From Acidobacteriaceae bacterium (GTDB taxonomy: Bacteria > Acidobacteriota > Terriglobia > Terriglobales > Acidobacteriaceae): a stretch of 64,000 nucleotides of DNA. Each line of letters opens with the position of its first letter. Within the stretch, counting starts at the first letter, position 1. The stretch is from contig JAPWKE010000002.1 of the NCBI GenBank assembly GCA_028283655.1, forward strand, positions 164,501 to 228,500, written 5' to 3'. The notes below the pieces were generated by a model. The model saw only the letters and a list, made by a program, of their open reading frames with translations, had not been told where the DNA came from and searched no databases. The position numbers were made by a program, and so were the translations under genes. Shown piece after piece: positions 1-64,000 of the stretch.

Positions 1-1524
1 TTCTTCTTCATTGGTGGTGCGTTTGCTGGCCTGATCCGTCTGGAACTGCTGACTCCGCAGCCCGATCTGGTTGCTTCGGACACCTACAATAAGTTCTTCA
101 CCATGCACGGCATCGTGATGATCTTCTTGTTCCTGGTTCCGTCGGTTCCGGCGACGCTGGGTAACTTCCTGCTGCCGATCATGATTGGCGCGAAGGATCT
201 TGCGTTCCCGAAGATCAACCTGCTGAGCTGGTACCTGTACATGGCCGGCGGCATCTTCACCCTTGCCAGCCTTGTGCTCGGTGGTGTCGATACCGGTTGG
301 ACCTTTACCACGCCGCTCTCGACGCACTACCTGAACACGCACGTGCTCACCACGGCGACGGCGATCTTCATCGCGGGTTTCAGCTCCATCTTCACGGGCC
401 TGAACTTCATCGTGACGATCCACCGTATGCGCGCTCCGGGTATGACCTGGTTCCGTATGCCGCTCTTCTGCTGGTCGCAGTACGCTGCTTCTTTGCTGAT
501 GGTGCTTGGTACGCCGGTTCTCGCTATCGCGATCGTGTTGCTCGCACTGGAGCGTCTCTTCGGTATCGGTGTCTTCGACCCTGCAAAGGGCGGCGATCCG
601 CTACTCTTCCAGCATCTCTTCTGGTTCTACTCGCACCCTGCCGTGTACATCATGATTCTCCCCGGCATGGGCGTTATCTCGGAAGTGATCTCGACGTTCA
701 CCCGTAAGCGCGTTTTCGGCTACACGGCTGTGGCCTTCTCCTCGGTCGCAATCGCGCTCTTCGGCTTCTTCGTCTGGGCTCACCACATGTTCATCATGGG
801 TGTGTCGAACTACTCGGCGCTGGTCTTCTCCCTGCTGACGATGCTTGTGGCTGTTCCTTCCGCTATCAAGATCTTCAACTGGGCGTTCACCATGCAAAAG
901 GGCTCGATCACCTTCGAGACCCCGATGCTCTACGCGTTCGGTTTCATCGGCCTCTTCACCATCGGTGGTTTGACGGGCATCTTCCTCGGCTCACTCGGCA
1001 TGGACGTGCATCTCACCGAGACCTACTTCGTTGTGGCCCACTTCCACTTCGTCATGGTCGGCGGTATGTTGATGGCGTTCCTCGCGGGCATCCACTTCTG
1101 GTGGCCGAAGCTCACGGGTCGTATGTACCCTGAGTCGCTTTCGAAGCTTGCAGCCGTTGTTACCTTCATCGGTTTCAATCTGACCTTCCTGCCGCAGTTC
1201 GTCGTCGGCTACCTCGGTATGCCGCGCCGTTACCACGCGTACCCGGCAGAGTACCAGGTGCTCAACGTCCTCTCGACGGCTGGTGCAACGATCCTCGGCG
1301 TAGGCTACATGCTGCCGATCCTGTACCTTGGCTGGTCGTTGAAGTACGGTGCGATCGCTGGAAACAATCCGTGGCAGGCAACTGGCCTCGAGTGGCAGAT
1401 TCAGTCTCCGCCGCTCACGGAAAACTTCCTTGAAACACCGATCATCACGCACGAAGCGTATGACTACGAGTGGCTGGAAGAGAAAATGAAGCTTGAGAAG
1501 CAAGAGGTGACTCACGTTGGCTAA
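1..1524 (+). CDS. ctaD: Cytochrome c oxidase subunit I, 5'-truncated by window edge
   Basis: Catalytic subunit of an aa3/caa3-type heme-copper oxidase, reducing O2 at the cytoplasmic membrane with cytochrome c as donor. The frame is open from base 1 (507 codons visible), so the N-terminus lies outside the window; the first internal ATG at 103 is not the start. Visible family residues are TMHG (heme a ligand side), the HPAVY motif with the CuB His, the HH pair in AHHMF, the K-channel Lys in AIKIFNW, and the two heme histidines in HFHFVM. The YSHPAVY variant (Tyr-Ser instead of Gly, Ala instead of Glu) is the A2-type signature. It overlaps ctaE by 8 bp, indicating translational coupling. Confidence 0.97.
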
Positions 1525-2305
1525 CGCGAACTCCATCGCATCGACTGAACCGCTGATGCCCCGCGAACATGCCGTCCACGATGAGCATGATGAGCACCAC
1601 TCTCTGCCGCAACTCCGTCATCACTTTGAGACGGAGGAGCAGCAGCGTGAGGCGGGCAGCTTCGGTATGTGGCTATTCCTGCTCACCGAAATCATGTTCT
1701 TCGGTGGCATGTTCATGGCCTACCTGCTTTACCGCAACTGGTACTACCCGGCGTTTGCGGCTGCTTCCAACCAGCTGAACGTTCCTCTTGGCGCGATTAA
1801 CACGGCCATCCTCATCACCTCGGGCTTCTTCATGGCTCTTGGCGTGTGGGCTGCTGAAGTTCGCAAGAAGAGCACGCTGGTCCTCATGCTTGTTCTCACC
1901 GCCGTCTTCGGTCTCGCCTTTCTGGGCGTGAAGAGCGACGAGTACTACGAGAAGTATGAGAAGCATCACATCCCCGGCAACAGCTTCAACATCTCGGAGT
2001 TCGTTAACCCACCGATCAATGCAAAGACCGGTAAGCCGACCGAAGAGCCGTTGATGCCGGATATGGCGCAGAAGACACAGGTGTTCTTCTTCCTGTACTT
2101 CGCCATGACCGGAATGCACGCTTTCCATATGATCATCGGCCTGTTCCTGCTGGTATGGCTCATCTGGCGCGCGCAACGCGGTGACTTTACTTCAGGGTAC
2201 GTTGCCCCGATTGAGAACTTTGGCCTTTACTGGCACTTTGTCGATATCGTCTGGCTCTTCCTGTTCCCGTTGCTGTATCTGATCAACCGACACCCGTTCA
2301 AGTAA
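1517..2305 (+). CDS. ctaE: Cytochrome c oxidase subunit III
   Basis: 262-residue polytopic membrane subunit of the same oxidase. The segment [18 protein letters not shown] and the C-terminal [17 protein letters not shown] are typical of COX3. A His-rich, hydrophilic N-terminal extension of about 45 residues precedes the first helix. The start is TTG at 1517, inside the last codons of ctaD; AGAGGTGA at 1503-1510 is a well-placed Shine-Dalgarno and decides this start. The protein belongs to the ctaD-ctaE-ctaF run. Confidence 0.96.
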
Positions 2306-2336
2306 GCCAGCGGCAATCAAGTTTTCGAGGTCTTTT

Positions 2337-2699
2337 ATGTCTCATTCGATTCACAGCGACGTCCATAGCGAAAAGAACGATCCGCTGAACGTGACCAACC
2401 CGGAGCACGCGGAACATCACATCGTCTCGCCGGTCCAGTACATCATGGTCTACGCGACGCTGCTGATCTTCACCTTAATCACAGTGGGTGCTGCCTACAT
2501 TGACATGGGTGCCTTTAACCCTGTCGTGGCGTTGGCGATCGCCACCTTCAAGATGATCATCGTGCTGCTCTTCTTCATGCATGTGAAGTACTCTTCACGC
2601 TTGATCAAGATGACTATCAGCTGCGGTTTTGTGATCTTCCTGGTGCTGATCACCATGACCCTCACGGATTACATGAGCCGTGCCTGGGGCCGCTGGTAA
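2337..2699 (+). CDS. ctaF: Cytochrome c oxidase subunit IV (prokaryotic type)
   Basis: 120-residue small membrane subunit with a His/Glu-rich N-terminal tail followed by three hydrophobic segments and the FFMHVKYSSRL stretch common in bacterial COX4 proteins. It follows ctaE by 31 bp and has GAGGT about 6 nt before the ATG. A strong hairpin follows, so it is probably the last gene of the oxidase operon. The function is a structural or assembly role in the oxidase, inferred from family and position. Confidence 0.92.
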   Translation: MSHSIHSDVHSEKNDPLNVTNPEHAEHHIVSPVQYIMVYATLLIFTLITVGAAYIDMGAFNPVVALAIATFKMIIVLLFFMHVKYSSRLIKMTISCGFVIFLVLITMTLTDYMSRAWGRW

Positions 2700-2720
2700 A
2701 GTACTCCTTCTAACCTCCAC

Positions 2721-2749
2721 AAACGCCTCGCAGACTCTGCGAGGCGTTT
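2721..2749 (+). terminator. Hairpin terminator after cox operon
   Basis: Perfect 13-bp stem (AAACGCCTCGCAG with its complement) and a 3-nt loop, 21 bp after the ctaF stop. No long T run follows, so termination strength is uncertain. Confidence 0.75.
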
Positions 2750-2792
2750 GCTATTTGCATGGAACACTTCACGATCAGGTAAAGTGGAGCGC

Positions 2793-3299
2793 ATGCGCAA
2801 ACGCCTCATCACCACCGTGTCTGGAGTTCTATTGCTAGGAGTCCTCTTGCTCATGGGTACGCTCCATGCGCAGCGAAAGGGAACCGACACGATGCATCAT
2901 GCAGCAGGTAGCTTTGAGGCCAAGCTTGTTCCCGCCGATACGCCTGAGATTCCCAAGGCCGCAGGGATTGGCGCGATGACGATCGACAAAACCTGGCACG
3001 GCGATTTGGAAGGTACAAGCCAGGGCGAGATGCTTCATGCGGCTGAAGCCACGACGGGCGCGATGGCCTACGTCGCTCTTGAACGTGTCACCGGCAAGCT
3101 TGGTGGCAAGAGCGGCAGCTTCCTGTTCTCGCACACAGCGTCCATGCTGAAGAGCAATCCCGCGGCAGCCGAGTTGAGCGTTACAGTCGTCCCGCATAGC
3201 GGCACGGGGGAGCTTGCCAATCTCAGTGGTTCGCTGAAGATCATCATCGACGCCAAGGGCGCTCATACCTACGAGTTCGACTATCGCTTCGACAACTAA
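2793..3299 (+). CDS. Secreted DUF3224 family protein
   Basis: 168 residues. A hydrophobic signal segment (LITTVSGVLLLGVLLLMG) precedes a domain matching the DUF3224 pattern: a GSFEAKLVP-like strand, a K-x-WHGDLEGTSQGEML core, and an AYVALERVTGKLGGKSGSF strand. The family folds as a small beta-barrel of unknown role. I start at ATG 2793 rather than the in-frame ATG at 2748, because 2748 lies inside the preceding terminator hairpin, and TAAAGT ends 7 nt before 2793, giving a near-leaderless mRNA. It is followed 10 bp later by the SPFH-tail gene, probably as an operon. Confidence 0.8.
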   Translation: MRKRLITTVSGVLLLGVLLLMGTLHAQRKGTDTMHHAAGSFEAKLVPADTPEIPKAAGIGAMTIDKTWHGDLEGTSQGEMLHAAEATTGAMAYVALERVTGKLGGKSGSFLFSHTASMLKSNPAAAELSVTVVPHSGTGELANLSGSLKIIIDAKGAHTYEFDYRFDN

Positions 3300-3309
3300 G
3301 AGGAGACTT

Positions 3310-3732
3310 ATGCCGTCCCCAAACCCCCGCGTATCCTTCGCTCCGCTTGCCTCGATCGTTGCAGCCTTCGTTCTCGTCATCGCCGCAGCGATGGTCATCC
3401 TGCCTGCCTACCATCGCTATCAGGCACGTCAGGACGAGACCAACATCATCGCGATCAACGAACTGAAGATCCAGCAGACGGCGCAGCTTGTCCAGGTGGA
3501 AAAACAAAAGGCCGAGATCCGCGTCGTTGAGGCGCAAGGCATCTCGGAAGCGCAGCGCATCATCAACACCACGCTCACCGATCGCTACCTTCAGCACGAA
3601 GCTATCGGTGCGCAGGAGAAGATGGCGAACTCGCCAAACCATACGACGATCTACATTCCGTCCGGGCAGAACGGCATCCCGCTCGTTCGCACCGTCGACG
3701 AACAGCCCACCTCGGCCTCGCCTAAGGATTAG
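3310..3732 (+). CDS. Membrane protein resembling only the C-terminal part of SPFH/prohibitin proteins
   Basis: 140 residues with one N-terminal membrane segment (about residues 10-34), then a Gln/Glu-rich coiled coil. The end resembles the tail of prohibitin/SPFH proteins: ISEAQRIINTTLTDRYLQH, then EAIGAQEKMANSPNHTTIYI and PSGQNGIP. The SPFH beta domain itself is missing, so it is a membrane anchor plus the oligomerising tail. It has a clear Shine-Dalgarno (AGAGGAGA) and closely follows the DUF3224 gene. The function is unknown; a truncated paralogue or an adaptor of a full SPFH protein are both possible. Confidence 0.7.
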   Translation: MPSPNPRVSFAPLASIVAAFVLVIAAAMVILPAYHRYQARQDETNIIAINELKIQQTAQLVQVEKQKAEIRVVEAQGISEAQRIINTTLTDRYLQHEAIGAQEKMANSPNHTTIYIPSGQNGIPLVRTVDEQPTSASPKD

Positions 3733-3742
3733 CTCGTTCGCT

Positions 3743-4519
3743 TTATTTGGCTTGCTTCGGTGCCACGTTGCGTTCGATGTGCCGCAGCAGGCCTAGCCAT
3801 GTCGCCGCCTCATCGCGGTTTTCGCCAAGCTGCTGCACCAAGTGACGAACAACGGTTTCCCGTGCGTTGGCAGGGAAGCGCTGATCGTATCCCGTAGCCT
3901 GCATCAGGCTTTGCAGCCGCTCGAAGAGGAGGTCGCGATGTTGCTCGGTTGCGGGCGCGGGAGCGTGCGTTGGCAGCGCGCGTGACTGCTCAAAGCCCTC
4001 GCGCGTCAGCTCATACAGGCATACGCCCACAGACTGCCCCAGGTTCATCGAAAGATGTCGAACGCCTTCGGGCTCGAACAAGGGAATGGTCAGAAGTCTC
4101 TGGCAGTGGGCAAGCTGTTCGTTGGTCAAGCCTGTCTTCTCTGACCCAAAGAGCAACGCCACTTTCGCCTCTGGATGCTCCAGTGCTTCGACCATCTTCG
4201 GGGCGGTGGCCTGCAGCGTCGTCACCTCGCACGCCAGTTCGCGATTGCCCAGAGCGGTCGTGCCCACGATCAGCGTGCAGTCCGCGATGGCTTCGCGGAG
4301 ATCGCTGAAGCGTCGCGCTTCCTGCATGATGTGTGACGCACCGACAGCCGATTTGGCCTCAAGCTGAGCAGCTTCGAACGGTGGAGCAAACTCGTTCACC
4401 ACGCGCAGGTCGCTGAAGCCAAAGTCCTGCATTGCGCGCGCGGCCGCGCCGATATTATGCGGATTCCGTGCTCCAACAAGCACGACGATAAAACGCGAAC
4501 GGGCAGCAGCAGAGAGCAT
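3743..4519 (-). CDS. trmJ: SpoU/TrmJ family tRNA 2'-O-methyltransferase
   Basis: 258 residues. It has a SPOUT fold with the N-terminal VVLVGARNPHNIGAAARAMQ motif 1, LLFGSEKTGLTNEQL motif 2 and IPLFEPEGVRHLSMNLGQSV motif 3, whose knot binds S-adenosylmethionine. The family methylates the 2'-O of nucleotide 32 in certain tRNAs. The C-terminal extension of about 90 residues is as in TrmJ. It is convergent with the SPFH-tail gene (10 bp apart). TACAAT ends 8 nt upstream of the ATG, so the mRNA is probably near-leaderless. Confidence 0.9.
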   Translation of the reverse strand: MLSAAARSRFIVVLVGARNPHNIGAAARAMQDFGFSDLRVVNEFAPPFEAAQLEAKSAVGASHIMQEARRFSDLREAIADCTLIVGTTALGNRELACEVTTLQATAPKMVEALEHPEAKVALLFGSEKTGLTNEQLAHCQRLLTIPLFEPEGVRHLSMNLGQSVGVCLYELTREGFEQSRALPTHAPAPATEQHRDLLFERLQSLMQATGYDQRFPANARETVVRHLVQQLGENRDEAATWLGLLRHIERNVAPKQAK

Positions 4520-4527
4520 CGTCTTCG

Positions 4528-4533
4528 ATTGTA
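4528..4533 (-). promoter_or_regulatory. -10-like box of trmJ
   Basis: TACAAT on the minus strand, 8 nt before the trmJ start codon. With normal -10 to +1 spacing, transcription would begin about 2 nt before the ATG. Confidence 0.45.
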
Positions 4534-4601
4534 GGCGTTACTCGTGTGGCCTCGGCGCGAGACGAAAGAGCCGAACGCAAAGTTCTTTGCCCGAGAAAGA
4601 T

Positions 4602-6044
4602 TTACTTCGCGGCTGCATGCACAGGCGGTTGAGCCAGCAGCCAATCGCTGACCTTCGCGAGCACCTCGGGAGACATCGTCTCCTCTATTGTGGCGTACTC
4701 GGTTGGCGAGCCGCTCTCGGCGTGCTGAAAGAGGTGGTTCAATCCTGGCATCTCCACGGCTTCGACGTGATGGTTCCCACCTGCCTGCAGTGCTGCGCGA
4801 ATTGCGGCGAGGTTCGGCGCGGCAACTACCTGCGCATCCAGCGAGCCATCGAGTGCGAGCACTGGACACTGCACGCGGCGCAGCGTTGGTGCGGGATCGT
4901 AGGCGATGTAGTACAGAAACCACGGCGACGTAAGCTGAGCGATCGCCCCGGCGATCTGCTCGGGCCCGCCTTGTCCGGCCAGCACTGCCTCCAGCGCCGC
5001 ACGCCTTGCCTCCGCGGTTGCTGGCTTCATGTCGATCGCCAGCATCTTGCGTTCTTTTTCTCCTACGGCATCCACCTGCTCTTTGTTGGCTCCGCCTGAT
5101 CTGGTGATTGCCTCGACCTGCGTGGAGATCACCTCCGAGCCTTGCAAACCGGGGCCCGCAAGGAGCACGATCGCGTTGATCTCCTGCGGATGCTCTGCCG
5201 CAAGTATCGGCGCAATCACGCCACCTTCGCTATGACCGAGCAGCGAGATGTGCGTCGTCTCAATCTCCGGCCGTGAGCGCAGATACGCCAGGGCTGCATC
5301 GGCATCGCTGGCAAAGTCCTGCGTCGTGGCGCTCCTGAAGTCGCCGGTGGACTTGCCCGTACCGCGCTTGTCGTAGCGCAGAACCGCGAAGCCTCGTCGG
5401 GTCAGCGTATCTGCCAGCAAAGCCATGGGCTTGTGGTGAAAGATCTCTTCATCGCGATGCTGCGGCCCCGAGCCTGCGATCAGAAGTACCGCTGGAAACG
5501 GGCCTTTGCCCGGCGGAAGTGTCAGCGTCGCGGCCAGCGTGTCCCCGGCCGTTGCGTTCGTGAAGCTGACATCCTCGGCGCGATAGGGGAAGGGCGGCTT
5601 CGGCGTCTGCGGGCGGTTGGGCCCGGTGAGTTCGGCCTTCGTCGCGGGAAGCAGTTTCAGCGACAGATCCTGGCCGCCCTGCGTCAGCGTCCCGTCGATC
5701 ACGGTGTGCTCGGCGTTGAAACGGCCTGTGTAGCGAATGCCCGGCTTTGGCGCGTCGATGGTGATCTTCTCGCCTTCGAGCGTCGTAGAGGCCGTGGGCA
5801 GGCCGGTCGCACCCTGGTCCGGGCTGTCGAAGGTCGTCGTCAGCGCCGACGGCGTTCCGGCGATATGGAAGACGAGATGAATCTGAATTCCTGCTCCAGA
5901 CAGCACGCCGATCCATACGCCCGTGACGGCGCCTGTAACGGGTGCGCCGCTGGCTTGCGTTGCTGTCGCGGCGGGCGTTTGCGCTGTGGCTGCGGTGAAG
6001 GGAACAGCAAGGCTCAACGAAAGGGCAACCGCAGCAATCTTCAT
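4602..6044 (-). CDS. Secreted alpha/beta hydrolase (dienelactone hydrolase-like)
   Basis: 480 residues with a signal peptide (first 22 residues, ending ATAQ) and a beta-rich N-terminal region of about 150 residues. The alpha/beta-hydrolase domain has nucleophile Ser272 in GHSEGG, an oxyanion segment IAGSGPQHRDE, an acid candidate in LDGSLDAQ and the His in GLNHLFQ. It is similar to the YtmA/BAAT-C type acyl-hydrolases often seen in Acidobacteria; the substrate is unknown. The longest frame starts at 6188 inside dnaG; I use ATG 6044, directly before the signal peptide. It is divergent from dnaG, with 64 bp between the starts. Confidence 0.85.
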   Translation of the reverse strand: MKIAAVALSLSLAVPFTAATAQTPAATATQASGAPVTGAVTGVWIGVLSGAGIQIHLVFHIAGTPSALTTTFDSPDQGATGLPTASTTLEGEKITIDAPKPGIRYTGRFNAEHTVIDGTLTQGGQDLSLKLLPATKAELTGPNRPQTPKPPFPYRAEDVSFTNATAGDTLAATLTLPPGKGPFPAVLLIAGSGPQHRDEEIFHHKPMALLADTLTRRGFAVLRYDKRGTGKSTGDFRSATTQDFASDADAALAYLRSRPEIETTHISLLGHSEGGVIAPILAAEHPQEINAIVLLAGPGLQGSEVISTQVEAITRSGGANKEQVDAVGEKERKMLAIDMKPATAEARRAALEAVLAGQGGPEQIAGAIAQLTSPWFLYYIAYDPAPTLRRVQCPVLALDGSLDAQVVAAPNLAAIRAALQAGGNHHVEAVEMPGLNHLFQHAESGSPTEYATIEETMSPEVLAKVSDWLLAQPPVHAAAK

Positions 6045-6089
6045 ACGCTTCAGTGTGCTCCGGTTTGGGCGCGCGGGCAAGCAGGCATC

Positions 6090-6095
6090 TACACT
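6090..6095 (+). promoter_or_regulatory. -10-like box of dnaG
   Basis: TACACT 13 nt before the dnaG ATG. The context ATCTACACTGG recurs before the GT39 gene at 52951-52956. Confidence 0.45.
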
Positions 6096-6108
6096 GGAAG
6101 CAGGCAGC

Positions 6109-7908
6109 ATGTCCGACAACTTCGCCCAAACCGTCAAAGCCCAGACCGATATCATCCGCATCGTGGGCGAGTATCTGAAGTTGCGCAAGAGCGGCGCGAA
6201 CTGGTCCGCGCTCTGCCCCTTTCACAAGGAAAAATCCGGCTCGTTCTACCTCTACCCGCAGACCTCCAGCTTCTACTGCTTCGGTTGCCACGAGCACGGC
6301 GACGTCTTTACCTTCGTGATGAAGATGGATAACATCAGCTTCCCGGAGGCTGTTCGCGCTGTCGCTCAGAAGATGGGCATCGCGCTGCCGCAGCGTCAGT
6401 TTTCGTCGCCCGAAGAGCAGCGTCAGGCCGGCATCCGCAAGCAGCTTATCGACGCGCACGAAGCCGCAACGCAGTACTTCCAGCAGAACCTGAACTCGCC
6501 CGAAGCTTCGCGGGCTCGCGAGTACATGACCTCGCGCGGCATCACGCCCGAGACCGTGCAGCGCTTCCGCATCGGCTATGCGCCGGAGAGCTTCAACGAC
6601 ATGCGCGAACGGCTGAGCAAGTTCTTCTCCGAAGAGGTGATGCGCGAAAGCGGCCTCTTCAGCTGGAAGGAGCAGGAGAACGGCGCGCCTGGCCAGATGT
6701 ACGCGCGCTTCCGCAAGCGCATTACCTTCCCCATCGCCAACGAGCAGGGCAAGATCATCGCCTTCACCGCCCGCGCTCTCGACTCTGATGAGAAGAGCGG
6801 CCCGAAGTACATGAACTCGCCCGAGACGCCGCTCTACACCAAGGGCAACGTCCTCTTCAACCTCGACAAGGCCAAGCAGGCAATCAAGGATCAGGATGCT
6901 GCCGTGCTCGTCGAAGGCCAGATGGACGCGATCTCGCTCTTCATGGCGGGCGTGCAGAACGTCATCGCCACCAGCGGTACGGCGTTCACTGAGGCCCAGG
7001 TGCGAATGCTCTCGCGCTTCACCAAACGTGTCTGGCTCAACTTCGATCCCGACAACGCTGGGATGAACGCTGCGGAGAAAACGCTCTCCGCACTTGTCGA
7101 AGAAGGCTTCGAAACCCGTGTCGTTACGCTCGATGGTGGTCTCGACCCCGATCGCTACGTTCGCGAGCGCGGCGTGCAGGCGTATGCGCAGTCGGTTCGC
7201 GATGCCGCGCGCTACGCTGACTTTCTGATCGCACGTGCGCAGCAGCTTTACCCGGTCAAAACGCCAGAGGGCAAAGTGAAAGCGATGAACTTTCTGCTGC
7301 CTCACATCAAGCGCATTCCCAACGCGATCACGCGCGTCGACTTTGCAAACAACGCCGCGCAGAAGCTCAGCATCGACTCCGCGCTTATGCAGCAGGAGAT
7401 TCGACAGGCCGCGCAGCAACGTCTCGAAAGCGTCCGCGCCCCGCAGGTTCGTTTGTCTTCGCTGGAGCGTGTGCTGCTCTGTGCGCTCGTGCTGCCAGAC
7501 GCGGACTCGGCTCGACAGCTTGCCAGTGAAACCCTCGCGGCCAACCCGGACTGGTACGCCGAGCTTCCCAGCGCGGGCATCATCGATGTGCTCGCCAGCG
7601 GCCCGGCCCCGGATAACCCGCTCGAAGCTGCGCCGGACCAGACGTCGCGCGTGTTGCTTGCAACAGCGATGCAGCAGGGCATCGTCGAAAGCGAAGACGG
7701 TCGTGAGAGTCTGCACACGCTCGTGCAGAAGTCCTTGCGGGCGTTACAGATCAAACGGCTTGAGCGCCGCGAGCGCGAACTCCGCGTACAGATCGCCGAA
7801 GCCAGTCGGCGTGGCGATGACGCGATGCTGATGCAGATGGTGCAGGAAAAGCAGCACGTTTCGCAGGAGTTGCTCCGCATCGAACGCGAAATGACGCGCA
7901 CGATGTAG
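6109..7908 (+). CDS. dnaG: DNA primase
   Basis: 599 residues; makes RNA primers for replication. The CHC2 zinc finger is formed by Cys36, His39, Cys57 and Cys60 (CPFHKEK, CFGCHEHGD). The catalytic core follows, with a TOPRIM domain: VLVEGQMDAISL (Glu), then NFDPDNAG (Asp-x-Asp). The C-terminal region of about 170 residues is the helical helicase-binding part. I start at ATG 6109 (MSDNFAQT); the longer frame upstream overlaps the divergent hydrolase and lacks support. A peptidase gene follows 18 bp downstream. No rpoD or rpsU is adjacent, so the classical macromolecular-synthesis operon is not present. Confidence 0.96.
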   Translation: MSDNFAQTVKAQTDIIRIVGEYLKLRKSGANWSALCPFHKEKSGSFYLYPQTSSFYCFGCHEHGDVFTFVMKMDNISFPEAVRAVAQKMGIALPQRQFSSPEEQRQAGIRKQLIDAHEAATQYFQQNLNSPEASRAREYMTSRGITPETVQRFRIGYAPESFNDMRERLSKFFSEEVMRESGLFSWKEQENGAPGQMYARFRKRITFPIANEQGKIIAFTARALDSDEKSGPKYMNSPETPLYTKGNVLFNLDKAKQAIKDQDAAVLVEGQMDAISLFMAGVQNVIATSGTAFTEAQVRMLSRFTKRVWLNFDPDNAGMNAAEKTLSALVEEGFETRVVTLDGGLDPDRYVRERGVQAYAQSVRDAARYADFLIARAQQLYPVKTPEGKVKAMNFLLPHIKRIPNAITRVDFANNAAQKLSIDSALMQQEIRQAAQQRLESVRAPQVRLSSLERVLLCALVLPDADSARQLASETLAANPDWYAELPSAGIIDVLASGPAPDNPLEAAPDQTSRVLLATAMQQGIVESEDGRESLHTLVQKSLRALQIKRLERRERELRVQIAEASRRGDDAMLMQMVQEKQHVSQELLRIEREMTRTM

Positions 7909-7926
7909 CGCCTCCGCGATACCCTT

Positions 7927-10377
7927 GTGCTCATGATCACGCGTTGGCGTTTTGCAGCACTTTCCCTCCTCACCGTGGCTTCTACCGTTGCCTCTGCGCA
8001 GCGGGCTTACACCGATCACGACTACGCGCAGGCTGAGCGCTGGATGAACTACAACGTCCGCTCGCTTGTGCACCACAGCGTCAGTGAGATCACCTACCTG
8101 CCCGACGGTCGCGTCTTCTATCGCGACCCCACCGCGGAGGGCTTGCGGTACTACATCGCTGACCCCGCCAATGGCACGAAGGCTCTCGCTTTCGATCACA
8201 CCAAGCTTGCGGCCGCGATCAATCTGCACACCAAGGTGAAGGTCAGCGCCGACCACCTGAGCCTCAGCGAGTACAAGCCCGAGCCCAACGGCTTTGCGTT
8301 TGCGATGCGCGGCCAGACCTTTCACTGCGATACGGCCATCACCGCCTGCCGTGTCGATCCTCCTGCACCGGAGCCGTTTGAAGCTGCGGCCAAAGCTCCA
8401 TCAACCACCGCTGCGCAGACGAAGGCAAAGCCTGTCGCCATCAAGCCGCCGCTGGCGATGGCCAAAGGCCGCCGCGGTCGCGTGCCTGAGAACATCTCGC
8501 CAGATAAAAAGCTGGCGGCGTTTATCCGCGACAACAATCTCTGGGTGCGCACCGTTGCCACCGGCGAAGAACGCCAGCTCACCTTCGACGGTATCGCCGA
8601 CTTCGGCTACGCCACCGATAACGCAGGTTGGCAGCATTCCAACGCCGCCATCCTTACCTGGTCGGCTGATTCAAAGAAGATTGCCACCTTCCAGCAGGAC
8701 CAGCGTAAGACCGGCATGATGTATCTCGTCAGCACGACGAACCGCCACCCGCAGCTCGAACAATGGCGCTATCCGCTCGTTGGAGACAAGGACGTCACGC
8801 ACATCGAGCCGGTTATCCTCGACGTCGCGAGTGGTCAGCTCACGCGCCTCAAGACCGAGCCGCTCGAGCATCGCTCCATGGAGTGCGATGACATCTCCTG
8901 CGACGGTGATGGTCGCTGGAGCGACGTCGAGTTCTCGCCCGACGACAAGCACCTCGCCTTCGTCGCCACCTCGCGCGATCACAAGGACGAGTGGGTGAAG
9001 GTCGCCGACACCACCACCGGCGACGTGCACGAGGTCTTCCACGAGCACGTTCCCACGTACTACGGCTGGCAGTCGAAGGTCGACTGGAAGTACCTGCCTG
9101 ACTCCAACGAACTGCTCTGGGTCAGCGAGCGCAGCAACTACGCGCAGATCTACCTCTACAACCTCACCACCGGCAAGCTGAAGAACCAGGTCACCCACGG
9201 CGACGGCCCCGTCATCGATATCCCGTTGATCGACGCGAAGCACCGCGTCATCTACTTCCTCGCAGACGGAAAGGTCGCCGGTACGGACCCCTATCTGCGC
9301 CAGCTTTATCGCGTGGACTTCGACGGCAAGAACCAGACGCTGCTCACCGACTCCAAGCTCGACCATGCTGTGACCGTTGATCCCAGCGGCGCAACTTTTG
9401 TGGACGCCGCTTCGGACGTCACCACGCCGCACGTCTACACGCTGCGCGACAACGCCGGCAAGCAGGTTGCCCTGCTGGCCAGCGAAGACATCTCCGCGCT
9501 GAAGGCTGCGGGATGGAAACCTCCGATGCTTTTCAGCGTGAAGGCTCGCGACAACAAGACCGACCTTTGGGGTATCGCGTACCGCCCAACGGACTTCGAT
9601 CCTGCGAAGAAGTATCCGGTGGTCGACTACATCTACCCCGGCCCGATTGGTAGTTCGTGCAGCGGTGATCACAGCTTCTACAGCGCGATGCATGACTTCG
9701 GATCAGTGGCTGAGCTTGGCTTCGCGCTCGTCTGTATTGACGGGCAGGGCAACGCCTTCCGCTCCAAGAGCTTCCACGACGCGCACGCTTCTACCCCCGA
9801 AGAGATGGGCGATGACACCATCCCTGATCAGGTCGCAGGCATCAAGGAGCTCGCTCATCGTTACCCGTGGATCGACATCGATCGCGTCGGCATCTGGGGC
9901 CACTCCGGCGGCGGCAATGCCACCGTTTCGGCGATGTTCCATGCCCCTGAGTTCTTCAAGGTTGGCTGGGCCGAGAGCGGCAACCATGACAACCGCGAGT
10001 ACGAAGACGACTGGGACGAGCGCTGGGCGGGTCTCGAAGTCATCGACAGCAACGGCCATAGTAACTACGACGTCCACGCTAATCAGATCTACGCCGACAA
10101 GCTGCAGGGCAAGCTGATGCTCGTGCACGGAACGATGGACGACAACGTGCCGCCGTCCAACACGTTACTCGTCGTGGACGCACTGATGAAGGCCAACAAG
10201 GACTTCGACATGCTCATGGTTCCCAACGCGCACCACGCCTACGGAGAGATGACGCAGTACATCATGCGACGTCGCTGGGATTACTTCGTGAAGAACCTCG
10301 CAGGCGGCATTCCTCCGAAGGACTACAAGCCGAAGAGCTACGACGACGTCATTCGCATTCTCTACGCCGACCGCTAA
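7927..10377 (+). CDS. Dipeptidyl peptidase IV (S9B) family serine peptidase
   Basis: About 816 residues with a signal peptide (cleavage near VASA-QRA), a beta-propeller DPPIV N-terminal domain and a C-terminal S9 hydrolase domain. The triad is Ser in GHSGGG (near residue 660), Asp in DDNVPPS (near 738) and His in NAHHAYGE (near 769). It releases N-terminal X-Pro-like dipeptides, probably in the periplasm. An insertion rich in Ala/Lys lies near residue 160. The start is GTG 7927 or ATG 7933 (two residues shorter). It lies 18 bp after dnaG and ends at a strong terminator. Confidence 0.9.
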   Translation: MLMITRWRFAALSLLTVASTVASAQRAYTDHDYAQAERWMNYNVRSLVHHSVSEITYLPDGRVFYRDPTAEGLRYYIADPANGTKALAFDHTKLAAAINLHTKVKVSADHLSLSEYKPEPNGFAFAMRGQTFHCDTAITACRVDPPAPEPFEAAAKAPSTTAAQTKAKPVAIKPPLAMAKGRRGRVPENISPDKKLAAFIRDNNLWVRTVATGEERQLTFDGIADFGYATDNAGWQHSNAAILTWSADSKKIATFQQDQRKTGMMYLVSTTNRHPQLEQWRYPLVGDKDVTHIEPVILDVASGQLTRLKTEPLEHRSMECDDISCDGDGRWSDVEFSPDDKHLAFVATSRDHKDEWVKVADTTTGDVHEVFHEHVPTYYGWQSKVDWKYLPDSNELLWVSERSNYAQIYLYNLTTGKLKNQVTHGDGPVIDIPLIDAKHRVIYFLADGKVAGTDPYLRQLYRVDFDGKNQTLLTDSKLDHAVTVDPSGATFVDAASDVTTPHVYTLRDNAGKQVALLASEDISALKAAGWKPPMLFSVKARDNKTDLWGIAYRPTDFDPAKKYPVVDYIYPGPIGSSCSGDHSFYSAMHDFGSVAELGFALVCIDGQGNAFRSKSFHDAHASTPEEMGDDTIPDQVAGIKELAHRYPWIDIDRVGIWGHSGGGNATVSAMFHAPEFFKVGWAESGNHDNREYEDDWDERWAGLEVIDSNGHSNYDVHANQIYADKLQGKLMLVHGTMDDNVPPSNTLLVVDALMKANKDFDMLMVPNAHHAYGEMTQYIMRRRWDYFVKNLAGGIPPKDYKPKSYDDVIRILYADR

Positions 10378-10387
10378 ACCGAACGCA

Positions 10388-10430
10388 CGAACGACGAAGG
10401 CGTGGCCACAAGCCACGCCTTCGTCGTTCG
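10388..10430 (+). terminator. Terminator after the DPP-IV gene
   Basis: Perfect 19-bp stem (CGAACGACGAAGGCGTGGC and its complement) with a CACAA loop, 10 bp after the stop codon. Confidence 0.8.
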
Positions 10431-10535
10431 TTGAGTTCTCTGCGTCTAAGCGTGCCGTCGTTCATGCATTCATCGAAGCTCCCAAATCCCTCTGCGCTCT
10501 CTGCCTTCCCGCTGTTGCCTTCGTCTTTGCCCATT

Positions 10536-10598
10536 GGAGTAGAGGTGGGCTTTAGCCCACCGTTCTGTCCTCTCCACGAAAGGGCTTTATCCCCGGCC
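10536..10598 (+). repeat. Composite intergenic repeat, copy A (overlaps gluQ 3' end)
   Basis: GGAGTAGAGGTGGGC with a TTTA loop and GCCCACCG, then a spacer, then a decayed second palindrome AGGGCTTTATCCCCGG. It is the first of at least ten same-orientation copies left of 46 kb. It overlaps the stop codon and last codons of the minus-strand gluQ. Confidence 0.85.
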
Positions 10599-11448
10599 TG
10601 CTTTGCGGCCACGAAAACATCGCCCGCACATCTTCTGCAGAAACACCCTGCTCCCGCAGAGCCCGCAGGCTCAACGCATCATGCCTCTTTGCCAGCCTTA
10701 CTCCATCCGCATCGCGCATTAGCTCGGTATGAAAGTAGTCAAGCGTCGCCAGCCCCAACGCTCTCTGCAGCAGCATCTGCCGCGCCGTCGACTTCAGCAG
10801 ATCGCGCCCACGCACGACCTCCGTGATCCCCTGAAACGCATCGTCGACAACACAAGCCAGTTGATAGCTTGGCAACCCATCCTTGCGCCACACCAGGAAG
10901 TCGCCGAAGTCCGCCTCGGGTACGCACCCGGCCACAAACACCTGCGCCCCGCAGTGCCCATCGACAAACGTCACGCTCTCACCATCGGGCACGCGAAAAC
11001 GATAATTTGTCCCTGGCTGCAAGACTCCACCATTCGTGGAACGGCAGCGTCCGGTATACACCGGTTCGTCATCCGTATCTTCATGTGGAGCGGCCACGGC
11101 CTGCTGCAAGTCCTTCCGCGAGCAGTAGCAGGGATACGCCCACCCCTTCGCCAGCAGAGCCTCCACCGCCGCGCGATACGCTCCCACACGCTCGCTCTGC
11201 ACCACTTCGCCATCCCACGCGATGCCCAGCCACGCCAGGTCTTCGCGCATGGCGTCGACGAACTCCGGCTTCGCACGCTGGCTATCGAGGTCTTCATTTC
11301 GCAGCCACAGCCGCCCACCGGCAGCTCGCGCACGCTCATAGGCGATCCAGAACGTCCTCGCATGTCCCAGGTGCAGCAGCCCGGTCGGCGACGGTGCAAT
11401 CCGTCCGCAGTACTCCCTCGCCGCTGCCGCTTCCACGCTCACACCCAT
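10552..11448 (-). CDS. gluQ: Glutamyl-Q tRNA(Asp) synthetase
   Basis: 298 residues. It is a truncated glutamyl-tRNA synthetase paralogue that attaches Glu to queuosine in tRNA(Asp). Visible are GRIAPSPTGLLHLGHAR (HIGH motif), the zinc-site cysteines (CYCS and TGRC), the GLPSYQLACVVDD strand, and RLAKRHDALS (KMSKS-like). The anticodon-binding domain is absent, as in YadB/GluQ-RS. ATG 11448 gives the usual short N-terminus. The last 17 codons and the stop lie in or next to an intergenic repeat copy, so the tail RPGIKPFRGEDRTVG is repeat-derived. Confidence 0.92.
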   Translation of the reverse strand: MGVSVEAAAAREYCGRIAPSPTGLLHLGHARTFWIAYERARAAGGRLWLRNEDLDSQRAKPEFVDAMREDLAWLGIAWDGEVVQSERVGAYRAAVEALLAKGWAYPCYCSRKDLQQAVAAPHEDTDDEPVYTGRCRSTNGGVLQPGTNYRFRVPDGESVTFVDGHCGAQVFVAGCVPEADFGDFLVWRKDGLPSYQLACVVDDAFQGITEVVRGRDLLKSTARQMLLQRALGLATLDYFHTELMRDADGVRLAKRHDALSLRALREQGVSAEDVRAMFSWPQSRPGIKPFRGEDRTVG

Positions 11449-11528
11449 GAGCCTAGCGCATTCGCTTGTCCTCTCACAGTCCCGCCACGATACAGTGAAG
11501 AGCAACCGCACATTCAGGAGACGCCCCG

Positions 11529-12098
11529 ATGCCAAAGCTCTGGCGAGGCAACCGAGCCTTTCACGCGCACGAAACCGCCCGCATGGACTCTCTTAACGGC
11601 TTGCCGCTCGCCAGCTTCAAGAGCCGGGCCATCGCAATCGCCATTGACGTTCTCCTCATTGCTGTCGCTCGACACATCCTTGGCATGGGGAGCCATGAGG
11701 TCAGCGAGCAAAATAGGGGCTCGTTCGGCTGGTTTGTTCTCGAAGGAGAAGAGGCCGTTCGCCATCTCATCGAATCGACCATCTACTACGCTGTCGCGCT
11801 CAAGGTCGGCAACGGCCAGACCTTCGGTAAATGGATCATGAAGATTCGTGTCGTCTCGCTGACACACCACGGCATGGGCTGGTGGCAATCCATCGAGCGC
11901 GCACTGGGCTACGGCGCGTCGCTGCTTGAAGGAGGCTTCGGTTTCCTGCAGTACTACATCAATCCCAACCGCATGTGCGTTCACGATCGCATTGCGGAAA
12001 CCATCGTCATCGACCTGCGCGCGTCGCGTGCAGAACCAGCCCTCAAGCCCGACCTCGAAGCTGAATCCGCACTGGAAGTTGATCCCATCGCAGGCTAA
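11529..12098 (+). CDS. RDD family membrane protein
   Basis: 189 residues. An RDD domain is recognisable: an N-terminal ASFKSRAIAIAIDVLLIAV helix containing the R-x3-D pattern, the conserved GNGQTFGKWIMKIRVVS stretch, and the C-terminal NPNRMCVHDRIAETIVI. Several members help in ion or solute transport or membrane-associated regulation; no role can be assigned here. AGGAG lies 9 nt before the ATG. It is divergent from gluQ and convergent with the esterase gene across a shared hairpin. Confidence 0.82.
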   Translation: MPKLWRGNRAFHAHETARMDSLNGLPLASFKSRAIAIAIDVLLIAVARHILGMGSHEVSEQNRGSFGWFVLEGEEAVRHLIESTIYYAVALKVGNGQTFGKWIMKIRVVSLTHHGMGWWQSIERALGYGASLLEGGFGFLQYYINPNRMCVHDRIAETIVIDLRASRAEPALKPDLEAESALEVDPIAG

Positions 12099-12140
12099 TC
12101 AGCAGCCACGCTGCAAGGCGCAGGAGTGATTGTTTTTGCG

Positions 12141-12170
12141 CGGTAAAGGGGCCCTAGGGCCCTTTTACCG
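12141..12170. terminator. Bidirectional hairpin between convergent genes
   Basis: 14-bp stem (CGGTAAAGGGGCCC with GGGCCCTTTTACCG, one G-T pair), placed between the RDD gene and the minus-strand esterase. Confidence 0.7.
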
Positions 12171-12197
12171 TGCACGAAAGCAGGGCCTCAGCTCGGC

Positions 12198-13067
12198 CTA
12201 ACGGGCTTTCAAATTCGTATCCAGAAATACCACCAGGGCCTCGAAGTTCGCCGCACGATAGCGGCTCTTCTTCCAGTAGTTGTGTCCACCGCCTCGCGCC
12301 ACAAACGTCGTCACCTGGTTGCCGTTCTTCTGCATCAGCTCAATGAACGTCGTCGCCTGCGAGTAGGGGATCTGGTGATCGCTGTCGCCATGCCCCACAA
12401 AGAACGGAACTTCGTGATCGCCAACATGGTTGTCCGGGGAAGCATCGTCGCACACCTTGCCGATGTGTTCGCAGTCACCGCCCATATATCGCTTCAGCAG
12501 CCAGGCCTTCGGATGTAGATCGTACCCTCCGTTCAGCACGACTGCCGCCTGTACCGGTACATCATCATGCGTAATCCGCATCGGCGGATCGGCTGGCCCT
12601 GTGGGCTCCAGCGCAGTCAGAGCCACGATCTCCGCCCCGGCCGAAGAGCCAAGCACCGCCACACGATCCGGGTCCAGGTGGTACATGATCGAACGCAGCC
12701 GAACAAAGCGCACCGCCTCGCGCGTCTCTATCCACGACTGCGGAAACGAGTGCCGGTGCTTGTCATAGTTGATCGCAAACGAAGCATACCCACGCTCTGC
12801 CAGTTGCTGCGCAATCCGCTTCATCTCGTGCTTGGAACCTGTCCGCCACGAGCCACCGTGCACCAGCACGACCACCGGAAAGCCCTGGGCCCCGGCGCCC
12901 GCCGTGGGGAGACACAGATCGCCCTCATAGGCCCCGGTACGGTCCACGGTATACGCCATCGTCCGCTCGGTGAAGCGCGGAGTTTTAGCATGGGCCACCC
13001 CGGCACCAGCCAGAGCAGAAGCAACAAACAAACAAGCAAGACGAGTTACAGCGCAGCGAGAAATCAC
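12198..13067 (-). CDS. Secreted alpha/beta hydrolase/esterase (BD-FAE or Aes-like)
   Basis: About 289 residues. The signal peptide is SRCAVTRLACLFVASALAGA. Then come the oxyanion-type VVLVHGGSW motif, the nucleophile in VLGSSAGAE, an acid in HGDSDHQIPY and the His in RGGGHNYW. This HGG plus GxSxG arrangement is typical of the carboxylesterase/feruloyl-esterase-like group. I use GTG 13067, which starts just before the signal sequence; TTG at 13085 is an alternative. It lies 31 bp downstream of the polymerase gene on the same strand and is probably cotranscribed with it, although the functions look unrelated. Confidence 0.8.
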   Translation of the reverse strand: MISRCAVTRLACLFVASALAGAGVAHAKTPRFTERTMAYTVDRTGAYEGDLCLPTAGAGAQGFPVVVLVHGGSWRTGSKHEMKRIAQQLAERGYASFAINYDKHRHSFPQSWIETREAVRFVRLRSIMYHLDPDRVAVLGSSAGAEIVALTALEPTGPADPPMRITHDDVPVQAAVVLNGGYDLHPKAWLLKRYMGGDCEHIGKVCDDASPDNHVGDHEVPFFVGHGDSDHQIPYSQATTFIELMQKNGNQVTTFVARGGGHNYWKKSRYRAANFEALVVFLDTNLKAR

Positions 13068-13098
13068 AGAAAATTGGATGAACAAAACATCTTGTAGG

Positions 13099-14439
13099 TT
13101 ACATGTAATCGACGCCGTACTCGACCGGGATCTGTGTAAACGCGATTCGCGTCGGTGCGGCCTCTCTCGCAGGCAACATTCCGGCAAAGTGCAGCGTCGT
13201 ATGGCCGTACTTTTTATTCAGCTTGTCCATCGTGGCTGCAAGTTCTGTGCGATTTCCGGGCTCTTCGAACAAGGCTGTCTGCATCTCGTCGTTGCGCAGC
13301 AGGTTTCTCATCGTTACGCCTATAAAAAACGGTTTCTGCTGATCCAGCCCTTGCGGCCTCTGCGCCCATATCCCGCGCAGGACCTCCAGCAGCGACAACG
13401 TGTCCTGGCATGGACGAAACTTCGCCTCCATGCCCCAGGCCGTCTGCGTAATGCCGCTGGTGTGCTTCTTGACCTTGCCGCTCGCGCGCTCCTGCTGCTC
13501 ACGCGTCAGCGAGTACTTGATCGTTACCGCCAGCGTCGTCGTGTGGAAGTGCTCCATGCGCAGCCGCATCGCGGCTTTGTGCAGCAGCTTGTGCGCGACA
13601 GCCCATGCGCCTTCCTGCGTGCGATGCTCCGGCCCCAGCACATGCGAGTGCCCCAGAGATTTCTGCACATCGCTCGATACCGGGGCTCCATCGTCGCCCG
13701 TGTCATGGCCGCGCAGCCAGTGGTAGATGCGGGCACCCCACACAGAATCCCAAAGCTGATACATGCCGTGCACATCCAGCGCCAGCAACTGCGGCATCGT
13801 GCGAATACCCTTCGCGTTTAGCCGCGCCTCCGTACGCGCTCCCACCCCGGGCAGGTCGCGTAGCTCCAGGTGAGCAATCGCCCTCGGTAGCTGCGACGGC
13901 AGCAGCCCAATCAGCCCATCCGGCTTCTGCATATCGCTGGCAATCTTCGCGAGATAACGGTTTGGCGCCATGCCAATCGAGCACCGCAGCGTCGAGCCCA
14001 CGTCATCTTTGATCGCCTGTTTGATCGCCAGCGCAATCCTGCGCGCGTTCGCCGGCTCCCGCTCCCGCCCGATCAACTGGCACGCCACTTCATCGATCGA
14101 AGGCACATGCGCCACCGGGCAGATGCGCTCCACGGCCTCGGCCACCTTGTGCGAGATCTTCGCGTACTCCGTATGCGAGCCGTTCACCAGGATGATGTCC
14201 GGGATCTTCGCCCTGGCCTCGGCGACCTTCGTGCCCGTCTTCACGCCCACGGCTTTGCACTCATAGCTCGCTGCGATCAGCGTCCCCGTATCGGCCATCG
14301 TGCCCACCACGGCCGTAGGCTTACCGCGATACTCCGGATGCAACTCCTGCTCGACCGACGCAAAAAAGCTGTTCAGGTCGACGTGCAGGAAGCCGAAGTA
14401 ATCTTCCGTCATCGCGGGTTGGAGCTTCACTTCGGACAC
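13099..14439 (-). CDS. Y-family (DinB/Pol IV-like) translesion DNA polymerase
   Basis: 446 residues. Palm-domain metal ligands are Asp21 (HVDLNSFFASVE) and Asp116-Glu117 (VPSIDEVACQL). A little-finger domain follows, and DLPGVGARTEARL is the helix-hairpin-helix. It is longer than E. coli DinB (351) and nearer the size of actinobacterial/acidobacterial DinB variants; no beta-clamp motif could be confirmed by eye. GTG 14439 is chosen because AGAGGA lies about 10 nt upstream; ATG 14412 is an alternative. A direct repeat overlapping the -10 box suggests damage-responsive control. Confidence 0.88.
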   Translation of the reverse strand: MSEVKLQPAMTEDYFGFLHVDLNSFFASVEQELHPEYRGKPTAVVGTMADTGTLIAASYECKAVGVKTGTKVAEARAKIPDIILVNGSHTEYAKISHKVAEAVERICPVAHVPSIDEVACQLIGREREPANARRIALAIKQAIKDDVGSTLRCSIGMAPNRYLAKIASDMQKPDGLIGLLPSQLPRAIAHLELRDLPGVGARTEARLNAKGIRTMPQLLALDVHGMYQLWDSVWGARIYHWLRGHDTGDDGAPVSSDVQKSLGHSHVLGPEHRTQEGAWAVAHKLLHKAAMRLRMEHFHTTTLAVTIKYSLTREQQERASGKVKKHTSGITQTAWGMEAKFRPCQDTLSLLEVLRGIWAQRPQGLDQQKPFFIGVTMRNLLRNDEMQTALFEEPGNRTELAATMDKLNKKYGHTTLHFAGMLPAREAAPTRIAFTQIPVEYGVDYM

Positions 14440-14462
14440 CGGCGAGACTATCCTCTCGCTCT

Positions 14463-14484
14463 ATTATATTCGCCTGATATTCGC
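14463..14484 (-). promoter_or_regulatory. Promoter with direct-repeat operator candidate for the Y-family polymerase
   Basis: On the minus strand, GCGAATAT occurs twice with an 11-bp period (14484-14477 and 14473-14466), and the second copy runs into TATAAT (14468-14463). Transcription would begin near 14456. The geometry suits a repressor such as LexA bound on one DNA face; the repressor is an inference. Confidence 0.45.
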
Positions 14485-14507
14485 TTTACGGTGAATCGAT
14501 ATACACA

Positions 14508-14539
14508 AAAATGCCCCGCCGTAAGTGGCGAGGCATTTT
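14508..14539 (-). terminator. Terminator after the carboxypeptidase-regulatory-like gene
   Basis: 13-bp stem with one mismatch (AAAATGCCCCGCC against GGCGAGGCATTTT) and a 6-nt loop. The minus-strand product ends in TTTT. Confidence 0.75.
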
Positions 14540-14555
14540 CTGTCGACTGTTCCAG

Positions 14556-14957
14556 CTAGTCTTCCACCTTCAGCGTGTACGTCAGCGTTGTTTTGCTGTT
14601 GAACATGCTGATGCTGTGCGTTTTCGAGCGTTTGCCGTTCAACTCCGCCCACACGTCGTAGTCCGAAGACATCGAAAGCTGGGTGAAGTGGAACTCGCCC
14701 TGATCGTTCGTCAGGTAGCTCTTCACCGAAAGCGTCTTCGTGTCCTTGATGTAGACCACGGCGTTGTCAATCGGCTTGCCGCTCTTGTCCTCCACCGTTC
14801 CGGTCACCGTTCGCACCGTGGGCTCTTTTTTGCCTTGGGCGAACGCTGCTGACGGCGAGACAGCAGCGGCTACGATGCCGCCGACTCCGAACAAAGCAAC
14901 AAGCGCCAGCGTGCCGGAGCACGCTGCACGCCGAGCTGCTTTACTCGTCGTCGTCAT
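14556..14957 (-). CDS. Secreted carboxypeptidase regulatory-like (CnaB/transthyretin-like) domain protein
   Basis: About 133 residues. After a signal segment (SGTLALVALFGVGGIVAAAV, ending AFAQ) comes a single carboxypeptidase-regulatory-like beta-sandwich: TVTGTVEDKSGKPIDNAVVY, then LTNDQGEFHFTQL and WAELNGKRSKTHS. Such single-domain proteins are common in Acidobacteria, and their role is unknown. ATG 14957 or 14960 lies inside the aspartate-codon tract of the upstream LysW-like gene (17-20 bp overlap), so translation is probably coupled. Longer frames only read the GAT/GAC tract out of frame and are not credible. Confidence 0.75.
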   Translation of the reverse strand: MTTTSKAARRAACSGTLALVALFGVGGIVAAAVSPSAAFAQGKKEPTVRTVTGTVEDKSGKPIDNAVVYIKDTKTLSVKSYLTNDQGEFHFTQLSMSSDYDVWAELNGKRSKTHSISMFNSKTTLTYTLKVED

Positions 14958-15165
14958 CATCGTCATCATCATCGTCGCGGAGGTCTTCGTCATCGTCGTC
15001 CTCTTCGTCGTACTCGTCGTCACCAGCCGGAGCAAGCTCCAGCGGGTCGGTTGAAACTACTTCCAAGTCTGTTCCGCATTCGTCGCAGGTGAGGGTCTGA
15101 CCCTCTTCTACTTCTTCTGCATCGATATCTAACGGGTTGTCGCACTCTGGGCATGCTACTGACAT
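14941..15165 (-). CDS. LysW-like zinc-ribbon protein with polyacidic tail ending in Glu
   Basis: 74 residues. The N-terminal zinc ribbon has Cys5, Cys8, Cys27 and Cys30 (CPECDNPLDID, CDECG), followed by LEVVSTDPLELAPA, which matches the LysW amino-group-carrier core (ELEVVSTDPL). The C-terminal 25 residues are almost all Asp/Glu and end in a single Glu after ten Asp. In true LysW the last Glu (EDWGE) is the attachment point for lysine/arginine intermediates. No lys or arg genes are nearby, so a carrier role is speculative. AGGAGG 9 nt before ATG 15165 fixes the start. Confidence 0.78.
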   Translation of the reverse strand: MSVACPECDNPLDIDAEEVEEGQTLTCDECGTDLEVVSTDPLELAPAGDDEYDEEDDDDEDLRDDDDDDDDDDE

Positions 15166-15399
15166 AAACCCTTGTCCTCCTGAGAAAGTTTTGGCCCACC
15201 CTTGTAGCATGGACTCAAGGTGCGGCGCTCCTTCCTCTGTTCTAACGAGGCTCGCCGGACTCGTCAACTTGGGACGCAGGAAGTGTGTCGTTGGTTTCGC
15301 GATTTCACACAAATCTTGTACCAATTTTTGTCGCGGACCGCGACAGTTTGCCCCGTATGTGGTGCAGACTCATGTTCGCAAGCAAGGGAGTTTTCGCTG

Positions 15400-16240
15400 A
15401 TGGCGCGCTCATCCATTCCGTTCGCTCTGCCGCCGTTTCGCGGACTCACGCGACGTATTGTTCTGCTGGTACTTGGTTTCTGGTTGCTCGTTTTTCTCAT
15501 TTCTCTGCGCAACTCCGAAGCCGCGAACCTGCTGACGTTGAAGTTTTCAATGCGCCCGGACGAGACGCTTGGGCGGCAGATCTGGCAGCCGTTTACCTAC
15601 TCGCTGGTCTACCTCCACAGTGAGTTTCTTTCCGTTCTCTTTGGTGTCTTGTCTTTCTGGTTCTTTGCCTCGGAGCTCGAAAGCGAACGCGGCTCGCGGT
15701 GGCTGGGTGAGTTTCTCGGCATCGCCGCGGTCATCGGCGGCCTGCTCGCCGCGCTCCTCACCCGGTTTGTTTTTTTCCCGCTCACTGGAATGGTTCCCAC
15801 GGACTACATCTGGGGGCTTGGGCCGCTGAACATCGCCATCATCCTCGCCTACGCGCGCTTCTACCCAGACCGCGAACTGGTCTTTAACTTCCTGCTTCGG
15901 CTCAAAGCGAAGTACCTCGCCGCTATCTATGTGCTCATCTACATGGCGAGTTCGCTCACCACGGGCCATCGCTTTGACGCTCTGGTGGCGGTCTGCGTCT
16001 CCGTTTTGCGGATTCGCTTACATCCGCTTCGCTCCTCGCAAAGGCATGCGTTCTCTCTTCTCGGAGCGTTGGTACGGTCTCCGCAACGCCTTCTACCGCA
16101 ACAAGCGGCGCCGCGCGGCCAAGAAGTTCACCGTCTACATGAAGAAGCAGGGCAAGGATGTGAACCTCGACGCCAGCGGCCGCTACGTTTCGCTCGAAGA
16201 CGAGCAGCGCGACCCGAATGATCCTCGCTGGCGGAACTGA
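15400..16240 (+). pseudogene. Rhomboid-like multispanning membrane protein, frameshifted
   Basis: The frame from ATG 15400 gives about six hydrophobic helices (RRIVLLVLGFWLLVFLISL, then FGVLSFWFFASELE, PLNIAIILAYARF and others) in the derlin/rhomboid-like style. It loses the frame near 16004-16007. Removing one T from that TTTT run restores SVCGFAYIRFAPRKGM and a positively charged cytoplasmic tail that ends at 16240. So the gene is a single-base frameshift mutant, a sequencing error, or a slippage site. An upstream TTG (15328) would add a CPVCGADSC cysteine cluster to the N-terminus; I cannot decide whether that is translated. Confidence 0.7.
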
Positions 16241-16255
16241 GCGGGCGAAAGTCTC

Positions 16256-16278
16256 ACCCATCTCTCCTGGAGATGGGT
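16256..16278 (+). terminator. Hairpin between rhomboid-like gene and aldo/keto reductase
   Basis: 9-bp perfect stem ACCCATCTC/GAGATGGGT with a TCCTG loop and no T tract. It may be a weak terminator or an RNA 5' structure of the next gene. Confidence 0.45.
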
Positions 16279-16345
16279 ATCCCGGAAATATCCGGAGCAT
16301 CGCCAGCTTTCGCAAGCGAGTCTAACCCTGCAGGAGATATCTCGT

Positions 16346-17296
16346 ATGCAGAAGCGCTCGCTCGGTAAGAGCAACCTCGAAATCGTACCGTTGGTTCTCG
16401 GTGGCAACGTCTTTGGCTGGACCGCCGATGAGGCGACCTCGTTCCGCATCCTCGACGCCTTCGTCGACGCAGGCTTTGACGCCGTCGACACCGCCAACAT
16501 GTACTCTGCCTGGGTTCCCGGCCACAAGGGCGGCGAGTCTGAAGCCGTCATCGGTAGGTGGTTCGCGAAGAGCGGCAAGCGCGACAAAGTCGTCCTCTTC
16601 ACCAAGGTAGGCAACCCCATGGGCGACGGCTCCAAGGGGCTGAAGAAGGCTTACATCCTGCAGCAGGTCGAAGACTCGCTCCAGCGCCTCCAGACCGACT
16701 ACATCGACCTCTACCAGTCGCACATGGACGACGACACCACGCCCTTCGAAGAGACTCTCGAGGCGTACCAGACGCTCATTCAGCAGGGCAAGGTAAAGGC
16801 CATCGGCGCTTCGAACTACAAGGGCGCGCGCCTCGCCGAGGCGATCGAGCTCGCGCAGCAGAAGGCCCTTCCCACCTACGTCTCGCTGCAGCCCGAGTAC
16901 AACCTCTACGACCGCGCAGCCTATGAGGCTGACCTTGCTCCAGTCGTCGAAAAGTACGGCCTCGCGGTCATTCCGTACTGGCCTCTGGCCTCCGGCTTCC
17001 TGACGGGCAAGTACAAGACGAAGGAAGACGCTGCAGGCGCAAAGCGCGCCGGCATGGTGGGCAAGTACTTCGATGATCGCGGCCTGAAGATCCTGAAGGC
17101 CCTCGCTGAGGTGGCCGAAGAGTCCGGTGCGGAGCAGGCCACGGTTACGCTCGCGTGGCTGCTCGCCCAACCCACCATCACGGCCCCGATCGCCAGCGTC
17201 AGCAAGCCCGAGCAACTCGACGCTCTCCTCGCCTCCGTCTCGCTCAAGCTCACGGACGCACAGGTGAAGAAGCTCACCGACGCCAGCGCGTACTAA
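16346..17296 (+). CDS. Aldo/keto reductase
   Basis: 316 residues. It is an (alpha/beta)8 NADPH-dependent oxidoreductase for carbonyl compounds. Family motifs are FDAVDTANMYS (catalytic Asp and Tyr), the lysine in FTKVGNPMG, QTDYIDLYQSHMDD, and the C-terminal VTLAWLLAQPTITAPIASVS cofactor-binding region. The active-site His is in QSHMDD. It is like the YajO/Tas-like general-stress AKRs; the substrate is unknown. ATG 16346 is preceded by AGGAGAT. It is transcribed alone and ends at a bidirectional terminator facing an MFS gene. Confidence 0.93.
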   Translation: MQKRSLGKSNLEIVPLVLGGNVFGWTADEATSFRILDAFVDAGFDAVDTANMYSAWVPGHKGGESEAVIGRWFAKSGKRDKVVLFTKVGNPMGDGSKGLKKAYILQQVEDSLQRLQTDYIDLYQSHMDDDTTPFEETLEAYQTLIQQGKVKAIGASNYKGARLAEAIELAQQKALPTYVSLQPEYNLYDRAAYEADLAPVVEKYGLAVIPYWPLASGFLTGKYKTKEDAAGAKRAGMVGKYFDDRGLKILKALAEVAEESGAEQATVTLAWLLAQPTITAPIASVSKPEQLDALLASVSLKLTDAQVKKLTDASAY

Positions 17297-17321
17297 GCTG
17301 CCACAGGCAGTTATCACCGTC

Positions 17322-17362
17322 AAAAGTGAAGGGCATGGTTCGTAACCATGCCCTTCGCTTTT
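17322..17362. terminator. Bidirectional terminator between convergent genes
   Basis: 19-bp stem (AAAAGTGAAGGGCATGGTT and AACCATGCCCTTCGCTTTT, one G-U pair) with a CGT loop. A and T runs at both ends make it act in both directions. Confidence 0.85.
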
Positions 17363-17373
17363 GAACTCCGTTT

Positions 17374-18624
17374 CTACATTCTCTCCAGCGGCACTGGATC
17401 AAGCCGTTCCGCTATCGGCACCCAACCAAAGAACGCCGTCATACCCGACACTGCGATCACCACGGCGATCATCGCGACGCACCCCGGCCAACCTGCATGT
17501 CGCCAGGCCACGCCCGGCAGCATGCCTCCGACCGTCCCACCCACGTAGTAAATGCAGATGTACAAACCTGTCGCTGAAACGCGTCCACCCGCAGGTGCGG
17601 CGTCGCGGATAAAGCTGTTCGCACACGTCTGCGCGATGAACACGCAGGAGCTCGCCATTGCCAGCCCCGCCGCCACCAGCACCAGCGAGTGCGACAGCGT
17701 CGTGAGGATGCCCACCACGCCGACAGACGTCGCAATCAACATGCCGATGCGCAGCCCGATCCGCACCAGGTAGCGCCCCATCACCAGCGTCGCCACCAGC
17801 CCGATCAGGTACACCGCAAACAGGTCGCTCAGCTTCTCTGTTGAGAGCAGGAAAGGCTTCTCGGACAGATAGAACGTCACGAAGTTGAACGTCGAAACCA
17901 GCGTAAATAACATGCAGAATCCGATGAGGAACGTCGCCAACAATCGCGGGTTCTTCATGTGCCCCAGCAGCGGAGCCAGCACGGAACTCTTCTTCTGCTC
18001 ATGCTGATGTCGAGGCTTCGGCAGCAGCCATGCGGTCAATCCCGCTCCCACAAATCCACCCACCGCCAGCACTGCAAATACCTCATGCCAGCCCATCCGC
18101 GCGGCAATAAAGCCGCCGAGGAATCGCCCGAGGAAGCCGCCAAACACCGTCCCGGCCACATAGCTGCTCATCACCCTCGGCACGTCCAGCGGAGGAAACT
18201 CATCGGTGATATACGCAATCGTCAGAATGAAGATTCCGGGCGTCGAAAGCCCCTGCAGCATTCGGCACACCGCCAGCGTATGCAGCGACTGCGCAAAGCT
18301 CGTCAGCAACGTTAGAACTGCCAGCGCGACCATCGAAATCACAATCGCTTTCTTGCGCGGCAACCGCTCGCCAAACAGCGCCAGCAGGAACGACGAAATC
18401 GCCACACCAATCGTCGCCGCGCTCACCGTCACGCCCACCTGCGTCTCGGTTACGGAGAAGACGTGCGCCAGCATCGGCAGCATCGGCTGCGTGCAGTACA
18501 GGTTCAAAAACGCCACAGAGCCGCACAGGAAAACCGCGAGCAGCTTCGCCGTGCTGGCTTGTTGAGGAGAACGTTGCAATCGACTGTCCGCGTCGGTGGA
18601 AGGTGTTGTTGCCAGGAAACCCAT
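17374..18624 (-). CDS. MFS transporter (YnfM/arabinose-efflux-like)
   Basis: 416 residues, about 12 membrane helices. Loop motif GERLPRKKAIVISM after helix 2 is the MFS motif A position, and CRMLQGLSTPGIFIL fits the motif B region. The VFLCGSVAFLNLYCTQPMLP start resembles the YnfM group of putative drug or sugar efflux proteins. The substrate is unknown. I start at ATG 18624 (MGFLATTPSTD); the in-frame ATG at 18675 would place 17 charged residues before it and overlaps the ahpD terminator hairpin. Confidence 0.88.
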   Translation of the reverse strand: MGFLATTPSTDADSRLQRSPQQASTAKLLAVFLCGSVAFLNLYCTQPMLPMLAHVFSVTETQVGVTVSAATIGVAISSFLLALFGERLPRKKAIVISMVALAVLTLLTSFAQSLHTLAVCRMLQGLSTPGIFILTIAYITDEFPPLDVPRVMSSYVAGTVFGGFLGRFLGGFIAARMGWHEVFAVLAVGGFVGAGLTAWLLPKPRHQHEQKKSSVLAPLLGHMKNPRLLATFLIGFCMLFTLVSTFNFVTFYLSEKPFLLSTEKLSDLFAVYLIGLVATLVMGRYLVRIGLRIGMLIATSVGVVGILTTLSHSLVLVAAGLAMASSCVFIAQTCANSFIRDAAPAGGRVSATGLYICIYYVGGTVGGMLPGVAWRHAGWPGCVAMIAVVIAVSGMTAFFGWVPIAERLDPVPLERM

Positions 18625-18683
18625 GATCTTTATTAGATGGTACGCGGAGTGCCCTGACTCATAGCTTCTCCGCATGAACGCCG

Positions 18684-18713
18684 ACGGCCCCGTCGATGCT
18701 TCGACGGGGCCGT
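18684..18713 (-). terminator. Terminator after ahpD
   Basis: 13-bp perfect stem ACGGCCCCGTCGA with a 4-nt loop, 37 bp beyond the ahpD stop on the minus strand. Confidence 0.75.
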
Positions 18714-18749
18714 TGGGGATTGCGCAGGCAAATTACAGAAACAATAGCG

Positions 18750-19295
18750 TTACGCAGCCGGTGTCGGCGATGCTTTCTCCGAATCCAGCACCACGCCGAT
18801 CGCGTGAACGACAGACGTCACACGAATCGCCGCATTCACCAGCTCTTCGGTCACACCCTTGCTGCGCAGCACGGCTTCATGCGAAGCCACGCACTTGCCG
18901 CACGCGTTCACGGCAGAAACCGCCAGGCACCACAGCTCGAAGTCGTTGTGGTCCACGTTGTGGCCACGCAGAGCGTTCATGCGCAGACGCGCAGGCAGCG
19001 TCGCATACTTCTCGTTCTCGGTCAGGTGGTGGAAGCGGTAGTAGACATTGTTCATGCCCATAATCGCCGCCGCAGCCTTCACCGCGTCGATCACGTTCGG
19101 TTCCAGCAGCTTGCTCGCTTCTTCAATCGTCGCAGCGGTCAGCTCGGCCGAACGCGTCGCAATGGCAGAGGCAACCACCGTCCCCCAAAGCTGCTGCGGC
19201 GTCAGCTCTGTGTTCTGCTTCACAAGAGAAGAAAAGTTCAGCTTCAGGTCCTTGGCATAGCCAGGAAGACCTGCAATCAATTCATCCAGAGACAT
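18750..19295 (-). CDS. ahpD: Alkylhydroperoxidase AhpD (CMD family)
   Basis: 181 residues. It is a carboxymuconolactone-decarboxylase-fold thiol peroxidase and reductant of AhpC. Cys132, Cys135 and His139 (ACGKCVASH), together with Glu120, match the relay residues of Mycobacterium AhpD with an offset of two. The protein lies just downstream of ahpC, as in mycobacteria. AAAGGA stands about 8 nt before ATG 19295. A hairpin separates it from ahpC, so ahpD may be expressed by read-through at a lower level. Confidence 0.94.
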   Translation of the reverse strand: MSLDELIAGLPGYAKDLKLNFSSLVKQNTELTPQQLWGTVVASAIATRSAELTAATIEEASKLLEPNVIDAVKAAAAIMGMNNVYYRFHHLTENEKYATLPARLRMNALRGHNVDHNDFELWCLAVSAVNACGKCVASHEAVLRSKGVTEELVNAAIRVTSVVHAIGVVLDSEKASPTPAA

Positions 19296-19347
19296 TCCAA
19301 AATCCTTTCGTTCCGCTTCGAGTGGGTCACACCCAAAGGTGCAAGAA

Positions 19348-19379
19348 AAGGTGGCCGCCGCTCGCTGCGTGGCCACCTT
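19348..19379 (-). terminator. Terminator or attenuator between ahpC and ahpD
   Basis: 9-bp stem AAGGTGGCC/GGCCACCTT with a 14-nt loop, followed by TTTT on the minus strand, 18 bp after ahpC. Confidence 0.6.
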
Positions 19380-19396
19380 CCCTCAGCTTTCTTTCA

Positions 19397-19930
19397 TTAG
19401 ACAGCGAGCGTCGACTCGCCCTTCTGCCAGTTGCACGGGCAGAGCTCATCGGTCTGCAGCGCATCCAGCACGCGCAGCACTTCCTGCGGGTTGCGGCCCA
19501 CCGAGCCAGCCGTCACGTACACGAACTGGATCTCGTTGTTCGGGTCGACGAGGAACGTCGCACGCTGTGCCACGCCGTCTGCGCCGAGGATGCCAAGCTG
19601 ACCAACGAGGTCGCGCTTGATGTCCGAGAGCATCGGGAAGGGGAGTTCCTTCAGGTCGTCGTGGTTGTTGCGCCATGCGAGGTGAACGAACTCGGAGTCG
19701 ATCGAGCCGCCGAGAATCTGGCAATCACGGTCGAGGAAGTCCTGGTTCAGCTTGCCGAAGCCAGCGATCTCCGTCGGGCAGACGAACGTGAAGTCCTTCG
19801 GCCAGAAGAAGTACAGCTTCCACTTACCGGCGTACGACTCGTTCGTGATCGTCTCGAAGGCCTTGCTGTTGTCGCGGCTTACGGTTGCAGTCAAAGAGAA
19901 TTCAGGAAAGCTTTCGCCAATTTGCAGCAT
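19397..19930 (-). CDS. ahpC: Peroxiredoxin AhpC (mycobacterial three-Cys type)
   Basis: 177 residues. It reduces H2O2 and organic peroxides. Peroxidatic Cys51 is in DFTFVCPTE, and Cys164 and Cys166 are in LCPCNWQKG. The pattern and spacing (113 and 115 residues) are the same as Cys61/174/176 of Mycobacterium tuberculosis AhpC, which is recycled by AhpD rather than AhpF. ATG 19930 starts the conserved MLQIGESFPEF and has AAGGAGAT upstream; the longer frame is not credible. It lies 110 bp downstream of the Fur-family gene on the same strand. Confidence 0.95.
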   Translation of the reverse strand: MLQIGESFPEFSLTATVSRDNSKAFETITNESYAGKWKLYFFWPKDFTFVCPTEIAGFGKLNQDFLDRDCQILGGSIDSEFVHLAWRNNHDDLKELPFPMLSDIKRDLVGQLGILGADGVAQRATFLVDPNNEIQFVYVTAGSVGRNPQEVLRVLDALQTDELCPCNWQKGESTLAV

Positions 19931-20040
19931 GGGGTGTATCTCCTTCTGGTTTTTAGGTAACAGGTTCACTGCATGATCCGAAGCAGGGGCCGCGGACCGG
20001 AGAGTTGCAAGATGAAGTTGTCGCGCTGTCTTTCTGCGCT

Positions 20041-20475
20041 CTAGTTCACCGGACCCTTTGCCTGGCACTGCCTGCAAAGTCCGATGACGTCCACGGAGTA
20101 CCGTTCCACCAGGAATCCTCCGGGAAGCTTTGTTCGTGTCGGCAGAAGCCCAAGCTCCTGCTCCTCGATGTCGGAGATGCTTTTGCACTCCGAGCAAACC
20201 ATGTGATGGTGTGGCCGCGCGTTCAACTCAACCCGCCGCGTGCCGTGGTGCAGACTCACTTCGCGAAAGATGCCGCAATCTACAAACAGGTGAATGTTCT
20301 TGTAGACGGTCGCGAGCGAGATGCTGGGCACCGTCTGGCGCACGATCTCGTAGACTTCTTCCGGCGAAGGATGCCCATGCATCTTCTGCATCACCTCAAA
20401 CAACACCTGCCGCTGATGCGTCACAGGGATGCCGTGTTCCTGGCAAAGCTCGCGAAATGTGTCTTGAGAGATCAC
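20041..20475 (-). CDS. perR: Fur-family transcriptional repressor, PerR-like
   Basis: 144 residues. An N-terminal winged helix (residues 1-80, VTHQRQVLFEVMQ) precedes a C-terminal dimerisation domain with metal-binding HHHMVCSECKS and a CRQC zinc pair. The neighbouring ahpC-ahpD genes and the upstream palindrome favour a peroxide-sensing PerR role over Fur or Zur; this is inference, because the sensing residues cannot be tested by eye. It is first in the order perR-ahpC-ahpD. Confidence 0.85.
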   Translation of the reverse strand: MISQDTFRELCQEHGIPVTHQRQVLFEVMQKMHGHPSPEEVYEIVRQTVPSISLATVYKNIHLFVDCGIFREVSLHHGTRRVELNARPHHHMVCSECKSISDIEEQELGLLPTRTKLPGGFLVERYSVDVIGLCRQCQAKGPVN

Positions 20476-20491
20476 TTGCTAAAAGCTATTA

Positions 20492-20510
20492 GATGATAAG
20501 AATTATCATC
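20492..20510 (-). promoter_or_regulatory. Fur/PerR-type operator upstream of perR
   Basis: Perfect palindrome GATGATAA, GAA, TTATCATC, 17 bp upstream of the perR start codon. It matches the AT-rich inverted-repeat style of Fur/PerR boxes. The position suggests autoregulation and control of the ahp genes by read-through. Confidence 0.7.
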
Positions 20511-20582
20511 CGTCAAGCAGGTCTGTCCTCTGCCTGATGACGCGTCAACCGGAGACTCTACGCTTTCCTGATCTACGTACTC

Positions 20583-20700
20583 TTGCAGAATCGCAGCTTC
20601 TTACAGAATCGCAGCCTTTTACAGGATTGCAGACGAGTCGGAGTAGAGGTGGCCTCTAGGCCACCGTCAGGGAAGCCGATTTCAGGGGCTTTAGCCCCGG
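20583..20700 (+). repeat. Short tandem repeat plus composite repeat copy B
   Basis: From 20583 to 20632 there are three imperfect 17-18 bp units of the form TTACAGAATCGCAGC. From 20640 to 20700 lies a composite repeat with changed arms (GTAGAGGTGGCCTC and GGGGCTTTAGCCCC). The first arm has compensating changes, so the hairpin is kept. It ends 15 bp beyond the stop codon of the FUSC gene. Confidence 0.75.
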
Positions 20701-20715
20701 CAGCAGGCGCCACCC

Positions 20716-21801
20716 CTAAAACGGCGTCTCCACCCTGGGCTTCATTCGTCCGTACACCCAGGCCACGCTCTGCCACACGCCATCGATCAGCAACGCCAGG
20801 GCTCCGCCAATCGCCGTATTCATCAGTCGAATATGCGCTGCCTGCGTTTCAGAAAAGCCACCGAAGCGGAAGAGGAACACGATGTACAGCGTCATGCAGA
20901 GCGAGAACAGCGCATAGTTCACCGCCTGCAGCGCATAGCAGCCCAGGCACGCGAGCATGATCATCGCCGCCAGCAGAGCCACGGGCCAATGATGGACACT
21001 ATGCGCCAGGAGCAACGCAATCGTTGCGCCGGCAATCGTTCCCGCGACACGCGCAATCGAGCGCGAAAGCGTGCCTGTCCACTGCTGTCGCAGGCAAAGC
21101 AGCGCGGTCATCGGAATCCAGTAGCCGTTGCGCAGGTGGTAGTGCCGATAGACCGCTGTCGTCAGCACAATCGTCGTCAGCAGCCGGGTCGAGTACTCCA
21201 GCGTGCTCGATCCCCAGCTCATGTGATGATGCAGCCGCTGGCAGTAGTCCTTGGCCCGCGTGACCACAATCGCCTTCGCTGGAGCTTCCTGCCTGCGCAG
21301 CTTCGGTAAGCGAACCGCCGCGTGGACACACCACTGCAGCGTCCCGCCCAGCAGCATCGCCGCTGCGCGTCCTGCCGCCTGATGTGGTCCGTTCGGGAAG
21401 TAGGTTGCAATCACGAGGTAGACTCCCGCCTGCAGGCCCATCCATCCCGCGCTCGCGCCCAGACCCGACAGCAACCCGTAGTTCAACCCGGCCACCGCAA
21501 CGACGACGAGCACCACCGGCGTCCACTGCGCGGCAAGCGAACCGGCAAACGTAGCTGTCGTTAGCGCGAGCGTGGCCAGAGCCATGCTGATCAGCGGAGA
21601 CTCCAGCATGGGATGAAATACTGCAAAGCCTGCGGTGAACGCTCCACCCGCCGCGATCGCTCCAGCCGCTTCATGCCCGGTCAACCGCCCGACAATCAGG
21701 CAGCAGCCAATCGCCAGCATCGCCAGCAGCCCTTCATCCACAGTCCGCTGCTCCCACGGAGTAGGCAGCGTGTCGGCGGAGATCGTTTCAAACTCAAACA
21801 T
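20716..21801 (-). CDS. FUSC family integral membrane protein (aromatic acid exporter-like)
   Basis: 361 residues with two hydrophobic blocks. The first (residues 25-155) has about five helices and the second (215-345) five more. Between them is a short hydrophilic segment with LRRQEAPAKAIVVTRAKDYCQRL. The conserved NGYWIPMTALLCLRQQWTGTLSRSIARVAGTIAG stretch, read in two parts, is the FUSC_2 core. The family includes YccS and AaeB; the exported compound is unknown. It is transcribed alone, away from perR. Confidence 0.8.
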   Translation of the reverse strand: MFEFETISADTLPTPWEQRTVDEGLLAMLAIGCCLIVGRLTGHEAAGAIAAGGAFTAGFAVFHPMLESPLISMALATLALTTATFAGSLAAQWTPVVLVVVAVAGLNYGLLSGLGASAGWMGLQAGVYLVIATYFPNGPHQAAGRAAAMLLGGTLQWCVHAAVRLPKLRRQEAPAKAIVVTRAKDYCQRLHHHMSWGSSTLEYSTRLLTTIVLTTAVYRHYHLRNGYWIPMTALLCLRQQWTGTLSRSIARVAGTIAGATIALLLAHSVHHWPVALLAAMIMLACLGCYALQAVNYALFSLCMTLYIVFLFRFGGFSETQAAHIRLMNTAIGGALALLIDGVWQSVAWVYGRMKPRVETPF

Positions 21802-21869
21802 GAATACAGATCGTTAGATGCAAGAGATACTAGCTCACGGCAGAGTACGTTCTCTGCCCCGTCTGTACT

Positions 21870-22029
21870 GTCATTCCGAGCGCAGTGAGGGATCTGCTTG
21901 CCGCCCACCGCGGCAAAAATCACGCTCAGCCTCATCGATCGTGGACTTCGCTCTCAAACTTCGCGCACGTCGCGTTAGGGCTTTTGCCACCCTTCTACGC
22001 AGAAGCCGGGGCTTTCACCCCGGCTTTCC
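21870..22029 (+). repeat. Partial composite repeat downstream of hisS
   Basis: The left module TCATTCCGAGCGCAGTGAGG lies at 21871-21890. It is followed by the AACTTCGCGCACGTCGCGTTAG segment, and then only the second palindrome (GCCGGGGCTTTCACCCCGGC) at 22009-22028, 3 bp from the hisS stop. The first palindrome is missing. Confidence 0.65.
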
Positions 22030-22031
22030 AG

Positions 22032-23351
22032 CTAACCCCGCAGCTTCGCCACCAACTCCGCGCGAGCCACCTTCACCTGCGCGCCGTCCACAAACGTCTT
22101 CACCGTGAACGCATCGCTCGCCACTTCGTCTTCGCCTACCAGCACAATCGCCCGCGCCAGCTTGTCGGCGACGTCGAAGCTCTTGCGCAGCTTGAAGCCG
22201 CCATCGCCCACGTCGACGCTCAACCCGGCCGCGCGCAGATCATGCGCCAGCTTCAGCGCCGCCGCATTCTGTTCCTTGCCCAGCGGAGCCACATAGGCAT
22301 CCAGCTTCGGCTCAGCAAGCGTCGTGCCCGCTGCCGCAGCATCGGCCTCAGCCTGCGCCTGCAGCGTCAGAATCAAGCGGTCTTCGCCAATCGCAAACCC
22401 GATACCCGGCGCACGAGGCCCGCCCAGCATCTCGCTCAACCCGTCATAGCGTCCACCGCCCAGCAGCGCATTCTGCGTGCCCAGTCCGGTCGTCACGGTG
22501 AACTCAAACGTCGTTCGCGTGTAGTAGTCCAACCCGCGAACCAGCCGGGGATTGATCGTGTACGCCACGCCGCAGGCGTCCAGCGCGGCCTTCACCTGCT
22601 CAAAGTGCTCGCGCGACTCGTCGCCAAGATAGTCTGCGATCTTTGGCAGAGCGTTGATGATCTCCTGGTCGTTCTCGTCCTTCGAGTCCAGCACGCGCAG
22701 CGGATTCAGATCCGCACGCCGCTGATTGTCCTCGCACAGCAGGTGCTTCACCGGCTGCAACGCCTCACGCAGCGCCGCGTTGTAGCGAGCGCGATCATCG
22801 GAGTTGCCCACCGAGTTCAGCTCAAGCTTCCAGCCGCGAATTCCCAGCTCATCGAGCATCGTCGACAGCATCTCGAGAATCTCCGCATCGCGCAGAGGCG
22901 ACTCCGCCCCCGAGCTCTGCGGCCCGATCACCTCAGCGCCAATCTGCCAGAACTGCCGATAGCGCCCACGCTGCGGACGCTCCCGTCGAAACTGCGGACC
23001 GATGTAATAAAGCTTTTGCAGCGCACCGGTCTCGCCCAGCTTGTGCTCGATATACGCGCGCACGACACCAGCGGTATTCTCTGGCCGCAGCGTCAGCATC
23101 TGGGCCTTTTCGCTGGCCGCCCGAGCGCGGTCTTCCCACGTAAACATCTCTTTGGAGACGATGTCGGTCTCCTCGCCCACACCGCGAGCGAAGAGTTCGG
23201 TGGTTTCGAGCACCGGCGTACGAATCTCGCCAAAGCCATAGCGCGCAAACACGGCGCGCGCGGTCATTTCCACGCGGTTCCACAGCGGAGTCTGATCAGG
23301 AAGAAGGTCGCGGGTCCCACGGACCGCTTTCAAAGTTACATTGCTTGCCAT
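22032..23351 (-). CDS. hisS: Histidyl-tRNA synthetase
   Basis: 439 residues, a class II synthetase. Motif 1 is in the N-terminal third, motif 2 is FRRERPQRGRYRQFWQIGAE, the histidine-specific segments are LVRGLDYYTRTTFEF and GGGRYDGL, and motif 3 is GIGFAIGEDR. The C-terminal anticodon-binding domain is LDAYVAPLGKEQNAAALKL onwards. ATG 23351 (MASNVTLKAVRGTRD) has TAAACT ending 8 nt before it, so a near-leaderless mRNA is likely. A heptamer tandem repeat lies just upstream of the presumed -35 region. Confidence 0.96.
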   Translation of the reverse strand: MASNVTLKAVRGTRDLLPDQTPLWNRVEMTARAVFARYGFGEIRTPVLETTELFARGVGEETDIVSKEMFTWEDRARAASEKAQMLTLRPENTAGVVRAYIEHKLGETGALQKLYYIGPQFRRERPQRGRYRQFWQIGAEVIGPQSSGAESPLRDAEILEMLSTMLDELGIRGWKLELNSVGNSDDRARYNAALREALQPVKHLLCEDNQRRADLNPLRVLDSKDENDQEIINALPKIADYLGDESREHFEQVKAALDACGVAYTINPRLVRGLDYYTRTTFEFTVTTGLGTQNALLGGGRYDGLSEMLGGPRAPGIGFAIGEDRLILTLQAQAEADAAAAGTTLAEPKLDAYVAPLGKEQNAAALKLAHDLRAAGLSVDVGDGGFKLRKSFDVADKLARAIVLVGEDEVASDAFTVKTFVDGAQVKVARAELVAKLRG

Positions 23352-23359
23352 CGTTCCCA

Positions 23360-23365
23360 AGTTTA
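23360..23365 (-). promoter_or_regulatory. -10-like box of hisS
   Basis: TAAACT 8 nt before the hisS ATG, with no Shine-Dalgarno in between. Confidence 0.4.
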
Positions 23366-23391
23366 TCAACCACTGACTGGTCTTTGCTTTC

Positions 23392-23473
23392 GCAGGAAGC
23401 AGGAAGCAGGAAGCAGGAAGCAGGAAGCAGGAAGCAGGAAGCAGGAAGCAGGAAGCAGGAAGCAGGAAGCAGG
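23392..23473. repeat. Heptamer tandem repeat (GCAGGAA)n
   Basis: Eleven exact head-to-tail copies of GCAGGAA plus a partial copy, 41 bp upstream of the hisS start codon. The pure repeat implies recent slippage. It gives a spurious LLPASCF-repeat reading frame. Confidence 0.95.
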
Positions 23474-23557
23474 GCTGGGATCGCAGCAGGGGATCGGGTG
23501 GGGGCTGTAGGCGGAGGACCGCGGAGGCTCACTCTTCGGCAATGGACTTTGCTACTT

Positions 23558-23620
23558 GGAGTAGAGGTGGGCTTCAGCCCACCGTCCAACCCAGGCAGAA
23601 AAGGGGCTTTAGCCTCGGCC
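23558..23620 (+). repeat. Composite intergenic repeat, copy C
   Basis: The arms GGAGTAGAGGTGGGC/GCCCACCG and GGGGCTTTAGCCTCGG are present. The copy touches the stop codon of the minus-strand DUF6249-like gene by one base. Confidence 0.85.
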
Positions 23621-24075
23621 TACTCCGGCACCTTCAGACCGCTCTCATTCACTTCGTCAATCTCTTCCGTCTGCTTGCGCACATCCCAAAGAAATCCCAA
23701 TCCCATCGCCAACGGAATGACTCCAGCCGCTGCGCCGCAAAGAACATTCCGCACCTGCAGAATCGACGCCAGCGCTATAAAGAAGACGATGACGCCCCCC
23801 GCGCTCGCCAGCAACACATACGCCGTCAGCCGCAGGTTGGCCCGGCGACGCATCTGCGTCTGCGCAGGCTTGCCATGGATAATCGCCAGCTCTTCCTCCG
23901 TCGGCGGTACCGGCACGCCGCGAGCAATCGCCGCCAGCCGTTCCTGGCTCTGCAACTGACGCTTCCGTACGTCCGACCAGTAACTCGCCACAGACATGCC
24001 CAGAATCATCGCGCATCCTGCTACCGGAACAACAAACGGACTATCCACGCTCGTATGCATCATCTCCATCAACAT
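23620..24075 (-). CDS. DUF6249-like small membrane protein
   Basis: 151 residues. An N-terminal helix (PFVVPVAGCAMILGMSVAS) is followed by the cytoplasmic LQSQERLAAIARGVPVPPTEEEL, then two further membrane helices and an acidic tail (TEEIDEVNESG). The QERLAAIARGVPVPP segment is the hallmark of the DUF6249-type proteins that often sit beside ECF sigma factors. The role is unknown. ATG 24075 is preceded by GAGGAGAG. It is divergent from the ECF sigma gene. Confidence 0.75.
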   Translation of the reverse strand: MLMEMMHTSVDSPFVVPVAGCAMILGMSVASYWSDVRKRQLQSQERLAAIARGVPVPPTEEELAIIHGKPAQTQMRRRANLRLTAYVLLASAGGVIVFFIALASILQVRNVLCGAAAGVIPLAMGLGFLWDVRKQTEEIDEVNESGLKVPE

Positions 24076-24147
24076 CTCGATCTCTCCTCTTCGGCACGGT
24101 GGGCCGGTCATTCTTCGATTACGCTGCGCTTGGACTGCACGCCGAGG

Positions 24148-24197
24148 CGAAAGTTTCAGTCACCTGGATGAAACTTTCGGCCTCCTCCGCAGTCATA
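24148..24197 (+). promoter_or_regulatory. Candidate ECF-type promoter with inverted repeat
   Basis: Inverted repeat CGAAAGTTTCA/TGAAACTTTCG with a 10-bp spacer (24148-24179). The right half, TGAAACTTT, could act as the -35 element, with GTCATA at 24192-24197 as -10. This TGAAACTTT plus GTCAT form suits an ECF sigma factor and suggests autoregulation; the assignment is inferred. Confidence 0.5.
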
Positions 24198-24236
24198 GCG
24201 CGTACAGTGTTGCCAACCCGCACACGCGCCTCGCCC

Positions 24237-24875
24237 ATGCCCACGCCGTACACATCGCCGGAAGCCTTCACCATGCTGGTGCGTGAGCATCAGCAGTCTG
24301 TCTTTCGCACCCTCACCCGGCTCACCGGCCCCGGGCCGCACGTTGAAGACCTCGCACAGGAGGCCTTCCTCCGGCTCTACCGCGCACTGCCCGAGTTCCG
24401 CGGCGACGCAGCCATCAGCACCTACCTCTATCGCATCCTCGTCAACCTCGCGCAGGACGAGTGGAAGCGACGCCGTCGTGAGCGCACCGTCCTCGGCTCC
24501 GCTCCCCTCGACGACGAAGACCCCGACGACAATGGCTCGCAGTGGCTCGAAAACCAGCCCGGCGATCACTTCGCCGAGCACGCCCGCACGCCCGAGCAGC
24601 AACTCGCCGCCTCCGACCTCCAGCGCATCACCGAAGAAGAGCTCAACCTCCTCTCGCCCACAGAGCGCGCCGTCCTCGTCCTTTACCACCAGGAAGAGCA
24701 GACCTACGAAGCCATCTCCACGGCGCTCGCGCTGCCCATCAACACCATCCGCACACACCTCCACCGCGGGCGCAGACGCCTCAGCGACCGCATCCGCGCG
24801 CGTCTTGGAGTACCCATTCCCGCGGAGCCCGGAACCGCAATTCCTGCAGCCATAGCCACCGAAGGGAGAGCCTGA
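24237..24875 (+). CDS. ECF RNA polymerase sigma factor
   Basis: 212 residues from ATG 24237 (ATG 24273 and GTG 24207 are alternatives). Region 2 is LVREHQQSVFRTLTRLTG to DAAISTYLYRILVNLAQDEW, with the core-binding HVEDLAQEAFLRLYRAL. Region 4 is LLSPTERAVLVLYHQEEQTY followed by the helix-turn-helix TYEAISTALALPINTIRTHLHRGRR. It overlaps the next gene by one base (TGATG), so the downstream product is co-translated and is the likely anti-sigma or partner. Confidence 0.9.
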   Translation: MPTPYTSPEAFTMLVREHQQSVFRTLTRLTGPGPHVEDLAQEAFLRLYRALPEFRGDAAISTYLYRILVNLAQDEWKRRRRERTVLGSAPLDDEDPDDNGSQWLENQPGDHFAEHARTPEQQLAASDLQRITEEELNLLSPTERAVLVLYHQEEQTYEAISTALALPINTIRTHLHRGRRRLSDRIRARLGVPIPAEPGTAIPAAIATEGRA

Positions 24876-25213
24876 TGTTTTACGCTAAAGAAGAGATGGA
24901 ACCGATTCGTCAGGACGACTTCGAAGCCCGCATCGTTGCGGCGCTGGAGCACGCTCCTGCCGCGCCGCCCCCCGCAGAGTTCGCCGCGCACGTTGCTCAC
25001 CAGCTTCCTGCGCCGCGCCGCCATACGCGCCACCTGCACGTCGGCCGCACGGCCTCGGCTCTGGCAGCCGTCATGCTCCTCGCGCTCATCCTCTGGCTCG
25101 CTCCCCGCGCGACGGCCAGCTTTCTGAACCTCGCCTTCGACCTCGAACTTCTGGCGATCACGGTCCTCGCGCTCCTGGCCTGGCTCCTACCCCGCCACTG
25201 GCGCGAAGTTTAG
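24875..25213 (+). CDS. Small membrane protein co-translated with the ECF sigma factor (anti-sigma candidate)
   Basis: 112 residues. A soluble N-terminal region of about 55 residues (DDFEARIVAALEHAPAAPPP) precedes two membrane helices (TASALAAVMLLALILWLAP and LELLAITVLALLAWLLP). There is no zinc-binding HxxxCxxC motif, so it is not a ZAS-type anti-sigma factor by sequence; its topology and the one-base overlap are the only support for an anti-sigma role. GGGAGAG precedes the ATG. Confidence 0.72.
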   Translation: MFYAKEEMEPIRQDDFEARIVAALEHAPAAPPPAEFAAHVAHQLPAPRRHTRHLHVGRTASALAAVMLLALILWLAPRATASFLNLAFDLELLAITVLALLAWLLPRHWREV

Positions 25214-25324
25214 CCTCGCACCACTTTGTTCCAACGTCTTCTTGGAGTCGTTCTCCGTTCGACACAGAGTTGATCGAAGCTGTATCAGAGAACTCACGAA
25301 GATGGCATCAGGAAACGATTTGTT

Positions 25325-25515
25325 TTCCCGAACGCAGTGAGGGACATGCAAGTCGCCCGCTGCACCTCGCCGTCCAGCGAGCCACGAAACCCCTTCGCGA
25401 ACTTCGCGCCGAAACTTTGCGCCCTTAGCGTTCATCCGTTGCTGTTGCTGTTGGAGTAGAGGTGGGCTTCAGCCCACCGTCCCGCGCCGCCACAAAAAGG
25501 GGCTTTTGCCCCGGC
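25325..25515 (+). repeat. Full composite intergenic repeat, copy D
   Basis: The 552-bp gap 25214-25765 contains no gene. It holds the left module (CCCGAACGCAGTGAGGGA), the middle module (GCGAACTTCGCGCCGAAAC ... CTTAGCGTT), three CCGTTG-like hexamers, and the double palindrome GTAGAGGTGGGC/GCCCACC and GGGGCTTTTGCCCC (25453-25515). The remaining 200 bp up to 25765 show no gene that I can recognise. Confidence 0.85.
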
Positions 25516-25535
25516 ATCCTCACCACAAAGAGAAA

Positions 25536-25561
25536 GGGCCGCTCCTAAAAGGAACGGCCCC
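25536..25561 (+). terminator. Hairpin GGGCCGCTCC/GGAACGGCCC
   Basis: 10-bp stem with one mismatch and a 5-6 nt A-rich loop. It could terminate read-through from the sigma operon; there is no strong T tract. Confidence 0.45.
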
Positions 25562-25765
25562 TATTTGTTGCCTGCTGCAGTTTCGCGAGCGTCACAACAA
25601 AAACCTTTACGCCCTACGAAACAAACCTGTTTCCGGCGACAACTCTTCAGATGCGCCTCCCGTAGGTCCCGGTTGCCTCACCTCCGCGAGGCAGCGCCTG
25701 CGCACGCCCCGGCATCCAAACCCTTGTCGGTGCTGCTACGAGCGCGCCTCCGTGAAAGGGAATCG

Positions 25766-26110
25766 ATGAACAAGAAAGCGATGTACGCTGCTGCCGCCAT
25801 CCTCGCCTACTCTGGCATTACGTACGCTCAGGCACCGCCTGCTGCGCCCGCTCCGGGAACCCCCGCTGCTATCTCGCCTTCGCAGCAACCCGCCACTCCC
25901 TCCAAAGCAGACCCCACCGCACCCACTGCGGCTCCGACCAAAGACCAGTTAAAGGCGCAGGAGAAGCAAGCCAAGCTCAACGAAAAATCTGCTAAAGCAC
26001 AGGCGAAGTCGGCCAAGCAGCAGCAAAAGGCGCTCAAGCAGCAGGACAAGGCTCAGGACGCCGCCAAAAAGGCCTCCGAAAACTCCAGCACCCCGCCGCC
26101 CCAGCAGTAG
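25766..26110 (+). CDS. Small secreted Ala/Pro/Lys/Gln-rich protein
   Basis: 114 residues. A signal peptide (AMYAAAAILAYSGITYAQA) is followed by a Pro/Ala-rich linker and a Lys/Gln/Ala-rich helix of about 65 residues (KDQLKAQEKQAKLNEKSAKA, then KQQQKALKQQDKAQDAAKK), probably a coiled coil, ending in PPPQQ. There is no known family. AAAGGGAATCG precedes ATG 25766; the longer frame upstream is not plausible. Confidence 0.7.
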   Translation: MNKKAMYAAAAILAYSGITYAQAPPAAPAPGTPAAISPSQQPATPSKADPTAPTAAPTKDQLKAQEKQAKLNEKSAKAQAKSAKQQQKALKQQDKAQDAAKKASENSSTPPPQQ

Positions 26111-26158
26111 AATCCTCCGCCCGAGCACAGCAAATATCTGACAGCAATAAGGGCGGCA

Positions 26159-26221
26159 GTAGGGTAGGGCTTTAGCCCTGCCGTGCGGGCATATTTCCGA
26201 AAAAGTGGCTTCAGCGCGGGG
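26159..26221 (+). repeat. Divergent composite repeat, copy K
   Basis: A related double palindrome with a different stem: GTAGGGTAGGGCTTTAGCCC, a CTGCCG spacer, and GTGGCTTCAGCGCGGGG. It lies 8 bp beyond the gamma carbonic anhydrase stop, in the same orientation as the other copies left of 46 kb. Confidence 0.65.
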
Positions 26222-26229
26222 ATACGCCT

Positions 26230-26757
26230 CTAGCCACGCTCCACCCCATCATCCTCGCGATACTCCCGCGAGTACTCCACATAGCCCGCCGCATATTTGC
26301 GAATTCCCGCAAGGTCCTCCGCTCCCAGGGTCTTTCGAGCCTTCGCCGGAACTCCCGCCACCAGCGTTCCCGGCGGAACTTCCACGCCCTCCAGCACCAG
26401 CGCCCCGGCGGCCACCATCGACCCCGCTCCGATCCGCGCTCCGTTCAGGATCACCGCACCCATCCCCACCAGGACATCGTCTTCCAGCGTGCATCCATGC
26501 ACCGTGGCGTTGTGCCCAATGGTGCATCGATCGCCCACAATCGTCGGGTGCAGGCCCTTCATGCCATGCAGCACCGCTCCATCCTGCACGTTGGACTCTT
26601 CGCCGATCCGGATAAAGTGGACATCGCCTCGTAGCGTCGCATTCGGCCACACGCTCGACCGTGCCCCGATCGTTACTTCACCGATCACTGTCGCTTCGCA
26701 ATCTACGTAAGCGTCCTCGGCAATTTCCGGTCGCCGACCCCGATGTATCCGTATCAT
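26230..26757 (-). CDS. Gamma carbonic anhydrase-family protein (left-handed beta-helix)
   Basis: 175 residues with hexapeptide repeats throughout, e.g. VIGEVTIGARSSVW and LVGMGAVILNGARIG. The three metal-ligand histidines are in VLHGMKGLHP and TIGHNATVHGC. It belongs to the YrdA/CaiE-like group of gamma-CA proteins, often with no carbonic anhydrase activity shown. It acts as a trimer. AGAGGA lies 8 nt before the ATG. Confidence 0.9.
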   Translation of the reverse strand: MIRIHRGRRPEIAEDAYVDCEATVIGEVTIGARSSVWPNATLRGDVHFIRIGEESNVQDGAVLHGMKGLHPTIVGDRCTIGHNATVHGCTLEDDVLVGMGAVILNGARIGAGSMVAAGALVLEGVEVPPGTLVAGVPAKARKTLGAEDLAGIRKYAAGYVEYSREYREDDGVERG

Positions 26758-26923
26758 CGAATATTTCCTCTTGAATATTTACCAGGTCAAAACATGGAAA
26801 TCGGGCAAAAAGCTTGCATTTCAAGGCGGAGCTCATTTTTCCCAAGAAAAACTGTGCAAAACGTCCGTCTTAGCGATATTCTATTAGCTGTAGCCAAGCA
26901 GGCCAGGTTTGGAGGTGTTTACT

Positions 26924-27121
26924 CTGGCAGAAGTACGAGTTCAGGAAGGCGAGCCCCTTGAGAATGCACTGCGTCGTTTCAAGCGCAAAGTGCAGACGGA
27001 AGACATTATCAAGGAAGTGAAGCGTCATTCCTTTTATCTGAAGCCGGGCGAAAAGAAGCGTGTAAAAGAAGCGCTCGCCCGTAAGCGGAACCGTAAGAAG
27101 GTTCGCAAAGAGCAGGACTAA
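26924..27121 (+). CDS. rpsU: 30S ribosomal protein S21, probable CTG start
   Basis: About 65 residues, AEVRVQEGEPLENALRRFKR and a very basic tail EALARKRNRKKVRKEQD. It binds the 30S subunit near the 3' end of 16S rRNA. The S21 N-terminus normally begins with the residues coded right after CTG 26924. GGAGGTG at 26911-26917 lies 6 nt before this CTG, whereas the upstream in-frame TTG (26909) and GTG (26915) overlap the Shine-Dalgarno itself. A CTG initiation codon is therefore the best reading. A UUCG terminator follows. Confidence 0.88.
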   Translation: MAEVRVQEGEPLENALRRFKRKVQTEDIIKEVKRHSFYLKPGEKKRVKEALARKRNRKKVRKEQD

Positions 27122-27130
27122 TGTAGGCGT

Positions 27131-27162
27131 GGCAGAGGAGAGACTTCGGTCCCTCCTCTGTC
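27131..27162 (+). terminator. Terminator after rpsU
   Basis: 14-bp stem GGCAGAGGAGAGAC against GTCCCTCCTCTGTC with a TTCG tetraloop, 9 bp beyond the stop. Confidence 0.8.
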
Positions 27163-27188
27163 GCGCAGACTCTCCCCGCAACACCTTT

Positions 27189-27342
27189 GGTAGAACCGTA
27201 TTTGAGTCTCGTCTGACGAGCCTTACGGAGCTGCCCTGTACGTTCTCAAGTTCTCGGGCCCGCACCTAACGCAAAAAGGTTGGCACAAGTCCCGCACAGG
27301 CCTCTGGCTGGCGGTTGTCCCATCCCGATCCCGCACGATGGG
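27189..27342 (+). other. Structured leader upstream of the zinc-ribbon gene
   Basis: Between the rpsU terminator and the next gene (190 bp) is a nested hairpin. GGTAG pairs with CTGCC, CCGTA with TACGG, and CTCGTC with GACGAG (27189-27235). A second hairpin CCCATC/GATGGG (27319-27342) sits right before the AGAAGG Shine-Dalgarno. It looks like a 5' UTR RNA rather than a protein gene; I recognise no riboswitch class. Confidence 0.35.
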
Positions 27343-27352
27343 AGAAGGCGCT

Positions 27353-27853
27353 ATGGAATTCGTCGACAGAATCCTGAAATGTTCAGATTGCGGCAACGAC
27401 TTCGTCTTTACAGCAGGCGAACAGATTTTTTTCTACGATAAGCAGTTCAAGAACGACCCCAAACGTTGCAAGCTCTGCAAGGCGAAACGTGCCGGCATGG
27501 GCCGCAGCAACTCGAGTGGTGTCGCTGCACTGCCGCTTTCGCGCACGGAAACCCGCACAGAATGCTCTGCCTGCGGCCTCGAAACCACCGTGCCCTTCAA
27601 GCCCACGCAGGGTCGCCCTGTCCTTTGTCGATCCTGTTTCCAGTTAAAGCGTGTCCCCTCTGCGGTAGCGTCTGTGATCGCGATGGACTCTGCCGAAGCG
27701 CAGATTGAAGCCCAGACCGAGGCTCTTGTGCAGGAGTTTGCCGCGCAGGTCGCATCTTCGAATGACCCTGTCACCGGCCTTCCGCTGACACTCTCTTCGG
27801 AGCAGGACTCCGCTCCGCTCGAACTGGTCGCCGCCGAACTCCCCCAGGCCTAG
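27353..27853 (+). CDS. Double zinc-ribbon protein
   Basis: 166 residues. The first ribbon (CSDCGNDFVFTAGEQIFF, then CKLCKAKR) is the zinc-ribbon domain seen in many bacterial proteins of unknown function. The second (CSACGLETTVPFKPTQGRP and CRSCFQ) is the CxxC partner. An acidic, Glu/Ala-rich tail follows (about 60 residues). It probably binds nucleic acid or acts in RNA-related processes; the function is not established. ATG 27353 has GGAGAAGG upstream, and the in-frame ATG 27338 sits inside the leader hairpin. Confidence 0.82.
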   Translation: MEFVDRILKCSDCGNDFVFTAGEQIFFYDKQFKNDPKRCKLCKAKRAGMGRSNSSGVAALPLSRTETRTECSACGLETTVPFKPTQGRPVLCRSCFQLKRVPSAVASVIAMDSAEAQIEAQTEALVQEFAAQVASSNDPVTGLPLTLSSEQDSAPLELVAAELPQA

Positions 27854-27860
27854 CCCCTTT

Positions 27861-27888
27861 GCCTGAACCGTTTCAGGTTCAGGCAATT
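27861..27888 (+). terminator. Terminator after the zinc-ribbon gene
   Basis: 9-bp stem GCCTGAACC/GGTTCAGGC with a 6-nt loop, followed by AATTTT. Confidence 0.8.
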
Positions 27889-27928
27889 TTCCTCGCGCAG
27901 CAGCTACGCCCCAGCCTCTCTCCAATTT

Positions 27929-28138
27929 GTCATCCCGAGCGCAGCGAGGGGAGCAGTTTGTCGTGCATCAGCCATACGCCACCAGCGCGTCAAGACTCCT
28001 TCGCGAACTTCGCGCCAGAACTTTGCGAACTTAGCGTTAGGCCGTTTCCATTGCCTTTGCTGCCGTCGTTGCCTTTGGAGTAGAGGTGGGCTTTAGCCCA
28101 CCGTCCCGTACCGCCACGAAAGGGGCTTTAGCCCCGGC
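27929..28138 (+). repeat. Composite intergenic repeat, copy E
   Basis: The 422-bp gap 27854-28275 has no gene. It holds the left module (TCATCCCGAGCGCAGCGAGG), the AACTTCGCGCCAGAACTTTG middle module, a degenerate CCGTTG-like stretch, and the double palindrome (28077-28138). A second, eroded left module is at 28173-28200. Confidence 0.85.
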
Positions 28139-28275
28139 GCTCTTCGCCGAAACTCACACCGCGCCCTTCTCCGGTTTGTCATTCCTAACGCCGCGAGCGG
28201 CCTGCTTGTCGCCCACGAGGCCACGGACATTCGCCAGGCGTATCTGCCTCCAGCTCTCGCAGCCCACCCGCAGTA

Positions 28276-29592
28276 CTACATACTCACGGCGCGCTTCTTC
28301 TGCATCCACCGCCCGGCGATCAGCAGCACCACCATCAACCCGGTGCACAGCCCAAACACACCGCGAATGCTGATGTGGACGGTCAGAATTCCGCTCAGAA
28401 TCAGCCCCGCAATCTGCGCCGAGAAGATTGCCGACATCATCGTAGAGCCCACGCGCCCCATCATCTCGTGCGGAGTTTCCTGCGCAATCAGCGTCTGCGA
28501 CGGCACAATGACCGCTGCCGCTGCAATGCCGATAATCACCAGCGCCAGCAGCGCCACCGGTAGCATCGGAATCGCTGCCAGCAGCAACGTTCCCAGGGCA
28601 ATGCCCGCCAATCCGCAGTAGACCATCGTCGTCTTGCGTGCGTTCTTGGCCTTGCTGTTCAGCACGTTCACGCCGAGCAACATTCCCAGCCCGATCATCG
28701 CGCTCGTCAGGCCGAAGATCAGGCGCGACGCATGCAGCGTATCGCGCACATAGATCGCGATCAGCGGGCCAAAGCATCCCAGCACAAACATCGCCGCCGC
28801 CAGCGCCATGATGACGAACGAAATGCCCGCATGGTGCACGATGAAGCCCGCACCCTCTTTCATGTCGAGCACGATCTTCCGTACGCCCGTCGGCCCGTTC
28901 ACCACGACAGCCGAGCCGTCCGCCTTGCTCTCCTCTGCCACCACGGCAGACTTTGCCGGAACGGACAACGCGAGCGTCGCGATCAGGCAGCCCGAAGCCA
29001 GAAAGCTCGCCGAATCCACCCAGTAGCAGCACTTCGCCCCGGCCCACGCCACCAGCGACGCCGCAATCGGTCCGCCGATGATGCGCATGATGAACATCAC
29101 CTGCTGCAGCAGCGCCTGGGCCGAGGGCATTCCATGCCGCGGCACAGCCGTGCGAATCGCCACACCTTGTGCGGGCGAGAAGAAGCTCGACACCACGCTG
29201 ATCGCGGCCAGCACAATATAGAAGCCCCATGCGCTATGGACGAGCAGCAGGCAGAGCACGAGTCCCGCACGCAGAAAGTCGCTCGCCACCAGCGTCGGCT
29301 TCACCGGCCAGCGGTCCACAAACACGCCGCTCAAAATGCCCAGCACCGCAATCGGGCCGAGGTACGCGATCTGGATGCCGGTCACCTGCTGCGCGGTGGC
29401 GTGCAGGTTGAAGGTCATCACCGTAATCACGGCAAAGAGCGCGAGAAAGTCTCCAAACGTCGACACAATCTGCGCATACCAAAGCCGCCGCATCACCGGA
29501 ATGCGCAGCACCTCGCCCATGCTCATCGGCTCGGGGACAGGGGAGGGAATCGGAATAGCTTCGGTCGCCGGAGTCTCTGCGTTTGCGGTCAT
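28276..29592 (-). CDS. MFS transporter (EntS/MFS_3-like)
   Basis: 438 residues, about 12 helices, with a Pro/Glu-rich cytoplasmic N-terminus of 25 residues. The helix 1 region LWYAQIVSTFGDFLALFAVI, the VDRWPVKPTLVASDFLRAG loop, and SPAQGVAIRTAVPRHGM are typical of the MFS_3 group that includes enterobactin exporters. The substrate is unknown. The gene is isolated and flanked by repeats on its downstream side; vapBC lies divergently upstream. Confidence 0.87.
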   Translation of the reverse strand: MTANAETPATEAIPIPSPVPEPMSMGEVLRIPVMRRLWYAQIVSTFGDFLALFAVITVMTFNLHATAQQVTGIQIAYLGPIAVLGILSGVFVDRWPVKPTLVASDFLRAGLVLCLLLVHSAWGFYIVLAAISVVSSFFSPAQGVAIRTAVPRHGMPSAQALLQQVMFIMRIIGGPIAASLVAWAGAKCCYWVDSASFLASGCLIATLALSVPAKSAVVAEESKADGSAVVVNGPTGVRKIVLDMKEGAGFIVHHAGISFVIMALAAAMFVLGCFGPLIAIYVRDTLHASRLIFGLTSAMIGLGMLLGVNVLNSKAKNARKTTMVYCGLAGIALGTLLLAAIPMLPVALLALVIIGIAAAAVIVPSQTLIAQETPHEMMGRVGSTMMSAIFSAQIAGLILSGILTVHISIRGVFGLCTGLMVVLLIAGRWMQKKRAVSM

Positions 29593-29681
29593 AGGGGTTC
29601 AGGTTTCAAGACGTTTCTGCGCGCAGAATATTGCATCCATACACACGGTTTGTGCGATTCTTACACACGCGGGGTGAACCT

Positions 29682-29924
29682 ATGCGAACAAACATCGACA
29701 TTGACGACAAGCTCATGCAGAAGGCCATGAAGGCCAGCAAGCTCGAAGTAAAGACCAAAAAGGCTGTCGTGGAAGAAGCCTTGGAGCTCTATGTGCAGAT
29801 CAATGCACAAGCGACCATCCGTGGTCTGCGTGGCAAGGTCGAGTTCGACCCCACCTATGACCACAAAGCCCTTCGAGGAGGAGAGTCAAAAACTCAGCCT
29901 CGCTCTCGGGCTCGCGCTGCATGA
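29682..29924 (+). CDS. VapB-type antitoxin
   Basis: 80 residues. MRTNIDIDDKLMQKAMKASK and TKKAVVEEALELYVQ are the ribbon-helix-helix DNA-binding part, and the rest (GLRGKVEFDPTYDH) wraps the toxin. It belongs to the VapB/DUF2191-like group. An insertion of Glu-Val occurs where most relatives have GLKTKKA. ATG 29682 is chosen because it begins the conserved motif. The stop overlaps the toxin ATG (ATGA), typical of a toxin-antitoxin operon. Confidence 0.9.
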   Translation: MRTNIDIDDKLMQKAMKASKLEVKTKKAVVEEALELYVQINAQATIRGLRGKVEFDPTYDHKALRGGESKTQPRSRARAA

Positions 29925-30316
29925 CCCTCGTCGATACCAGCGTGTGGATCGATTATCTTCGCAACCGTTCGACGCCTGCAACGCAGTGGTTGGACTCGAA
30001 CCTTGAGCGGCAGCGCATCGGCCTCACAGACCTAGTATTTCGCGAGGTTCTTCAGGGGGAGCGTACCCTCGACGGCATGAGCACGCTGGCAGAAGCTTTC
30101 AACGGTTTTGAGGTGCTCACGACCGGGGGGCGAGAGCTCTCGCTCGCCTCTGCAAAGAACTACATCACACTGCGCAACCGGGGTATTACGGTCCGCAGTA
30201 CTATCGACTGCCTGCTGGCAACGCACTGCATCCGCGAAGGCCATCGCCTTCTGCACAACGACCGCGACTTCGACGCTTTTGAAAAGCACCTCGGCCTTGC
30301 GGTGGTTCGCCCCTAG
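29921..30316 (+). CDS. vapC: VapC-type PIN-domain ribonuclease toxin
   Basis: 131 residues. PIN-domain acidic residues are seen in LVDTSVWIDYLR, the Glu in VFREVLQGE, the Asp in STIDCLLATHC and NDRDFDAF near the C-terminus. Such toxins cleave tRNA or rRNA in a Mg2+-dependent way. It is translationally coupled to the antitoxin by a 4-bp overlap. All four acidic positions are kept, so the toxin looks intact. Confidence 0.92.
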   Translation: MTLVDTSVWIDYLRNRSTPATQWLDSNLERQRIGLTDLVFREVLQGERTLDGMSTLAEAFNGFEVLTTGGRELSLASAKNYITLRNRGITVRSTIDCLLATHCIREGHRLLHNDRDFDAFEKHLGLAVVRP

Positions 30317-30355
30317 CGGAGCTCTACCGCTCCGCTACTTGCACCACCTTCATCG

Positions 30356-30556
30356 GGTTTGTCCTCCCGAACGCAGTGAGGATCCTGCATGTCGCTGGCC
30401 GTGCCGCCTCGGCCCGCGAGCCACTACACCTCTTTGCGAATTTCGCGCCCAAACTTCGCGCCCTTAGCGTTAATCCATTGCCGTTGCCGTTGGAGTAGAG
30501 GTGGGCTTCAGCCCACCGTCCCACCGCCCCACAAAGAAGGGGCTTTAGCCCCGGCC
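30356..30556 (+). repeat. Full composite intergenic repeat, copy F
   Basis: The left module (CCTCCCGAACGCAGTGAGGA), the middle module (TTTGCGAATTTCGCGCCC to CTTAGCGTTAATCC), three CCGTTG-like hexamers and the double palindrome (30492-30556). It fills most of the 304-bp gap between vapC and pyrR. Confidence 0.85.
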
Positions 30557-30570
30557 TCGCACCAACAAAA

Positions 30571-30600
30571 AGCAGAAGGCCCCACAAGGGGCCTTCTGCT
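30571..30600 (-). terminator. Terminator of pyrR
   Basis: 13-bp perfect stem AGCAGAAGGCCCC with an ACAA loop. On the minus strand it is followed by TTTTT. Confidence 0.85.
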
Positions 30601-30620
30601 TCCGTACCTGTCATTAAAAA

Positions 30621-31223
30621 TCAGTCGACCAACTCAACCAGCAAGACCTGCTCGTCGCCATCAATCTCGCGCAGCTTCACTTCGATAATCTCGCGGCGGC
30701 TCGTGGGGATAATGCGTCCGATGAACTTCGCTTCGATCGGCAGCTCGCGATGTCCGCGGTCGATCAGCACCAGCAACTGCACGCTCTTCGGTCGGCCGTG
30801 ATCAAACAGCGCGTCCAGCGCCGCGCGAATCGTGCGACCCGTGTACAGCACATCATCCATCAGGATGATGTCTCGGCCCGTCACATCAAAGCCAATCTCG
30901 GCCTGCTCGACCACCGGACGCACATCGCGCGTCGAAAGATCGTCGCGATAGAAGCTGATGTCCAGCGTGCCTACATCCACCGGCTGCTTTTCGATGTTCG
31001 TGATCAGCTTGCCCAGGCGCTCTGCCAGCGGCACGCCGCGGCGCTTGATGCCCACCAGGCCAACGTTCGCGGAGCCATTGTTGCGCTCCACAATCTCGTG
31101 GGCCAGGCGCACCAGCGTGCGCTCAATCTCGGAGGCCGACATCAGCCGGCTTTTTTCGCGCAGCTTCGGGTTCTTCGGCTTGACTGCGGTTTCAGACGTC
31201 TGCGGAGTGTTCGCTTCGCTCAT
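30621..31223 (-). CDS. pyrR: Bifunctional pyrimidine regulatory protein/uracil phosphoribosyltransferase
   Basis: 200 residues. The PRPP-binding DIILMDDVLYTGRTIRAAL, DISFYRDDLSTR and the RRGVPLAERL loop mark PyrR. It binds pyr mRNA or acts in uracil salvage. About 25 residues are added at the N-terminus compared with Bacillus PyrR. No pyr biosynthesis gene adjoins it, so it looks monocistronic. TATCCT ends 9 nt before the ATG. Confidence 0.93.
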   Translation of the reverse strand: MSEANTPQTSETAVKPKNPKLREKSRLMSASEIERTLVRLAHEIVERNNGSANVGLVGIKRRGVPLAERLGKLITNIEKQPVDVGTLDISFYRDDLSTRDVRPVVEQAEIGFDVTGRDIILMDDVLYTGRTIRAALDALFDHGRPKSVQLLVLIDRGHRELPIEAKFIGRIIPTSRREIIEVKLREIDGDEQVLLVELVD

Positions 31224-31232
31224 TGTTCACAC

Positions 31233-31238
31233 AGGATA
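31233..31238 (-). promoter_or_regulatory. -10-like box of pyrR
   Basis: TATCCT 9 nt before the pyrR ATG; the leader would be almost absent, which leaves no room for a PyrR-binding attenuator upstream of pyrR itself. Confidence 0.4.
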
Positions 31239-31276
31239 ACAAGCGTCGGCCCGCGAGCGTTCTTTCCTGCCTGCGA

Positions 31277-32041
31277 TTAGCGAACTTTGCGCGAACGTAG
31301 CGCCCCGGCAAACGCTCCGCCGACCGCTGAAAACCCGAGATAGCTCAGGCAGAACAGCGCCATCGACGTCAGCAGCAAACCTGCGCGAAACTCCGGCTGA
31401 TCAAAGGTATGGGCCACGCTCATCACCGTTGCGGCATCCGCGCCCGTCGTGCTCTGCATCATCGCCGCGCGTATCTGCGCAAACATCGCCTCAAGCTGTC
31501 CATCGACGCGCCCGGCGTTGTGCCACACATAGCGCTGCAGCAGCATATCCACCGTATTCACCGTGGACATCGCCATCATCACCAGTAGTCCGGTCAATAT
31601 GCCCAGCCGCGCTCCAAAGCCCGAGCTGAGTACCGTCTGTTTCGATAGCGAGACATAAAAGCCCAGCGCCGCTACCGGAGCGCCAACCGCCCACAGAAAC
31701 GCCAACAGGCTTACAGCAGGCAGCGGAAGGCTCACAATCGCCAGCACCAGCGCGATGCCAGCGCAGATCGCCGCCGCCTTCACGCCATGCCGCCACGTCC
31801 TATCTGCAGCCACAGGAGCACTTGCCGAAGTCGTTGCCGCCACAGAGCCATCTGCCGCCAGAGGAGGAGCTTCCGCCCGCACCGCTTCGCCCTCTTCCAG
31901 GGCTGCGCGCTCCGTGGCAATCCGGTCAGCGAGTTCTTCCGAGAGCCGCACCTGCGGCATTCCGCAATGTGAGCAGTAGGTCAGCGATCCGTCTTCATCG
32001 CTCTGCACGGCGTACGTGCAGCGTGGGCAAAGGTGTTGCAT
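31277..32041 (-). CDS. Zinc-ribbon membrane protein of unknown function
   Basis: 254 residues. The N-terminal zinc ribbon (CPRCTYAVQ, then CSHCGMPQV) is linked by a Glu/Ala-rich segment to about five membrane helices (AICAGIALVLAIVSLPLPAV onwards). It is a common architecture in Acidobacteria with no known role. TACCCT ends 8 nt before the ATG. It lies 53 bp upstream of pyrR on the same strand. Confidence 0.75.
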   Translation of the reverse strand: MQHLCPRCTYAVQSDEDGSLTYCSHCGMPQVRLSEELADRIATERAALEEGEAVRAEAPPLAADGSVAATTSASAPVAADRTWRHGVKAAAICAGIALVLAIVSLPLPAVSLLAFLWAVGAPVAALGFYVSLSKQTVLSSGFGARLGILTGLLVMMAMSTVNTVDMLLQRYVWHNAGRVDGQLEAMFAQIRAAMMQSTTGADAATVMSVAHTFDQPEFRAGLLLTSMALFCLSYLGFSAVGGAFAGALRSRKVR

Positions 32042-32049
32042 GCAGTCCT

Positions 32050-32055
32050 AGGGTA
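32050..32055 (-). promoter_or_regulatory. -10-like box of the zinc-ribbon membrane gene
   Basis: TACCCT 8 nt before the ATG, with no Shine-Dalgarno. Confidence 0.35.
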
Positions 32056-32082
32056 CAGGCAGCGGAGCCTCCGCGTCCCGCT

Positions 32083-32703
32083 TTACTGCTCGTTGCGGTC
32101 CTTGTCGCCGTCATGGAAGCTCACCGACCCCGGCAGATCCAGCGCCACCAGGCCAATCTTCGTGCCGCCACTCTTGGCTTCAATCCCCGCAATATGCTGG
32201 TGCTGAGGAGACCCCGCCCGCAGCTCGATCTTGCCGTCGCCCGTCTCGATCACATGCACATGGCCTGAGTTCTTCTCGTCGTTGTCCTTGCACGTCAGCC
32301 CCTGCTCCGTACGCACCGGTGCGCCGATCGTCGTATCGCCCTGGCACTTGATCACCGCACCATACTTCGACAGATCTTTGCGATAGAAAGCCTCTACCTT
32401 GGACGGCACATCTGTCGTTTGATACGCCGCCGCCACCACGCCCAGGTGGAAGTCGCCAAAGTCGAGATTGACGTTGGCGGCCTGCTTGTCCTTGCCATCT
32501 TCATGCACCACGCTCGCGCCCGGATACACGGTAAGGCCAAGGTTCTTCGCCACCTTTGCGTCATCGGTCTTCACATGCACAGAGCCGAACGGCGTACCGA
32601 CATCGACGCTCTCGTTCTTGCCCTCTCCATGCTTGGAGACGTAGCAGCCGGTCAGCGCACTCAGGGATACAGCAGCAAGCAAAGGAAGAACGTAACGAGT
32701 CAT
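32083..32703 (-). CDS. Putative lipoprotein of unknown function
   Basis: 206 residues. Signal sequence TRYVLPLLAAVSLSALTGCY has a lipobox (LTGC) with Cys near residue 19. The mature part has the GLTVYPGASVVHEDGKD strand, a DVPSKVEAFYRKDLSKYGAV helix, and a VIKCQGDTT to GLTCKDNDE pair that could form a disulfide. It resembles DUF4097-poor, lipoprotein-like secreted proteins of Acidobacteria; the role is unknown. I start at ATG 32703, just before the signal. Confidence 0.75.
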   Translation of the reverse strand: MTRYVLPLLAAVSLSALTGCYVSKHGEGKNESVDVGTPFGSVHVKTDDAKVAKNLGLTVYPGASVVHEDGKDKQAANVNLDFGDFHLGVVAAAYQTTDVPSKVEAFYRKDLSKYGAVIKCQGDTTIGAPVRTEQGLTCKDNDEKNSGHVHVIETGDGKIELRAGSPQHQHIAGIEAKSGGTKIGLVALDLPGSVSFHDGDKDRNEQ

Positions 32704-32845
32704 AGCGAAAAACCTCTCCAGGGAAACTTTGTGAAAGAGCATACGCTGGCCTCCGTCAAAAGGTTCCCTGATTCTCCCACCCTGCTTTTCGTCTCCATTT
32801 TCTCGTCCCCACTTTTACCTTCGCTCCAGTCATACCCTCGAGCCA

Positions 32846-33034
32846 CGAACCCCTTTGCGAACTTTGCGCCGAAACTTTGCGTCCTTAGCGTTAATCCGTT
32901 GCCGTTGCCGTTGCCGTTGCCGTTGGAGTAGAGGTGGGCTTCAGCCCACCGTCTCGCCGCACCCACGAAAAAGGGGCTTCAGCCCCGGCCCCTGGCCCCT
33001 GGCCCCTGGCCCCTGAGCCCTGGCCCCTCGGCCC
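32846..33034 (+). repeat. Composite repeat, copy G, with two extra microsatellites
   Basis: The 517-bp gap 32704-33220 has no gene. The copy includes the middle module (TTTGCGAACTTTGCGCCG), five exact CCGTTG hexamers (32896-32925), the double palindrome (32925-32990) and six GGCCCCT-like heptamers (32988-33034). The hexamer count is higher than in copies D and F (three each). Confidence 0.88.
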
Positions 33035-33101
33035 TCCAAACTCCCACCACCTCAAAAACCACCGTTCATCTCCCTGATAACCAAAGCGCGGCGCAAGACT
33101 G

Positions 33102-33107
33102 TACACT
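33102..33107 (+). promoter_or_regulatory. -10-like box of tkt
   Basis: TACACT, about 113 nt upstream of the tkt ATG. Here a long leader follows, including the palindrome GTTCGCC-ATG-GGCGAAC (33124-33140). Confidence 0.4.
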
Positions 33108-33220
33108 GAACGTCAGCAGTGGCGTTCGCCATGGGCGAACCTGCAGGCGAGGCATCGTCTCCCGCTGCTCCTGTTTCTTGTCTAAAACCCTTAGAAACCG
33201 ACAGAAGGACTCCAAAGCGC

Positions 33221-35215
33221 ATGAGCGAACTTTCGCAACAGGAACTTGATCAGCTTTCCATCAACACCCTCCGGCTTCTCGCCGTCGACCAGGTACAGAA
33301 GGCCAACAGCGGCCATCCCGGCGCGCCCCTCGGCTGCGCCCCCATTGCCTACCTCCTCTTTCATAAGTTCATGAAGTACAACCCGAAGGAGTCGCTCTGG
33401 AGCGACCGTGACCGCTTCGTTCTCTCGAACGGCCATGCTTCGGCGCTGCTCTACGGCACGCTCCACCTCGCGGGTTTCAAGGTCTCCATGGACGACCTTA
33501 AGCAGTTCCGCCAGTGGGGTTCCATCACCCCCGGCCATCCCGAGTCTCACGAGACCGACGGCGTCGAAGTCACCACTGGCCCCCTCGGCCAGGGCTTCGC
33601 TGAAGCCGTTGGCCTCGCCATCGCCGAAAAGCACCAGGGCGCTGTCTACAACAACGACAAGTACAAGATCGTCGACCACTACACCTACGTCCTCTGCGGC
33701 GACGGCTGCCTGATGGAAGGCATCTCGCACGAAGCGTCCTCGCTCGCTGGCACCCTCAAGCTCAACAAGCTGATCGTGCTCTACGACGACAACCTCATCT
33801 CGCTCGACGGCCCCACCGACCTCTCCTACACCGAAGACGTCACCAAGCGCTTCGAAGCCTACGGCTGGCACGTTGAGTTTGTCGCCGACGGCAACGACCT
33901 CGATGCCATCTCCAAGGCCATCGAAGCCGGTAAGTCGCAGAAGGAAAAGCCCACCCTCATTCGCGTCCGCACCGTCATCGGTTACGGCGCACCCAAGGCA
34001 GGCACCAAGTCCGTCCACGGTGAGCCCCTCGGTGTCGAAGGCACCAAGGCGGCCAAGACCTTCTTCGGCTTCGACCCCGAACAGAGCTTCGTCGTTCCCG
34101 ATGCTGCCCTCACCAACTGGCGCAAGGCGGAAGAGAAGGGCGCAAAGGCTGTTGCCGAATGGCACGAGCGTTTTGACGCTTACAAGAAGGACTTCCCCGA
34201 ACTCGCCGCCCAGTACTCGCGCACCTCGGAAGAGAAGCTTCCCGAAGGCTGGGAAAAGGCTCTGCCGGTCTTCCCGACCGACAAGGGCGTTGCCACCCGT
34301 AACGCCGGCCAGGTCGTGCTGAACAAGCTCGGCGCGGTTCTGCCGGAGCTCTTCGGCGGCGCGGCGGATCTCACCTCGTCCACGAAGACCATCTTCAAGG
34401 ACTCCGAGAACTTCCACGACGACCCCAAGGGCCGCAACGTCTTCTTCGGCGTCCGCGAGTTCGGCATGATGGCTGCGGTCAACGGAATCTCCGCCCACGG
34501 CGGTCTCTTCCCCTTCGGCTCCACCTTCTTCACCTTCTCGGACTACTGCCGTTCGGCGCTCCGCATGGGTGCGCTGCAGCACTCGCGTTCGCTCTACATC
34601 TTCACTCATGACTCCGTCGGCCTGGGCGAAGACGGCCCCACCCACCAGCCCGTCGAGCACCTCTCCGCTCTCCGTGTCATCCCCGAACTCACCGACTTCC
34701 GCCCCGCGGACGCCAACGAGACTTCGGCCGCATGGGGCCTCGCGATGGAGCGTGGCGGACCGGCCTGGATGGCTCTCTCCCGTCAGGACCTCCCGGTCCT
34801 CGATGAGAGCAAGTACAAGGTCTTCGCAGGCGTTCGCAAGGGTGCGTACATCCTCGAGAACTACGGCACGGATCTCGTCCTCGTTGCCACCGGTTCGGAA
34901 GTTGAAGTCATCCTGAAGGCTGCAACGGAGCTGAAGGCCGCCGGTATCGGCGTCACCGTCGTCTCCATGCCCAGCTTCAAGATCTTCGAAGAGCAGACCG
35001 CAGAGTACAAGGACTCGATCTTCCCCAAGACCACGAAGGTGATCTCGGTGGAAGCGGCAGCCACACAGTCCTGGTACAAGTACGTCGGCCGCGACGGCTA
35101 CGCGATCGGCATCGACCGCTTCGGTGCTTCGGCTCCCGGTCCGCTGGTTCTCGAAAAGCTCGGCATCTCCGTCGCCCACGTTGTGGAAGTGGCGAAGAAG
35201 CTCACCGGCAAGTAA
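33221..35215 (+). CDS. tkt: Transketolase
   Basis: 664 residues. It transfers two-carbon units between sugar phosphates with thiamine diphosphate. Seen are NSGHPGAPLG, LSNGHASALLYG, the cofactor-binding GDGCLMEGISHEASSLAG, DSVGLGEDGPTHQPVEHL, and VATGSEVEVIL in the C-terminal domain. ATG 33221 (MSELSQQEL) is chosen; the upstream in-frame ATG 33119 would add 34 unlikely residues. rpiA of the same pathway lies 372 bp downstream, with a terminator and a repeat between them. Confidence 0.96.
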   Translation: MSELSQQELDQLSINTLRLLAVDQVQKANSGHPGAPLGCAPIAYLLFHKFMKYNPKESLWSDRDRFVLSNGHASALLYGTLHLAGFKVSMDDLKQFRQWGSITPGHPESHETDGVEVTTGPLGQGFAEAVGLAIAEKHQGAVYNNDKYKIVDHYTYVLCGDGCLMEGISHEASSLAGTLKLNKLIVLYDDNLISLDGPTDLSYTEDVTKRFEAYGWHVEFVADGNDLDAISKAIEAGKSQKEKPTLIRVRTVIGYGAPKAGTKSVHGEPLGVEGTKAAKTFFGFDPEQSFVVPDAALTNWRKAEEKGAKAVAEWHERFDAYKKDFPELAAQYSRTSEEKLPEGWEKALPVFPTDKGVATRNAGQVVLNKLGAVLPELFGGAADLTSSTKTIFKDSENFHDDPKGRNVFFGVREFGMMAAVNGISAHGGLFPFGSTFFTFSDYCRSALRMGALQHSRSLYIFTHDSVGLGEDGPTHQPVEHLSALRVIPELTDFRPADANETSAAWGLAMERGGPAWMALSRQDLPVLDESKYKVFAGVRKGAYILENYGTDLVLVATGSEVEVILKAATELKAAGIGVTVVSMPSFKIFEEQTAEYKDSIFPKTTKVISVEAAATQSWYKYVGRDGYAIGIDRFGASAPGPLVLEKLGISVAHVVEVAKKLTGK

Positions 35216-35300
35216 CCCCTCATCCCTGTACCTGCAAGGATTTAGGGCACAGGGTGTAGCAAGCAAACGCGCTCCGCACCAATGTGCAGCGCAGATTCAC

Positions 35301-35332
35301 AAAGAGCGAGCGGCTTCGGCCGCTCGCTCTTT
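35301..35332 (+). terminator. Terminator of tkt
   Basis: 14-bp stem AAAGAGCGAGCGGC/GCCGCTCGCTCTTT with a TTCG loop, followed by GTTTT. Confidence 0.85.
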
Positions 35333-35390
35333 GTTTTCACCGCCACGTACTTCTGCTGATCTCGACACTGCACCCCGTCACTCATCTCCG

Positions 35391-35530
35391 GTTTGTCATC
35401 CCGAGCGCAGCCGACGGGGGCCTGTGTCGCCAGCCGCGCCACTCAAGCCCGCGAGCCACGAAACCCTTCGCGAACTTCGCGTTAATCCGTTGCCGTCCCG
35501 CGCCGCCACAAAGGGGCTTCAGCCCCGGCC
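35391..35530 (+). repeat. Composite repeat, copy H, with first palindrome deleted
   Basis: The left module (GTCATCCCGAGCGCAGCCGA) and a shortened middle module are present. The CCGTTGCCGT segment joins directly to CCCGCGCCGCC and the second palindrome (GGGGCTTCAGCCCC). The first palindrome is missing exactly between two CCGT repeats, so a deletion by recombination is the simplest origin. Confidence 0.75.
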
Positions 35531-35573
35531 GCATCCTGCCCCCGCAAACCCCTACACCCCGCGCCCGAAACCC

Positions 35574-35579
35574 TATACC
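35574..35579 (+). promoter_or_regulatory. -10-like box of rpiA
   Basis: TATACC 8 nt before the rpiA ATG. Confidence 0.4.
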
Positions 35580-35587
35580 CTGTCTCT

Positions 35588-36268
35588 ATGACGCAGGACG
35601 AAGCAAAGACACTCGTAGGCAAACGCGCAGCGGCGATGGTCGAAGACGGCATGGCCGTCGGTCTCGGCACCGGAACAACCTCCGTGCAGTTCATCAAGGC
35701 TCTCGGCGAACGCGTGCAGCAAGGCCTCAAGATCCGCTGCGTCGCCTCCAGTGAATCCAGCGCCGACCTCGGTCGCTCCCTCGGCATGGACGTCACCACG
35801 CTCGAAGATCTCCCCCAGCTCGACCTCTACATCGACGGCGCCGACGAAATCGCCCCCGGCCTCGCGCTCATCAAGGGCGGCGGCGCCGCGCTGCTCCGCG
35901 AAAAGATCGTCGCCAGCGCGGCCAAACGCTTCATCGTCGTCGTGGACGAGTCCAAGATCGTCTCCCAGCTCGGGAAATTCCCGCTCCCCATTGAAGTCGT
36001 CAAGATGGCCCGCTCGCTCGTCGAACTCAAGCTCCAGGCCATCGGACTCAAGCCCACGCTGCGCATGAAGAAGGACGGCTCCGGCCCTCTCCTCACCGAC
36101 GAGCAGAACTACATCCTCGACTGCCACGACGTCATGATCACCGACCCCGAAAAGCTCGCCGCCGAGATTCGTTCCATCGTCGGCGTCGTCGAGCACGGCA
36201 TCTTCCTCGGCATGGCCGAGTACGCCCTCGTTGCAGGCGAAGACGGCGTCCAGGAGTACCACGGCTAA
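35588..36268 (+). CDS. rpiA: Ribose-5-phosphate isomerase A
   Basis: 226 residues. It interconverts ribose-5-phosphate and ribulose-5-phosphate. The phosphate-binding AVGLGTGTTSVQFIKAL, DLYIDGADEIAPGLALIKGGG (with the catalytic Glu in GAALLREK) and VVVDESKIVSQLG are all present. It has no Shine-Dalgarno; TATACC ends 8 nt before the ATG, suggesting near-leaderless translation. It is transcribed separately from tkt and ends at a bidirectional terminator facing htpG. Confidence 0.95.
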   Translation: MTQDEAKTLVGKRAAAMVEDGMAVGLGTGTTSVQFIKALGERVQQGLKIRCVASSESSADLGRSLGMDVTTLEDLPQLDLYIDGADEIAPGLALIKGGGAALLREKIVASAAKRFIVVVDESKIVSQLGKFPLPIEVVKMARSLVELKLQAIGLKPTLRMKKDGSGPLLTDEQNYILDCHDVMITDPEKLAAEIRSIVGVVEHGIFLGMAEYALVAGEDGVQEYHG

Positions 36269-36315
36269 CCCGCCTCAGCTTCAGAAGTAGCAGTGGCTTC
36301 AGGCCTCAGCCTCAC

Positions 36316-36349
36316 GCAAGAACGCCTCCCGTAAGGGAGGCGTTCTTGC
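36316..36349. terminator. Bidirectional terminator between rpiA and htpG
   Basis: 15-bp perfect stem GCAAGAACGCCTCCC with a GTAA loop, lying between the convergent stop codons. Confidence 0.85.
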
Positions 36350-36360
36350 ATCCGGCCGAA

Positions 36361-38244
36361 CTAAATCGACTCGTTCAGCACCCGGTTCAACCGTTGCACA
36401 AACGCCGCAGGGTCCTTCAACGCGACGCCTTCCAGCAACAGCGCCTGGTCAAACAACAGCCACGCGGCATCCTCCACCTTGCTGTCATCCGCCATCAGCT
36501 TACGGATGATCTCGTGGTCAGGGTTCACCTCCAGCGTGGGTTGCATCTCCGGCATGCCGGTCTGTCCCATCGCCTGCATCATCTGCCGCATCCGTGCGCT
36601 CGGCTCGTCCTCATCGGACACAATCACCGAAGGGCTGTCCGCCAGTCGCGACGACGCGCGAACGTCCTTCACCGACTCGCCCAGCGCCGCCTTGATCTTC
36701 TCCAGCAGCGGCTTCAACTCCTCCGCCTTCTCCGGCGCGGACTCATCCTTCAAGTCCTCCGAAGTTGCCGACTTGTTCACCGCCTTGAAGTCGATCTCGC
36801 CATACTTCTCCACCGTCGAGAACACAATCTCGTCGATGTCGTCATCGAGTATCAGCACCTCGATGTCCTTCTTTTTGTAGATCTCCAGCAGCGGCGACTT
36901 CCGCAGCATCGCCTCCGACCCGCCGGAGATGTAATAGAGCGCCTTCTGCTCCGCCTGCATCCGCTCCTTCGCCTCAGCCAGCGACGTCAATCCGTCCACC
37001 TTCGTCGACTTGAATCGCACCAGGTCCAGCAACGCTTCGCGGTTCGCATAATCGCCATACAGACCTTCCTTCAGCGGACGGTTGTACTGCGTAATGAACT
37101 GCGCGTACTTCTCTTTGTCGTTCGTCGCAATCGTCTTCAGCTCGGAGAGAATCTTCTTCACGCTCGCCGTCTTGATGCTCGTCAGCACCTTGTTCTGCTG
37201 CAGAATCTCGCGCGACACATTCAGCGGCAGGTCTTCCGAATCGATGATGCCGCGCACAAAGCGCAGGTACTGCGGCAGCAGGTCCTTCGCATCATCCAGG
37301 ATGAAGACGCGCTTCACATACAGCTTCACGCCGCCCTTGTAATCCGCCTGGTAAAGGTCCAGCGGTGCCTTCGCCGGAACGTAGAACAGCGTCGTGTACT
37401 CCAGCGTGCCTTCCGCATGGGTGTGGAACCAGAACAGCGGGTCTTCCCAGTCACCGGTCAGCGACTTGTACAGCTCCTTGTAATCCTCGTCCTTCAGCTC
37501 TGACTTCGACCGCCGCCACATCGCGCTCGCCGCGTTCACCTGCTCGGTCGTGCGCGTCTTCACGGACTCTTTCTTCTCTTCGTCCCAATCGCTCTTGTCG
37601 TACGTCAGAAAGATCGGGAACGCGATGTGGTTGGAGTACTTCTTCACGATCTCCTGCAGCCGCCATCCGTTGGCATACTGCGCGCCCTCGTCGTTGAAGT
37701 GGATCAGCACCGTCGTGCCCGCGTTCTCGCGAGCCTCCGCTCCGCTTACCTCTTCAATCTCGAAGCCCGTCTTGCCATCGCTCGTCCACTTCCAGGTCGT
37801 CTCCTCGCCAGCCTTGCGCGAGAACACCTCGACCTGATCGGCGACCATGAACACCGAGTAGAACCCGACGCCAAACTGCCCAATCAGGTTCGAGTCCTTC
37901 TTCGCATCGCCCGAAAGCTGCGACAGAAAGTTCTTCGTTCCCGACCGCGCAATCGTACCCAGGTGCGCGACGAGATCTTCCTCGTTCATGCCCACGCCCG
38001 TATCGGAAAGCTTGAGCGTCTTGGCGGCTTCATCCAGCTCCAGATCAATACGCGGCGCGGCAATGCCACGCCCCACCATCGCCTTGTACGTCTCATCGGT
38101 CAAGCTCAGATGCCGCAGCTTATCCAGCGCATCCGACGAGTTGGACACCAGTTCGCGAAGAAAAATCTCCGGGTGAGAGTACAGCGAATGAACGATCAGC
38201 TGAAGCAGCTGCGAGACTTCGGTTTGAAATTCCTGTTTCGACAT
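36361..38244 (-). CDS. htpG: Chaperone HtpG (Hsp90 family)
   Basis: 627 residues. The N-terminal ATPase domain has the GHKL motifs ELVSNSSDALDKLR, LSDTGVGMNEEDL and GQFGVGFYS. The middle domain has the FWFHTHAEG and KLYVKRVFI segments, and a C-terminal dimerisation domain follows. Residues 510-560 (SATSEDLKDESAPEKAEEL) form an acidic linker. It helps to fold client proteins in the cytoplasm under stress. The upstream TAATAG ends 8 nt before the ATG; no CIRCE element or heat-shock box was recognised. Confidence 0.96.
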   Translation of the reverse strand: MSKQEFQTEVSQLLQLIVHSLYSHPEIFLRELVSNSSDALDKLRHLSLTDETYKAMVGRGIAAPRIDLELDEAAKTLKLSDTGVGMNEEDLVAHLGTIARSGTKNFLSQLSGDAKKDSNLIGQFGVGFYSVFMVADQVEVFSRKAGEETTWKWTSDGKTGFEIEEVSGAEARENAGTTVLIHFNDEGAQYANGWRLQEIVKKYSNHIAFPIFLTYDKSDWDEEKKESVKTRTTEQVNAASAMWRRSKSELKDEDYKELYKSLTGDWEDPLFWFHTHAEGTLEYTTLFYVPAKAPLDLYQADYKGGVKLYVKRVFILDDAKDLLPQYLRFVRGIIDSEDLPLNVSREILQQNKVLTSIKTASVKKILSELKTIATNDKEKYAQFITQYNRPLKEGLYGDYANREALLDLVRFKSTKVDGLTSLAEAKERMQAEQKALYYISGGSEAMLRKSPLLEIYKKKDIEVLILDDDIDEIVFSTVEKYGEIDFKAVNKSATSEDLKDESAPEKAEELKPLLEKIKAALGESVKDVRASSRLADSPSVIVSDEDEPSARMRQMMQAMGQTGMPEMQPTLEVNPDHEIIRKLMADDSKVEDAAWLLFDQALLLEGVALKDPAAFVQRLNRVLNESI

Positions 38245-38360
38245 ATCACTGCCTATTATTCCTGAAACCAGCGCCAGACTAAAGCCGTCACACCAACCGA
38301 ACAGCGCCCGCCCATGAGGCCGCCAACACTAAGAGCTACATAGGAATAACGCAACCCCAG

Positions 38361-38389
38361 CTAATTAGGACTATAATAGTCGTAATTAG
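38361..38389 (+). promoter_or_regulatory. 29-bp palindrome over the -10 box of the siderophore-receptor unit
   Basis: CTAATTAGGACTAT, then A, then ATAGTCGTAATTAG (one mismatch in 14 pairs). TATAAT at 38372-38377 is at its centre. A repressor bound here would block RNA polymerase. The AT-rich TTAGG/TAA form is reminiscent of metal-dependent repressors such as DtxR/IdeR; this is inference. Confidence 0.65.
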
Positions 38390-38408
38390 TTCGGAGGTCT
38401 CGTTTCAA

Positions 38409-40851
38409 ATGTTTGCCCCTGCTGTTCCGCTTCTCTTTCTCCTTCTCGGAGGCTCCCCTCTTGCTGCTTCTGCTGTTCCCGCTCCTGGCACGCCCCGCGC
38501 TCACTTGAGCGGCTTTGTCAGTGATGCCTCTGGTGCTGGCGTTCCCAACGCCGCCATCACCCTTGAAACCCAGGACGGCCAAAACGTCGCCGCCACCGTC
38601 TCCGACGCAACCGGCCACTATCGGCTTGAGTTCACCGTCCGCGCCGGAGTTCACTACAGCGAGCGCGTCATCGCAAAGGGCTTCCACACCTCCGTGCAGC
38701 AGGACGTTCCGCTTCTCGAAGGCGTAGATCGTGTCAACGACATTCATCTCAGCATCGGCTCCGCCTCGGAGACCGTCACCGTAACCCCTACGGAGTCCAA
38801 GGGCAACGGCGAGCTCGGCACCGTCGCGCAGGCAGGCATCCTCGGCACCCTCAGCCTCGACGAGATGCCGTACTCTGCCACCAGCTATACCTCGCAGATC
38901 GTCCTCGACCAGCAGGCCCAGACCGTCTCCGACGTCCTCCGCAACGAGGTCGGCATTCAGGAAGGCAACGGCCGCTACTCTGAGAACCAGTACCTCACCC
39001 TCCGCGGCTTCACCCTCGAAGTTGGCCAGGCGCTGTACAACGGCATCCCCGGCCTCGTCGACGCGCGCAGCCCGTCGATTGAAAACATCGACCGCTTCGA
39101 AATCTTCAAGGGCCCCAGCTCCTTCCTCAACGGGGCCAGTCCCTACGGCGCTCCCGGCGGCACCGTCAACATGGTCACCAAGCGTGCCGGCGAGCAGCCG
39201 TACTACCGCTTCGACGGCGGCTACTCCTCAAACAGCGAGAAGGAAGGTCACATCGACCTCGGCCGCCGCTTCTTCGCCAACAACGCTCTCGGCGTCCGCG
39301 TCACTCTCGGCGGCCGCGCAGGCAACACGCCCATCGACAACCAGGCAGAGAACGTCGCCGACGGCGCCATCGGCCTCGACTACCGTGGTAAGAAGTGGCA
39401 CGGCAGCTTCGACCTCAGTGATGAAGCCCGCAGCATGTTGGGCTCGCGCGACGCCATCTACTTTGACTACGTCACAGGCAACGTCCCCCAGGCTCCCAAG
39501 CTGACGTAACAACATCTTCGACCACTCTTCGACCTACACGCACCACCAGCTTTCTCTGCTGGCCAAGGGCGACTACAGCCTCACCGACAACGTGCAGATC
39601 TTCGGCGCCTATGGCTATGCGCACGGCATCGAGTCCTACACCGGTCCCGGCCTCAGCTACCTCGAAAACGAGCAGGGCGACGCCACCGTCTACAACCTGC
39701 CCGACACCTCAGACATGCACACCAGCGTCGGTCGCGTCGGCGCCCACATCACTGCAAAGACCGGCCCCGTCCGCAACGAGATCACCGTCAACGGCGATTA
39801 TCTGCAGATCCTCGCTGGCTACTTTTACGAGTACGGCGACTCGTACAGCACGAACATCTACCACCCCATCGCGCTCACGCCGCTTGTTCCCAAGGTCGCT
39901 GGCCTCAAGAACATCCCCAACACCAACCTCAACCGTCTTTCGAGCGTCGCGATCGCAGACGTTGCCACCGCCTTCAACGGCAAGCTCATCGTCATCGGCG
40001 GCGTGCGTGGGCAGTGGGTCGGGGAGAAGGAGTACTTCTCCGAGATCGATCGCGGATCCAACAACACTCCCGTCGGCGTAGCCTGCACGGAAAACTGCAG
40101 CTACAACAAGGGCGTCGCCAGCCCGTCCATCGCAGCCATGTACCACCTGCCCAAGGGCTTCTCGGTCTACGGCAACTTCATGCAGGACCTCCAGCAAGGG
40201 CCCACCGCTCCCGATGGATCGGCCAACCAGAGCCAGGTCTTCGCTCCCTACGTCGCTAAGCAGGAGGAGGTCGGAGCCAAGTACGAGCACGGCTCGCTGC
40301 TCGCCACCGCCGCCCTCTTCCAGATCACCGAACCCAACGGCGTCCTCAACCCCACGACGAACCTCTACGCCGTAAACGGTGACCAGCGCAATCGTGGCCT
40401 CGAGCTCGAAGTCTCCGGCAACATCGTGCCCAGCATCCGTGTGAACGGCGGCATCAGCTTCATCGACGCCCGCCAGAGGAACACCGGCGTCACCTTCGAG
40501 AACGACTCCAACGACACCGGCGGTACCGACGGCAAGCGCGCCCAGGGCATCCCCGGAACGCAGAGCAACCTCAACGTCGAGTGGACCGTCCCGAAGCTCC
40601 GTTCGCTCAACCTCGACGCTCGCGTCGTGGCCTCCAACGGCCAGTGGGGCGATACCGCCGAGCAGCTCCGCATCCCCGCCTGGGCACGCCTCGACATTGG
40701 CGGACGCTATCAGATCAAGACGAAGTATCCTATCGATCTTCGTGTGAACATCGACAACGTCACCGGCAACAACTACTACGAGTCCGGCCTGCTCGGTCTT
40801 AGCCTCGGCGCTCCTCGCGCCCTGCGCATCTCCTCCGGCATCCACTTCTAA
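38409..40851 (+). pseudogene. TonB-dependent siderophore receptor, single-base frameshift
   Basis: The frame from ATG 38409 encodes a signal peptide, a carboxypeptidase-regulatory-like domain (residues 30-115), a plug domain (VSDVLRNEVGIQEGNGRYSE, then GFTLEVGQALYNGIPGL) and the start of the barrel. It stops at TAA 39507 after 366 residues. The next frame continues without a gap from 39505 (NNIFDHSSTYTHH) to the C-terminal aromatic ALRISSGIHF at 40849. Deleting one base in ACGTAAC (39504-39510) gives a full receptor of about 813 residues. GGAGGT lies about 10 nt before the ATG. It is followed by the PepSY gene, with an operator palindrome upstream. Confidence 0.85.
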
Positions 40852-40878
40852 ACCCCACAGAGAGCAGAGCACCCAACC

Positions 40879-42039
40879 GTGAGTTTCTTCCGCGATCTCC
40901 TTCACCATCCGCGCAGGCTCTTCCTGCGCCGGATGGTGTTTCAGGTCCATCTCTGGCTGGGCGTTCTGCTCTCGCTCTATCTCGTTCTCATCTCTCTCTC
41001 GGGCGCGCTCCTGGTCTACCACGACACGCTCACCCGCCACACGCTGCCCTCCGGCCTCGCGCCGTACCGCCCCGCGCAGACTGCCAGCATCCCCAGCGTG
41101 ATGGCCTCAGCCCACGCCGCGTTCCCCAACGCCGCGGTCTCCTACCTCAACACCCCGTCACCGCGTCTGCCCGCCTTCCAGCTTGAGCTTCGCGACCGCA
41201 CCGGCAAGCCCTTCGAGGTCATCGCCGACCCGCAGACCGGCCACGTCTCCCTGCTGCCCCGCAGTTGGGTCAACGTCGTCTATGACTTCCACACCGAACT
41301 CCTCCTCGGCTCCGCGCACGGCATGCAGTGGAACGGCGTCGGCGCTGCCGGCCTGCTCGTCCTCACTCTCTCCGGCATCCTGCTCTGGTGGCGAGGCCTT
41401 CGCAGCTGGTGGCACGGCCTCCGCATCTCCTTCCGCCACAACTGGCGACGCCTCAACTTCGACCTGCACCACGCCATCGGCTTCTGGACGCTCTTCCTCG
41501 TCTCCTGGTGGGCTCTCTCCGGCCTCTACTTCGCCTGGGACAAGCCCGTCACAGCCGCCATCAGCGCGCTCTCTCCACTCGTCGGCATGAAGACCCCGGA
41601 CGCGATCAAGCCGCCCGCTACTACCCCTCCGGCAACGCTCGCCACGGTGCTCGCGGCCGCCCACTCCGCCGCTCCGCAAGGCCATCTGAGCTACCTCGTC
41701 AACCCCGGCCTCACACCCGACGATGACGTCTACGCCTACATGAACCTCCGCTCCCCCGAGGACTTCGGCCACGCCGACATCGTTCGCCTCGACGCCCGCA
41801 CCGGCACCGTCCTCAGCACCTGGCACTACGGCCAGAACCACACACTCGGCGACTGGCTCCTCTGGGGAATGCAGCCTCTGCACTTCGGCACCTTCTGGGG
41901 CACAGGGATACGCGCCCTCTGGTGCGCCTTCGGCATCTCCCTCGCAGCCCTCACCCTCACGGGCCTGCTCATGTACTGGAACCGCTACCTCCGCCACCGC
42001 TGGCGCACCCTCTCCACCACTCAGCCCTCAATCCCATGA
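40879..42039 (+). CDS. PepSY-associated TM helix protein (iron-uptake-associated)
   Basis: 386 residues with four main membrane helices (LWLGVLLSLYLVLISLSGAL, AAGLLVLTLSGILLWWRGL, HAIGFWTLFLVSWWALSGLY and a C-terminal one) plus PepSY-like periplasmic domains between them. The LHHAIGFW histidine pair is characteristic and may bind heme. Such proteins usually sit with siderophore receptors and may reduce or unload ferric siderophores. The start is GTG 40879, 28 bp after the receptor, so it shares its operon and operator. Confidence 0.85.
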   Translation: MSFFRDLLHHPRRLFLRRMVFQVHLWLGVLLSLYLVLISLSGALLVYHDTLTRHTLPSGLAPYRPAQTASIPSVMASAHAAFPNAAVSYLNTPSPRLPAFQLELRDRTGKPFEVIADPQTGHVSLLPRSWVNVVYDFHTELLLGSAHGMQWNGVGAAGLLVLTLSGILLWWRGLRSWWHGLRISFRHNWRRLNFDLHHAIGFWTLFLVSWWALSGLYFAWDKPVTAAISALSPLVGMKTPDAIKPPATTPPATLATVLAAAHSAAPQGHLSYLVNPGLTPDDDVYAYMNLRSPEDFGHADIVRLDARTGTVLSTWHYGQNHTLGDWLLWGMQPLHFGTFWGTGIRALWCAFGISLAALTLTGLLMYWNRYLRHRWRTLSTTQPSIP

Positions 42040-42048
42040 GCCACGAAC

Positions 42049-42110
42049 GGTAGAGCAGGGCTTCAGCCCTGCCATTAACCCGCAGCCACAAGGCGGCTCT
42101 AGCCGCTGAG
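42049..42110 (+). repeat. Divergent composite repeat, copy L (overlaps RluA-like 3' end)
   Basis: Variant arms: GGTAGAGCAGGGCTTCAGCCC and GGCGGCTCTAGCCGC. It supplies the stop codon and the last codons of the minus-strand pseudouridine-synthase-like gene. Confidence 0.75.
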
Positions 42111-43007
42111 GCCCACATCCTCAACACCCGTCCACGGCACCACCGCCTCAAGACAAATCTCTTCGCCGCTAACTGGGTGTTCGAACCGCAGAAACTGCGC
42201 ATGAAGAAAATACCCTCCATCGCCCGGCAACCCCGGCAGCGTCTCAAGAGGCAGCCCCGTCGGGCCATACAGCGGATCGCCCACCAGCGGATAGCCAATC
42301 GAAGCCAGATGGATTCTTATCTGATGAGGCCGCCCCGACCCCAGGCTTACCTCAAATGTCGTCGTACTCGCCGTCCGCGCCATCACCTTCGCCAACGACT
42401 TCGACGCCTTGCCCCCCGGGCTCGCCGCCCACACCGACCCGATCAGCGGATGCGGCACCAGTCCAATCGGCGTAACGATCTCATACACCTCACGCTCTGC
42501 AACCCCCTGGGCCAGCGCGCGATAAATCTTCTGCACCTTCGACGTATTCCAGTTCGCGGTCAGCGTCGCGGCAGCCTGCGCCGTCTTCGCAAAGAGCACA
42601 ACGCCCGTCGTCGCTCGCCCCAACCGATGCACCGGGTTCGCTTCAGGACTCCGCGCCTGCACCAGGCGCAGCAGCGTGTTCTCCAGAAAGCCACTGCCCG
42701 GCAGAGTCGGCAGCCCACCGGGCTTGTCGACAGCCAGCAGATGCGCGTCTTCAAACAGCACCTCAAAGTGCCGCGGAGCCTCCGGCTCTATCCACGGTGG
42801 CCGCTTCCACACCAGCACCTGTCCCGCCCGCAGCAACTCACTCCCGCCCGCGAGCACGCCATCAACGGTCACCTCACCTTGGTCCAGTTTCCGCTGCCAC
42901 TCTTCGACAGAGGAGTGCGTATACAGGCCTGCCAGATGCGTAAGCAGAGGGCATCCATCGTGTTGGCGACCGATGAGGGTGGTGTAGTCATAGCCCCGAT
43001 TGAGCAT
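42099..43007 (-). CDS. RluA-family pseudouridine synthase-like protein with Asp-to-Gly at the catalytic site
   Basis: 302 residues. An N-terminal S4-like part (EEWQRKLDQGEVTVDGVLAG) precedes the RluA domain: LLAVDKPGGLPTLPG, ENTLLRLVQ, EANPVHRLGRATTGVVLFAK, SGRPHQIRIHL and GYPLVGDPLYG. In canonical members the motif is HRLD, whose Asp is catalytic; here residue 130 is Gly. The rest of the fold is intact. TACACT ends 8 nt before ATG 43007, which supports this start over the longer frame. The last residues, GLSG, come from a repeat copy. Confidence 0.85.
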   Translation of the reverse strand: MLNRGYDYTTLIGRQHDGCPLLTHLAGLYTHSSVEEWQRKLDQGEVTVDGVLAGGSELLRAGQVLVWKRPPWIEPEAPRHFEVLFEDAHLLAVDKPGGLPTLPGSGFLENTLLRLVQARSPEANPVHRLGRATTGVVLFAKTAQAAATLTANWNTSKVQKIYRALAQGVAEREVYEIVTPIGLVPHPLIGSVWAASPGGKASKSLAKVMARTASTTTFEVSLGSGRPHQIRIHLASIGYPLVGDPLYGPTGLPLETLPGLPGDGGYFLHAQFLRFEHPVSGEEICLEAVVPWTGVEDVGLSG

Positions 43008-43391
43008 GTGGTTCGAGTGTAAGCGACGTCCACGGCCTCTCGTCCCCCGGCAGATGGGCAGATGGCAGTCGAGCACTCATCCGTGCACCCTGCTTTGCCC
43101 TCAGAGAGAATGCCCAGTCATCCACGCCCTCTGTCCTTCGCCATGCCATCCATCGCACGAGGCAAGAATCGAAGAGTCAAAGCTTCAGCCTGCCACCAAG
43201 CCGCCACAACTCAAAACGGCTTCAGCCGCTGAGGTACGTCTAGCCAAAGCCTGCTTCACCATAACTCCGATATGCCGACATATGAGGAGTGATATGACTC
43301 ATTTTCGCTCGTGGCTAGGATTTTCGCGAGCAGGTCATGACCGTCGAACATGTCTACCTGTACATGTTTCAAATTTCTCGTCCAGCCGCTG
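43008..43391. other. Gene-poor stretch between RluA-like and HNH genes
   Basis: 384 bp with no plausible reading frame. It contains a repeat fragment ACGGCTTCAGCCGCTGAG (43216-43233) and an AT-richer part from about 43260 that continues into the HNH gene. No RNA gene is recognised. Confidence 0.5.
43016..43021 (-). promoter_or_regulatory. -10-like box of the RluA-like gene
   Basis: TACACT 8 nt before the ATG, the same hexamer as at the CDF, GT39 and HpnI-like genes. Confidence 0.45.
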
Positions 43392-44021
43392 CTATTTTAG
43401 AAGTCTCTCCAAGCCATCCCAACCGCTCCGAACTGGTTGCCGCTTCCTTGGATCGTCGAGACCTAGTTCTTCGATGGTGAACTCCATTCGTCCGAAGTTA
43501 CAAGGGGCGCAGGCGACGACTACATTCTCAAGGTCATTGCTTCCACCACGGGCGTGAGGAAGGACATGATCGAATTGAGCCCACATTGCCTGAAACGCCG
43601 CATGCTGAGATTGGTTTGTCCGTCCCCACGGGAGCGCCTGCGGGTATTGCTTGTGCATAAGGTTTCGAATCTCGGCTCTGATCACGGGAACACCGCAGAA
43701 GCGGCAGCGATGACAGTCACGCTTGAGAAGTCTTAGCTTTTCCGCGAGTACGGGCATTCGCACCTGTACGCGAAGCTCTTTGGATAAGATGTTTGGTGCG
43801 TCCTCGACCACGCGCAACAATCGATATGGACTTACTTTGCCCCATAAGGACTCAGTCCAATCTCGCAGTTCAGGCATATCAGCCCGAATGAGCAATCTTG
43901 CCGCCTCCTCGCCTTTGCCAGATAAGTGAGCGTCGGCCGCATCATTGAGGTACTCCGCTGCAATAGCGATCTCTGGAATCGGCGTTCGCATACATGGGCG
44001 AGTTGATCCGAGGATTTCCAT
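43392..44021 (-). CDS. HNH endonuclease
   Basis: 209 residues. The C-terminal HNH motif reads CRFCGVP (zinc cysteines), FDHVLPHARGGSNDLENVV and CAPCNFGRM, so both the His-Asn-His core and the structural CxxC pairs are intact. The N-terminal half, about 100 residues, is helical and unassigned. Composition is less GC-rich than the neighbours, and C- or G-ending codons are less dominant, suggesting a transferred gene. TAAAAT ends 6 nt before the ATG, which would make the mRNA leaderless. A phage or mobile-element origin is possible but no such gene adjoins. Confidence 0.82.
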   Translation of the reverse strand: MEILGSTRPCMRTPIPEIAIAAEYLNDAADAHLSGKGEEAARLLIRADMPELRDWTESLWGKVSPYRLLRVVEDAPNILSKELRVQVRMPVLAEKLRLLKRDCHRCRFCGVPVIRAEIRNLMHKQYPQALPWGRTNQSQHAAFQAMWAQFDHVLPHARGGSNDLENVVVACAPCNFGRMEFTIEELGLDDPRKRQPVRSGWDGLERLLK

Positions 44022-44027
44022 ACTCCC

Positions 44028-44033
44028 ATTTTA
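44028..44033 (-). promoter_or_regulatory. -10-like box of the HNH gene
   Basis: TAAAAT 6 nt before the ATG, with GGGAGT between; the spacer could also act as a very close ribosome-binding site. Confidence 0.4.
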
Positions 44034-44170
44034 ATCCGTCGGCAAGAGGCCTCGGATAACCCTTCGCTCTGCGCCTAGAGCCTTGGCAACTGAGAACTCC
44101 AACGACTGTAGAAGCAACAATCGAGCATCAGTACCTATAAACGCCATTAGCGAAAGCTAGCCCCACTCAC

Positions 44171-45181
44171 TTACTCCAACCCCACAAACGCAGCCCACGT
44201 CGCATCCTCCACGGCTACACCCTCTGCCATCGCTTCCTTACGCAACCGCAGCGTGCTCTCTCCGGGATACCTCGGCCGCTCACCTTCGCGCAAAGGCCGC
44301 GCGCCATGCAGTGCCTCGACCGCCCGCGTCGCAATCGCATCCATCTCGGCAAACGCCCCCACCGCCTGCGGAGCAATCGCCAGAAACACCTGCGACAGCC
44401 CCGTCTCCTGCAACGCCTCGGGCGCAACCTCGGCCGTAAGTCGTCCGCCTGAAAGCATCGCCGCCAGAGCGTCCAGCACGAAGCTCAACCCCGAACCCTT
44501 CCACAACCCAATCGGCAACGCACGATACGTCGCCTCAATCGCCGCCGGGTCTGTCGTCAACTCACCCTCCGCATCCCAGCCGCCGGGGAAAGGCAGTGGC
44601 TCGCCGCGCTGCCGATACTTCGCCAGCGTCCCATACGAAAACTGGCTCATCGCAAAATCCAGCACCAGGTGCTCGCCGTTCGAGCGCGGCGCCGCCATCA
44701 CCAGCGGATTGTTCCCCAGCGTCGGCTCCGAACTGCCCCACGCAGGCAGATTCGGCATCGTGTTCGTCCAGCACATCGACGCGCATCCCGCATCCGCCGC
44801 CTGCCAGCCATAGCTCCCCGCCCGCATCCAGTGCGTCGTGTCGGCCAGCGCCACCAGCCCCAGCCCATGCTCCTTGGCCAACTCGCACGCCCGGGCCATC
44901 GCGGCGTAGGCTGCCAGATTTCCCGGCCCGCGATGGCCGCGCCACCGCTCCAGTGCGCCAAAGCTCGCCACACGCTCCGGCACCGCGTCCAGCGCCACCG
45001 CGCCGTTGCGACACATCTCCAGAAAACGGGGCAGTCGCGCAATGCCATGCGTGCGCACGCCGTCGCGGTCAGCCTCTGCCGTCAGCCGGGCGCTCAACTC
45101 CGCGCGGCTGGCTTCCATCCCTGCTTTTTGAAGCACTGCGGCCACGCGCGTTTGTAATTCTGCGAAAGTGATTTTCACCAT
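44171..45181 (-). CDS. Ldh/malate-type NAD(P)H oxidoreductase (YiaK-like)
   Basis: 336 residues of the Ldh_2 family, which includes ureidoglycolate dehydrogenase, 2,3-diketo-L-gulonate reductase and delta-1-piperideine-2-carboxylate reductase. Hallmarks are DRDGVRTHGIARLPRFLEMC, the substrate/cofactor LADTTHWMRAGSYGWQAAD, MPNLPAWGSSEPTLGNNPLV, VLDFAMSQFSYG and WKGSGLSFVLDALAAMLSGG. The exact substrate cannot be told from sequence. It is divergent from the phosphoesterase gene with overlapping promoters. Confidence 0.88.
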   Translation of the reverse strand: MVKITFAELQTRVAAVLQKAGMEASRAELSARLTAEADRDGVRTHGIARLPRFLEMCRNGAVALDAVPERVASFGALERWRGHRGPGNLAAYAAMARACELAKEHGLGLVALADTTHWMRAGSYGWQAADAGCASMCWTNTMPNLPAWGSSEPTLGNNPLVMAAPRSNGEHLVLDFAMSQFSYGTLAKYRQRGEPLPFPGGWDAEGELTTDPAAIEATYRALPIGLWKGSGLSFVLDALAAMLSGGRLTAEVAPEALQETGLSQVFLAIAPQAVGAFAEMDAIATRAVEALHGARPLREGERPRYPGESTLRLRKEAMAEGVAVEDATWAAFVGLE

Positions 45182-45189
45182 ACTGTTCG

Positions 45190-45214
45190 AGAGTACGCCC
45201 GGCCGTTCTACAGT
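45190..45214. promoter_or_regulatory. Overlapping divergent -10 boxes of Ldh-type and phosphoesterase genes
   Basis: On the minus strand TACTCT (45195-45190) ends 8 nt before ATG 45181. On the plus strand TACAGT (45209-45214) ends 8 nt before ATG 45223. Each -10 lies where the other promoter's -35 would be, so the two promoters should exclude each other. Confidence 0.45.
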
Positions 45215-45222
45215 GGTTGTTC

Positions 45223-46626
45223 ATGCAATTTCGCCGCCTCCCCCTGCTGCTAACGTTGCTCTGCTCGCTGCTGGTCGCTGCCCACGCGCAAAGCGTACCC
45301 GTGCTCATGCTCTCGGACATCCACCTCGACCCCTTCCGCGACCCTGCGAAGTTCGCCGCGCTCTCCACTTCGCCCGCCACCGCATGGCCGAAGATCCTCA
45401 ACGCGCCCGATAGTGTCACCCAGGCCGCTGACTTCGAGAAGCTCACCACCACGTGCCCTTCGCGCGGGCTCGACACCGACTGGCCGCTGCTTGAGGCCTC
45501 GCTCAAAGCCTCGCATCAGCAGATACCGCACCCGGCCTTCATCACCGTCAGCGGCGACCTCATGGCCCACGTCTTCGACTGCCGCTATCGCGCCCTCGGC
45601 GGCAAACCGGAGCTGTATCCGGCCTTCGCTGCGAAGACCGTCGCCGTGGTTGCCGCAGAGTTGAAGCGCACCTTCCCGAAGACCCCGATCTATGTCGCGC
45701 TCGGCAACAACGACTCCGGCTGCGGAGACTACCGCGAGGATGCTGGCAGCAAATTTCTCGTTGCAAACTCCACGACGCTCGCCGACCTGACGCGCTCGAA
45801 CAAGCGCAAAATTGCGACCGAATCGTCCCGTCTTGGCGACTGGAGTGTGACTCTTCCTGAACCGTTTCAAAACGCTCGATTACTCGTTTTGCAGGACATG
45901 TTTGAGCTGAAAAATGGCGTCGGATGTGACGGAAAGCGTGATTTTCACGCCGAAGAGGAGCAGATTTCCTGGCTGCGCGAGCAGCTTGAAAGCGTTCAAA
46001 AGCACCACCAGCAGGCCTGGGTCATGGCCCACGTCCCCCCCGGCGTGGACTCTTACGCCACCCTTTCTCACGGTATCGACGTCTGCTCCGGCAAGCCGCC
46101 GATCATGTTCACGGCCAACGACGAACTCGCGAAAACACTGGTTGAATACGCCGATGTCGTACGACTCGCGCTCTTCGCCCACACCCATATGGACGAGATG
46201 CATGTGATCGGCCACGGCGACCACACCGTCGCTATCCGCATGGTGCCGTCGATTTCACCGGTAAACGGCAATCACCCCGCGTTTACAGTGTCAGAGGTCG
46301 ATCCGAAGAGCTTCACGCTGCGTGACTGGACCGTGTACGTTGCGCCAAATAAGAACGGAACAGGTGTGTGGAGCGAGGAGTATCGCTTCTCGCAGACGTA
46401 TCATGAGCCCGCATTTGACGCGGTTTCCGCACGCAAGCTGCTCGATGGCTTCCGCGCCGACAAGGGCAGCGAGGCCGCGAGCACGCAGGCCTACGAGCAC
46501 AACTTCTTTGCCGGCGACAGCGGCAAGTTCGCGCTGGTGATGCGCTTCGGCTGGCCGATGTACTCATGCGCCGCGAACGCGACGACGGCGGATGAGTACA
46601 AGAGTTGCGTGTGCCCCGCGAAGTAA
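45223..46626 (+). CDS. Secreted metallophosphoesterase (sphingomyelinase-like)
   Basis: 467 residues with a signal peptide (LLLTLLCSLLVAAHAQS). Calcineurin-like metal-site motifs appear in order: LSDIHLDP, SGDLMAH, ALGNNDSG, MAHVPPG and FAHTHMDEM. The C-terminal Cys-rich end (CAANATTADEYKSCVC) resembles acid sphingomyelinase-like phosphodiesterases. It is probably exported to the periplasm to cleave phosphodiester or phosphomonoester lipids or nucleotides. ATG 45223 is preferred to TTG 45217. Strand composition changes within its 3' half. Confidence 0.85.
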   Translation: MQFRRLPLLLTLLCSLLVAAHAQSVPVLMLSDIHLDPFRDPAKFAALSTSPATAWPKILNAPDSVTQAADFEKLTTTCPSRGLDTDWPLLEASLKASHQQIPHPAFITVSGDLMAHVFDCRYRALGGKPELYPAFAAKTVAVVAAELKRTFPKTPIYVALGNNDSGCGDYREDAGSKFLVANSTTLADLTRSNKRKIATESSRLGDWSVTLPEPFQNARLLVLQDMFELKNGVGCDGKRDFHAEEEQISWLREQLESVQKHHQQAWVMAHVPPGVDSYATLSHGIDVCSGKPPIMFTANDELAKTLVEYADVVRLALFAHTHMDEMHVIGHGDHTVAIRMVPSISPVNGNHPAFTVSEVDPKSFTLRDWTVYVAPNKNGTGVWSEEYRFSQTYHEPAFDAVSARKLLDGFRADKGSEAASTQAYEHNFFAGDSGKFALVMRFGWPMYSCAANATTADEYKSCVCPAK

Positions 46627-46629
46627 CGC

Positions 46630-47139
46630 TTAGCGTTGTGTGAGCGCGCGCAGAAGCTCTGGCTCCTGCGGCCAGCGGGCGATGAGCTCGTCGTAGGCTC
46701 CGCTGCTGTAGTCCTCGAACTCAAAGCCGGGTGAGACGGTGCAGCCGAGCAGGGCGAAGGCGTTCGGCTGCGCGGGACGCAGCAGATGCGAGCCCTGCCA
46801 GACGCCGCGCGGCACAACGAGTTGTGGCTGTTCGCCGTGTTCGATGTCTTTGCCGATGAGGTGGCGCGTGCTGTTGCCGTTGGGATGAAGCTGCAGCATC
46901 TCGACCGGCGAGCCGAGGTAGTGGTGGAAGATCTCGTCGCTTTCGAGCATGTGCATCTCGCTGAAGGTGTCTGGTTCCAGCAGATAGAAGATAGCTGTGC
47001 TGGTGAAGCGCGGGCCGGGGTAGCGGTCAAGTGTGATGTGCTCGGCGCTTTCGTAGGTGCGGTGAAACCATCCGCCTTCGCGGGGGTGTGGCTTCAAGCC
47101 GAGCAGTTCTTTGACGCGGGCTGCAGTGAGTTCGCTCAT
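46630..47139 (-). CDS. DUF985-family cupin
   Basis: 169 residues. The family signature is seen in LKPHPREGGWFHRTYES, FTSTAIFYLLEPDTFSEMH, LESDEIFHHYLGSPVEML and VPRGVWQGSHL, and an all-beta cupin barrel is expected. The fold is like yeast YML079w, whose function is unknown. Its 3' end lies 3 bp from that of the converging phosphoesterase gene. No Shine-Dalgarno is obvious. Confidence 0.88.
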   Translation of the reverse strand: MSELTAARVKELLGLKPHPREGGWFHRTYESAEHITLDRYPGPRFTSTAIFYLLEPDTFSEMHMLESDEIFHHYLGSPVEMLQLHPNGNSTRHLIGKDIEHGEQPQLVVPRGVWQGSHLLRPAQPNAFALLGCTVSPGFEFEDYSSGAYDELIARWPQEPELLRALTQR

Positions 47140-47175
47140 TCACGTTATTCTGAAACGAATTAACCAGAGCAGCAA

Positions 47176-48516
47176 ATGAACCGTTGTGAAGGAGTGTCCG
47201 CCACAGACATGCGCAGCCGCCTCGAACGCTATTTTCAATTTGCCGAAGTTGGCGCCACATGGCGCACCGAGGTGCTGGCTGGTGTGACGACGTTTGTCAC
47301 CATGGCGTACATCATCTTTGTCAACCCATCGATCCTGGCACAGACCGGGATGCCGCTGGCCGCGGTGACGACGGCGACGTGTTTGTGCGCGGCGTTTGGC
47401 TCGATCATGATGGGTGCGCTGGCGAATTATCCGCTGGCTCTGGCCCCGGGCATGGGGTTGAATGCGTACTTCACCTACACGGTGGTGAAGGGGATGGGCG
47501 TTCCGTGGCAGACCGCGTTGGGCGCGGTCTTTTTGTCGGGCGTTATCTTTCTGCTGCTGACGTTTGGCGGCATTCGCCAGCGGCTGGTCGCGGCGATTCC
47601 GCACCAGCTTCACGCGGCTGTGGCGGGCGGCATCGGGTTGTTCATTGCGTTTATCGGGCTGCGTGAGTCGGGCATCATTGTGCCGAATGCTGCGACGACG
47701 GTGACGCTGGGCAACATGCACTCCCCGTCCGTTCTGCTGGCGCTCTTTGGCATTGCGTTGATCGCGGTGCTGGAAGCGTACAAGGTGAAGGCGTCGATGC
47801 TGATTGGCGTGCTGGGCACGATGCTGGCAGGCATTCTGTGCGGGCAGATGCACTGGCATCCGAGCACGCTGAACCCGATGGCGATCCGGCAGACGGCGTT
47901 TCATCTCGACATTCGCGGCGCGCTGCATATGAACGCGTTGGAGATCATCTTTGTGTTCCTGTTTGTCGACCTCTTCGACAACATTGGCACGCTGGTCGCC
48001 GTGACGGAGCGTGCGGGGCTGATCGCGGAAGACCATACGATTCCGCGGCTGGACAAGATCTTCCTGGCGGATGCGACGTCGACGGTGGTGGGTTCGCTGG
48101 CAGGAACGTCGACGGTGACGAGCTATATCGAAAGCTCGGCGGGGGTGGCTGCGGGGGGGCGAACGGGTGTGACGGCGATCGTGACAGGTCTGCTGTTTTT
48201 TGCCGCGCTGTTTGTCGCTCCGCTGGTGGGTGCGTTGCCGGACTTTGCAACGGCCCCGGCGTTGATTCTTGTGGGCGCGCTGATGGTGGCGGGTGTGGCG
48301 CGGATTGACTGGCATGAGCCGCGGGTGGCGATTCCGGCGTTCCTCACGCTGATCATGGTGCCGCTGACGTATTCGATTGCAACCGGGTTGAGCTTTGGCA
48401 TCATCAGCTTTGCGGTGCTGGAGATTGCGATGGGGCGTGCGCGGAAGCAGCATTGGATGCTGTATTTGCTGGCGTTGCTGTTCATTGCACGGTTTGTGTG
48501 GCTGCACGCAGGGTAG
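47176..48516 (+). CDS. NCS2/AzgA family nucleobase permease
   Basis: 446 residues, about 13 membrane helices. The FVNPSILAQTGMP start, ALAPGMGLNAYFTYTVV, the PHQLHAAVAGGIGLFIAF region and VDLFDNIGTLVAVTERAGL are the hallmarks of the AzgA/PbuG adenine/guanine/hypoxanthine permeases, coupled to protons. No purine metabolism genes adjoin it. ATG 47176 is used; ATG 47209 is possible, with AAGGAG upstream but 14 nt away. Codons end mostly in G, unlike genes left of 46 kb. Confidence 0.92.
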   Translation: MNRCEGVSATDMRSRLERYFQFAEVGATWRTEVLAGVTTFVTMAYIIFVNPSILAQTGMPLAAVTTATCLCAAFGSIMMGALANYPLALAPGMGLNAYFTYTVVKGMGVPWQTALGAVFLSGVIFLLLTFGGIRQRLVAAIPHQLHAAVAGGIGLFIAFIGLRESGIIVPNAATTVTLGNMHSPSVLLALFGIALIAVLEAYKVKASMLIGVLGTMLAGILCGQMHWHPSTLNPMAIRQTAFHLDIRGALHMNALEIIFVFLFVDLFDNIGTLVAVTERAGLIAEDHTIPRLDKIFLADATSTVVGSLAGTSTVTSYIESSAGVAAGGRTGVTAIVTGLLFFAALFVAPLVGALPDFATAPALILVGALMVAGVARIDWHEPRVAIPAFLTLIMVPLTYSIATGLSFGIISFAVLEIAMGRARKQHWMLYLLALLFIARFVWLHAG

Positions 48517-48519
48517 AGA

Positions 48520-48581
48520 GCCGGGGCTAAAGCCCCTTTTTGCCTGTGCCTTGACGGTGGGCTGAAGCCCACCTCTACTCC
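48520..48581 (-). repeat. Composite repeat, copy I, in opposite orientation
   Basis: GCCGGGGCTAAAGCCCC, a spacer, and CGGTGGGCTGAAGCCCACC followed by TCTACTCC, the exact reverse complement form of the left-side copies. It starts 3 bp beyond the permease stop codon. The rest of the gap up to 48754 shows no gene. Confidence 0.85.
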
Positions 48582-48754
48582 AAAGGCAAAGGCTAAGTGC
48601 GCGAAGGGGATTGGGGCAAGCTGTGCGGTGGCGGTTTGGCAGGGAACCTGATGTTCACTTGGAACGTCGGAGCTGGGTTTAGCATCTCAGTCCATAGGCG
48701 AGTCTGCATGGTGCGGGTTCTGCCATGTTTTCGAAAGTTAAACAGGAGAGTGTG

Positions 48755-49180
48755 ATGGATCGCAGCGCATCGGCAGTTTGGACGGGAAGCCTGAAGGAAG
48801 GCAAGGGTTCGATCAGCATGCAGAGTGGCACGCTGAAGGACGCACAGTACAGCTTCAAGACACGTTTTGAAGACGGCGTGGGAACGAACCCGGAAGAGTT
48901 AATTGCAGCCGCTCATGCAGGCTGTTTCACGATGGCGTTGAGTGCGCAGTTGACCTCAGCCGAGCATGTGCCGGATGAGTTGAGCACGACCGCTACCGTC
49001 ACGATGGAGACGACCGAAGACGGTCCGACCGTGACGAAGATTCACCTCGTGACCAAGGCCAAGGTGCCGAACATCGACAAGGAAAAGTTCGACGAGCTGG
49101 CGAAGAAGGCGAAGGAAGGTTGCCCGATTTCGCGGTTGTTGAAGGCGGCGGAGATCTCGCTGGATGCGACGCTGGTGTAA
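48755..49180 (+). CDS. OsmC-family peroxiredoxin
   Basis: 141 residues. It reduces organic hydroperoxides with two cysteines, seen in AAAHAGCFTMALS and KEGCPISRLL, flanked by GVGTNPEELIAAAHAG. It is the OsmC/Ohr fold, probably closer to the OsmC branch. ATG 48755 (MDRSASAVW) is preferred to ATG 48725 because AGGAGAGTG precedes it. It ends at a strong terminator. Confidence 0.93.
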   Translation: MDRSASAVWTGSLKEGKGSISMQSGTLKDAQYSFKTRFEDGVGTNPEELIAAAHAGCFTMALSAQLTSAEHVPDELSTTATVTMETTEDGPTVTKIHLVTKAKVPNIDKEKFDELAKKAKEGCPISRLLKAAEISLDATLV

Positions 49181-49195
49181 GTAAGTTGTAGATGG

Positions 49196-49226
49196 AAAAG
49201 GCCCGCCTTCAAGGCGGGCCTTTTTT
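49196..49226. terminator. Terminator after OsmC, bidirectional
   Basis: GGCCCGCCTT/AAGGCGGGCC stem with A and T runs on both sides; T6 follows on the plus strand. It stands between the OsmC gene and the minus-strand oxidoreductase. Confidence 0.85.
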
Positions 49227-49260
49227 GTTTGAACGCGAAGTGTGCGGCTAATGTGTGTGG

Positions 49261-49932
49261 CTAAGGCTTGGCCAGGGAGTTGAGGTCGGGGACTTCGAGC
49301 ACCTGCTTGCCGTAGCCTTCCTGGGCGATGCGGATCATGGCGCGGCCGATCTGCGAGAGGGTGCTGACGCTGCTGGGCAGGACGAGCCGGAAGACAGGGT
49401 AGAGCGTGCCGATGATCTTCATCATGCCGGGTACAAAGCGCTGGTGAGGCGAGGGGCGCATGGCTCCAGGGCGCAGGTTGTATGCCGCGCGAAAGGGAAG
49501 GCGTGTGAGCGCGTTTTCGGTGCGGCCTTTGACGCGTGCCCACATGCTGCGGCCCTGCTCGGTGGGGTCGGTGTGCGCGCCGGAGACGTACTCGAAGACC
49601 ATCTGCGGGTTCAGGCGGGCGAGGGTTTCGGCGAAGTGCAGCGTGGTGTCGTAGGTGATGCGGGTGTACTCGGCTTCCTTCATGCCTACGGACGATATTC
49701 CGGAGCAGAAGAAGCAGGCGTCGTAGCCTGCGAGCTGCTCTTCGACGTCGTCGAGCGAGAGGAAGCTGGGGACGATGAGTTCTTTGAGCTTGGCGTGGGT
49801 GTAGCCGGAGGAGCGGCGGACGACGCTGAGGACACGGCTGACGTTGGGGCTGGCGAGGCATTCGAGCAGCACGCCTTCACCGACCATGCCGGTGGTGCCT
49901 GTCAGGATGACGCTGATCGGTTGTTGGCTCAT
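49261..49932 (-). CDS. NAD(P)-binding short-chain/epimerase-type protein (HTATIP2-like)
   Basis: 223 residues. An N-terminal Rossmann motif VILTGTTGMVGEGVLLECL precedes VVRRSSGYTHAKLKE and GYDACFFCSGISSVGM. The single catalytic-like Tyr and Lys lie in YVSGAHTDPTEQGRSMWARVKGRTE, read in two parts, an atypical SDR with no known substrate. Similar Acidobacterial proteins are annotated as NAD-dependent epimerases. It is upstream of nothing on its strand except the terminator; the CDF gene is 37 bp upstream of it on the same strand. Confidence 0.75.
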   Translation of the reverse strand: MSQQPISVILTGTTGMVGEGVLLECLASPNVSRVLSVVRRSSGYTHAKLKELIVPSFLSLDDVEEQLAGYDACFFCSGISSVGMKEAEYTRITYDTTLHFAETLARLNPQMVFEYVSGAHTDPTEQGRSMWARVKGRTENALTRLPFRAAYNLRPGAMRPSPHQRFVPGMMKIIGTLYPVFRLVLPSSVSTLSQIGRAMIRIAQEGYGKQVLEVPDLNSLAKP

Positions 49933-49969
49933 GCGGTTTTAGATGCAGACAGAGAGGCGCCGGTGCTGG

Positions 49970-50944
49970 TTAATGCGCGTGGGCGTGATCGTGGCCGCCG
50001 GGGCCGTGGTGGTGGTGCGAGTGGCCGTCGACGACTTCGGGGAGCGGCGGCTGGCAGCAGTCTTCGGCGGTGGCGGAGCAGTCGAAGACCTCGAGCTGAA
50101 TCGTCGTGTGGTAGATGCCGTGATGGTCGCGAAGCTCGTGGTTTAGCTTGTCGAGGATCTGCTGGGTGCTGGCGAGCGGCATCTCGATGACGCGGACGTG
50201 CGCGGCGAGAGCGTGGCTCTTGGAGGTGAGGCTCCAGACGTGCAGGTCATGCACGCTGACGACGCCGGGAACCTTCTTCATGGCGGTGCGAAGCTCGTCG
50301 AGGTTGACGGAGCGCGGTGTGCCTTCGAGGAGGATGTGCAGCGATTCGCGGATGATCGACCAGGAGCTGAGGACGATCATGGCGGCGATGATGAGCGAGA
50401 GGACGGGGTCGATCCACTGCCAGCCGGTGAAGCGGATGGCGAGGCCGCCGAGGATGACGGCGGCGGTGGAGATGGTGTCGCCGAGCATGTGCAGGAAGAC
50501 GGAGCGGATGTTGATGTCGCCGGAGAACTTCCAGAGCAGGGTGGCGATGATGCCGTTCATCAGCACACCGGCGGCGGCGACGTACATCATGAGGTCGGCC
50601 TGCACGGTGACGGGGTGCGCAAAGCGGCGGAGGGCTTCGAAGGCGATCCAGAGGGAGAGCAGGAGCAGGGAGAGTGCGTTGAGGAAGCCGGCGAGGACTC
50701 CGGCGCGCTGGTAGCCGAAGGTGCGGGCGTCGCTGGCGGGGCGGGTCTGGAGCCAGACGGCGGCGAAGCTGAGCGCGAGCGCAAGGAAGTCGGAGACGTT
50801 GTGTCCGGCCTCGGAGATGAGCGCGAGAGAGTGCGCGCGCATGCCGTAAAAGAACGTCGCGAGGACGTAGAGCAGCGTGAGCGCGAGCGAGAATTTGAGG
50901 ATGCGCTGGACGGGGGAGGGCGCGGCTTTTACGGAAGACGCCAT
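49970..50944 (-). CDS. Cation diffusion facilitator (CzcD/ZitB-like zinc exporter)
   Basis: 324 residues with six membrane helices. Metal-site motifs are ALISEAGHNVSDFLALAL (with H-x3-D) and FLHMLGDTISTAAVILGG. The cytoplasmic domain ends in a His-rich tail (HSHHHHGPGGHDHAHAH) that can bind Zn, Co or Cd. It exports divalent metals in exchange for protons. The ATG lies exactly 6 nt after TACACT, so the mRNA is probably leaderless. Confidence 0.93.
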   Translation of the reverse strand: MASSVKAAPSPVQRILKFSLALTLLYVLATFFYGMRAHSLALISEAGHNVSDFLALALSFAAVWLQTRPASDARTFGYQRAGVLAGFLNALSLLLLSLWIAFEALRRFAHPVTVQADLMMYVAAAGVLMNGIIATLLWKFSGDINIRSVFLHMLGDTISTAAVILGGLAIRFTGWQWIDPVLSLIIAAMIVLSSWSIIRESLHILLEGTPRSVNLDELRTAMKKVPGVVSVHDLHVWSLTSKSHALAAHVRVIEMPLASTQQILDKLNHELRDHHGIYHTTIQLEVFDCSATAEDCCQPPLPEVVDGHSHHHHGPGGHDHAHAH

Positions 50945-50950
50945 ACTCTT

Positions 50951-50956
50951 AGTGTA
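50951..50956 (-). promoter_or_regulatory. -10-like box of the CDF gene
   Basis: TACACT, then AAGAGT, then ATG. The 6-nt gap puts the expected transcription start on the ATG itself. Confidence 0.5.
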
Positions 50957-51011
50957 CGCTCGCCGTGGTCGCAGGCGGATGCATCTGAAGGGAACAGAGT
51001 GAGGGGTGGCG

Positions 51012-51731
51012 ATGAAGGTTACGCAGATTTCTGCTTATGGGTTTCAGCTGACTAAGTTCGGGCTGGTGAACAGTTACCTGGTGCGCGAAAGCGATGACTG
51101 GACGCTGATTGATACGAACCTGGGCGGGAGTGAGAACGACATTCTGCAGGCGGCGCGGAGCGTGGGCGCAAAGTCGATTGCGCGGATTCTGCTAACCCAC
51201 GCGCATGTGGACCATGTGGGGTCGACCGACCAGTTGATTCTGAAGCTGGGGGCGGTGCATCTGGCGGTGGGGAGGCGCGAGGCGAGGATGCTGCCGAAGC
51301 CGCCGGATCAGGATTTGTCGCTGGACCCAGACGAGCCGCAGTGCCCGATGAAGGGTGGATTTCCGGGGATCGAGTCGAGCCCGACGCATTTTTTGAGTGG
51401 CGGCGAGCTGTATGGTTCGTTGCGGTGCGTCGCGACGCCGGGACATACGACGGGTCACATGAGCTATCTGGATGAGCGCGATGGAACGCTGTATGCCGGG
51501 GATGCGATTGGGACGCTGCGCGGGCGGACGACGGTGAGCGGGTGGGCTCCGTGGTGGTTTCCGGTGCGGGCGACGTGGCACCGGCCGACGGCGCTGGAGT
51601 CGGTGAAGGCGCTGGCGGAGCTGCCGGTGAAGACGCTGGCTGCAGGGCACGGTCGGCTGGTGGAGAACGGTGCGGAAGGGCTGCGGGAGGCCGTGAGGGC
51701 GGCGGAGGCGAAGCCTGTCGGCGGGTGTTGA
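51012..51731 (+). CDS. Metallo-beta-lactamase-fold hydrolase
   Basis: 239 residues. Metal ligands lie in LLTHAHVDHVGS (HxHxDH), GHTTGHMSYL and LYAGDAIGTLRG, with a final GHG in TLAAGHGRLV, so both zinc sites are intact. The N-terminus resembles the YcbL/glyoxalase II-like group. The substrate is unknown. ATG 51012 has GAGGGG 5 nt upstream, and the in-frame GTG 51006 overlaps that site. It is 6 bp from the stop of the convergent Rieske gene. Confidence 0.88.
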   Translation: MKVTQISAYGFQLTKFGLVNSYLVRESDDWTLIDTNLGGSENDILQAARSVGAKSIARILLTHAHVDHVGSTDQLILKLGAVHLAVGRREARMLPKPPDQDLSLDPDEPQCPMKGGFPGIESSPTHFLSGGELYGSLRCVATPGHTTGHMSYLDERDGTLYAGDAIGTLRGRTTVSGWAPWWFPVRATWHRPTALESVKALAELPVKTLAAGHGRLVENGAEGLREAVRAAEAKPVGGC

Positions 51732-51737
51732 GGACGG

Positions 51738-52892
51738 TTAGCTGCGCCAGTGGAGTTCGACGGGGCCGGGCAGCGGATGCTCGCCGGTTCCTTTCAGGCG
51801 GCGTTGCTTGAGGGCGAAGTACCACTTGGCGGGTTTGTCGGCGTCGTCGATCAGCATGAGCGCGGGGTTGGAGCGGAGGCCGCGGGCTTGCTCGACCATC
51901 GTCTGCTGATCCTGCTGGACGAAGCGTTTGCCGAAGTGGAGGGCGATGGGCTTCACAAAGGGCAGGTGGTAGGCGATGTCCCAGGCCGCGAGGACGTCGA
52001 TGCGGCAGGTGCTGGCGGTGACCGGTGTGACCGTTGTCAGCGAGGTGAACCAGCGGACCTTGCCGTTCTTTTCGGCCTTGATGGTTTCGTAGCGGCGGTT
52101 GGGCAGCACGAAGTCGATGGTGGTGGTGGGTTTGCCGATCAGCTTATAGGGCGCGGAGTTGGAGCTGGGCGTGTGGGGGCTCATGCGGAAGCCTGCGTTT
52201 CGCCCGCCGTTCTCGAGGTCTTCCAAAGGCTCGTAGAGCTTGGTCTTTTCGTGGATGCTGGCGGCGCTGCGCCACCACCAGGCGCGGTGGACGAAGGGGC
52301 CATGGGCCGGGTCCATGAGGCCGATGATGCCGTGATCGACGTTGCAGGGCAGGTCGGCGGTGATGTGCGCGGAGCGGTAGCGGCTGGAGAATTTGGGGAG
52401 TTCGGGGATCGGGGGCAGGGAGGATTCGGCGGTGAGGCGGCCTGCTCCGGCTTCGGGGACGTAGACCCAGGCGTAGCCGTCCTGCTCGACGATGGGGAAG
52501 CTGTTGGCGAAGATTTTGGAGGGCTCGAGGGCGTCGTGCGAGGTGAGCGAGGGGATCTCTTCGCAGCGGCCGGTGCAGGGTTCGAAGCGCCAGCCGTGGT
52601 ACTTGCACTGCACGGTTTCGCCGTCGAACCAACCGGCTGACAACGGGATGCCGCGGTGGGGGCAGAGGTCGCGCAGGGCGAAGAGAGTGCCGTCGTTTTT
52701 GCGGCCGACGAGCATGGGGATGCCGAGCAGGGTGGTGAGCGCGGTCTTGCCGCGTTTGATCGGGGCTGAGCGCAGGGCGGGGTACCACTCGCCGAAGATC
52801 ATGTCGGCGGGCGGGCCGGGTTTGGCCGCAGAGGTGATCTCGACCAGCGGGCTGGTGTGGTCGGCGGCGCGGATGGGGCTCATGCGAGGCAT
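51738..52892 (-). CDS. Rieske [2Fe-2S] aromatic ring-hydroxylating or demethylating oxygenase
   Basis: 384 residues. The N-terminal Rieske domain has CPHRGIPLS and CKYHGWRF (Cys-x-His and Cys-x2-His ligands). The catalytic domain has the mononuclear-iron pattern NVDHGIIGLMDPAHGPFVH, with His and Asp ligands. It is most like pheophorbide-a-oxygenase/vanillate-demethylase-like proteins, and it needs a reductase that is not in view. ATG 52892 is set because TAGACT ends 8 nt upstream, and GT39 is divergent from the same gap. Confidence 0.87.
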   Translation of the reverse strand: MPRMSPIRAADHTSPLVEITSAAKPGPPADMIFGEWYPALRSAPIKRGKTALTTLLGIPMLVGRKNDGTLFALRDLCPHRGIPLSAGWFDGETVQCKYHGWRFEPCTGRCEEIPSLTSHDALEPSKIFANSFPIVEQDGYAWVYVPEAGAGRLTAESSLPPIPELPKFSSRYRSAHITADLPCNVDHGIIGLMDPAHGPFVHRAWWWRSAASIHEKTKLYEPLEDLENGGRNAGFRMSPHTPSSNSAPYKLIGKPTTTIDFVLPNRRYETIKAEKNGKVRWFTSLTTVTPVTASTCRIDVLAAWDIAYHLPFVKPIALHFGKRFVQQDQQTMVEQARGLRSNPALMLIDDADKPAKWYFALKQRRLKGTGEHPLPGPVELHWRS

Positions 52893-52900
52893 CGAGGATG

Positions 52901-52906
52901 AGTCTA
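52901..52906 (-). promoter_or_regulatory. -10-like box of the Rieske gene
   Basis: TAGACT 8 nt before ATG 52892; it supports this start codon over the upstream frame. Confidence 0.4.
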
Positions 52907-52950
52907 ACGGATGCGCTGGTTTGTGGGAGTGATGCGGGGCACAAGGCATC

Positions 52951-52956
52951 TACACT
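52951..52956 (+). promoter_or_regulatory. -10-like box of the GT39 gene
   Basis: TACACT 9 nt before ATG 52966, in the same GGCATCTACACTGG context as the dnaG promoter. Confidence 0.45.
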
Positions 52957-52965
52957 GGGAGCCGA

Positions 52966-54876
52966 ATGTCTTCTCTGCCGAAACGATCCCGTTCGACGAC
53001 GCTGGCCTTTGTGCTGGTGTGGGTGGTTGTCTATGCGAGCTTTGCGTTGTGGTGGCCAGCGCTGCTGGATGACGCGGACTCGGTGCACTCCGAGGTGGCG
53101 CGCGAGATGCTGCTGCGGCATGACTGGGTGACGCTGTATGCGAACGGCATACGGTACCTGGAAAAGGCCCCGCTGATGTACTGGCTGATGGCGGTGGCGA
53201 TGAAGGTCGCCGGGCTGCTGGGGGCTACGTCGCCACGGGCGATGGCTGCGGCGGCGAGGGTGCCGATTGCGGCGAGCGCGCTGGGGTTGGCGTTTGCGGT
53301 GGAGGCGTTTGCGCGGCGGGTGTATGCGAGCGCGCGGGCGGGTTTGAACGCCGGATTGATCGTGCTGTCGAGCGCGGGAGTGTTCCTGTTCACGCGCATC
53401 ACGCTGCCCGATGCGTTTGTCTGCCTGTGGATGGCGCTGGCGATGTATGCGCTGCTGCGGATGGAAGAGAGCGATGACGCCCGGTGGTTCGATGGTGTCC
53501 TGTTCGGCGTGGCGTGTGCGCTGGGCGTGTTGTCGAAGGGGCTGATCGGGCTGGTGTTTCCGGCAGCGGTCGCGGCCCTGTATCTGCTGCTGGCGTATGG
53601 CTGGCGCGGTGGATGGCGGCGGCTGGGCGCGCTGCCGTGGGGCGTGGCGCTGGTGAGTCTGCTGGTGGTGGCTGCGCCGTGGCATGTGCTGGCGGGGATG
53701 GCGAACCCGACGGTGGGGCAACCGACACCGTTTCGGTTTGTGAACGGGCATTGGAAGGTGCCGCTGCCGACGGATGGCAATGTGCGCGGGTGGTACTGGT
53801 TCTACTTCATGAACGAGCATGTGCTGCGCTACTTGAACCTGCGCGTGCCGCATGACTATGACACGTCGCCGCTGTGGCTGTTCTGGGGGCTGTGCTTTGT
53901 GTGGATCATGCCGTGGTCGGCGTTTGTGTTCAAGGCTGTGGGGGCGGCGTTGCCGGTGCGAACGGCGGCGTGGCGAGCGCGTTTTCAGGCGCGGCAGTTG
54001 AGCCTGAGCGAGCGCGGGCAGATGCTGGCGGTGGTGTGGGCCGCGGTGGTGCTGGGGTTCTTCACGCTGTCGACGAGGCAGGAGTATTACGTGTTGCCTG
54101 CGTTGCCTGCGCTGGCGGTGATGATCGCCGGTTGGCTGGCGGTAGAGAGCGAGGCGCGTCGCAGGAGCGCGGTGCGATGCGTGGCCGTTGTGGCCGTTCT
54201 GGGTGGGCTGTTTGCGATGGGCAGTGTGTACTTTCTGCTGCATACGCGGAGGCCTGCGCCGAACACGGACCTGGCCAGCCTACTGGCGACGAACCCCGGG
54301 GATTATGCGCTGTCGATGGGGCACTTCCTTGACCTGAACGCGCAGGCACTGGGGTTGTTTCGTGTGCCTCTGGCGCTGGCTGCGGTGAGCCTGTTTGGTG
54401 GACCGTTGTTGGCGCTGCTCTGGCTGCGGCGGTCGCGTGTGCCTGCGGCGGTGCTGGCGCTGACGGTGGGCGCGTGTGGGTTTCTGGTGGCCGCGCATCT
54501 GGGGCTGCAGACGTTTGCGCCGGTGCTGAGTTCGGCGCAGCTAGCGGAGCAGATTGCGCCGCAGGTTCACGCGGGCGATCTGGTGATGATTCACGGAGAG
54601 TATGAGGCGGGCTCGACGCTGGGGTTCTATCTGCGGCGGAATGATGTGCACATTCTCGAAGGGCGCAGTTCGAACCTTTGGTATGGAAGCTTCTTTCCGG
54701 ATGCGCCGAAGATCTTCGAGACGCCTGCGAGCGTGGCGGCGAAGTGGAGCGGGTCGCAGAGGATTCTTATGTGGCAGAGTTTGACCGATCCGCCGAATCA
54801 CCTTCCGGTCGTCACGGGGCCGGTGTATGTTGTGGCTCGGGGTGGTGGGAAAGAGATTGTAAGCAACCAGCCGTAG
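52966..54876 (+). CDS. GT39 family polytopic glycosyltransferase (ArnT/PMT-like)
   Basis: 636 residues with about 12 membrane helices. The periplasmic loop DDADSVHSEVAREML carries the Asp and Glu that define the GT-C catalytic site; LEKAPLMYWLMAVAMKVAG follows, as in ArnT. The second half ends in a periplasmic domain (HAGDLVMIHGEYEAGSTLG). It transfers a sugar from a polyprenyl-phosphate donor to lipid or protein; the acceptor is unknown. Genes downstream include a DUF1003 protein and the HpnI-like glycosyltransferase, so a cell-envelope role is plausible. Confidence 0.88.
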   Translation: MSSLPKRSRSTTLAFVLVWVVVYASFALWWPALLDDADSVHSEVAREMLLRHDWVTLYANGIRYLEKAPLMYWLMAVAMKVAGLLGATSPRAMAAAARVPIAASALGLAFAVEAFARRVYASARAGLNAGLIVLSSAGVFLFTRITLPDAFVCLWMALAMYALLRMEESDDARWFDGVLFGVACALGVLSKGLIGLVFPAAVAALYLLLAYGWRGGWRRLGALPWGVALVSLLVVAAPWHVLAGMANPTVGQPTPFRFVNGHWKVPLPTDGNVRGWYWFYFMNEHVLRYLNLRVPHDYDTSPLWLFWGLCFVWIMPWSAFVFKAVGAALPVRTAAWRARFQARQLSLSERGQMLAVVWAAVVLGFFTLSTRQEYYVLPALPALAVMIAGWLAVESEARRRSAVRCVAVVAVLGGLFAMGSVYFLLHTRRPAPNTDLASLLATNPGDYALSMGHFLDLNAQALGLFRVPLALAAVSLFGGPLLALLWLRRSRVPAAVLALTVGACGFLVAAHLGLQTFAPVLSSAQLAEQIAPQVHAGDLVMIHGEYEAGSTLGFYLRRNDVHILEGRSSNLWYGSFFPDAPKIFETPASVAAKWSGSQRILMWQSLTDPPNHLPVVTGPVYVVARGGGKEIVSNQP

Positions 54877-54949
54877 TTGCCGCTATCTGCATCCCAGAGA
54901 ATAGGTGCGCCCCATAGAACTTGTATTTGAGAGAACGAGGAACTGACCC

Positions 54950-55810
54950 ATGTCCTGCAGTCAAGAAGAGCTTCGCCACGCCCCGTTGTTTTCGCTGCTT
55001 GATGACGATGAGATCGCTGTGCTGGCGGCGCAGGTCGAGGTGCGCGACTTCCCCGCGAACCAGCGCATTTACAAGGCTGGCGATGTGAGCGAACGGGCGT
55101 ACGTGATGCTCGAAGGCGCTGTGCGCGTGACGCTGATTGATGAAGATGGGCAGGAGGTGTTGTTCTCCGAGCCGAAGCATGGCGACGTCTTCGGCTTCGC
55201 TTCGATGCTGGAGTACACCGAGCACAAGACGACGGCGTATGCGGTGGCTGCGAGCCGGTGCATCGAGGTCGACCGCAACGATTTGTCGGTGCTGCTGCGC
55301 ACGAAGCCGATGGCCGGGATGGACATGCTGACGGTGCTGGCGCGGGAGATTCACCAGACGCAGCAGATCGTGCGGACAAGATCGGCGAAGAGCCCGAACG
55401 AACTTATCGACGAGAAGGAAACGTTCGGTGCGAGGATTGCGGACCGCGTGGCCGGTTTTGGCGGGTCGTGGACGTTCATCATCATGTTTCTGTCGGGGTT
55501 GGTGATCTATACGCTGATCAACATTGTGCTGGGGCACAAGGCGTGGGATCCGTACCCGTTCATCCTGCTGAACCTGTTCCTGTCGATGCTGGCGGCGATC
55601 CAGGCGCCGGTGATCATGATGAGTCAGAACCGGCAGGATGGAAAAGACAGGATGCGTTCGGAGCTGGACTTCCAGGTGAACCGGAGGGCCGAGGTGGAGG
55701 TGAAAGAGCTGGGACGACGGCTTCATTTCATTTCAGAACAGCTAGGTGATATCGAAGAACGCACTCGAGGTATGGGCAAGCCGCAGAGTGGTGGCGAGTT
55801 GGAGCCCTAG
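54950..55810 (+). CDS. Cyclic-nucleotide-binding plus DUF1003 membrane protein
   Basis: 286 residues. Residues 10-130 form a cNMP-binding domain (GDVSERAYVMLEGAVRVTL, then GDVFGFASMLEY). Residues 170-250 are the DUF1003 domain: FGGSWTFIIMFLSGLVIYTL, NPYPF-like DPYPFILLNLFLSMLAAIQ and APVIMMSQNRQ. A basic coiled tail follows. The cNMP domain lacks an obvious arginine in the phosphate-binding cassette, so it may be a degenerate or redox/lipid sensor. AGGAACTGA precedes the ATG. Confidence 0.88.
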   Translation: MSCSQEELRHAPLFSLLDDDEIAVLAAQVEVRDFPANQRIYKAGDVSERAYVMLEGAVRVTLIDEDGQEVLFSEPKHGDVFGFASMLEYTEHKTTAYAVAASRCIEVDRNDLSVLLRTKPMAGMDMLTVLAREIHQTQQIVRTRSAKSPNELIDEKETFGARIADRVAGFGGSWTFIIMFLSGLVIYTLINIVLGHKAWDPYPFILLNLFLSMLAAIQAPVIMMSQNRQDGKDRMRSELDFQVNRRAEVEVKELGRRLHFISEQLGDIEERTRGMGKPQSGGELEP

Positions 55811-55816
55811 ACCTTT

Positions 55817-55822
55817 TACACT
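55817..55822 (+). promoter_or_regulatory. -10-like box of the HpnI-like gene
   Basis: TACACT, then GTGGAC, then ATG 55829: a 6-nt gap as at the CDF gene. It favours the ATG over GTG 55823. Confidence 0.5.
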
Positions 55823-55828
55823 GTGGAC

Positions 55829-56998
55829 ATGGGTTCCCTGGAGTGGGTTGCGTTCGGAGCAGAGGCCTTTACCGGGCTGGTGACGATATCGGGTGTGGCT
55901 TATGGCGCGTTGGCTCTGTGGGGAGCGGGCGCTTACTCGCGAGATGTGCGAGCGTCGCGCGCTGGCGTGGCGTATGCGCCGCCGGTAACGATTCTGAAGC
56001 CGGTGAAGGGCGTTGACCCGCGGATGTATGCGGGGTTTGTGAGCCATTGCGTGCAGCAGTATGAGAACGCGTTCGAGATCGTTTTCGGCGTGAGCTCGCT
56101 GGAAGACCCGGCGGTGGCAGAGATCGCACGGCTGCGTGTGGAGCACCCCGAGGTGCCGATCCAGTTGATCGAATGCAGTGCTCGGCTGGGGGCGAGTGGC
56201 AAGGTTTCAAACCTGGTGCAGATGCTCCCCTATGCTCGCTATGAGCATGTGCTGGTGAACGATGCGGACATCGTGGTGGGGCCGCGATACCTGGCTGAGA
56301 CGATGCGCGGCTTTGGCGATGCGACGGTGGGGCTGGTGACGGCTCCTTATGTGGGCGTGGCCGAGGGTACGGTGTGGAGCAAGCTGGAGGCAATGGGGAT
56401 CAGCACGGACTTTATGCCAGGGGTGCTGACGGCGCGGAAGCTGGAGGGCGGCATCCGCTTCGGTCTGGGGTCTACGTTGGCGACGACGAAGACTGCGCTG
56501 GCGAGCATTGGCGGCTTTGAGGCGCTGCTGGACCAGCTTGCGGACGATTACGAGATGGGTGTGCGGCTGGCGGCGAAGGGCTATCGTGTGGAGCTTGCGG
56601 GCGAGGTGGTGGAGACGACGGTACCGGCGTATGGAATGCGCGGGTTTGTCGATCACCAACTGCGCTGGGCGCGGTCCACGCGGGATTCGCGGCGCGGTGG
56701 GTATGTCGGGCTGGGGGTGACGTATGTGCTGCCGTGGGCGGTGCTGGCGGTACTGGCCAGCGGGGGGGCGTTGTGGAGTCTCGCGCTGTTGAGCCTGGCG
56801 CTGTTTGTGCGGGTGACGGTGGCGCTGTCTGTCGGGGTGGGACTGTTGCGCGATACGCAGGTGTTGCGCGATCTGTGGCTGCTGCCGGTGCGGGATTTCT
56901 TCGGCTTGTTCCTGTGGGCGTGGAGTTATGCGGGCAACACGATTGTGTGGCGTGGGGAGCGGTTTCGGCTGCGGCGTGGAGTGTTGGAGAGGGTGTAG
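55829..56998 (+). CDS. HpnI-like ceramide-glucosyltransferase-type GT2 glycosyltransferase
   Basis: 389 residues. An N-terminal helix is followed by a GT21-type catalytic domain: PVTILKPVKGVDPRMYAG (D1), HVLVNDADIVVGPRYL (D2), DQLADDYEMGVRLAA (D3) and DHQLRWARSTR, the (Q/R)xxRW motif. Two or three C-terminal helices come next. In Acidobacteria this group includes the hopanoid-modifying HpnI, but no hpnJ/hpnK neighbours are in view, so the acceptor remains uncertain. Codon use favours G at the third position. Confidence 0.85.
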   Translation: MGSLEWVAFGAEAFTGLVTISGVAYGALALWGAGAYSRDVRASRAGVAYAPPVTILKPVKGVDPRMYAGFVSHCVQQYENAFEIVFGVSSLEDPAVAEIARLRVEHPEVPIQLIECSARLGASGKVSNLVQMLPYARYEHVLVNDADIVVGPRYLAETMRGFGDATVGLVTAPYVGVAEGTVWSKLEAMGISTDFMPGVLTARKLEGGIRFGLGSTLATTKTALASIGGFEALLDQLADDYEMGVRLAAKGYRVELAGEVVETTVPAYGMRGFVDHQLRWARSTRDSRRGGYVGLGVTYVLPWAVLAVLASGGALWSLALLSLALFVRVTVALSVGVGLLRDTQVLRDLWLLPVRDFFGLFLWAWSYAGNTIVWRGERFRLRRGVLERV

Positions 56999-57090
56999 GG
57001 GAGAGGGTGTAGGGCGTAGGGCCCAGAAGGCGGATTGTGAGCCGGGGTTTGCGTCCGGTGGGATGCCTGGGGTTTCTTGGGGGCGATTGA

Positions 57091-57115
57091 CGGTGGCCTG
57101 AAGGCCACCTCTACT
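57091..57115 (-). repeat. Composite repeat, copy J (partial), opposite orientation
   Basis: CGGTGGCCTGAAGGCCACC followed by TCTACT, the inverse of the left-side copies. The upstream part of the gap carries GGGTGTAGGG-type short repeats (56989-57017). No gene lies between 56999 and 57158. Confidence 0.75.
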
Positions 57116-57158
57116 TCGAGAGCGAGAGTCAGGTGTTGATTCTGGCTCGGGTTGTGGG

Positions 57159-58406
57159 TTATTCGTAGCGCAGGGCTTCGATGGGGTCGAGGCTGGCGGC
57201 TTTCCAGGCGGGGTAGATGCCGAAGATTAGCCCGATTGCGCAGGAAGCGACGAAGGCGAAAGCCATCCAAAGCACCGAGATCTGGCTGGAGAGAAGCAGC
57301 TTCAGGATGAGCGCGATGATGCCGCCGAGCGAGATGCCGATGAGGCCGCCGATGGCGCAGAGTACGACCGCTTCCAACGTGAACTGAAGCATGATCGTGC
57401 GGCGCGTGGCGCCGATGGCTTTGCGGACGCCGATCTCTCGCGTGCGTTCCGTCACTGAGACGAGCATCACGTTCATGACGCCGACGCCGCCAACCATGAG
57501 ACCTACGGCGCTGAGGCCGAACATCAGAAGGAAGAGCGAGCTGGTGATCTGCGTCCAGAGGCGCGTGATGGAGTCTGAGCCGAAGATGGCGAAGTTGTCG
57601 TCGGCTTCGTTGCGAACTTTGCGGCGACGGCGGAGGAGATCCCGCATCTCGTCTTCGACGAGAGGCTTGTACTTCTGGTCGTCGAACTTGGCGGAGAGCC
57701 AGTAGTCGAGCACCTCGGGGTGCAGCTTGTGGAAGGTTGTGATGGGGAAGTAGGCGAAGCTGTCCTCCGGGTTTTTGCCGCCGCCGAAGGCGCTCTTCTG
57801 CTTGTCGAGCACACCAACGACGGTGAAGAGGCGACCGGCGATGGTGACTTCCTTGTTGAGCGGATTTTCACCGCCGAAGAGGTCTTCGGCGGTGTCGTGG
57901 CCGAGAACGGTGACGTCGGCGGCGCGGTCCTGCTCACCCTGGGTGAAGTAGCGGCCTGACTGGATGCTCCAGTCGTAGACCTGCTGGGAGCTGACGGTGT
58001 CGCCTTCGAGGGAGACGTTTTCTACCTTGTGCCCGTTGTACTTGGCGGTGGTGGAGCCGGTGTTGAAGGTGAAGTCCTGATAGCGCAGCGAGGCCGAGGC
58101 CGCGGTGACGTGGGGAAGCTCGGCGATGGCGAGCATGTCGTCGTAGGTGAGCTGCTTGCGGGCGAGCATCTCGGCGGTGGGGCGAACGCCGATGACGGGG
58201 AAGCGGAACGCCCAGAGGACGTTGGTTCCCATGGCTTCGACGAGGCCGGAGACGCTGCTGTTAAGGCCGTTGATGACGGAGGAGATGGCAATGACCGTCA
58301 TGACGCCGATAACGATGCCGAGGATGGTCAGGCTGGAGCGCATCTTGTTCGCGCGCAGGGTGTCGAGGGCCATGCGGACGGCTTCGCGTTGGTCAGTGGC
58401 GGTCAT
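57159..58406 (-). CDS. MacB-like ABC transporter permease
   Basis: 415 residues. An N-terminal helix (SSLTILGIVIGVMTVIAISS) is followed by a large periplasmic MacB_PCD domain (residues 45-270) and a C-terminal FtsX domain with three helices (SSLFLLMFGLSAVGLMVGGV onward), then RTREIGVRKAIGATRR and the terminal PAWKAASLDPIEALRYE. It is a mechanotransmission-type permease of macrolide or lipid export; no ATPase is encoded nearby. A paralogue lies upstream on the same strand, separated by a four-helix-bundle gene. Confidence 0.93.
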   Translation of the reverse strand: MTATDQREAVRMALDTLRANKMRSSLTILGIVIGVMTVIAISSVINGLNSSVSGLVEAMGTNVLWAFRFPVIGVRPTAEMLARKQLTYDDMLAIAELPHVTAASASLRYQDFTFNTGSTTAKYNGHKVENVSLEGDTVSSQQVYDWSIQSGRYFTQGEQDRAADVTVLGHDTAEDLFGGENPLNKEVTIAGRLFTVVGVLDKQKSAFGGGKNPEDSFAYFPITTFHKLHPEVLDYWLSAKFDDQKYKPLVEDEMRDLLRRRRKVRNEADDNFAIFGSDSITRLWTQITSSLFLLMFGLSAVGLMVGGVGVMNVMLVSVTERTREIGVRKAIGATRRTIMLQFTLEAVVLCAIGGLIGISLGGIIALILKLLLSSQISVLWMAFAFVASCAIGLIFGIYPAWKAASLDPIEALRYE

Positions 58407-58460
58407 AGGGGCACGGGTCCGGTGGGTGAGGAGGCTAGCGAGACATGAGACAGGAAGACA

Positions 58461-58850
58461 TTAGACATTAGATTTTTGAGCGCGGCGCATGGTGGTGATG
58501 GACGCATTGAGGATTCGGATGATCTCTTCAGCGAGATCGTACGCTTCGTTCAGGTCGGTGGGGTGGCCTTCACCGATGGTCTCAGCGACCTCGAGTTGTG
58601 TCTGGACTTCCATGGCGGAGCCTCGGGCCATGCCGAAGAAGTGAATCATCTCGCCGCGGGTGAGGCGGCCTTTACCTTCTGCAATGTTGCTTGGGATGGA
58701 GACGGAGGCGCGGCGCAACTGATTGGTCAGACCGAAGCGCTCGTCGGAAGAAAACTGCTTTGTCAGCTGGTAGATGACGGCGCACAACTTCATACCCTTC
58801 TGCCAAGCGGCAGATTCGCGGTGTGCGCCTGTCCTTTGTCGACTCAGCAA
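58461..58850 (-). CDS. Four-helix-bundle protein (23S rRNA intervening-sequence protein family)
   Basis: 129 residues. The family pattern includes AAWQKGMKLCAVIYQLTKQF, ERFGLTNQLRRASVSIPSNI, AEGKGRLTRGEMIHFFGMAR and a GSAMEVQTQLEVA helix. The function is unknown; relatives often insert in 23S rRNA genes or float near unrelated genes. TTG 58850 is supported by AGAGGTGA 4 nt upstream; ATG 58793 would remove the first 19 residues. It is placed between two MacB permease genes on the same strand. Confidence 0.87.
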   Translation of the reverse strand: MLSRQRTGAHRESAAWQKGMKLCAVIYQLTKQFSSDERFGLTNQLRRASVSIPSNIAEGKGRLTRGEMIHFFGMARGSAMEVQTQLEVAETIGEGHPTDLNEAYDLAEEIIRILNASITTMRRAQKSNV

Positions 58851-58922
58851 AAGATCACCTCTACGGTCTAATGTCTTCGTGTTTCATGTCTTGCTGGCGC
58901 TAAAACGAACCTTGTTGAAGCC

Positions 58923-60149
<1,227 letters not shown>

Positions 60150-60293
60150 GGCTGAGGTAGGTCTAAGTCTACGCTGGAAGAAACGAAGACTTGCATGGAG
60201 ATACGCAGGAATTGAGTTGCAGGTTCCCTGGAGTCTTATAGATCCGAAGGAACCTGCAGATGGGTGACCGGCTTTGCCTCGAAATGCATAACG

Positions 60294-60338
60294 AAGAGCC
60301 AGCGCAAGGAAGCTTTGGGGCTGCCTGCGCTGGCTCTT
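60294..60338 (-). terminator. Terminator of the NHL lipoprotein gene
   Basis: 13-bp stem AAGAGCCAGCGCA/TGCGCTGGCTCTT with a 19-nt loop, 28 bp beyond the stop on the minus strand. Confidence 0.7.
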
Positions 60339-60365
60339 CTTATGTGTTTGCTGCTGTCGGAGTCG

Positions 60366-62282
60366 TTACGGTTTGGTGCCTGCGGCGTAGCCCGAGGAGG
60401 CCGCGAGGGAGAGCGGTGTGACGACCGGGGTGGAGGCCCCGATCAGTTCGACGACGCTATTATTGCCGCTGTTGGTGATCCAGAGGTTGCCGGAGTTGTC
60501 TGCCGCGATGGCCGAAGGCGTGGAGTAGGCGGTGCCGTCGGAGACGTAGCCTGTGGTCGGAGAGACCGCCACGCCTGCGTTCGTGAACTGGCTGACGCTG
60601 TTGCCGGTGGAGTTTGCTGTCCAGGCCACGCCGGCACCGTCGATGGCGAGGCCGCGGACGTCGCTCAGGCCGCCGCCGCTGTAGGCGCTGGTGGTGATGT
60701 AGCCGTCCGCGTCGGTGAGGGCGGTGAGCGTGTTGTTGGAGTTTGCAATCCAGATGTTGTTGGCGCTGTCGAAGGCCACGGCCCAGCCGTCCTGTGCGCC
60801 TGCGCGAGTGTAGGAGAGGTTGGCGGCGCGCGGCGTGTTCTGCACGACGGTGATACCGATGCCGCTGCCTGCGACGCTGTTGGCGATGTAGACGTCGTTG
60901 CTCCGGCCGGTGCTCGCGTAGTTGTCGAAGGCCAGGGCTACGGGAGAAGAGAGCAGCGTGGAGGTTTGTGCGCCGCTGCTGCTGGCGGTCAGTGTGCCGG
61001 TGCTTGAGATCTTGTAGACCGCGTTGGCGCTGCTGGAGGCCCAGATGTAGCCGCTGCCGTCGATGGCGATGCTTGTGAAGGAGCCGGTGCCGAGGGTGTA
61101 CTGGGTGGGCGTACCCGACGAGAACTTCGTGACGCTGTTCGTGCCACTGTTAGAGACCCAGGGGTTACCGCTTGCGTCGATGGCGATGCCGGAGGGGCTG
61201 CTGAGCGAGCCGGTGAAGGTGGTGGGAACGCCCAGCGGCGAAAGCTCGGTGATGGAGTTGCTGCCCTTGTTCGCGATCCAGGCGTCGCCGCTTGCGTCGA
61301 TGGCAACTGCAGAGGGTGCGCTGATATTGCTGTCGGTGTAGCGGATGGCTACGGTGAAGTCGTTGGGCTGCGAGGAGAGGCTGGGCGCATACGGCGGCGT
61401 GGATGTGATGTTGTCGTAGACCGTGGAGACGGCTACGCCGGGGTTATGCGCGATGTAGATAGCCTCAGTCGCGGTGTCCGTAGCTGTTGTGCCGGAGGTG
61501 CCTGCGCTCTTGACTGCGCCAAAGAGCGCGGTGCCGCACGGGTAGGAGTCTGCGCCGGTGGAGTTGACGCAGGCCGCAAGCGTGTTTGCCAGGGAGTTGA
61601 TCAGAGTCTGGGGGACGACGCCGTTCCCGTTGGGGGTAACGCTGCGCGCACCATTACCATTGCCGCCGCTGATGTCATAGAGCAGGCTGGAAGCTGCAAA
61701 GGCGCGGGCGAGGGCGGCGGTGGCTGGCGCGGAGGTGGCTGGCGCTCCGATGTGGGTGGAGTCGACGGCGAAGCCTGCAACGGCGTAAGCCATCGCTACG
61801 GTGGAGACCTCGCTCATGTAGACCTTTGGCGTTACCGAAGCCATGGTGCCACTGCTGGGGCAGGTGCCAAGCGCAGCCATCAGGCCGGCGTTGTCGTTGG
61901 TCTGATCGGTGGTGGGCTCGCCGCCGAGAGAGTAAATGTAGACCTGTGTCCCTGCCGTGCAGGTGTAGTCGCCGGTCACGCTGAACGCGCCGCTCTGGTT
62001 GGTGAGAACGTAGTAGTTGCCGTTGCTGTCGGCAGGGTTGCCGGTCGCACTGGTCATCAGCGACGTGGAGGCTCCACCGTAGGCCGTCGTGCTTGCTGCG
62101 TAGATGTAGATCTTCGCGTTCTGGATCGGCTGACGGCCGCCGAATACGGAGCCCTGAATGGTTCCGAGGGCCGTTTGGGTTGTGGCGGCGGGGATGGAAG
62201 AGTTCCCGAACGCGCAACCAGCTAAGAGCGCAGAGGCAGAATAAGAGAGAACGAGCAAAGACAACGACTGGAGTCGTTTCAT
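60366..62282 (-). CDS. NHL-repeat/Vgb-like lipoprotein
   Basis: 638 residues. A lipoprotein signal (SLSLLVLSYSASALLAGC) precedes an N-terminal region of about 300 residues that begins with a carboxypeptidase-regulatory-like part (GSVFGGRQPIQNAKIYIYAA). Several NHL/SMP-30-like propeller repeats follow: IDASGDAWIANKGSNSITEL, IDASGNPWVSNSGTNSVTKF, IDGSGYIWASSSANAVYKI and FDSANNIWIANSNNTLTAL. It is probably an outer-membrane or periplasmic six-bladed propeller with unknown ligand. ATG 62282 is the signal-peptide start. A paralogue of its N-terminal half lies divergently beyond rnpB. Confidence 0.87.
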   Translation of the reverse strand: MKRLQSLSLLVLSYSASALLAGCAFGNSSIPAATTQTALGTIQGSVFGGRQPIQNAKIYIYAASTTAYGGASTSLMTSATGNPADSNGNYYVLTNQSGAFSVTGDYTCTAGTQVYIYSLGGEPTTDQTNDNAGLMAALGTCPSSGTMASVTPKVYMSEVSTVAMAYAVAGFAVDSTHIGAPATSAPATAALARAFAASSLLYDISGGNGNGARSVTPNGNGVVPQTLINSLANTLAACVNSTGADSYPCGTALFGAVKSAGTSGTTATDTATEAIYIAHNPGVAVSTVYDNITSTPPYAPSLSSQPNDFTVAIRYTDSNISAPSAVAIDASGDAWIANKGSNSITELSPLGVPTTFTGSLSSPSGIAIDASGNPWVSNSGTNSVTKFSSGTPTQYTLGTGSFTSIAIDGSGYIWASSSANAVYKISSTGTLTASSSGAQTSTLLSSPVALAFDNYASTGRSNDVYIANSVAGSGIGITVVQNTPRAANLSYTRAGAQDGWAVAFDSANNIWIANSNNTLTALTDADGYITTSAYSGGGLSDVRGLAIDGAGVAWTANSTGNSVSQFTNAGVAVSPTTGYVSDGTAYSTPSAIAADNSGNLWITNSGNNSVVELIGASTPVVTPLSLAASSGYAAGTKP

Positions 62283-62670
62283 GTGTAGGCGCACCTTGGG
62301 AGAAAATGCGCGACCCTTCCGCTAAAAAGGCGGTGCCAGATAGCTTCGAAGGTGAAGACGACGTTCATGCGTCGTCTTTCTGCTTCGGGAGCGTGACGGA
62401 GGAGGCGCGGTAATTCTTTGTGACTTTAGGAAGCGTGGGGGGCCCGAAGTATGAACTTTCGCCAATGCCTGGAGGTGGCAGGCCGCGACAGGAATATTGC
62501 ATGCTGTCGTTCTTGAATATTTGACATAACTATATCGCAAAAAGAATGTTTTTCTGTAGTTACTACTTTTCTTACTTGATCGGAGTGATGCTCCTCTTTT
62601 GGCTATGTAGTTCTTTCTTCGATCAGTGCTCCGAAGTGCCTGAGGCGGAGGAACCGGCTATGATGGAGAG
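62283..62670. other. Leader of the NHL lipoprotein gene and upstream of rnpB
   Basis: 388 bp with no gene. On the minus strand it holds a hairpin AAGACGACG/CGTCGTCTT (62355-62378), CCGC/GCGG (62320-62334) and GCGCA/TGCGC (62290-62312), the last close to the lipoprotein start codon. On the plus strand it ends with the rnpB promoter. I recognise no riboswitch class. Confidence 0.4.
62659..62664 (+). promoter_or_regulatory. -10 box of rnpB
   Basis: TATGAT whose end is 6 nt before base 62671, where the RNase P RNA begins by P1 pairing; this agrees with normal -10 to +1 spacing. Confidence 0.65.
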
Positions 62671-63103
62671 GTGCAGGCGGCCGGATGATCGCTGCTCCTC
62701 GCGCTTCGGTGTCGAGGAGGGGAGGAAAGTCCGAACTCCGCAGGGCAGTGTGCCGGATAACGTCCGGGACGCGAGCGTGAAGGCTCGTGGACGGCAAGTG
62801 CAACAGAAAGCAAACCGCCATCTTGTGCAAACAAGAGGGTAAGGGTGAAAGGGTGGGGTAAGAGCCCACCGCGTCGGCAGTAATGCAGGCGGCACGGTAA
62901 ACCCCACACGGAGCAAGACCAAATAGGCAGGGAGATCGAGGCCACTCTTCAAGGCGCGATCACGTGGCGGCCCGTCACGTCCAGGCGAAGAGACGTCGCA
63001 AGACGAGCCGGAACCTGCGGGTAGGTTGCTTGAGCCAGTCAGTAATGGCTGGCCTAGAGGAATGATCGTCTAAAACAAAATTCGGCTTACGGGCCGCCTG
63101 CAC
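62671..63103 (+). ncRNA. rnpB: RNase P RNA (bacterial type A)
   Basis: About 433 nt. The ends pair as P1: GTGCAGGCGGCC (62671-62682) with GGCCGCCTGCAC (63092-63103). Conserved core blocks are all present: GAGGAAAGTCCGAACTCC, ACAGAAAGCAAACCGCC, GGTAAGGGTGAAAGGGTG, GGTAAACCCCACACGGAGCA, AGAGGAATGATCGTC and ACAAAATTCGGCTTACGGGCC (read as two parts). It is the ribozyme that matures tRNA 5' ends. Its -10 fits. The reading frames on either strand here are spurious. Confidence 0.97.
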
Positions 63104-63243
63104 AGTTACTAAAATGGACTTAGGTAACTTTTACCGTGTTACTCGATTTCCAGATGGTTTCAACGGGTGGGTGCGTTGGTGCCGCGGCTGGAATATAACG
63201 AAAATAGTATGTTTTTGTTGGCTGGAAAGATGAAGCCGTCGCG

Positions 63244-63249
63244 TAGAAT
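63244..63249 (+). promoter_or_regulatory. -10-like box of the downstream lipoprotein gene
   Basis: TAGAAT 10 nt before ATG 63260. Confidence 0.4.
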
Positions 63250-63259
63250 CGCGGTAATT

Positions 63260-64000
63260 ATGTTCCTTTCCATGCTGCAAATTTCCAGGCGAACGCTTGT
63301 TCCGTTGCTTGCCCTCGGTCTGTCCGTCTTTGTGGTTACGGGCTGCGGTATCGGTCCCGTGACAACGTCTGTGCCTGAGCAGTCGCTGAGTCTGCAGGGG
63401 CATGTGCATGGTGGAAACCAGCCTGTGTCGGGCTCTACGATTCAACTGTTTGAGGCGGGATCGACGGGAAATGCGTCGCAGGCTACGAACATTCTGACCT
63501 CGCCGGTGAGCACGGATGCGTATGGGGCCTTTCAGCTTACGGGGAAGTACAGCTGCGCGAGCAGCACCGACCAGATGTATCTGACGGCGACGCAGGGGAA
63601 CCCGGGGCTGGGCTCTGGCGGCAACAATCCGGCGCTGGTGATGATGGCGGTGCTGGGTGACTGCGGCGCGTTGAATGCGAACACCTTCATCAATGTGAAC
63701 GAAGTGACTACGGTAGCAGCAGCGTATGCTCTGGCACCGTTTGCGGGCGACTATGACCATATTGGCGCTTCGTCCACGAACCTGACCGGACTGCGGAACG
63801 CGATGCTGAATGTACAGCTGCTGGCGTCCACTGCGACGGGGCTTGTGCCGACGACGTTGCTTTCTACGCAGGTGATTGAGAGCGGCAAGCTTTATGCGCT
63901 GGCAGATGCGCTGGTGACATGTGTGAACTCGGATGGTGGAGCTGGCTGCACGCAGTTGTTTACGGCAGCAACGCCGTCGGGTGCGGCGACGCCGACGACG
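63260..64000 (+). CDS. Lipoprotein, 3'-truncated by window edge
   Basis: 247 codons run open to the window end. The signal (TLVPLLALGLSVFVVTGC) has a lipobox (VTGC). A carboxypeptidase-regulatory-like start GHVHGGNQPVSGSTIQLFEA follows, then YGAFQLTGKYSCAS, MMAVLGDCGALNANTFINVN and EVTTVAAAYALAPFAGDYDH. These blocks match the N-terminal half of the NHL lipoprotein at 60366-62282 (e.g. EVSTVAMAYAVAGFAVDSTH). It is therefore a paralogue, and an NHL propeller probably follows outside the window. It is divergent, with rnpB between the two. Confidence 0.88.
   Translation, partial: MFLSMLQISRRTLVPLLALGLSVFVVTGCGIGPVTTSVPEQSLSLQGHVHGGNQPVSGSTIQLFEAGSTGNASQATNILTSPVSTDAYGAFQLTGKYSCASSTDQMYLTATQGNPGLGSGGNNPALVMMAVLGDCGALNANTFINVNEVTTVAAAYALAPFAGDYDHIGASSTNLTGLRNAMLNVQLLASTATGLVPTTLLSTQVIESGKLYALADALVTCVNSDGGAGCTQLFTAATPSGAATPTT

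Follow-up and report, generated by a model that had tools for sequence, protein, structure and literature searches.

A sharp strand-composition switch in a Granulicella-like chromosome as a candidate point of diverging DNA synthesis, one of many

Within the 64,000-nucleotide stretch analysed here (the window), GC skew changes abruptly from C-rich to G-rich at about 46.3 kb. With a probability that we put at roughly 55%, judging from sequence composition, this switch is one of many points in the chromosome from which strand-asymmetric DNA synthesis, by forks or by fork-like repair synthesis, proceeds outward in both directions. The chromosome would have about ten or more of them, and skew would therefore take the form of a sawtooth, its sharp up-jumps marking initiation points and its gradual declines the varying places at which neighbouring forks meet. 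The agents would be replication forks, arising either at extra origins used in part of the cells or at sites favoured for recombination-dependent restart.

The window is part of contig C2 (288.6 kb), one of five contigs of the 4.27 Mb genome of a Granulicella-like acidobacterial soil bacterium (99.83% complete, 1.28% contaminated). Step counts cover 2.01 Mb of contiguous sequence from this genome and compare 6 kb flanks unless stated otherwise.

The switch and its surroundings

The minimum of cumulative GC skew in the window falls at 46,278, and the best two-segment change point at 46,286 (log-likelihood gain 485; 2-unit support interval 46,237..46,593), confirming as very strong the sharp switch near 46 kb reported in the preliminary description. 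Mean skew over 6 kb is -0.19 to the left and +0.24 to the right. On the + strand, a C-rich domain (8,001..46,236) strengthens toward the switch, with a slope over C2:153–210 kb of r2 0.82; it extends left beyond the window, fading to about zero at 4–7 kb of the window. The G-rich domain (46,594..64,000) decays rightward over about 60 kb, past the window end (C2:216–273 kb, r2 0.65).

Fourfold-degenerate sites on the + strand carry C at.61 and G at.19–.23 from 26 to 46.6 kb, and G at.68–.69 and C at.15–.17 from 46.6 to 64 kb. As had been claimed, this bias holds in genes of both directions on either side. Transcription was rejected as its cause because fourfold skew is almost the same whichever way a gene points. 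We also agree that the C-to-G direction is origin-like.

The switch does not lie between genes and falls instead inside the 3′ part of a metallophosphatase gene (45,217..46,626, + strand, Pfam PF00149) that is intact, conserved and full length in relatives. Between 45,217 and 47,139, fourfold-site skew in consecutive pieces runs -0.33, -0.29, +0.11 and +0.44. The convergent Cupin_5 (DUF985) gene (46,630..47,139, - strand), 3 bp away, is already G-rich on the + strand (skew +0.19), as is the NCS2-type permease gene beyond it (47,176..48,516, + strand, PF00860; skew +0.17). On the C-rich side, an Ldh_2 family dehydrogenase gene (44,171..45,181, - strand) adjoins the metallophosphatase gene, as it does in many relatives. 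An HNH endonuclease gene lies 2.3 kb from the switch; its candidacy as a break-maker was dropped because no nuclease family was matched by any of the 20 proteins that were scanned at other jumps, 3 of which lacked any Pfam match.

A misassembled or chimeric contig could produce such a junction, and C2 is one of five separate contigs. This explanation is nevertheless extremely improbable, given a junction inside an intact conserved gene whose neighbours are collinear in relatives, like jumps and slopes on contigs C1 and C3 and in Granulicella paludicola, and the completeness and low contamination of the genome.

In its sharp C-to-G switch with mirrored sides, the site resembles an ordinary, DnaA-dependent oriC, but it differs in recurring many times per chromosome, in lacking a DnaA-box cluster, in lying inside a gene and in having dnaA elsewhere. 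DnaA boxes with at most one mismatch number 6 in the window against 4.2 expected, which is no excess, and an intact dnaA sits on another contig, C3, bearing out the earlier statement that neither the gene nor a box cluster is visible here. Throughout the sequence analysed, five box variants nowhere gave three boxes within 800 bp. A search for shared k-mers of 8–10 bp around the nine strongest jumps (about 9,400–12,200 tests per length) returned nothing above chance. Constitutive R-loop replication, which loss of RNase HI or RecG would allow, was rejected, as the genes are present: RNase_H scored above cut-off in 7/7 genomes, and recG-like matches occurred in all seven, above the curated cut-off in two.

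Hairpin repeats change orientation at the switch. Module 1 (GTAGAGGTGG...CCACC, up to 4 mismatches) has eight copies in the C-rich domain, all on the + strand (10,539..42,072; starts 10,539, 20,643, 23,561, 25,456, 28,080, 30,495, 32,928 and 42,050), and two in the G-rich domain, both on the - strand (48,556..57,114; starts 48,556 and 57,092). Module 2 (GGGGCTTTAGCCCC, at most one mismatch) has seven copies to the left (+) and one to the right (-). The flip noted in the preliminary description thus stands, while its count of at least ten repeats on the left is reduced to eight. Orientation follows the sign of local skew outside the window as well. Agreement with skew sign was seen in 14 of 15 copies of module 1 and 12 of 12 of module 2; a looser 13-base repeat pattern had no link to skew (21/68). 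IS200/IS605-type elements have been described as inserting into the lagging-strand template (PMC6006769), and the orientation of the hairpin repeats by local skew sign recalls them, although no transposase is linked to the repeats here and the likeness is an analogy only.

A sawtooth of large steps

The step of 0.43 in the window is the largest up-step in the 2.01 Mb, and skew declines on both sides of it, as would be expected if the chromosome had its one main origin here. That reading is very unlikely: nine further up-steps exceed 0.20, where a canonical oriC would give one switch per chromosome, and dnaA lies on C3, a contig whose skew itself changes sign close to gyrA, at a distance of 58 kb from dnaA. 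Mean skew on C3 goes from -0.062 (sampled) ahead of this change to +0.083 beyond it, and a jump just past the 3′ end of gyrA is found both in this genome and in G. paludicola. The earlier proposal of a replication origin therefore holds for the direction of the switch; 'the' origin is too simple, because many other sharp up-jumps exist besides this one.

Large steps are strongly asymmetric. Up-steps outnumber down-steps 10 to 0 above 0.20 and 13 to 1 above 0.18, with the asymmetry fading for smaller steps (19 to 9 above 0.15). At fourfold sites only, where the step at the window's switch reaches 1.09, steps above 0.6 number 8 up and 1 down with 6 kb flanks and 8 and 0 with 8 kb flanks; above 0.3 there is little asymmetry (31 up, 23 down). 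Skew domains reach tens of kilobases, and in eight stretches picked by eye the declines between jumps are near-linear (r2 0.54–0.88). An N-domain-like sawtooth, with sharp rises, gradual falls and few sharp falls, is thus seen for large steps and not for small ones.

These counts bear on the possibility that inversions and insertions have built a mosaic chromosome in which the switch is an inversion boundary, which the preliminary description had also considered. Rearrangements are common (G. paludicola carries an inverted cupin-to-MBL block, and Bryocella an inverted cupin-NCS2-OsmC part), and some down-steps coincide with low-GC stretches (C3:700 kb). Inversions, however, give equal numbers of up- and down-steps, whereas large steps here are nearly all upward; to the right of the switch on C2 there is no sharp down-step (largest -0.12), although the contig ends 78 kb on. 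Nor would a mosaic be expected to give smooth declines. With the gene at the switch intact and gene order kept in five relatives lacking the jump (see below), we consider an inversion boundary unlikely.

Somewhat better placed, though still improbable, is the idea that the jumps are double-strand breakage or recombination hotspots, at which outward repair tracts rather than fork initiation leave strand-asymmetric mutations. The jumps lack DnaA boxes or a common motif, gene order to the right of the metallophosphatase gene is rearranged in several relatives, and 10 kb bins with larger |skew| have a higher GC content (Spearman 0.45, n = 199), a correlation that could also stem from biased gene conversion. 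Against breakage, the domains are long, and fourfold sites next to the jump are composed like those of an ordinary arm in Granulicella sp. L46, in which GC-rich fourfold sites likewise go with strong skew.

Relatives with and without the jump

In five relatives (L109, L114, L126, L131 and L156) the flanking genes keep the same order and orientation across the position of the switch, with extra genes between them, and none has such a jump; one is uniformly at about -0.25. An inverted block occurs at the locus in L118 and L111. In relatives, 60 metallophosphatase loci of 12 kb or more gave no excess of up-steps (4 up and 12 down above 0.15; 3 and 7 above 0.20; 3 and 1 above 0.25), and only 1 of 19 other same-genus loci had a step above 0.25, so that the genus as a whole does not share the jump of the window. 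These two results count against diverging synthesis at many points, as do the weak asymmetry of small steps, the uncorrelated skew of orthologues in G. paludicola (below) and the lack of a DnaA-box cluster or common motif at the jumps.

A similar sawtooth was found in 200 kb of G. paludicola, with 5 up- and 1 down-steps above 0.18 (fourfold steps above 0.3: 6 up, 5 down), while Granulicella sp. L46 has an ordinary one-sign arm. In G. paludicola DSM 22464 the jumps lie near 413, 449, 502, 539 and 586 kb of contig NZ_JAGSYC010000026.1. Skew of orthologues was uncorrelated with that in G. paludicola (rho 0.07, n = 47) and negatively correlated with that in L46 (rho -0.47, n = 39). At the glmS jump (C1:338 kb), downstream minus upstream skew, in the orientation of glmS, is positive in 12/12 same-genus loci, a count worked out by hand that includes our own locus and drops the truncated L282; in other families it is positive in 2/9. 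Conservation of this jump in the genus is suggestive only, because the flanks are just 1.5 kb and several loci have no sign change.

Comparison with known systems

Multi-origin, DnaA-independent chromosome replication has been reported in the cyanobacteria Synechocystis PCC 6803 and Nostoc PCC 7120, where it was shown by experiment and skew profiles were termed irregular (PMC7198777). As there, the skew described here is not what a single origin and a single terminus would give; the present case differs in its strong sawtooth, in jumps that composition locates to about 1 kb, and in an intact dnaA.

Upward jumps separated by gradual declines form the skew N-domains of the human genome, where they are interpreted as fork-polarity gradients; the skew seen here is several times stronger. 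The jumps described here belong to a bacterium and are spaced at tens to about a hundred kilobases, not at the megabases of human N-domains (PMC3320577). Titles and the opening parts of abstracts in the literature searched described no skew sawtooth in any bacterium.

We tentatively suggest, with less confidence than for the diverging synthesis itself, that some Granulicella chromosomes may initiate replication at numerous separate sites, spaced by tens of kilobases, by a mechanism independent of DnaA-box clusters. A few of these sites would be common to different species, and the sequence itself would record a bacterial equivalent of eukaryote-like multi-origin replication. If forks truly diverge here, the one-origin rule would fail beyond the cyanobacteria, in a soil genus that can be cultured; candidate sites would already be located to about 1 kb, and in this group a local skew minimum would not be enough to identify oriC. 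The cause of the sawtooth could then be sought by comparing close species that have it with others that lack it.

The composition switch and gene order across it

The strong switch in strand composition that a preliminary description placed near 46 kb is real. Cumulative GC skew of the window (G000:C2:164,501-228,500; the organism's own genome has 4,271,084 bases in five contigs) reaches its minimum at 46,278, the change point lies at 46,286 (support 46,237-46,593), and mean skew over 6 kb is -0.19 to the left and +0.24 to the right. At fourfold-degenerate sites the + strand carries C.61 and G.19-.23 left of the switch (26-46.6 kb), and G.68-.69 and C.15-.17 right of it. As the same description held, skew is independent of gene direction: on each side, fourfold composition is alike for + and - strand genes, so gene direction does not explain the switch.

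A metallophosphatase gene (45,217-46,626) contains the transition in its 3′ part, and in the convergent cupin gene, 3 bp beyond, the change is already complete; no intergenic origin region is present at this point. A search of 41 genomes, own among them, found the metallophosphatase in 25; its named homologues come from Granulicella and other Acidobacteriaceae, and an alignment of eight sequences, own included, has invariant residues as far as the last cysteines. Neither dnaA nor a DnaA-box cluster had been seen earlier; dnaA is located on contig C3, and the window has no excess of DnaA boxes.

Other features of the window were also recorded. An HNH endonuclease gene (43392-44021, -) is situated 2.3 kb to the left of the switch. 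The stretch holding it is probably a recent insertion, since its GC is lower (0.54-0.56) and its skew near zero. A TonB-dependent receptor (38409-40851, +) appears, from its reading frames, to be split or broken, with plug and barrel parts in two successive ORFs 83 bases apart. The 7-base direct repeat GCAGGAA occurs in about 12 copies at 23392-23473, and two adjacent MacB/FtsX-type permease genes (57159-60149, -), with repeated DNA stretches 76-86% alike, are apparently a tandem duplication.

Gene order speaks against an inversion boundary, also proposed for this site. Ldh2, metallophosphatase, cupin and NCS2 permease keep their order and orientation in five relatives (L109, L114, L126, L131 and L156), with OsmC also collinear in four of them and CDF in L109, and a jump like the window's is absent from all five. 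With gene ends placed by hand from match starts, skew in these relatives, averaged over the 6 kb on either side (left/right) of the metallophosphatase end, is -.23/-.24, -.26/-.27, -.04/+.02, -.13/-.10 and +.01/+.04, and it is negative in every gene scored. Across six genes it is -.28, -.30, -.39, -.32, -.29 and -.22 in L109, and -.25, -.10, +.19, +.17, +.20 and +.29 in the own genome. In the five relatives 3.9-6.5 kb of extra sequence separates metallophosphatase from cupin; for one gene of this segment, taken from L156, the own genome offers elsewhere no more than a 40% relative, so that it was probably lost there rather than moved by inversion. A recent double inversion could in principle have produced the switch, as the block is inverted in G. 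paludicola and its cupin-NCS2-OsmC part in Bryocella. Such an event should leave a sharp down-step on the right-hand side; the largest there is -0.12, though the contig ends 78 kb past the switch.

A chromosome-wide sawtooth in skew

Skew was surveyed over 2.01 Mb of contiguous sequence (C1 whole, C2 all but 50 bases, C3 in part). Up-steps above 0.20 between 6 kb flanks occur at 27, 152 and 211 kb on C2, 173 and 338 kb on C1, and 68, 291, 630, 1,000 and 3,306 kb on C3. The origin reading of the preliminary description thus stands in that the switch is an origin-like up-step, but not in its being single, as it is one of ten. Up-steps outnumber down-steps 10 to 0 above 0.20, 13 to 1 above 0.18 and 19 to 9 above 0.15 (a tenth down-step rounds to 0.150). 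Above 0.20 the counts are 13 and 2 with 4 kb flanks and 7 and 2 with 10 kb flanks, and no down-step exceeds 0.25 at any of these flank sizes. Fourfold sites alone gave 31/23 above 0.3, 23/7 above 0.4 and 8/1 above 0.6 (8/0 with 8 kb flanks). Large steps thus show a clear asymmetry and small steps a weak one, where random inversions would be expected to produce up- and down-steps in equal numbers. Between jumps skew falls nearly linearly, as in C1:273-336 kb (+0.12 to -0.21, r2 0.83), one of eight stretches picked by eye for fitting.

On C3 mean skew is +0.065 for 0-1.185 Mb, -0.062 in the 386 kb sampled from 1.185-3.306 Mb and +0.083 in the 153 kb sampled from 3.306-3.59 Mb. A terminus near 1.2 Mb and a main origin within the gyrA-dnaA segment, with the sawtooth superposed, would be consistent with these C3 averages.

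Low-GC inserts were observed at two of the other up-jumps. One (GC 0.48-0.51; about 3300-6900 of L107, G000:C1:335001-354873) lies directly downstream of glmS, and the next gene has a putative abortive-infection domain (putAbiC). The second (GC 0.46-0.50; about 3700-6300 of L042, G000:C3:3300001-3315000) adjoins gyrA and holds no gene predicted by the gene caller used.

Base signature, repeat orientation and replication

Right of the window's jump, fourfold sites on the G-rich strand have A.07, C.17-.18, G.65-.68 and T.08-.11. In Granulicella sp. L46, where dnaA is found 70 kb outside the stretch read, the one-sign arm has A.07-.09, C.10-.11, G.71-.72 and T.09-.11. Because of this closeness, the local skew looks like the ordinary replication skew of the genus. 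Values beside weaker jumps are intermediate (G.47-.63), and low-skew DNA of the own genome (C1:60-110 kb) has C.38-.39 and G.33-.40. Cytosine deamination as the sole source of skew is ruled out, as GC content climbs with |skew| (Spearman 0.45, 199 bins), from 0.584 below 0.05 up to 0.611 at 0.2-0.3 in the own sequence surveyed.

The reported link between the orientation of a composite hairpin repeat and skew holds across the surveyed own sequence. Its module 1 has 16 copies, 15 of them where |local skew| exceeds 0.05; 14 of these lie on the + strand in C-rich DNA or on the - strand in G-rich DNA. All 12 copies of module 2 above this limit agree (13 in total; the one at C3:1,080,433, skew -0.05, has the opposite orientation). 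Most copies belong to one C2 cluster and are perhaps not independent of one another; away from C2, orientation agrees in 3/3 copies of module 2 and 3/4 of module 1. Base composition acts against this orientation, since the composition control, a 13-base stretch of module 1 in reversed order, agrees in only 16/149 matches; the forward 13 bases at 2 mismatches, where most matches are due to chance, agree in 21/68.

Forks diverging from many sites are the simplest account of the pattern. The sites of divergence may be origins, or places where recombination-dependent restart is favoured. Bacterial chromosomes with multiple origins and an irregular skew have a precedent in cyanobacteria (PMC7198777), whereas the skew here forms a compositional sawtooth. 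Literature searches found no skew sawtooth in a bacterium.

The pattern among relatives

Over 200 kb, G. paludicola has jumps at about 413, 449, 502 (metallophosphatase), 539 (gyrA) and 586 kb, joined by slopes, and 5 up-steps vs 1 down-step above 0.18 (6 kb); its fourfold sites give 5 vs 0 above 0.5 and 6 vs 5 above 0.3. The match at the metallophosphatase is a selected coincidence, because the stretch was picked for that jump. The gyrA jump, about 1 kb past the gyrA 3′ end in the own genome and 1.6 kb in G. paludicola, is an unselected one. Granulicella sp. L46 (L259-L268, 200 kb) has a very strong skew of one sign: all but one of its 3 kb windows are negative, with values mostly between -0.2 and -0.4, and steps above 0.18 are balanced (3 up, 2 down).

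The short metallophosphatase loci of relatives lack an excess of up-steps: with 4 kb flanks, among the 60 of 80 that span at least 12 kb, 4 have an up-step and 12 a down-step above 0.15, against 3 and 7 above 0.20, and 3 and 1 above 0.25. At one of 19 other same-genus loci the rise in skew across the gene exceeds 0.25. Coding-strand skew of orthologues has no correlation with that in G. paludicola (rho 0.07, n 47) and a negative one with that in Granulicella sp. L46 (rho -0.47, n 39). The sawtooth therefore belongs to some species and not to the family, and most of its sites are not conserved.
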